From the NCBI GenBank assembly GCA_022562795.1, contig JADFOP010000045.1, forward strand, positions 1 through 17,041: a stretch of 17,041 nucleotides of DNA, read 5' to 3'. The notes under the pieces are model-generated. The model ran no database searches. It had not been told where the DNA came from and saw only the letters and a list, made by a program, of their open reading frames with translations. Source of the stretch: Nitrospinota bacterium (GTDB taxonomy: Bacteria; JADFOP01). Shown piece by piece: positions 1 through 17,041 of the stretch (its first letter is position 1; every line of letters begins with the position of its first letter). A program made the position numbers and the translations under genes.

Positions 1-78
1 CGGTGGTGTTCGGGAGGAGCTGAGAGAGGAGCGGGTGGCAGTGAAGAAACGGGGGATATCGGTCTTTTATCCTGAAAA

Positions 79-1062
79 TCAGCGCTTGTTCTCGGGCGCC
101 CAGGTGTTCTCGAGGCGCAGCTCCTTGGCGTTTTCCTCCCACCAGCGTTCCCACTCCATGCGGGTGAAGGCGGCTTTGCGGGGCTCGTCAGCGGAGGGCT
201 GGGCCGTGCTGGTGCGGCCGGTAAGGGCGACGAGCTTCTTCTGCGCGGCGAGGCGCACGGGCGGGCGCGGACTGCCCAGCAGATCGATAAGCACGGGCAG
301 GCCCTGGGGCAGGCCGAGCCACTCCCCGAAGGTGCCGAGGAGGATGAGGCTCGTCGCCACAGCGCCGAGGGCGAAGCGCCTCAAGTAGGTCGCCTCCTCG
401 GCGGCCTGACGCCGCCGTCGGCGGTCCAGGGGATCTTCGTCCGCCTCAAGCAGCGGCGCCGCGCTGTAGCCGGCCCGCTCCACCGCTGCCACCAGGTCTG
501 TGCGCTCCACGACCCCTGGCAGGTAGGCTACCCGGGCCTGGGCCGTGGCGAGGTTGACCTCGGCCTCGACGACGCCCGGCAGGGCCCTCATGGACCGTTC
601 GATCTTAGAGACACACGACGCACAGTGCATCCCTTCGATGGAGAGAACGGTCCGCTCGGCGGCCAGATCGTAGCCGATGGCCTGGATAGCCTCGCGGGCC
701 TTGTGGGTTTCGAAGCGGGCGGGGTCGATCGTGAGATGCGCCCGGCCGACACCGAAGTTGACGCTCGCCGCGTCCACTCCGTCGAGGTTCTCGAGAGTCT
801 CCTCGATGCGCTTGGCGCACGAGGCGCAGTGCATCCCCTCGACGGCAACGGCCAGATGGGCAAGGCCGGGCTCGGCGGCCGGTGCGGCCTGTTGGTGTTC
901 ATCTTGCGACACATCGGTCGCTTCTGCGGTTAGGTAGGCGCCGGGGTCGGATGAGAAAGCCCCCTGGCACGAGGAGGAGCAAAAGGCATAGGTCTCACCG
1001 TCGTGCTCGACGGTGAGGATGCTATTGGAGACCTCCATCCCGCAGACGGGGTCACGTACCAT
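79..1062 (-). CDS. YHS-HMA-HMA protein: Cu+ ATPase N-terminus joined to a HEAT-like tail
   Basis: Counting from the ATG at 1062 (327 aa), residues 1-44 form a YHS-type metal-binding domain (DPVCGMEV, then FCSSSC). Residues 70-133 and 139-202 are two heavy-metal-associated domains, each with GMHCASC (Cys79/82 and Cys147/150). Residues 226-249 resemble the first helix of a P1B copper ATPase. The remaining transmembrane, actuator, DKTG and ATP-binding domains are absent. After about residue 250 the sequence becomes HEAT-like (LIDLLGSPRPPVR...ALTG), then a W-rich charged end (WERWWEENAKEL). It therefore cannot pump; it could at most bind or deliver metal. The frame could begin at a GTG (1092), but AGGAGG lies only about 1 nt from it. 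The ATG has GAGAGAG upstream and places the YHS domain at residue 1. It is the last gene of the CsoR operon. A 9-bp direct repeat marks the junction, so deletion, recombination or misassembly are all possible. Confidence 0.75.
   Translation of the reverse strand: MVRDPVCGMEVSNSILTVEHDGETYAFCSSSCQGAFSSDPGAYLTAEATDVSQDEHQQAAPAAEPGLAHLAVAVEGMHCASCAKRIEETLENLDGVDAASVNFGVGRAHLTIDPARFETHKAREAIQAIGYDLAAERTVLSIEGMHCASCVSKIERSMRALPGVVEAEVNLATAQARVAYLPGVVERTDLVAAVERAGYSAAPLLEADEDPLDRRRRRQAAEEATYLRRFALGAVATSLILLGTFGEWLGLPQGLPVLIDLLGSPRPPVRLAAQKKLVALTGRTSTAQPSADEPRKAAFTRMEWERWWEENAKELRLENTWAPENKR
295..315. repeat. 9-bp direct repeat at the ATPase/HEAT junction
   Basis: GGGCAGGCC occurs at 295-303 and again at 307-315, 12 nt apart. 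On the coding (minus) strand both copies read Gly-Leu-Pro, residues 250-252 and 254-256. This is exactly where copper-ATPase similarity stops and HEAT-like similarity starts. Short homology of this kind fits either illegitimate recombination or an assembler joining two sequences. Confidence 0.6.
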
Positions 1063-1109
1063 GAGGTTTCTCTCTCTCGTCGGGGGCAGCACCCCTCCTG
1101 GGTGTAGTC

Positions 1110-1143
1110 ATTCTAACATGGGGATTTGTCGAGCCCCTGTCAA
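1110..1143 (-). promoter_or_regulatory. possible internal promoter before the HMA gene
   Basis: The minus strand has a perfect TTGACA at 1143-1138. The candidate -10 elements are poor: CATGTT at the ideal 17-nt spacing (1120-1115), or TAGAAT at a 22-nt spacing (1115-1110). It could give the last gene some independent expression. Confidence 0.3.
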
Positions 1144-1168
1144 GAAAGGCCCGAGCCTCGTAGAGGCT
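1142..1168 (-). terminator. weak terminator-like hairpin after the PCYCGC-like gene
   Basis: The minus strand carries AGCCTC-TAC-GAGGCT (1168-1154), a perfect 6-bp stem, then CGGGCC and a short T-rich run TTTCTT. It sits about 95 nt past the stop codon of the preceding gene. The stem is short and the T run interrupted, so at best it attenuates. Confidence 0.3.
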
Positions 1169-1262
1169 GCCCGGCATGCTCAGACTCGACGAAGGGCGCG
1201 TAAGTTGATTGGTTGGTCCGTAAAGTAGAAAATTACCAGGTTTCATGGTACTCCCCTTAGGT

Positions 1263-1733
1263 CTATCCGAAGCGCCGGTCGATGGCCTGCTGAACCTCAT
1301 CGGGACAGAGGCCATCGCCGACCATCTCTGCGGCCATCTCCGCCTCGGTGAGGCAGACGTTGCAGTTGGCCGCGTGGGTGTCGGCGTAGCATGAAAGTAG
1401 GCTCTTGTGGCCCATGTTCTCCTTGCAGCGGCAGTAACAGTAGAGCCGGTCCAAAACGGCCGGTATCGCCTTGGCCGTAGCGTAGGCCGTACGGACCCGG
1501 CCAACAAAGAAGGACGATGGCAAAACAGAACGCAGCTCGGCCAGTCCGACCTCCTCCAGCGAGCAATTGGCTGCGGCAGCTTGAAGCTCGGCCGGGCTGG
1601 GTTGTCTCGCATAGAAGTAGTAGCCGACAGCGGCGGCTAGGATGAGGAAAGCGCCGACGACCGGAGTAAACCACTTCTTTAGGCGGCGCCTGGCAACGCC
1701 TGTCCTGGCCTTGGCCTTTTTCTTCTTGCCCAT
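1263..1733 (-). CDS. PCYCGC-motif-like membrane-anchored Cys-rich protein
   Basis: This 156-aa protein has a very basic N-terminus (GKKKKAKAR, RRRLKK) followed by one membrane helix at about residues 25-42, so the rest should lie outside the cytoplasm. The C-terminal half carries LYCYCRC (Cys99, 101, 103), SCYADTH (Cys115, His120) and NCNVC (Cys124, 127), with a further Cys143. This spacing matches the PCYCGC family (PF13798-like), which I recall as secreted or lipid-anchored Cys-rich proteins without a defined biochemical role; here PCYCGC reads LYCYCRC. The dense thiols and the CsoR operon suggest binding of Cu(I) or another soft metal, which is inference. The ATG start is supported by AGGAGG 10 nt upstream. 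Confidence 0.75.
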   Translation of the reverse strand: MGKKKKAKARTGVARRRLKKWFTPVVGAFLILAAAVGYYFYARQPSPAELQAAAANCSLEEVGLAELRSVLPSSFFVGRVRTAYATAKAIPAVLDRLYCYCRCKENMGHKSLLSCYADTHAANCNVCLTEAEMAAEMVGDGLCPDEVQQAIDRRFG

Positions 1734-1837
1734 GGGACTCGATCCTCCTGTTGGCCCTCTCTCCCGTGTCGGGGGCCCGTCGTGGCTAAAATGCAGATGG
1801 TTATTGGAAGGCGCACCGTCGCCCGACGACCGGCAGG

Positions 1838-2029
1838 CTACCGCCGCTTTGCTTTCACTCCCTCCTCAATCTCTTGGCTCTCTTCCCGACGAGGCAGCTC
1901 GTCGGCCCCGCCGTGCTCATCAGAACTTTCACCACGGCGATGTTGATGTCCTCCGCAGCAGCCCATCCCGCTTCTGTGCATGAACCAGAAAAGACCCACG
2001 AGCAATACAATCCATATCCAGTTATCCAT
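1838..2029 (-). CDS. tiny one-TM protein with a CC/His-rich tail
   Basis: A 63-aa protein beginning MDNWIWIVLL: one hydrophobic helix (about residues 4-17), then HRSGMGCCGGHQH and a charged hydrophilic tail rich in E, D, R and K. The ATG at 2029 is preferred over the upstream GTG at 2038. AAGGAGG lies about 10 nt before the ATG but almost touches the GTG. The vicinal cysteines followed by GHQH form a plausible soft-metal site next to the membrane. Similar short Cys/His-tailed membrane proteins accompany copper and mercury genes elsewhere, but I cannot name a family firmly. It lies between the possible 22-aa peptide and the PCYCGC-like gene. Confidence 0.6.
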   Translation of the reverse strand: MDNWIWIVLLVGLFWFMHRSGMGCCGGHQHRRGESSDEHGGADELPRREESQEIEEGVKAKRR

Positions 2030-2052
2030 CTCCTTCACCCCTCCTTGGTAAT

Positions 2053-2068
2053 GTCCCTATATTAGGAC
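2053..2068. promoter_or_regulatory. imperfect palindrome containing a TAATAT -10-like element
   Basis: GTCC-CTATATTA-GGAC is palindromic at 12 of 16 positions. On the minus strand it includes TAATAT, a possible -10 for the 63-aa gene, but no acceptable -35 lies 16-18 nt upstream. It could also be a small operator. Confidence 0.2.
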
Positions 2069-2191
2069 TCATTGTTCTTCCCGTTTAATGCTACAAGCCC
2101 TCTTGTGCCGGTTGCCTGACCCCCTTCATCGAACGCTGGTGTTCCCATCATCTGGAACAAGGGTTTGTTGGTTAAGGTGGGCAGTTTTGCG

Positions 2192-2260
2192 TCATGCCCA
2201 GGACGGGTGGTGGCAGCCGTCCTTACAGTGGGCCACCCGTGGGATCATGAATCGTCTCAT
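2192..2260 (-). CDS. possible 22-residue His/Cys peptide (micro-ORF)
   Basis: An ATG at 2260-2258 opens a 22-codon frame ending in TGA (2194-2192). GGAGG (within AAAGGAGG) sits 7 nt upstream, as good a ribosome-binding site as any in the window. The peptide has a basic start (MRRF) and the cluster HCKDGCHH at residues 11-18, two Cys and three His within eight residues, a spacing suited to a metal site. It lies in the 264-nt gap between the YncE-like and 63-aa genes, in the same direction as the operon. It may be a metal-binding peptide or a regulatory leader peptide. Its size means the frame could be chance; the ribosome-binding site and metal-ligand composition are the only support. Confidence 0.4.
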   Translation of the reverse strand: MRRFMIPRVAHCKDGCHHPSWA

Positions 2261-2287
2261 CACATATCCTCCTTTCCTTTCTAAGCC

Positions 2288-2311
2288 CCTCGGCTACTCC
2301 TTTTGCCGAGG
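2288..2311. repeat. hairpin spanning the stop codon of the YncE-like gene
   Basis: CCTCGGC (2288-2294) and GCCGAGG (2305-2311) form a perfect 7-bp inverted repeat with a 10-nt loop containing the stop codon of the YncE-like gene. No T run follows on the minus strand, so it is unlikely to be an intrinsic terminator. It could stabilise the upstream mRNA or set the level of the genes beyond. Confidence 0.4.
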
Positions 2312-3379
2312 CAGCGGTCCTCCGGCTCTGAAGTCCCCTTTCCCCCCATGTCGGCCGATGGGGAGGACGACCGTGGTCTCATGGGGCTCGGGCCAAAGGG
2401 GGATGCTTGTTTGGACCGTCAAGGTCTCGGGCTCCAGCACCCAGATTTTGCCCAGCTTTTCGTCGTTCACGTAGATGCGCTTGCCGTCGGGTGTCACGGT
2501 CAGGTGGCCCGGACCCTTACCGAGGGGTTTCATCCGCACCACTTTCCGGCTGTGAAGGTCAATAGCCGCGACCGTTTTCCCGCCGCGGCTCGCCACGTAG
2601 AGAACCTTCCCGTCGCGCGAGAGTCCCAGGCCATGGGGCCCCTGGGCCACAGGGATGCGAGCCACCTCTTTTCTCACCTCCAGGTCCACCACCGAGACGT
2701 CGTTGGAGAAGGCGTTCGAGACGTAAAGCCATCTGCCCGCCCCATCAATGGTCAAATGATCAGGTCCGGCACCAAGCGGAACCGTGGCGACGACTTCGAA
2801 GGTGTTGCCATCGATTACCGAGAGGGTGTCGACGCCCTTGTTGGTTACGTAAATGACCCCACCATTAGGGGAAGTCACGATGGAGTTGGCTCTCTTCCCC
2901 GTCGGGACGTGCTTGATGACTCGGCGGCTCGGGATGTCGATGACGGCAATCCCTCCTCGGGCGGGCACGCTGACGTAGGCGTGATTCCCCTGGGGGTTGA
3001 CGAAGGCGTGGTGGCTGTCGCCCCCTACATCGAGGCGGGCCAACGTCTGGAAGGTTTTGGTGTCGAGGATAGCCACCCGGATCGGTACAGGCGAGGAGTT
3101 AGCCTTGAGCTTCCGGCTGGTGGTGACCAGGTAACGCCCGTCAGGGGTGGCCGCCACCCCATGTGGATTCCACCCAGCCGCCAGGGTACCCATGACTTGG
3201 CCCGTGGCAATGTCGATGGCCGCAACGTTATGCGACGGCCCCATGGCCACGTAGGCTATCCCTTTGGATAGCTTTGAAGCGGGAACCTCGTTGTTGGAGT
3301 CATTGGCCTGAAGGGAACGAACCCCGACAAGGCCAAAGAGCCCTACCATCATCATCACGACATACCAGCGCACTCTCAT
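2294..3379 (-). CDS. secreted YncE/YVTN-type beta-propeller protein
   Basis: A 361-aa protein with a signal peptide (MRVRWYVVMMM..., likely cut after SLQA near residue 24). Repeated propeller blades of the YVTN/cytochrome-D1-like class follow: IAYVAMGPSHNVAAID, HAYVSVPARGGIAVID, VIYVTNKGVDTLSVID, WLYVSNAFSNDVSVVD and VLYVASRGGKTVAAID. About seven blades fill the mature length. No haem or PQQ ligand motif is evident. Family members are periplasmic propellers of mostly unknown function. The ATG at 3379 is chosen over one at 3394: GGAGGT lies about 8 nt before it, and it starts 1 nt after the upstream stop codon, whereas the 3394 start has no ribosome-binding site. It is probably co-translated with the upstream secreted protein and may work with it in the periplasm on metals. 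Confidence 0.85.
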   Translation of the reverse strand: MRVRWYVVMMMVGLFGLVGVRSLQANDSNNEVPASKLSKGIAYVAMGPSHNVAAIDIATGQVMGTLAAGWNPHGVAATPDGRYLVTTSRKLKANSSPVPIRVAILDTKTFQTLARLDVGGDSHHAFVNPQGNHAYVSVPARGGIAVIDIPSRRVIKHVPTGKRANSIVTSPNGGVIYVTNKGVDTLSVIDGNTFEVVATVPLGAGPDHLTIDGAGRWLYVSNAFSNDVSVVDLEVRKEVARIPVAQGPHGLGLSRDGKVLYVASRGGKTVAAIDLHSRKVVRMKPLGKGPGHLTVTPDGKRIYVNDEKLGKIWVLEPETLTVQTSIPLWPEPHETTVVLPIGRHGGKGDFRAGGPLPRQKE

Positions 3380-3380
3380 C

Positions 3381-3986
3381 CTACTTACCTCCATACATTG
3401 CGAGCCTTGAATTTCCGTCGGGCCTTGGGCCCAAATTTTCTGTCTTGGTTAGGGTGAGGTCCCACCGGAAGCGCCTCTCGGGGACACCTCCCACCTCCTG
3501 GATCACAACCTCGATGAAGCGGGTTTCGGGGCGGGTGACAGGCGAGCCGTCCGGCCTCGTTGCTGAAAACTTCAGGACGCCGTATCGGTGGTGACCGCCA
3601 CCGCCGGGGTTGAACCATCCTGAAGGCTCGATGCTTAGGCCCCCGTTGGTTTCCAGGCGGCTCAGGCGGCCCATATCGTACTGCTCAAGGTCGACCGAAT
3701 GGGTGTTCATGCGCACCTCGAATTTGAGTTCCTCAGCCGCTGAGACATCCTCAGGTTTCAGCCAGCTTACATCGATGGTGATAGCCCCCCCGGAGTGGCT
3801 ACGGGTTACCTTCTTAGAAGTCCCAGAGGCCTCTGCAGCCATTCTAAGTCCGGTGACCAAAGCCCTTGCTGGTACGGCTGAGACTCCCTTAGGACCATCC
3901 GCATTGGGGGCCCATGCGAAAGCCACCGAGCCCACAATCAAAACCATGCCCGCGGCCGCTACGGGTACCGCGAACCATGTTTTCAT
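3381..3986 (-). CDS. secreted protein of unknown function (THSVDL / GHHRYGVL)
   Basis: A 201-aa protein with a clear signal peptide (MKTWFAVPVAAAGMVLIVGS..., cleavage near residue 24-26). The mature part looks all-beta. Short conserved-looking segments include EVRMNTHSVDL, GGGGHHRYGVLKF and a final strand-rich section (RFIEVVIQEVGG, RRFRWDL). I recall similar small secreted proteins with THS-DL and GHHR-GVL motifs in other bacteria, but not with an assigned function. The HH pair could bind metal. AAGGAGG about 7 nt before the ATG is a strong ribosome-binding site. The gene ends 1 nt before the start of the YncE-like propeller, so the two are probably made together and exported together. Confidence 0.75.
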   Translation of the reverse strand: MKTWFAVPVAAAGMVLIVGSVAFAWAPNADGPKGVSAVPARALVTGLRMAAEASGTSKKVTRSHSGGAITIDVSWLKPEDVSAAEELKFEVRMNTHSVDLEQYDMGRLSRLETNGGLSIEPSGWFNPGGGGHHRYGVLKFSATRPDGSPVTRPETRFIEVVIQEVGGVPERRFRWDLTLTKTENLGPRPDGNSRLAMYGGK

Positions 3987-4019
3987 TGCTCTTTCCTCCT
4001 TTTTCCCTCTTCGGGCCTC

Positions 4020-4307
4020 TCATACTTTGAGAGGCGGTCGGCCGCCCGCTGGGGAAAATCGGCGGTTAAAAAAGTTGAACAGTGGGACGAAGACCACGGC
4101 CGCGTAGACGCCATAGAGAAAGGTCTCGGCTAACCCGATTAAGAACCCCTGCAACGTCAACCACCGAAAGCCAGGCAGCAGGGGGCTCCACCACTGGTAC
4201 ATAGCGGCACTGGGCACCAGAAGGTCCCAGAGGACGCAAATCAAATAGCTGATGGCAAGAAACGATCCAGTGGCGTATGCCACAGTGCGAATTGAGAGGG
4301 GTTTCAT
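4020..4307 (-). CDS. DUF5676-like small membrane protein
   Basis: A 95-aa integral membrane protein with two hydrophobic segments (about residues 9-31 and 47-80). Features resembling the DUF5676 family include SYLICVLWDLL, AMYQWWSPLLPGFRWL and a FLYGVYAAVVFVPLFNFF end. No function is established for the family, which I recall as frequent beside heavy-metal ATPases and DUF2933 proteins. The start ATG overlaps the TGA of the upstream NfeD-like gene (ATGA, 4 nt), implying translational coupling. Confidence 0.75.
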   Translation of the reverse strand: MKPLSIRTVAYATGSFLAISYLICVLWDLLVPSAAMYQWWSPLLPGFRWLTLQGFLIGLAETFLYGVYAAVVFVPLFNFFNRRFSPAGGRPPLKV

Positions 4308-4750
4308 GACTTTTCCTCCTTATGCTCTAGGCCGACCGGAACCACATGGGCCATTCTTTTTTCCTGGCAGCTGCAGGTTGTCTGGCAGCCGCAGGACTTA
4401 ACCTCGGACTTGCCTGATCTCGCTCGTTGGACGAGAAGCGTCATCCCGTGCATTCCCACGATGGTGGCACGATCGCCTGAGGCGAGAGGCTCCGGGGAGC
4501 GGGCCTTCCAAAGGACGTTCTGATACCGAACACGGCCCTGGCCCTGGAAGCTCTCTGCAACCACGATTTCCCTTCCCAACATGGACTCCTTCCCGGAGGC
4601 CACCGGCTGTCGGTGGGCGCGGTAGATGAGACCGTAGAGGACGACCGAGACCACCAAGACGACTCCGTAGAGCGGAGCCGCCCAGGCCATTGGCATTACG
4701 TAGAAGAGACCGATCCCTAGCAGGGGCATCATCAAGATCAGGTGACACAC
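4304..4750 (-). CDS. NfeD-like membrane protein with CxC...CxC tail
   Basis: A 148-aa protein with an N-terminal hydrophobic region of probably two helices (residues 3-41). A cytoplasmic domain resembling the NfeD C-terminal OB fold follows (residues 57-109: LGREIVVAESFQGQGRVRY, LASGDRATIVGMHGMTLLV). Known NfeD proteins partner with stomatin/flotillin-type proteins in membrane quality control; no stomatin gene is present here. The unusual part is the last 30 residues, with CGC at 120-122 and CSC at 126-128. This four-Cys cluster is not part of a normal NfeD domain and fits a metal site. The GTG at 4750 is chosen because GAGGG lies about 7 nt upstream; ATGs at 4732 and 4729 are alternatives. 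It overlaps the next gene by 4 nt. Confidence 0.75.
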   Translation of the reverse strand: MCHLILMMPLLGIGLFYVMPMAWAAPLYGVVLVVSVVLYGLIYRAHRQPVASGKESMLGREIVVAESFQGQGRVRYQNVLWKARSPEPLASGDRATIVGMHGMTLLVQRARSGKSEVKSCGCQTTCSCQEKRMAHVVPVGLEHKEEKS

Positions 4751-4754
4751 GGCC

Positions 4755-5405
4755 CTACCCTCGATGTTCGGCCGCGACGGGGAGACGCCCCAGGGGCAAG
4801 AAGGCCGGTACGAGCTTCTTGTATCGCCGATATTCCTCCCCGAACGCGGCCTCCAGTTCGGCCTCCTCCCGGCGCGCGAGCCGGTAATACATCAGAAACA
4901 ATCCAGGGGCCATGAGGACCGTGGCGATGGTCGGCCACTGAATCAAGAACCCGAGCACTAAGACCAACAACCCTGCATACTGAGGGTGGCGGACCGTTCC
5001 GTAGATTCCGTCAGTGACCAATTCGCCCCTGGCCCGGTGAATTTTGCGCCAGCCGCGCCCCATCATTGTCAAGCCTACCAGGATAAGCCCATTGCTCACC
5101 ACCATGACCAGGGCCCACGCAGCAACGCTCCCTCCCATCAGGACGGCCACCAAATGGCCGTTCTTGTGTGAGAAGGGGTCCAGAACAGGATAGGAACGGC
5201 CCAGGATGGAAGTGAGGATATAGATGGTCAAGGGGAAGCCGTACATTTCGGTGAAAAGCGCTACCAGGAATGCCGTCATCAGGCCCATGGAGCGCCACTC
5301 CCGCTTTCTCATTGGCTTCAAGAAGCCGACAACGAATAGGCCGAATAGGAGCACGTTGAAGGCAACCGCGGCCCAGAGACCGTACGTATTGGTGTTTATC
5401 TCCAT
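4755..5405 (-). CDS. isoprenylcysteine/PEMT-type membrane methyltransferase
   Basis: A 216-aa, about five-helix membrane protein. The C-terminal third holds the signature of the ICMT/PEMT family of SAM-dependent methyltransferases: DGIYGTVRHPQYAGL (residues 132-146, with the RHPxY core), then YYRLARREEAELEAAFG (Glu180/181), which together form the SAM-binding site. Bacterial members have varied or unknown substrates; some sit in metal-resistance operons. The substrate cannot be inferred here. The ATG at 5405 is chosen over one at 5435: GAGGT lies 5 nt before it, and it falls 7 nt after the upstream stop, whereas the 5435 start lies inside the upstream gene. Confidence 0.85.
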   Translation of the reverse strand: MEINTNTYGLWAAVAFNVLLFGLFVVGFLKPMRKREWRSMGLMTAFLVALFTEMYGFPLTIYILTSILGRSYPVLDPFSHKNGHLVAVLMGGSVAAWALVMVVSNGLILVGLTMMGRGWRKIHRARGELVTDGIYGTVRHPQYAGLLVLVLGFLIQWPTIATVLMAPGLFLMYYRLARREEAELEAAFGEEYRRYKKLVPAFLPLGRLPVAAEHRG

Positions 5406-5412
5406 GGCGACC

Positions 5413-5652
5413 TCACTTACCCCCGTCCATTTCATCCCCGTGTCCGTGATGGCCCCGGCGCATCATAAAGAAGTGAATGAGGGGGCAGAGAAGGAAAACC
5501 GCCAGGATGCCGATCCCGTTAAGCGACACTCCGCTGTAGGCGATGACGCCGATTAAGACGACTGGGACGAGGCAGCATACAATCATCCAAAAGCCGTGCG
5601 AGAGGCTGGCGGCCCGTTTCGCCTCATGGGTCTCGTTGTGGGTCGCCTTCAT
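5413..5652 (-). CDS. DUF2933-like small membrane protein
   Basis: A 79-aa protein with a polar, His-containing N-terminus (MKATHNETHEAKR), a hydrophobic stretch of two short helices (FWMIVCCLVPVVLIGVIAYSG and IGILAVFLLCPLIHFFMM), and a RRGHHGHGDEMDGG tail. The CPLxHFFMxR-GHHGH ending is typical of DUF2933-like proteins found in metal-resistance loci. Cys-Cys in the first helix, CPL in the second and the His-rich tail could handle soft metals; this is inference. The ATG at 5652 is preferred to a TTG four codons upstream because GGAGG stands 6 nt before the ATG and overlaps the TTG region. Confidence 0.75.
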   Translation of the reverse strand: MKATHNETHEAKRAASLSHGFWMIVCCLVPVVLIGVIAYSGVSLNGIGILAVFLLCPLIHFFMMRRGHHGHGDEMDGGK

Positions 5653-5738
5653 GGGTTCCTCCAAGGTTCGATCTTTTACTGCAACAAGGGGAAGAAAAGG
5701 TTCTCGATGGAACGCAGCCGTCGAGTTCGAGGAGGAGA

Positions 5739-6047
5739 CTACTGAGGCGGTTTAGTGATGGGGTCGATAAGGGGTGGAACAGCGAGGAGGAAGGGGGCAA
5801 GAGATAGGATGCTGGGCAGATACACCAGGGGAATTGTAAGCGCCGCGCCGACGGCCATCGTTGTGACCGAGGCGCAAATACCGTGGGAGATGCCCATCTC
5901 ATCGTGGGTGGCGTGGTGCGTGCCGCAGAGCAGAGGAGCTAGCAAGAACAGCCCTGCCAGGAGAGCCAGAACCATCATGTTGGAACGAGTCCCGCCCCTG
6001 AAGGGAAACGCTCTCCGTATCACTGATCTTGGCCTTGAGGGCATCAT
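5739..6047 (-). CDS. two-TM protein with His/Cys-rich loop
   Basis: A 102-aa protein I do not recognise as a named family. A basic N-terminus (RPRSVIRRAFPFRGG) precedes helix 1 (about 24-41) and a long second hydrophobic region (about 60-93). Between them is a loop with Cys41, HH (44-45), His48, Asp/Glu49-50, Met51, His55 and Cys58, a dense set of potential metal ligands. With the basic end inside, the loop would face the periplasm. The start codon is one of two consecutive ATGs overlapping the csoR stop codon (ATGATG, TGA shared), so translation is coupled to csoR. GAGG lies just upstream. Confidence 0.65.
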   Translation of the reverse strand: MMPSRPRSVIRRAFPFRGGTRSNMMVLALLAGLFLLAPLLCGTHHATHDEMGISHGICASVTTMAVGAALTIPLVYLPSILSLAPFLLAVPPLIDPITKPPQ

Positions 6048-6322
6048 CGCCTCTGGGTGGAGAAATATCTCATTACTTCGTCTATCTTTCGTCGCTGGTC
6101 ATCTGTGTGACCGTGCTTGATGGCGTCGGTGACGCAGGTCTCCAGGTGCTGGCGAAGCATAAGGCGCTCGACCTGCCGAAGGGCTCCCTCCACGGAGTTG
6201 ATCTGGGTGAGGATGTCAATACAGTACCGGTGCTCCTCGACCATCCGCTGGAGGCCACGCACTTGGCCCTCGATCTTCCTGAGGCGCCTGACTAAATCTT
6301 TAGACCCTTGCTCGTCTAACAT
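6044..6322 (-). CDS. csoR: CsoR-family metal-sensing repressor
   Basis: This 92-aa all-alpha protein has the CsoR/RcnR/FrmR (DUF156) pattern: RRLRKIEGQVRGLQRMVEE, YCIDILTQ, then ALRQVERLMLRQHLETCV. Cys34, His59 and Cys63 match the C-H-C ligand set that defines Cu(I)-sensing CsoR, so copper is the likely inducer, though other thiophilic metals or reactive sulfur cannot be excluded. In known members, metal binding releases the protein from DNA. The gene is first in its operon. A strong promoter lies 55-83 nt upstream of the start codon with a perfect palindrome beside it, so autoregulation is expected. The ATG has a G-rich site (GGGGGA) close upstream. Confidence 0.92.
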   Translation of the reverse strand: MLDEQGSKDLVRRLRKIEGQVRGLQRMVEEHRYCIDILTQINSVEGALRQVERLMLRQHLETCVTDAIKHGHTDDQRRKIDEVMRYFSTQRR

Positions 6323-6351
6323 TGTTCCCCCGCTAAAATCCCTACCGAATC

Positions 6352-6374
6352 TTTATACCCCGCTAGGGTATAAA
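6352..6374. promoter_or_regulatory. probable CsoR operator palindrome
   Basis: TTTATACCC (6352-6360) and GGGTATAAA (6366-6374) are perfect 9-bp inverted arms around CGCTA. An AT-flanked run of C facing a run of G (TATACCC...GGGTATA) is the known style of CsoR operators. It begins 3 nt after the -10 box and covers the expected start of transcription, so a bound repressor would block the promoter. Confidence 0.8.
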
Positions 6375-6376
6375 TA

Positions 6377-6405
6377 AATATACGCCCTTTAGGAGAGGAT
6401 GTCAA
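6377..6405 (-). promoter_or_regulatory. sigma70 promoter of the csoR operon
   Basis: On the minus strand, TTGACA (6405-6400) is separated by exactly 17 nt from TATATT (6382-6377). Transcription should start near 6370, inside the palindrome at 6352-6374, giving a leader of about 48 nt before csoR. It is the best promoter match I found in the window. Confidence 0.8.
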
Positions 6406-6798
6406 CAGAAAAATCTAGACCGCAACCACGCATGCAGATGCACTGGCAATCCCTTAAATTGTCTTTAAGTATCAAATAGTTAAGCAGAGCTATAGAATGT
6501 CAGCATTTGGCTGGTGTCATTGACAAAGTCTAGCGGACCAACATTTGGATGGGAAGGCTACGAGTAAATTGTAATAGGGGTATTGGGTATTTAGTCTATT
6601 CAACCGAGCTCCTTAAAGCCCTATCCTATAGATAAGTGGTTTGGCAGTATCTCCTAGCTATGGCCGCGGCTAGGGATTTGGTCCTTTGGGGAAATTGGAG
6701 AGATGGATCACACCCAGACCGCTATTGGGGCCATCGCCCTCCTCGCTCTTCTTCGAGTGAGCCTCGCCGCCCGCTGCAGAAGCTTTACTTCGAATCGG
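6406..6798. other. AT-richer intergenic stretch without a gene
   Basis: About 390 nt between the csoR promoter and the hairpin closing the radical SAM operon. It is visibly less GC-rich than its surroundings. Both strands hold only short frames with no recognisable protein. The only structure I saw is CCTAGC (6653-6658) facing GCTAGG (6669-6674). No transposon ends or RNA gene could be identified. Confidence 0.5.
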
Positions 6799-6817
6799 GG
6801 AGGGACGCCGTCCCTCC
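6799..6817 (-). terminator. strong GC-rich hairpin after the radical SAM operon
   Basis: GGAGGGAC (6799-6806) and GTCCCTCC (6810-6817) make a perfect 8-bp stem with a 3-nt loop, 14 nt past the stop codon at 6832. No run of T follows on the minus strand, so it is not a textbook intrinsic terminator. It may be a 3' stabilising structure or work with Rho. Confidence 0.5.
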
Positions 6818-6831
6818 TTAGGCTTCTAGCG

Positions 6832-7584
6832 TCACGGCTCGTTTTGAAAGCAGACGGTGCATTGGGGGGTCTCGACCATGTCGGGACGCCGCGCCGCCAC
6901 CTCTTCAAGCGAATCGGTGTTTAGGTTGCCGAGCTTGTGGGGGGCAATTTTTGTGAGCGGGGGACAGGTGTATATGCTCCCGTCCATCCAGAGGCTTAGG
7001 GAGTTGGAGCCGTCGCAGCCGGCAAACATCCTGCCGACCGGCGGCATCTCCTTGGTCACCTTCTTTCCCCTGAGCGTGGGAAATAGCCCCAGGTTCTTGT
7101 CGCCGCTTCCGTCCATTGCGACGAGCGACGTGGTGAATCCCCGGGCCTTGAGCTCCTTCAAGGTCGCCAAGGGGAAGAGCATCTCCGGATCCTCGGGGAG
7201 CATCTCTTTATAGGAATCGGCGTGGTAGCCGGTCCAGCTTACACGAACCTCCATCCGGTCTTTGTCCGCAATAGCCTCCAGCCGGTCCATTGCCTCCTCG
7301 TCGAAGAGCGTGCCGTTGGTGAAGAAGACCACCTCTCCCAGGCCCTGGAGGAACTCCACGATTTCGAAGAACTCGGGGTGCATGGTCGGCTCCCCGCCAG
7401 TTACGTAAAACCGCTCCACACCGAGCGCGAGGGCCTCCTTTGCGATGCGCTGGATGTCGGCTAGCTTGAGAATTGGGGCCTTCACCTTCGGGCCCGAGTT
7501 AGTTAAGCAGTGCGCGCACTCGAGGTTACACTGTTGGTTAATTGTGAACCAGAAGGCTTGAAGCGGTTGTTTGACCGATCCCAT
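6832..7584 (-). CDS. radical SAM protein with short SPASM/twitch-like end
   Basis: A 250-aa radical SAM enzyme. CNLECAHC (Cys19, 23, 26) binds the SAM-cleaving [4Fe-4S] cluster, and GGEP (63-66) is the usual SAM-contact motif. Cys190, Cys207 (SIYTCPPL) and CTVC (242-245) could hold one auxiliary cluster; LGNLNTDSLEEV resembles the loop before the last cysteines of SPASM/twitch proteins. The substrate is unknown. An in-frame TTG at 7587 is possible, but the ATG at 7584 is chosen because GAGGAGG sits 7 nt before it. The ATG shares one base with the upstream stop (TGATG), so translation is coupled to the CesA-like glycosyltransferase. It is the last gene of the operon. Confidence 0.85.
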   Translation of the reverse strand: MGSVKQPLQAFWFTINQQCNLECAHCLTNSGPKVKAPILKLADIQRIAKEALALGVERFYVTGGEPTMHPEFFEIVEFLQGLGEVVFFTNGTLFDEEAMDRLEAIADKDRMEVRVSWTGYHADSYKEMLPEDPEMLFPLATLKELKARGFTTSLVAMDGSGDKNLGLFPTLRGKKVTKEMPPVGRMFAGCDGSNSLSLWMDGSIYTCPPLTKIAPHKLGNLNTDSLEEVAARRPDMVETPQCTVCFQNEP

Positions 7585-9197
7585 CAAAGAACCTCCTCTA
7601 CGGGCAGGGAAGCAGAGCCGGTCGCCACGGAGGGCTCCTCCGCAGCCGCCTCCAGGCCGACCCCTGCCTGGCCGGGGCCTTGTCGGGCGGCAGCGTTCTG
7701 TTCCCTGCGCTGGTTAATTCCTAGTAGGGCTACGTAGAAAAAGCCGGATGCGTATATTACCATAAAGGGCCACACAAATAGTTTCCAATGAATGACGAAA
7801 AGCCCCAGGGCCAAGAGGCTGTAAAACCCCAGGAATAGCTCGGCGACGGCCGTCCGGTCGAAGGCGGTGGCGTACCGCTTGCCCGCCCAAGCATCCCCCC
7901 TGCGCTCGACCTTGAACTTAGGCGTACGGACGAACTCCGAAGAGTGACCAACGAGGGCTTCCAGGACGGCACGGCTGTTGCTGAGCGCGATGCCCGTCCC
8001 CAGGCAGACCAGCAGCGGGAGGTAGCGCCACCGGGCCCGGCCCTCGGGGCCGAACTGGCCCAGGGCGTAGAAGTAGAGGGAAGACGGCCCGAAGCTGGCC
8101 AGGGCGAGCAGTGTCACAGTCACCAGTAGGGGCGCCCAGGAGGAGAAGTAAAAACCTCGTGCCAGCAGGGGCACGGAGAGGATCACCACTGAGAGCATGA
8201 GGGGGTGGACCATGTAGTGGGTCAGGTGAAGGGTTGCCTGCACCTTGGTGAAAAGGGGCAAGTGGGAGCGCCAAATCTTCGGCAGTAGGAGCTTGGCCGT
8301 CTGGATGGAGCCCTTGGCCCACCGTCGCTGTTGGGTTTTGAACCCTTGAAGCTGTACGGGGAGCTCGGCGGGACAGACGACCTCCGGGAGGTAGAGCATC
8401 TTCCAACCCTTGAGCTGGGCCCGGTAGCTCAAATCGAGGTCTTCAGTCAGGGTGCGGTCCAACCAGCCCCCAGCTTCCTCGATGGCCCTCGCTCTCCAGA
8501 TGCCCGCCGTTCCGTTGAAGTTCATCAGCAATCCCGACCAGGCCCGCGCCCCCTGCTCGACGCCGAAGTGGCCGTCTATGCCTATGGCCTGAGCCTGGGT
8601 CAGGAGCGAGTAGTCGCGGTTGATATGGCCCCAGCGGGTCTGAATCATGCCGACACACTCGTCTTCGAAAAAGGGAACGGTGCGGAGGAGAAAATCCTTC
8701 GGAATCGTGAAGTCGGCGTCAAAGATGGCGACAAACTCTCCCCTGGCTACCCGGAGCCCCTCTTTTAGGGCCCCCGCTTTATAGCCAACCCGGTTGGTCC
8801 GGTGGATGTGGTGGATTTCAAGGCCCTCAGAACGATAGCGGTCTACGAGGGCAGCAACGATCGGGGTGGTCTCGTCGGTCGAGTCGTCGAGCACCTGGAT
8901 CTCCAGCAGGTGGCGCGGGTAATCGAGAGCGGCCACGTTCATTATGAGGCGCTCCACGACGTACTGCTCGTTGTAGATGGGAAGCTGGACCGTTACCGTC
9001 GGCAACCAGCTTTCGGCGGAGCCCCTGCTCCAGAAGGCCTCCGTGGTAGCCCTCGCTTGAGCGGTCCACGCCTCCCGGTGCCGCCTGTGTAACATCATCA
9101 GGACGTAGCAATTGACCCCGTAGCTAAAGAGCCCTACCAGGGAGGCAAGATAGACCACCATCAAAACGGTATCCCACACTGTCAACGGGGCGCTCAC
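7584..9197 (-). CDS. processive GT2 glycosyltransferase (CesA/CslA-like)
   Basis: A 537-aa membrane glycosyltransferase. One N-terminal helix (about 8-36) is followed by a cytoplasmic GT-A domain with the full motif set of cellulose-synthase-like enzymes: DDSTD (104-108), DAD (160-162), TED (251-253) and QQRRW (289-293). At least four C-terminal helices follow (between about 310 and 480). The QxxRW motif indicates processive chain synthesis from a nucleotide sugar. The arrangement resembles bacterial CslA/glucan-mannan synthases more than the larger BcsA, and no PilZ domain is present. The hydrophilic tail after about 487 is Ala/Glu-rich and probably unstructured. The GTG start overlaps the upstream stop by 4 nt (GTGA). 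Sugar and linkage cannot be read from sequence. Confidence 0.88.
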   Translation of the reverse strand: MSAPLTVWDTVLMVVYLASLVGLFSYGVNCYVLMMLHRRHREAWTAQARATTEAFWSRGSAESWLPTVTVQLPIYNEQYVVERLIMNVAALDYPRHLLEIQVLDDSTDETTPIVAALVDRYRSEGLEIHHIHRTNRVGYKAGALKEGLRVARGEFVAIFDADFTIPKDFLLRTVPFFEDECVGMIQTRWGHINRDYSLLTQAQAIGIDGHFGVEQGARAWSGLLMNFNGTAGIWRARAIEEAGGWLDRTLTEDLDLSYRAQLKGWKMLYLPEVVCPAELPVQLQGFKTQQRRWAKGSIQTAKLLLPKIWRSHLPLFTKVQATLHLTHYMVHPLMLSVVILSVPLLARGFYFSSWAPLLVTVTLLALASFGPSSLYFYALGQFGPEGRARWRYLPLLVCLGTGIALSNSRAVLEALVGHSSEFVRTPKFKVERRGDAWAGKRYATAFDRTAVAELFLGFYSLLALGLFVIHWKLFVWPFMVIYASGFFYVALLGINQRREQNAAARQGPGQAGVGLEAAAEEPSVATGSASLPVEEVL

Positions 9198-10612
9198 GAG
9201 GGGCTCTCCCTATACACGGGGGAGCGGAACCCGGTCGGGGCCATTAGAGCCGATCGACTATGGTCCCACTGCCGCCCCAAGCTCCGGCGACGCATGAGCT
9301 CCCATGTCAAAAGGGCGAGGATGGGGAGAAATTCCACCAGACGCACGACCATGGGCAGGACCTCTGGCCTCTGGGCGTACTTCAGATACGAAAGGGTAAG
9401 TGCCCAGCTCGCTGCGAAGAGGGTAACAGACGGTGAGATAGTTCCCAGGACGAGAAGCCAGAGGAGATACCATGGGTGGAGTGCGGGCGTCACGACGAAC
9501 AGGGCGAACCCTCCAAGGAGGAGCCCCCGCTTGGCGGCTTGGTCCACCGTTCCATCGTCCCGTCGGGAGATAAGCCACGCCAGCCCCGCCAAGCCGAGAG
9601 ACGCCGCCGCCAGATATATTAGGTTGAACTGCTCCCCGCCCCCTCCCGATAGAGATCGGGCGAAAAGGCGCACCCCCTGGTTGAACTCCTCATATTGATT
9701 GAAGAGGTAGGTGGGCAGGAAGCCGAGCACCGTCGAGCCGAGGCCGATGTAGGGTAGGTAGCCGAGCCCGACCACCGCCGCCCAGGTCAGGGGCATCCGG
9801 CGGTCTCCTCGCCTGTAAAAGGCCAGCACGAGGAGGGCGGGGTAGAGTTTTGTCAGGGTGGCGAGGCCAATGAGGGCTCCGACCAGAGACCGTCTTCCGG
9901 CCCGGTGGGCCAGGAAGGCTCCCACCAAGAAGGGCAGGTAGAGCGGGTCGAGGTGACCGCTGTGGGCCACCTCTACAATTACGAGGGGGTTCCACGCGTA
10001 GAGGACGACCCGATGGAGCGGGACCCCCATCTGTCCCAAGAGGACCATCAGGAGACCGATGGTCGTCAGGTCCGCCATTACCATCATCGCCTTCGTGCCG
10101 GTTACGCTATCGCCGACGAGCTTGTAGATGAGCCGAAAGCCGGCCTGAGCGCCTGGCGGGTAGATGGTCCGGGCTCCCTTGCGATTGATATGGGGGTAGA
10201 TGGTCTTGTCCCGAAGCTCCGCGAGGGCCGGGTCGCCGGGGGGATGGGCCCACGGGCTCAGCCCGTGGGCCTGAACCCGGCCGTCCCAGATGTAGCGGTA
10301 CATGTCACTGGAGAGGGAGGGTGGAGAAGCCACCAGGACCATCCGAAAGAGGACGGCCATGCAGAATAGAAGGACCAGGAGACCGGGGGTGTCTTCCATG
10401 CGCCAAAGCAACGCCACGGCCGCCCCGTAGAGAAGGAAGAGGATGGAAGAGACCATGACGAAGGCGCTGAAGGGCGAGGCCACGCCCAGGCTGGCCGCCA
10501 CACCGGGCAAGCCCTCTCCCAGCCCAATCCAGCCGTAGAGCCCAATGCTCACGAGCCCCAGCCCAACGATGGGCAGGCCGGGTTTCAACCAGCGGGTCTC
10601 TCGAACGCTCAT
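9194..10612 (-). CDS. GT87/DUF2029-like integral membrane glycosyltransferase
   Basis: A 472-aa protein with about ten to twelve hydrophobic helices. The first outer loop carries SSDMYRYIWDGRVQAHGLSPW (residues 101-121), matching the acidic catalytic loop of GT-C enzymes of the GT87/polyprenyl-phosphate mannosyltransferase type. A TIYPPGAQ segment (149-156) and NPLVIVEVAHSGHLDPL also fit that group. Such enzymes transfer a sugar from a polyprenyl-phosphate donor on the outer membrane face. This pairs naturally with the DPM1-like synthase at the head of the operon. The ATG at 10612 overlaps the upstream stop (ATGA) and has GGAGG 4-5 nt before it; the frame opens further upstream, but that would overlap the preceding gene. 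Confidence 0.85.
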   Translation of the reverse strand: MSVRETRWLKPGLPIVGLGLVSIGLYGWIGLGEGLPGVAASLGVASPFSAFVMVSSILFLLYGAAVALLWRMEDTPGLLVLLFCMAVLFRMVLVASPPSLSSDMYRYIWDGRVQAHGLSPWAHPPGDPALAELRDKTIYPHINRKGARTIYPPGAQAGFRLIYKLVGDSVTGTKAMMVMADLTTIGLLMVLLGQMGVPLHRVVLYAWNPLVIVEVAHSGHLDPLYLPFLVGAFLAHRAGRRSLVGALIGLATLTKLYPALLVLAFYRRGDRRMPLTWAAVVGLGYLPYIGLGSTVLGFLPTYLFNQYEEFNQGVRLFARSLSGGGGEQFNLIYLAAASLGLAGLAWLISRRDDGTVDQAAKRGLLLGGFALFVVTPALHPWYLLWLLVLGTISPSVTLFAASWALTLSYLKYAQRPEVLPMVVRLVEFLPILALLTWELMRRRSLGRQWDHSRSALMAPTGFRSPVYRESPS

Positions 10613-11325
10613 AGGGCCTCCAGCCTCCCTTCGGCGCGAAACTGCTGGAGGCAGGCCCACGTGGTGGGCGCGAGCCCGTCCGACCCCACCTCTTCGAGCT
10701 CGTTGCAGAGACGGCGCAAGTCTTCCCGGTCGTCCACGTCGTACCAGGGCTCAAGGAGCGCCGGGCGGAGGCGCGCCTCGGCGGCTCGCTTAAGCGTCGT
10801 TGGGAGTACCTCCGGCGTGCTCCACGGAATGTCGTCAAATAGGTGTTTTTGAGGCTTGGTGAGCCCGATGAGATAGTAGCCCCCATCGTCGGCTGGCCCC
10901 AACACTACGTCGACGCCGGGCTCCTCCAGCCGGGCGAAAGCGTCGGCCACCAGGCCCATAGGGAGTGTGGGGCTGTCGCTGTTGACGGCCAGCGCAAACT
11001 CAAGGCCTTCGGAGAGAAGGAGGAAGTGGAAGATGTTGTAGAGCCGCTCCCCAAGGTGGGCGCCCCGTTGCGGTATTAAGGGGCAACCTTCGGGCAGCAA
11101 CCCGCGAAGCCGCTCGCCCTCGCCCGCGGGCGTGTATGCCACCCGGCAGAGGCCGGGGAAGGCGGCCTCGACGGCCTCGACCATGTCTATAAGAAAGCAG
11201 GCGTAGAGCCGGGCTGAGGATTCCTCGTCCAAGAGCGGGAGCAGGCGGGTTTTCACCTGGCCCGGGATAGGGACCTTGGCCATGAGCACACACGCTCTAC
11301 GGCTCCCCCCAAGAGGGTTATCCAT
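10609..11325 (-). CDS. DUF2064 transferase (rSAM/selenodomain-associated type 1)
   Basis: A 238-aa soluble protein with a nucleotidyltransferase-like GT-A fold. Motifs are MAKVPIPGQVKTRL (15-28), the metal-site-like NSDSPTLP (115-122) and GPADDGGYYLIGL (143-155). These match the DUF2064/TIGR04282 family, named rSAM/selenodomain-associated transferase 1 for its habit of occurring near radical SAM and selenium-related genes. Its reaction is not established; a role in activating or transferring a sugar nucleotide is inferred. The ATG at 11325 is preferred to a TTG at 11349 although neither has a strong ribosome-binding site; it starts 68 nt after the upstream stop, the widest gap in the operon. 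Its TGA overlaps the next ATG. Confidence 0.85.
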   Translation of the reverse strand: MDNPLGGSRRACVLMAKVPIPGQVKTRLLPLLDEESSARLYACFLIDMVEAVEAAFPGLCRVAYTPAGEGERLRGLLPEGCPLIPQRGAHLGERLYNIFHFLLLSEGLEFALAVNSDSPTLPMGLVADAFARLEEPGVDVVLGPADDGGYYLIGLTKPQKHLFDDIPWSTPEVLPTTLKRAAEARLRPALLEPWYDVDDREDLRRLCNELEEVGSDGLAPTTWACLQQFRAEGRLEAL

Positions 11326-11393
11326 CGGATGCTTTCCCGTAGTCGTCAAGAGGTCTCTGGCTCCCTCGTCGGCGGCGTATCAGCAGCCGATCC

Positions 11394-12419
11394 TTAAAGG
11401 CTCCACTCCACACCGCAGCCCTGGCACGGGGTGGCCGGCTCGGCGCTCATAAGCTGGCTGCGGAACGTCTGGTAGCGCTCGCCGTGCCATATCTCCTCGA
11501 GCGACTGCTCCCGTACGTTGCCCAAGATAATGCTCGGATACTCGTGGAGGGCGACGGCAAACGGGGCGATGCAGCACGGCAAAATATTTCCGTTTGCGGT
11601 CATGTACATGAGGGTGAAGGGCCGCCGGCAGGCCTGCCAGGGGTGAGAGTCATTGGCGCCCTCGATGCTATGCCGGGGGTCGGTGGCCCCGGAGGCTTGA
11701 AAGGCGATTCCGTGTTTGCGGCTAAGCTCTTCGCAGAACCTGAGCAACTCATCCACCTCTCTTTCGTCGGAGCCATGAAGCGAATTGTTCCGGCTCATGA
11801 CACTTCCCTCGGGTCCGCCGTCGGCGTAGACGAGCCTTTGCAAGTAGACCTCATCGGCCCCCACCTCCTCGGCGATACTGAAAAAGGCGGGCATTTCGTG
11901 GATGTTCTCCTTGAGCCCGACCAGCCAGAGCGAGACGCGGGGCAACGAGACCCCGAGGCGCTGCTTGAGCTGGTGGAGCTCCTTTAAGTTCGCAATCAAG
12001 TTGGGGAGCATCGGGAGGCCCCGGATCTGCTCGTACTTTTTCTCGGTCGCGGCGTCCATGGAGACCCGTAGCTCATCCAGTCCCGACTCGATGAGGCTCT
12101 TCTGCCAATCGGGAGTCAAAATGGTTGCGTTGGTGTTGAACAGGACGTAGGTGCCGCGGGCCTTGAGATAGGTGACCATGCGCGGCAGGTCCCGGTTGAG
12201 CATCGGCTCCCCAATGCCGTGGAGGACTGCCCGCTCGAGCGACGAGAGTTGGTCAACCACTTCCCGAAACTCCTCGAAAGTGAGGTCGTGGGCATCCTCC
12301 CTAGTCTCGAAGGTCCTTATGCAGGTCACACATTTTAAATTGCACCGGTTCGTCACCTCGATGTAGAGGCAGGTCGGGGGTATAGGCAGAAGGTTCCTTC
12401 CCTGCGAGGTGGCGGTCAT
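11394..12419 (-). CDS. radical SAM/SPASM domain protein
   Basis: A 341-aa radical SAM enzyme with CNLKCVTC (Cys26, 30, 33) and GIGEP (68-72, in the place of GGEP). Its C-terminal SPASM-like part has Cys264, the pair CC (282-283), LGNVREQSLEEIWHG and CQGC (332-335), enough to ligate an auxiliary [4Fe-4S] cluster. SPASM proteins modify peptides, proteins, or in some cases sugars and other small molecules. No precursor-peptide gene is visible nearby, while the flanking genes are glycosyltransferases, so a glycan or carrier-lipid substrate seems more likely (inference). It starts 7 nt after the upstream GT2 stop codon, with GAGAG close upstream and GGAGG 13 nt upstream of the ATG. Confidence 0.87.
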   Translation of the reverse strand: MTATSQGRNLLPIPPTCLYIEVTNRCNLKCVTCIRTFETREDAHDLTFEEFREVVDQLSSLERAVLHGIGEPMLNRDLPRMVTYLKARGTYVLFNTNATILTPDWQKSLIESGLDELRVSMDAATEKKYEQIRGLPMLPNLIANLKELHQLKQRLGVSLPRVSLWLVGLKENIHEMPAFFSIAEEVGADEVYLQRLVYADGGPEGSVMSRNNSLHGSDEREVDELLRFCEELSRKHGIAFQASGATDPRHSIEGANDSHPWQACRRPFTLMYMTANGNILPCCIAPFAVALHEYPSIILGNVREQSLEEIWHGERYQTFRSQLMSAEPATPCQGCGVEWSL

Positions 12420-12426
12420 CGCTCTC

Positions 12427-13140
12427 TCAATTCCTCCAGGCGTGCCTGAGGGTGGTCGTCAGCATGTACCAGGCCGCCAGGATGGTCCCCCTGACGGTTC
12501 CCGCCACCTTGCTCGTCCCCCCTCGGCGTCGCCGGTATCGGATGGGCACCTCGTGGATGCGGTAGCCGTGCTTGGCCGCCTTTACCACCATCTCCACCGG
12601 CCAGCCGTACGTTCGCTCGGCCATGCCCAGCCTCTCCAAGTCTTTGCGGGCGATGGCCCGCAGGGATGGGATGTCCGTGAGCTGGAGGCCGTAGAGGGCG
12701 CGGATCAGCCTGGTTACGACCCAGTTGCCGAGCCGGGCCTGAGGCGTTAGGGCCCCGGCTTCGCTCCCATGGGCGATACGGGCCCCGAGCACGAGATCGG
12801 CCGTTCCGTTATGGAGAGGATCGAGGATCCGGTAGGCCTCGGCGGGGTCGTCGCTCCCATCTCCGTCGAGAAAGAGCACCACATCGGCTTCCTGAGCAGC
12901 CTGGAGGCCGGCCCAGCATGCGGCGCCGTATCCACGCCGGGGCTCGCCCACCACCCGTGCACCGGCCTGGCGGGCGCGCCCGGCGGTCTCATCGTCAGAC
13001 CCGTTGTCCACCACTACGACATCGCTCAAGCCTGCTTGCATGAGTCCCTCCACGACGGGGCCGATGGCCTCCTCCTCGTTGAGGGCGGGGATGATGGCCG
13101 TCACCCGGAGTCGGCGAGGGCCTGCCTGTGGAATGTCCAT
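12427..13140 (-). CDS. GT2 glycosyltransferase, polyprenyl-phosphate-sugar synthase-like
   Basis: A 237-aa GT-A fold glycosyltransferase: IIPALNEEEAIG near the N-terminus, VVDNGSDD (44-50), EPRRGYGAAC (66-75), the metal-binding DGDGSDD (92-98), then DIPSLRAI, YGWPVEM and RRRRGGTSKVAGTVRG. This is the pattern of DPM1/GT2 enzymes that load a sugar from a nucleotide donor onto polyprenyl phosphate. It lacks the long C-terminal membrane domain of GtrB-like proteins. As the first gene of the operon it would supply the donor for the GT87-like enzyme. Start ATG 13140 has no good Shine-Dalgarno sequence (only GGCTGAGCT upstream), unlike the downstream genes. Confidence 0.87.
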   Translation of the reverse strand: MDIPQAGPRRLRVTAIIPALNEEEAIGPVVEGLMQAGLSDVVVVDNGSDDETAGRARQAGARVVGEPRRGYGAACWAGLQAAQEADVVLFLDGDGSDDPAEAYRILDPLHNGTADLVLGARIAHGSEAGALTPQARLGNWVVTRLIRALYGLQLTDIPSLRAIARKDLERLGMAERTYGWPVEMVVKAAKHGYRIHEVPIRYRRRRGGTSKVAGTVRGTILAAWYMLTTTLRHAWRN

Positions 13141-13214
13141 AGCTCAGCCGGGGGTGTCCGTCCGCTCGCTGGGTTCTATCCGGGCTCGATCGGGCTTTCC
13201 TACTAAACTTGATA

Positions 13215-13234
13215 TTTGGTAATCATATTCCAAA
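13215..13234. promoter_or_regulatory. inverted repeat with a TATGAT -10-like core
   Basis: TTTGG-T-AAT-CAT-ATT-CCAAA is an inverted repeat with one unpaired base, 75 nt upstream of the GT2 gene. On the minus strand its centre reads TATGAT, close to a -10 box, but no good -35 is seen at 16-18 nt. It could be an operator over a promoter of the glycosyltransferase operon. Confidence 0.35.
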
Positions 13235-13236
13235 TT

Positions 13237-13255
13237 GGGCCGCGATACGAGGCCC
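13237..13255. repeat. GGGCC/GGCCC inverted repeat
   Basis: GGGCC (13237-13241) and GGCCC (13251-13255) pair around a 9-nt loop, directly beside the TTTGG inverted repeat. There is no T run on either side, so a terminator is unlikely. Confidence 0.3.
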
Positions 13256-13261
13256 GGCCAC

Positions 13262-13320
13262 TATTTTTTCCGCGATTTTCCGCGATTTTCCGCGTAACGG
13301 TTTTTTCCGCTTTTTCGGAT
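13262..13320. repeat. 10-bp tandem repeat with phased T tracts
   Basis: CGCGATTTTC occurs exactly twice (13271-13280, 13281-13290), flanked by related TTTTTTC and CGCG sequence. T tracts of 4-6 nt are centred near 13266, 13277, 13287, 13303 and 13313, roughly helically phased. Such phasing bends DNA and is common upstream of promoters. It lies in the middle of the divergent region between the GT2 operon and the DoxX-like gene. Confidence 0.6.
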
Positions 13321-13475
13321 AACATAAAGTATTATAGTAGATGGGTCTCCCCGACGTACCTTGCCGCGGCCTTCCCGTTGGAATAAATGGAGCCCTGCCG
13401 CCGTTTGGTGGGAAGAGGGCCTCACAATGAGAGCCCCGGGCGTATCGAAGTCCGCGCAACCTAAGGAGGTGCCGC

Positions 13476-13991
13476 ATGGGCTTATCCTCGCGACTTAATC
13501 CTCCCGCCTTCGGGTTGTTCGCTCTAGCCCTATTCCGCAGCGTCATCGGTCTCATGTGGATCGACATGGCCCTCCAGAAGGCGCCGTGGAAGGGCGAGGA
13601 GTTCGGCTGGCTCTACGGCTGGATTTGGAAGGAGATCAACCACCCGACCTTCGGATGGTACAAGGCGTTTCTGGAAAAGGTGGTCCTGCCGAACTTCACC
13701 TTCTTTGGCTACATGACCTTCTTTACCGAGATTTTTATCGGGCTGAGCTTGCTGACCGGAACCGTTGTGGTTCTCGGCGGCCTGGCCGGCTTCGGGATGC
13801 AGGTCAACATCGCCCTGGGGAGCTTCTCGGTCCCCGGTGAGTGGTATTGGATTTGGCCCTTGCAGATTCTTCCCCACCTGGTCTTTCTGGCGACCAGGGC
13901 CGGTCGGTACTGGGGCCTGGATGGGTGGCTGAGGCCCCGCCTGGCGGACCGTAGGGGGGCCGTCGGGTTGGCGGCCCGCTTGTTCATGTAA
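13476..13991 (+). CDS. DoxX/DoxD-like membrane protein
   Basis: A 171-aa membrane protein with about four hydrophobic segments. RSVIGLMWIDMALQKAPW near the N-terminus, VLPNFTFFGYMTFFTEIFIGLSLLTG and a final PHLVFLATRAGRYWGLDGWL resemble the DoxX family and the small subunit (DoxD) of archaeal thiosulfate:quinone oxidoreductase. No DoxA-type partner is present, and no catalytic residues are established for such stand-alone members, so a redox or quinone-linked role is only a family-level guess. AAGGAGG is 6 nt before the ATG, a near-ideal site. The upstream 135 nt hold AT-rich promoter-like sequence (TATTATAG near 13330) but no clear -35. The propeller lipoprotein gene starts 13 nt downstream. 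Confidence 0.8.
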   Translation: MGLSSRLNPPAFGLFALALFRSVIGLMWIDMALQKAPWKGEEFGWLYGWIWKEINHPTFGWYKAFLEKVVLPNFTFFGYMTFFTEIFIGLSLLTGTVVVLGGLAGFGMQVNIALGSFSVPGEWYWIWPLQILPHLVFLATRAGRYWGLDGWLRPRLADRRGAVGLAARLFM

Positions 13992-14004
13992 TGAGGAGCC
14001 TGGT

Positions 14005-15594
14005 TTGAACTGCCGCACCCGGAGCCTGGCTTGGGCGCCTCTGATCATATTCGCCATTGGGCTCGTCGCGTGTGGGTCGAGCCTCGCCGAGGCGGCCGGT
14101 CCGGCTCAGACCCCATGGCCCATGTACCGCCACGACCCCGGCCACACGGGCTTCAACGGCGCCAAGGGCCCCAAAACGAATCACTTGAAATGGATCTTTG
14201 ACTCGGGCGAGGCCGAGAAGTTAGGCGGCTTCGAGAACGACGTCACCATAGGGCCCGATGGCACACTCTACATCGGCTCCAACAACGGGATCTTATACGG
14301 ACTAGACCCCGCATCCGGAGCCATCCGGTGGGTCCATCTAAGCGCCTTCGACACCTTTGCAATCTACTCCACTGCCGCCGTAGACAGCCAGGGGCTCATC
14401 TATTACGGAGCCAAGGACGGCTACCTCTACGCGCTTCGCCCGCCTAAGAAGGGCATCGCCATGGAGGTGGCCTGGCGGTTCAAGCTCGGCACGACCATCG
14501 AGACCTCACCCGTAATCGGCCCGGACGGCACCATCTATATCGGCGCCGATGATTGGAAGCTCTACGCCATCGCTCCACCCGAGGCAGGGTCGTCTACAGG
14601 CAGGCTCAAGTGGACCTTCCAGACCGGTGGCACCTTGATTTCAAGCCCCGCCCAAGACGCCGACGGCACCGTCTACATCGGCTCAATGGACGGGAACCTA
14701 TACGCGCTGGCCGACCTGGGCGTCGGCCGGACCCCGCAGATCAAGTGGACATTTTCGACTGGCAAGCGTGATGCGACGGGCGGGATCGAAACATCCCCCG
14801 TCCTCTCTGGAGATGCCGTCTTTATCGGTGGCAACGACGGCGTTCTATACGCGCTCGAGCGGGCCACGGGGAAGGTCCTATGGCGCCTAAAGACCTGGTT
14901 CGACACCTACGGTATCTTCTCCAATCCAGCCGTGGGGCCAGACCGGACGCTCTATTTCGGCCCCAAGGACGGCCGCCTCCTGGCCGTCACCCCCGCGGGC
15001 AAGATAGCCTGGGAGTACCGGATCGGCACCACGATTGAGACCTCCCCCGCCGTGGGCTCGGACGGCGTAGTCTACCTCGGAGCCGACGACGGTAAGCTCT
15101 ACGCCGTGAGGCCCCCTGCCGGCTTCTTTCTAGGCAAACCCGAGCTCCTGTGGAGCTTTTCCACCAAGGGGACCCTCATCGGCTCGCCCGTCCTCGACCG
15201 GGACGGCACGCTCTATCAGCCCTCGATGGACGGCAAGCTTTACGCCTTCCACGACAGCGCCAAGGCGGCCAAGCCCCCAGGGGGCTTTACGGGCACCTGG
15301 TACGGCCGCTTCGCCGATAGCGAAAAGGGGGAGAGGCCCCTTACTGTTGTGGCGGTGGAGCGGGCCGGCGTCGTGGAGGCTGCCTGGCGCCTGGGCTCGG
15401 GGGCCACAGGGAGCGCCTCTGGGAGAGTAGAGGCCGGGCGGCTCAGCCTGAAGGGCAAGGTGGCCGGGCGGGGCTGCCCCGGGGTCGTTCGCTTTACGGG
15501 CGAGGTCGAGGGCGAGAAGGTTGTAGGAAGCTATTCTATCGAGGGCTGTATGGGAATGTCGTCCAAACAAGGGACATTCGAGCTTCGCAGGTGA
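14005..15594 (+). CDS. PQQ-type eight-bladed beta-propeller lipoprotein
   Basis: A 529-aa protein starting at a TTG with GAGGAG 6 nt upstream. An N-terminal helix ends in the lipobox LVAC (Cys23), so it should be a lipoprotein. Eight PQQ-like blades follow (for example GTLYIGSNNGILYGLD, GTIYIGADDWKLYAI, GTVYIGSMDGNLYAL, GVVYLGADDGKLYAV). Blades 5-8 repeat blades 1-4 in order. The last 100 residues form a separate beta-rich domain beginning FTGTWYGRF, with two cysteines (RGC, EGC) that could form a disulfide. The fold matches BamB-like and PQQ-binding-like proteins. No dehydrogenase residues are evident, so it is more likely a scaffold or binding protein. It probably forms an operon with the DoxX-like gene. 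Confidence 0.87.
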   Translation: MNCRTRSLAWAPLIIFAIGLVACGSSLAEAAGPAQTPWPMYRHDPGHTGFNGAKGPKTNHLKWIFDSGEAEKLGGFENDVTIGPDGTLYIGSNNGILYGLDPASGAIRWVHLSAFDTFAIYSTAAVDSQGLIYYGAKDGYLYALRPPKKGIAMEVAWRFKLGTTIETSPVIGPDGTIYIGADDWKLYAIAPPEAGSSTGRLKWTFQTGGTLISSPAQDADGTVYIGSMDGNLYALADLGVGRTPQIKWTFSTGKRDATGGIETSPVLSGDAVFIGGNDGVLYALERATGKVLWRLKTWFDTYGIFSNPAVGPDRTLYFGPKDGRLLAVTPAGKIAWEYRIGTTIETSPAVGSDGVVYLGADDGKLYAVRPPAGFFLGKPELLWSFSTKGTLIGSPVLDRDGTLYQPSMDGKLYAFHDSAKAAKPPGGFTGTWYGRFADSEKGERPLTVVAVERAGVVEAAWRLGSGATGSASGRVEAGRLSLKGKVAGRGCPGVVRFTGEVEGEKVVGSYSIEGCMGMSSKQGTFELRR

Positions 15595-15657
15595 GCATCC
15601 GACCCAGCCGGGATTGGTCTAGTCTCCATCCTCATATGAAAGTCCTTCCGAGGCCCC

Positions 15658-15912
15658 TCACCGGCGGCGGAGCCTGGCGGCGAGGCTCTTGAGCAACATC
15701 CACTCGCCGACTTCGTTTCCCTGGGCGCGGTGGCCCATCCACTGAAGCGCGTAGCCTAAAGCCAGCCAGCCGAGCCCGCTCAAGAGCGCGCCCCCCAACA
15801 GCCGGACTAGACCGTACAGAGCGGCTGGGACGCCTACCAGGTGTAGGAGAGTGTTGACAGGGTGGGAGTGGCGTTCGATGTAGTCGCGGACGAACCAGCG
15901 GAGGCGGTCCAA
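15658..15912 (-). CDS. DUF962/Mpo1-like small membrane protein
   Basis: An 84-aa protein with RDYIERHSHPVNTLLHLVGVP at its N-terminus (His15, 17, 24), two hydrophobic segments (about 25-44 and 46-60) and GHRAQGNEVGEW (His61). These are hallmarks of the DUF962 family; its yeast member Mpo1 is an Fe(II)-dependent dioxygenase in 2-hydroxy fatty-acid alpha-oxidation, using conserved His residues. Bacterial members are mostly unstudied. The start is a TTG with GAGG about 9 nt upstream; the protein then begins just where family members do. It lies 12 nt after the SelD-like fusion gene and converges on the propeller gene. Confidence 0.8.
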   Translation of the reverse strand: MDRLRWFVRDYIERHSHPVNTLLHLVGVPAALYGLVRLLGGALLSGLGWLALGYALQWMGHRAQGNEVGEWMLLKSLAARLRRR

Positions 15913-15924
15913 GGCAAGGAGCCT

Positions 15925-17041
15925 CTAATGAAGGACTGTGATGGTCCCGGCCGCCTCCTCGTGCGTCACGCGCCCTATGACCTCGGTGGAAAAAGACCCA
16001 TCTGCGTCGGCAAGCCTCTTGAGCAGCCCATCGGCCCTCTCTTCGGGAACCCCGATCAGGAGACCCCCTGAGGTCTGAGCGTCGGCCAGCACGAGCTTGG
16101 CCGTCTCGTCCATCCCCTCGGGCCAGACCGTATGAGGCTCTACGTGGGAGAGGTTGCGCTCCGTCCCGCCGGGGACTATGCCTGCCTCGGCGAGCGGCCA
16201 GGTTCCCTCGATGACGGGCACGGCTGAGGCCCTAACCTCTACGGCCACGCCGCCGGCCAGGGTGCCGATAGCCTCCATTTTCTGCGCGTGATGTAATTGT
16301 ACCTCCAGGTGCCTGCGCTCGGTTATGTCTTGCGTCGTGCCGGTCATTCGCAGGGGTTTCCCGGACTCGTCGCGGAAGACTTCCCCCGTTGCGAGCAACG
16401 CACGATGGGTACCGTCCGGCCTCACGATCCTGCACTCGATTTCAAACGTTCCGCCCTCTCTCACGGCGTCACTCATAGCAAGCAATACCCGCTTTCTATC
16501 TTCGGGATGCAAAATGTCCGCAAACGCTTTTTCGCTGGGCTCAAATGATTGAGGCTCCCGCCCAAGGATCCGAAAAATCTCATCGGACCAAAATTGTTTA
16601 TTTTCGACAATATCCCATTCCGTGCTACCGAAATGAGCAACCTGTTCGGCGGTCTTCATGATTCGCTCACTATTTTTCAGGGCGTCCTCCATCCGCTTGC
16701 GCTCGCTGATGTCCACCCCGGTGGCCAGGATGGCCGGCTGGCCCTCCCACTCCACCACGCTGACGAGGGTTTCCAGCCAGATTTGCGAGCCGTCTTTTCG
16801 CATGGCCCGTCCCTCATAGTGAGCCGGCGCGGGGTCCCCTTTCATGCGGGCTTTGCGATACGCGGTCAGCCGCTTCCTGTCCTCGGGCGCCAAGAGAGGA
16901 GCCAAGGTCCCCAGGCGGTAAATTTCCTCCGGCGATTCGTACCCGAGCATTTCGGCAAAGGCCCGGTTGATGAACAACGGTTTTTGATCGCGCTGAATGA
17001 GAATCCCCTGGATGGAGCCTTCCGCCAGGTTGCGAAAATTG
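15925..17041 (-). CDS. PAS-PAS-kinase fragment fused to SelD C-terminus (5' partial)
   Basis: This frame is open at the window edge; 371 codons are visible. The N-terminal part is a sensor kinase: a PAS domain starting before the edge (NLAEGSIQGILIQRD, FINRAFAEMLGY) and ending DISERKRMEDAL, then a second PAS-PAC (WDIVENKQFWSDEIFRILG to TGTTQDITERRHLE), then the HisKA start QKMEAIGTLAGGVA. The phospho-acceptor His of the expected GGVAHDFNN is missing. From 16242 the frame continues as the C-terminal domain of selenophosphate synthetase: VPVIEG, IVPGGTERNL, LADAQTSGGLLIGVP, IGRVT. Both parts are broken: no kinase ATPase domain, and no SelD catalytic Cys/Sec-Lys loop or ATP site. It cannot act as a normal kinase or selenophosphate synthetase. 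Misassembly is possible. Confidence 0.75.
   Translation of the reverse strand, partial: NFRNLAEGSIQGILIQRDQKPLFINRAFAEMLGYESPEEIYRLGTLAPLLAPEDRKRLTAYRKARMKGDPAPAHYEGRAMRKDGSQIWLETLVSVVEWEGQPAILATGVDISERKRMEDALKNSERIMKTAEQVAHFGSTEWDIVENKQFWSDEIFRILGREPQSFEPSEKAFADILHPEDRKRVLLAMSDAVREGGTFEIECRIVRPDGTHRALLATGEVFRDESGKPLRMTGTTQDITERRHLEVQLHHAQKMEAIGTLAGGVAVEVRASAVPVIEGTWPLAEAGIVPGGTERNLSHVEPHTVWPEGMDETAKLVLADAQTSGGLLIGVPEERADGLLKRLADADGSFSTEVIGRVTHEEAAGTITVLH

Follow-up and report, generated by a model that had tools for sequence, protein, structure and literature searches.

P-type ATPases of the CopA family transport Cu(I) to the periplasm. CsoR-family sensors differ in the metal that they sense, and DUF2933 and YHS are also carried by other metal islands. 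In thiocyanate dehydrogenase, the copper site lies on a seven-bladed propeller; NosL and NosD are maturation factors for the CuZ cluster of NosZ, a four-copper catalytic site held by seven histidines. A merR-copA-cupredoxin-DUF2933-ICMT cluster has been described from genomic islands of Alteromonas, Vibrio and others, and its copA genes are copper-induced (PMC8478169). The CuZ cluster has been described as unique to N2O reductase, and the CuZ domain of the clade I NosZ of M. nauticus has seven histidines, including one HH pair, and one ligand-free blade (PMC11573801).

The locus analyzed here lies in a 17,041-nt window, meaning the whole stretch of DNA under study. Like the published merR-copA cluster, it pairs DUF2933 and ICMT with a CopA P-type ATPase. 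Unlike that cluster, it has CsoR rather than MerR, and no cupredoxin family was found among the window genes. It adds NfeD, DUF5676, a 66-aa protein, a CYCXC protein and a secreted pair made up of a 201-aa protein (“sec201”) and a seven-bladed propeller. We interpret the whole as a CsoR-CopA copper-detoxification operon with periplasmic copper acceptors, one of them a CuA-less NosZ-like propeller that would bind metal, and assign this reading a probability of roughly 0.55.

Gene order and transcription signals

The minus strand of the window holds every gene named by the first-pass annotation, in the order described, and the assigned families pass their cut-offs. The features are as follows, from the promoter onward.

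6377 to 6405, minus strand: sigma70-like promoter, TTGACA-17-TATATT, with 11/12 consensus matches; a comparable count of promoter-like matches is expected by chance across the whole region, and the position directly 5' of csoR fits
6352 to 6374, no strand assigned: probable CsoR operator, a perfect inverted repeat TTTATACCC-CGCTA-GGGTATAAA (9+5+9 palindrome)
6044 to 6322, minus strand: csoR, copper-type repressor with C34-H59-C63 (PF02583, 101.8 bits versus a cut-off of 22.8)
5739 to 6047, minus strand: 102-aa predicted membrane protein with a CGTHHATHDEMGISHGIC loop, an orphan overlapping csoR by 4 nt
5413 to 5664, minus strand: DUF2933 small membrane protein with an RRGHHGHG tail (PF11666, 29.9 bits versus 21)
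4755 to 5435, minus strand: ICMT/PEMT-type membrane methyltransferase (PF04191 and PF04140, above cut-off)
4304 to 4750, minus strand: short NfeD-like protein with a CGC...CSC tail (PF01957, 50.9 bits, cut-off passed)
4020 to 4307, minus strand: DUF5676 two-TM protein (PF18926, 38.2 bits versus 27.6)
3381 to 3986, minus strand: secreted 201-aa sec201, motif THSVDL...GGGHHRxG, overlapping the propeller gene by 14 nt
2294 to 3394, minus strand: secreted seven-bladed YVTN propeller, 366 aa, with invariant H78, H128, H129, H213, H254, H297 and H338
1838 to 2038, minus strand: 66-aa single-TM protein with GCCGGHQH and MHRSGMGCCGGHQH; relatives occur in other copper clusters
1263 to 1733, minus strand: CYCXC family (seleno)protein, PCYCGC-like (NF041379, 113.4 bits versus 90; PF13798, 44.3 versus 25)
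305 to 1092, minus strand: N-terminal third of copA (YHS-HMA-HMA-TM1), with the remainder at the end of contig C1
79 to 304, minus strand: in-frame foreign tail replacing CopA after TM1, HEAT-like by eye, a probable assembly chimera

Intergenic distances from csoR through DUF5676 to the propeller (-4, 74, -23, 4, -4, 33 and -14 nt) are operon-like. After the propeller they are 255, 104 and 170 nt, to the 66-aa, CYCXC and copA genes, respectively, and transcription of the run may be split in two at the 255-nt gap. The run had been thought to end near position 2020; instead it extends through the 66-aa gene and the CYCXC gene to the CopA N-terminus (1092 to ~305), which passes into the in-frame foreign tail. 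No perfect 9+5+9 palindrome was expected from 200 shuffles, and the 7+5+7 core has a single exact copy in the 2.15-Mb genome. Judged from these counts, promoter and palindrome together appear to head the run by more than chance.

csoR is present once in the genome, and the spacing of its predicted Cu(I) triad, Cys-X24-His-X3-Cys, is canonical. The orphan that follows matched no Pfam or NCBIfam family, and a search of the genome contig collection gave zero relatives; it was dropped as a route to related loci. The ICMT gene (5435-4755) directly follows that for DUF2933 (5664-5413). ICMT relatives adjoin CopA in most MAG loci and adjoin DUF2933 or DUF5676 on metal-resistance plasmids, many of which carry DUF5676 together with DUF2933-ICMT-CopA clusters. 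Relatives of the NfeD-like protein were found in genomes G033 and G050 and in G363, where CopA adjoins. Those of the 66-aa protein lie in copper clusters of G172, G139 and G050, and the G033 copy adjoins sec201. The proposal that CsoR controls an envelope copper system containing several candidate small ligand proteins is thus upheld, since part of the set has relatives that cluster with CopA elsewhere. The Cys/His motifs ascribed to these genes are present, but the statement that most carry tight Cys/His clusters is somewhat overstated because DUF5676, ICMT and the secreted pair contain only 1-3% Cys/His.

The complete gene order was found in one assembly only, that from which the window comes. 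The first-pass annotation had named confinement to this assembly as a point against its proposal, and this result counts in part against it; sub-modules, rather than the whole gene set, appear to be what is conserved across genomes. Its remark that no described system has the full set holds for the exact order and set, which were not met elsewhere, but not for the DUF2933-ICMT-CopA core, already published together with a cupredoxin, nor for DUF5676, which accompanies that core on plasmids.

CopA is probably divided by an assembly break

The same annotation had seen no intact pump and suggested several small binding proteins as substitutes for, or suppliers of, an exporter located elsewhere. 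Similarity to CopA stops at LPQG, and the tail that follows has no second copy in the genome. The genome contains one other E1-E2 ATPase sequence, which opens at the C1 contig end and takes over from the CopA N-terminus within ~5 codons, giving one E1-E2 ATPase once both pieces are joined. CopA is here of the CPC type; in the same-genus genome G001 the gene is intact (911 aa). The piece on the window contig, C45, is 73% identical to residues 1-269 of the intact protein, and the piece on C1 is 91% identical to residues 265-886. By this comparison copA appears to be a downstream gene of the same run, and the pump seemed to be missing because the assembly had split it over contigs C45 and C1. A pump-less operon was ruled out by matching the two halves to the intact CopA. 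Copper buffering in the envelope by small ligand proteins in place of an exporter fits the window alone, which carries only a partial pump; set against the remainder on C1 and the intact gene of the same genus, it is scarcely tenable.

The secreted propeller and sec201

The propeller appears to belong to an unrecognised family whose genes lie within copper clusters, both in uncultured bacteria and in Alphaproteobacteria and Halomonas. This seven-His protein, the most unusual element of the locus, was not noticed as such in the first-pass account, which mentions only a secreted pair. Among 15 aligned members, ~23-34% identical to the window protein, internal invariance is confined to ten residues, namely G52, H78, G79, H128, H129, V183, H213, H254, H297 and H338. 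The histidines are distributed over the blades as H, HH, none, H, H, H, H, which is the pattern of clade III lactonase-type NosZ (L-NosZ, NF052460); both proteins are seven-bladed, with seven histidines in the same order. This correspondence was taken from a pairwise profile alignment (hhalign, 99.2% over 289 columns), in which two of the seven are offset by one residue.

Unlike L-NosZ, the propeller scores below the cut-off (139.2 bits versus 700), lacks the C-terminal CuA cupredoxin domain, is encoded in a copA operon and belongs to a genome in which neither NosL nor NosD was detected (97% completeness). The chain stops soon after the last blade and contains no Cys. A true L-NosZ was ruled out by the missed cut-off and the absent CuA. 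Note also that, with no NosL or NosD in its own genome, a [4Cu:2S] cluster may not form.

In an AF2 model (pLDDT 81), the histidines lie at or beside one strand start in six of the seven blades. A VIA-align fold search returned many NosZ entries (Z ~38) and thiocyanate dehydrogenase (~36) near the top, although 1l0q (Z 44.5), a YVTN surface-layer propeller for which no copper role is known, ranked first overall. YncE/YVTN surface-layer propellers are also the nearest by sequence, but generic YVTN controls have 0/7 of the histidines, and the score against the YncE equivalog NF052280 is 73.2 versus a cut-off of 400. The propeller shares with the clade I NosZ CuZ domain its seven histidines, the HH pair and a ligand-free blade; in clade I NosZ, HH pair and empty blade lie one blade further apart. 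It differs in lacking CuA, and sequence identity is <20%. Thiocyanate dehydrogenase is alike by fold, whereas its gene context differs. CopA lies within ~6 kb of the propeller gene in 6/9 examined plasmid loci. Literature searches for copper-operon propellers, for DUF5676 with copper and for CuZ with YVTN gave nothing relevant, which should be considered weak evidence since subscription journals fell outside the search.

sec201 matches no Pfam family and appears to represent an unnamed secreted family that recurs beside CopA, which lies within ~7 kb in 5/8 non-seed loci (chance <1e-6). H96, H132 and H133 are invariant in all 11 members, and in G172 the domain is fused to Metal_resist (PF13801). 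A sec201 search of the genome contig collection found a single locus, in Candidatus Tectomicrobia JACPUC01, and the plasmid collection gave zero matches. The structure model is poor (pLDDT 44, from a two-row alignment).

Proposed function and alternatives

Rising cytoplasmic Cu(I) would release CsoR from the palindrome at 6352-6374 and allow transcription of the operon. CopA, loaded by way of the YHS and HMA domains that it carries, would export Cu(I) into the periplasm, where the secreted pair may accept it. The 102-aa orphan, DUF2933, the 66-aa CCGGHQH protein and CYCXC, with ICMT, NfeD and DUF5676, may serve in copper handling and buffering or in envelope repair. The seven histidines along the central channel of the propeller could hold a multinuclear cluster comparable to that of the CuZ domain in clade III NosZ, and sec201 could add another three-His site or dock to the propeller. 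Lacking CuA, the propeller most likely functions in copper storage or oxidation rather than N2O reduction. For the family as a whole, we hold only tentatively, at somewhat less than even odds, that these CuA-less NosZ-propeller relatives, which occur across copper-resistance operons and plasmids, carry a CuZ-like multinuclear copper cluster on the seven histidines for storage or oxidation, with sec201 as a new secreted copper partner.

The cluster could instead be an ordinary copper-resistance cluster whose propeller is a periplasmic scaffold, or a mononuclear or zinc binder resembling the zinc metallochaperone AztD, with histidines that form no multicopper cluster. Generic YVTN/YncE propellers are abundant, the AztD model gives the window protein a weak score (38 versus 400) and the missing NosL and NosD agree with such a reading. 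We nevertheless regard it as doubtful, given that seven histidines in the NosZ blade pattern, HH pair and empty blade included, are invariant at such low identity and that the YVTN controls have none of them. A redox role, either that of a cuprous oxidase or that of an enzyme akin to NosZ or thiocyanate dehydrogenase, with a cytochrome c or Rieske electron partner in place of CuA, draws on the nearest copper-enzyme folds and on neighbouring genes: cytochrome c, Rieske and multicopper oxidase genes adjoin proteobacterial copies, and Rieske genes lie near the G363 and G050 C20 loci. The window copy adjoins no cytochrome or Rieske gene, and the absent CuA and sub-threshold L-NosZ score further argue against this role, which we consider improbable. 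That the operon responds to another thiophilic metal (Ag, Hg or Ni) would be in keeping with the variation in metal among CsoR-family sensors, but is very unlikely in view of the CsoR-spaced C-H-C triad, the CPC-type CopA and the copper genes that surround relatives.

Significance

A contig break can mimic an absent pump, which is a lesson for readers of genomes. If the detoxification reading with a CuZ-like propeller is true, copper-resistance islands gain periplasmic copper proteins of a new class, and the sec201 family becomes a second, unnamed candidate copper protein. CuZ chemistry would extend beyond nitrous oxide reductase, which may itself derive from a copper-handling propeller by gain of CuA. 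The seven-His, CuA-less family occurs in culturable Ruegeria pomeroyi DSS-3, Hoeflea and Halomonas, and the origin and assembly of CuZ would then become testable outside denitrification, in culturable hosts.

Operon layout and regulation

Contig C45, which makes up the window, belongs to a 2.15 Mb genome assembly (84 contigs, 97% complete). Every gene named in the first-pass annotation lies on the minus strand, arranged as it stated, and most score above curated cut-offs. From csoR through the propeller gene, intergenic gaps are −4, 74, −23, 4, −4, 33 and −14 nt, the last being the 14 nt overlap of the genes for sec201 (a secreted 201-aa protein; 3381-3986, minus strand) and the propeller (2294-3394, minus strand); the next three gaps are 255, 104 and 170 nt. 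Directly after csoR, a 102-aa orphan with a Cys/His-rich loop (5739-6047, minus strand) had no relatives in the genome contigs searched. Upstream of csoR lies a sigma70-like promoter matching 11 of 12 consensus positions, followed by a palindrome whose core has its only exact match in the whole genome here:

6352-6374, between promoter and csoR: perfect palindrome, TTTATACCC-CGCTA-GGGTATAAA

CsoR is the single family member in the genome and carries the triad C34-H59-C63, a Cys-His-Cys spacing that marks Cu(I) sensors.

Radical SAM/SPASM proteins, glycosyltransferases and DUF2064 (6832-13140, minus strand) apparently form a distinct cluster upstream of the copper operon. On the plus strand (13476-15594), a DoxD-like membrane protein precedes a secreted propeller of PQQ type (non-YVTN).

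Proposed reconstruction of copA

The ORF downstream of the CYCXC gene encodes YHS and two HMA domains and is CopA-like up to the first transmembrane helix, where an unrelated tail begins:

79-304, minus strand: HEAT-repeat-like tail (by eye), in frame after CopA TM1

The sole E1-E2 ATPase match in the genome, with a CPC motif, lies at the extreme end of another contig, C1, and runs off it. Against the 911-aa CopA of a same-genus genome (G001), the window piece aligns to residues 1-269 at 73% identity, with firm similarity as far as about residue 260. The C1 piece aligns to residues 265-886 at 91% identity; the two contigs therefore end no more than about five codons apart in one gene. The earlier statement that the operon has no intact pump is thus not borne out. 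The simplest reading of these alignments is a single intact copA that the assembly broke in two, leaving a chimeric tip. A true rearrangement at copA may have occurred instead. No second copy of the tail was found elsewhere in the genome. Assembly error is supported by a second apparent chimera at the right end of the contig (15925-16977, minus strand), where a PAS-domain sensor ORF runs in frame into about 110 aa of a SelD-like (selenophosphate synthase) C-terminus; this ORF, too, is probably an assembly product.

The sequence shows one putative operator, one CsoR and one CopA, along with conserved ligand sets and a conserved copper-gene association. We put the probability that this is a copper operon whose CopA works at roughly 0.9. 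Copper would induce the operon, CopA would export the metal, and the propeller and sec201 would take it up after export.

Recurrence of the membrane genes

A CopA-cupredoxin-DUF2933-ICMT cluster is known in Alteromonas and other genera, and its copA genes are copper-induced (PMC8478169). The suggestion that no system with the full set had been described is weakened by this published CopA-DUF2933-ICMT core. The complete set in its gene order was found in the window alone; sub-sets recur in other genomes. On metal-resistance plasmids from Methylocystis, Sinorhizobium and Nostoc, DUF2933-ICMT pairs adjoin CopA or accompany DUF5676, and ICMT homologues lie near CopA in most MAG-relative loci of sufficient length. 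The 66-aa GCCGGHQH protein recurs in four compared genomes (G172, G139, G050, G033) and the short NfeD in three (G033, G050, G363), adjoining CopA in G363.

The sec201 partner

No Pfam family matched the sec201 domain, in which H96, H132 and H133 are invariant in 11 of 11 members. The sec201-propeller pair also occurs in G050 (contig C20) and G033 (contig C226). CopA lies within about 7 kb of sec201 in five of eight non-seed loci, a proximity expected by chance at <1e-6 even assuming four CopA copies per genome. Fusions of sec201 to a Metal_resist domain (G172) and to a membrane protein (G305) point the same way. The stand-alone form of the latter adjoins sec201 in G139; it matches no Pfam family and is a candidate new copper-island membrane protein:

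L079 7318-8265 and L043 12847-13404: membrane protein with an LACC(A/S)H...LP motif; sec201 fusion in G305, neighbour of sec201 in G139

The seven-His propeller

The 366-aa YVTN propeller is probably exported, given an N-terminal helix in its AlphaFold model (pLDDT 81). Seven His are common to five members, most of them from copper-type loci. Plasmids were searched with the Indioceanicola propeller, picked by similarity rather than His content; this returned 24 records, of which nine loci were read. CopA lies within about 6 kb in six. Of the rest, the Halomonas locus has DUF5676, ICMT and YHS genes, the Roseibium locus has genes for cupredoxin and copper-binding proteins, and the Martelella locus has genes for cytochrome c maturation. 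Start Met aside, G52, H78, G79, H128, H129, V183, H213, H254, H297 and H338 are invariant in a 15-member alignment. All seven His are absent from generic YVTN controls (Streptomyces, Rhodococcus, S. clavuligerus); a Cryobacterium copy has two of them, and a more distant propeller in G155 has four. Proteobacterial members (L106, L111-L118) have an extra His-rich, EHAAHH-like insert between blades 1 and 2 that the window copy lacks.

In the model, H78, H213, H254, H297 and H338 lie at a strand start or within two residues of one, and H128 and H129 immediately precede a strand; the seven fall in six of seven blades. Clade I NosZ likewise has seven His, with one blade having none, one two and the rest one each (PMC11573801). 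By blade, the motifs are NPH, SHH, none, PDH, GPH, GH and EPH in the window protein and DLH, VHH, none, NPH, GPLH, GH and EPH in the clade III lactonase-type enzyme, L-NosZ. Profile-profile alignment of these two (99.2% probability, 289 columns) places five of seven His in the same column and the other two one residue off. VIA-align of the model gave a YVTN surface-layer propeller as top match (Z 44.5), in a list of which NosZ (Z ∼38) and thiocyanate dehydrogenase (Z ∼36) make up much. We consider the odds about even for a multinuclear copper site in the propeller; a role as a redox enzyme seems unlikely.

Assignment as L-NosZ itself was rejected: the protein scores 139 against a cut-off of 700 bits and has no CuA domain, and searches of the genome for NosL and NosD found neither. 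Among compared genomes, G172 encodes a clade III L-NosZ above cut-off (L088/L089 loci, with G206) and G206 one just under it (607 bits). Both also encode sec201 domains, the G206 copy being fused to a heme-binding-like N-terminal part.

Overall, the operon is a variant of known copper clusters. Its interest lies in a propeller family that has seven His and lacks CuA; the first-pass annotation had entered this propeller merely as half of a secreted pair.
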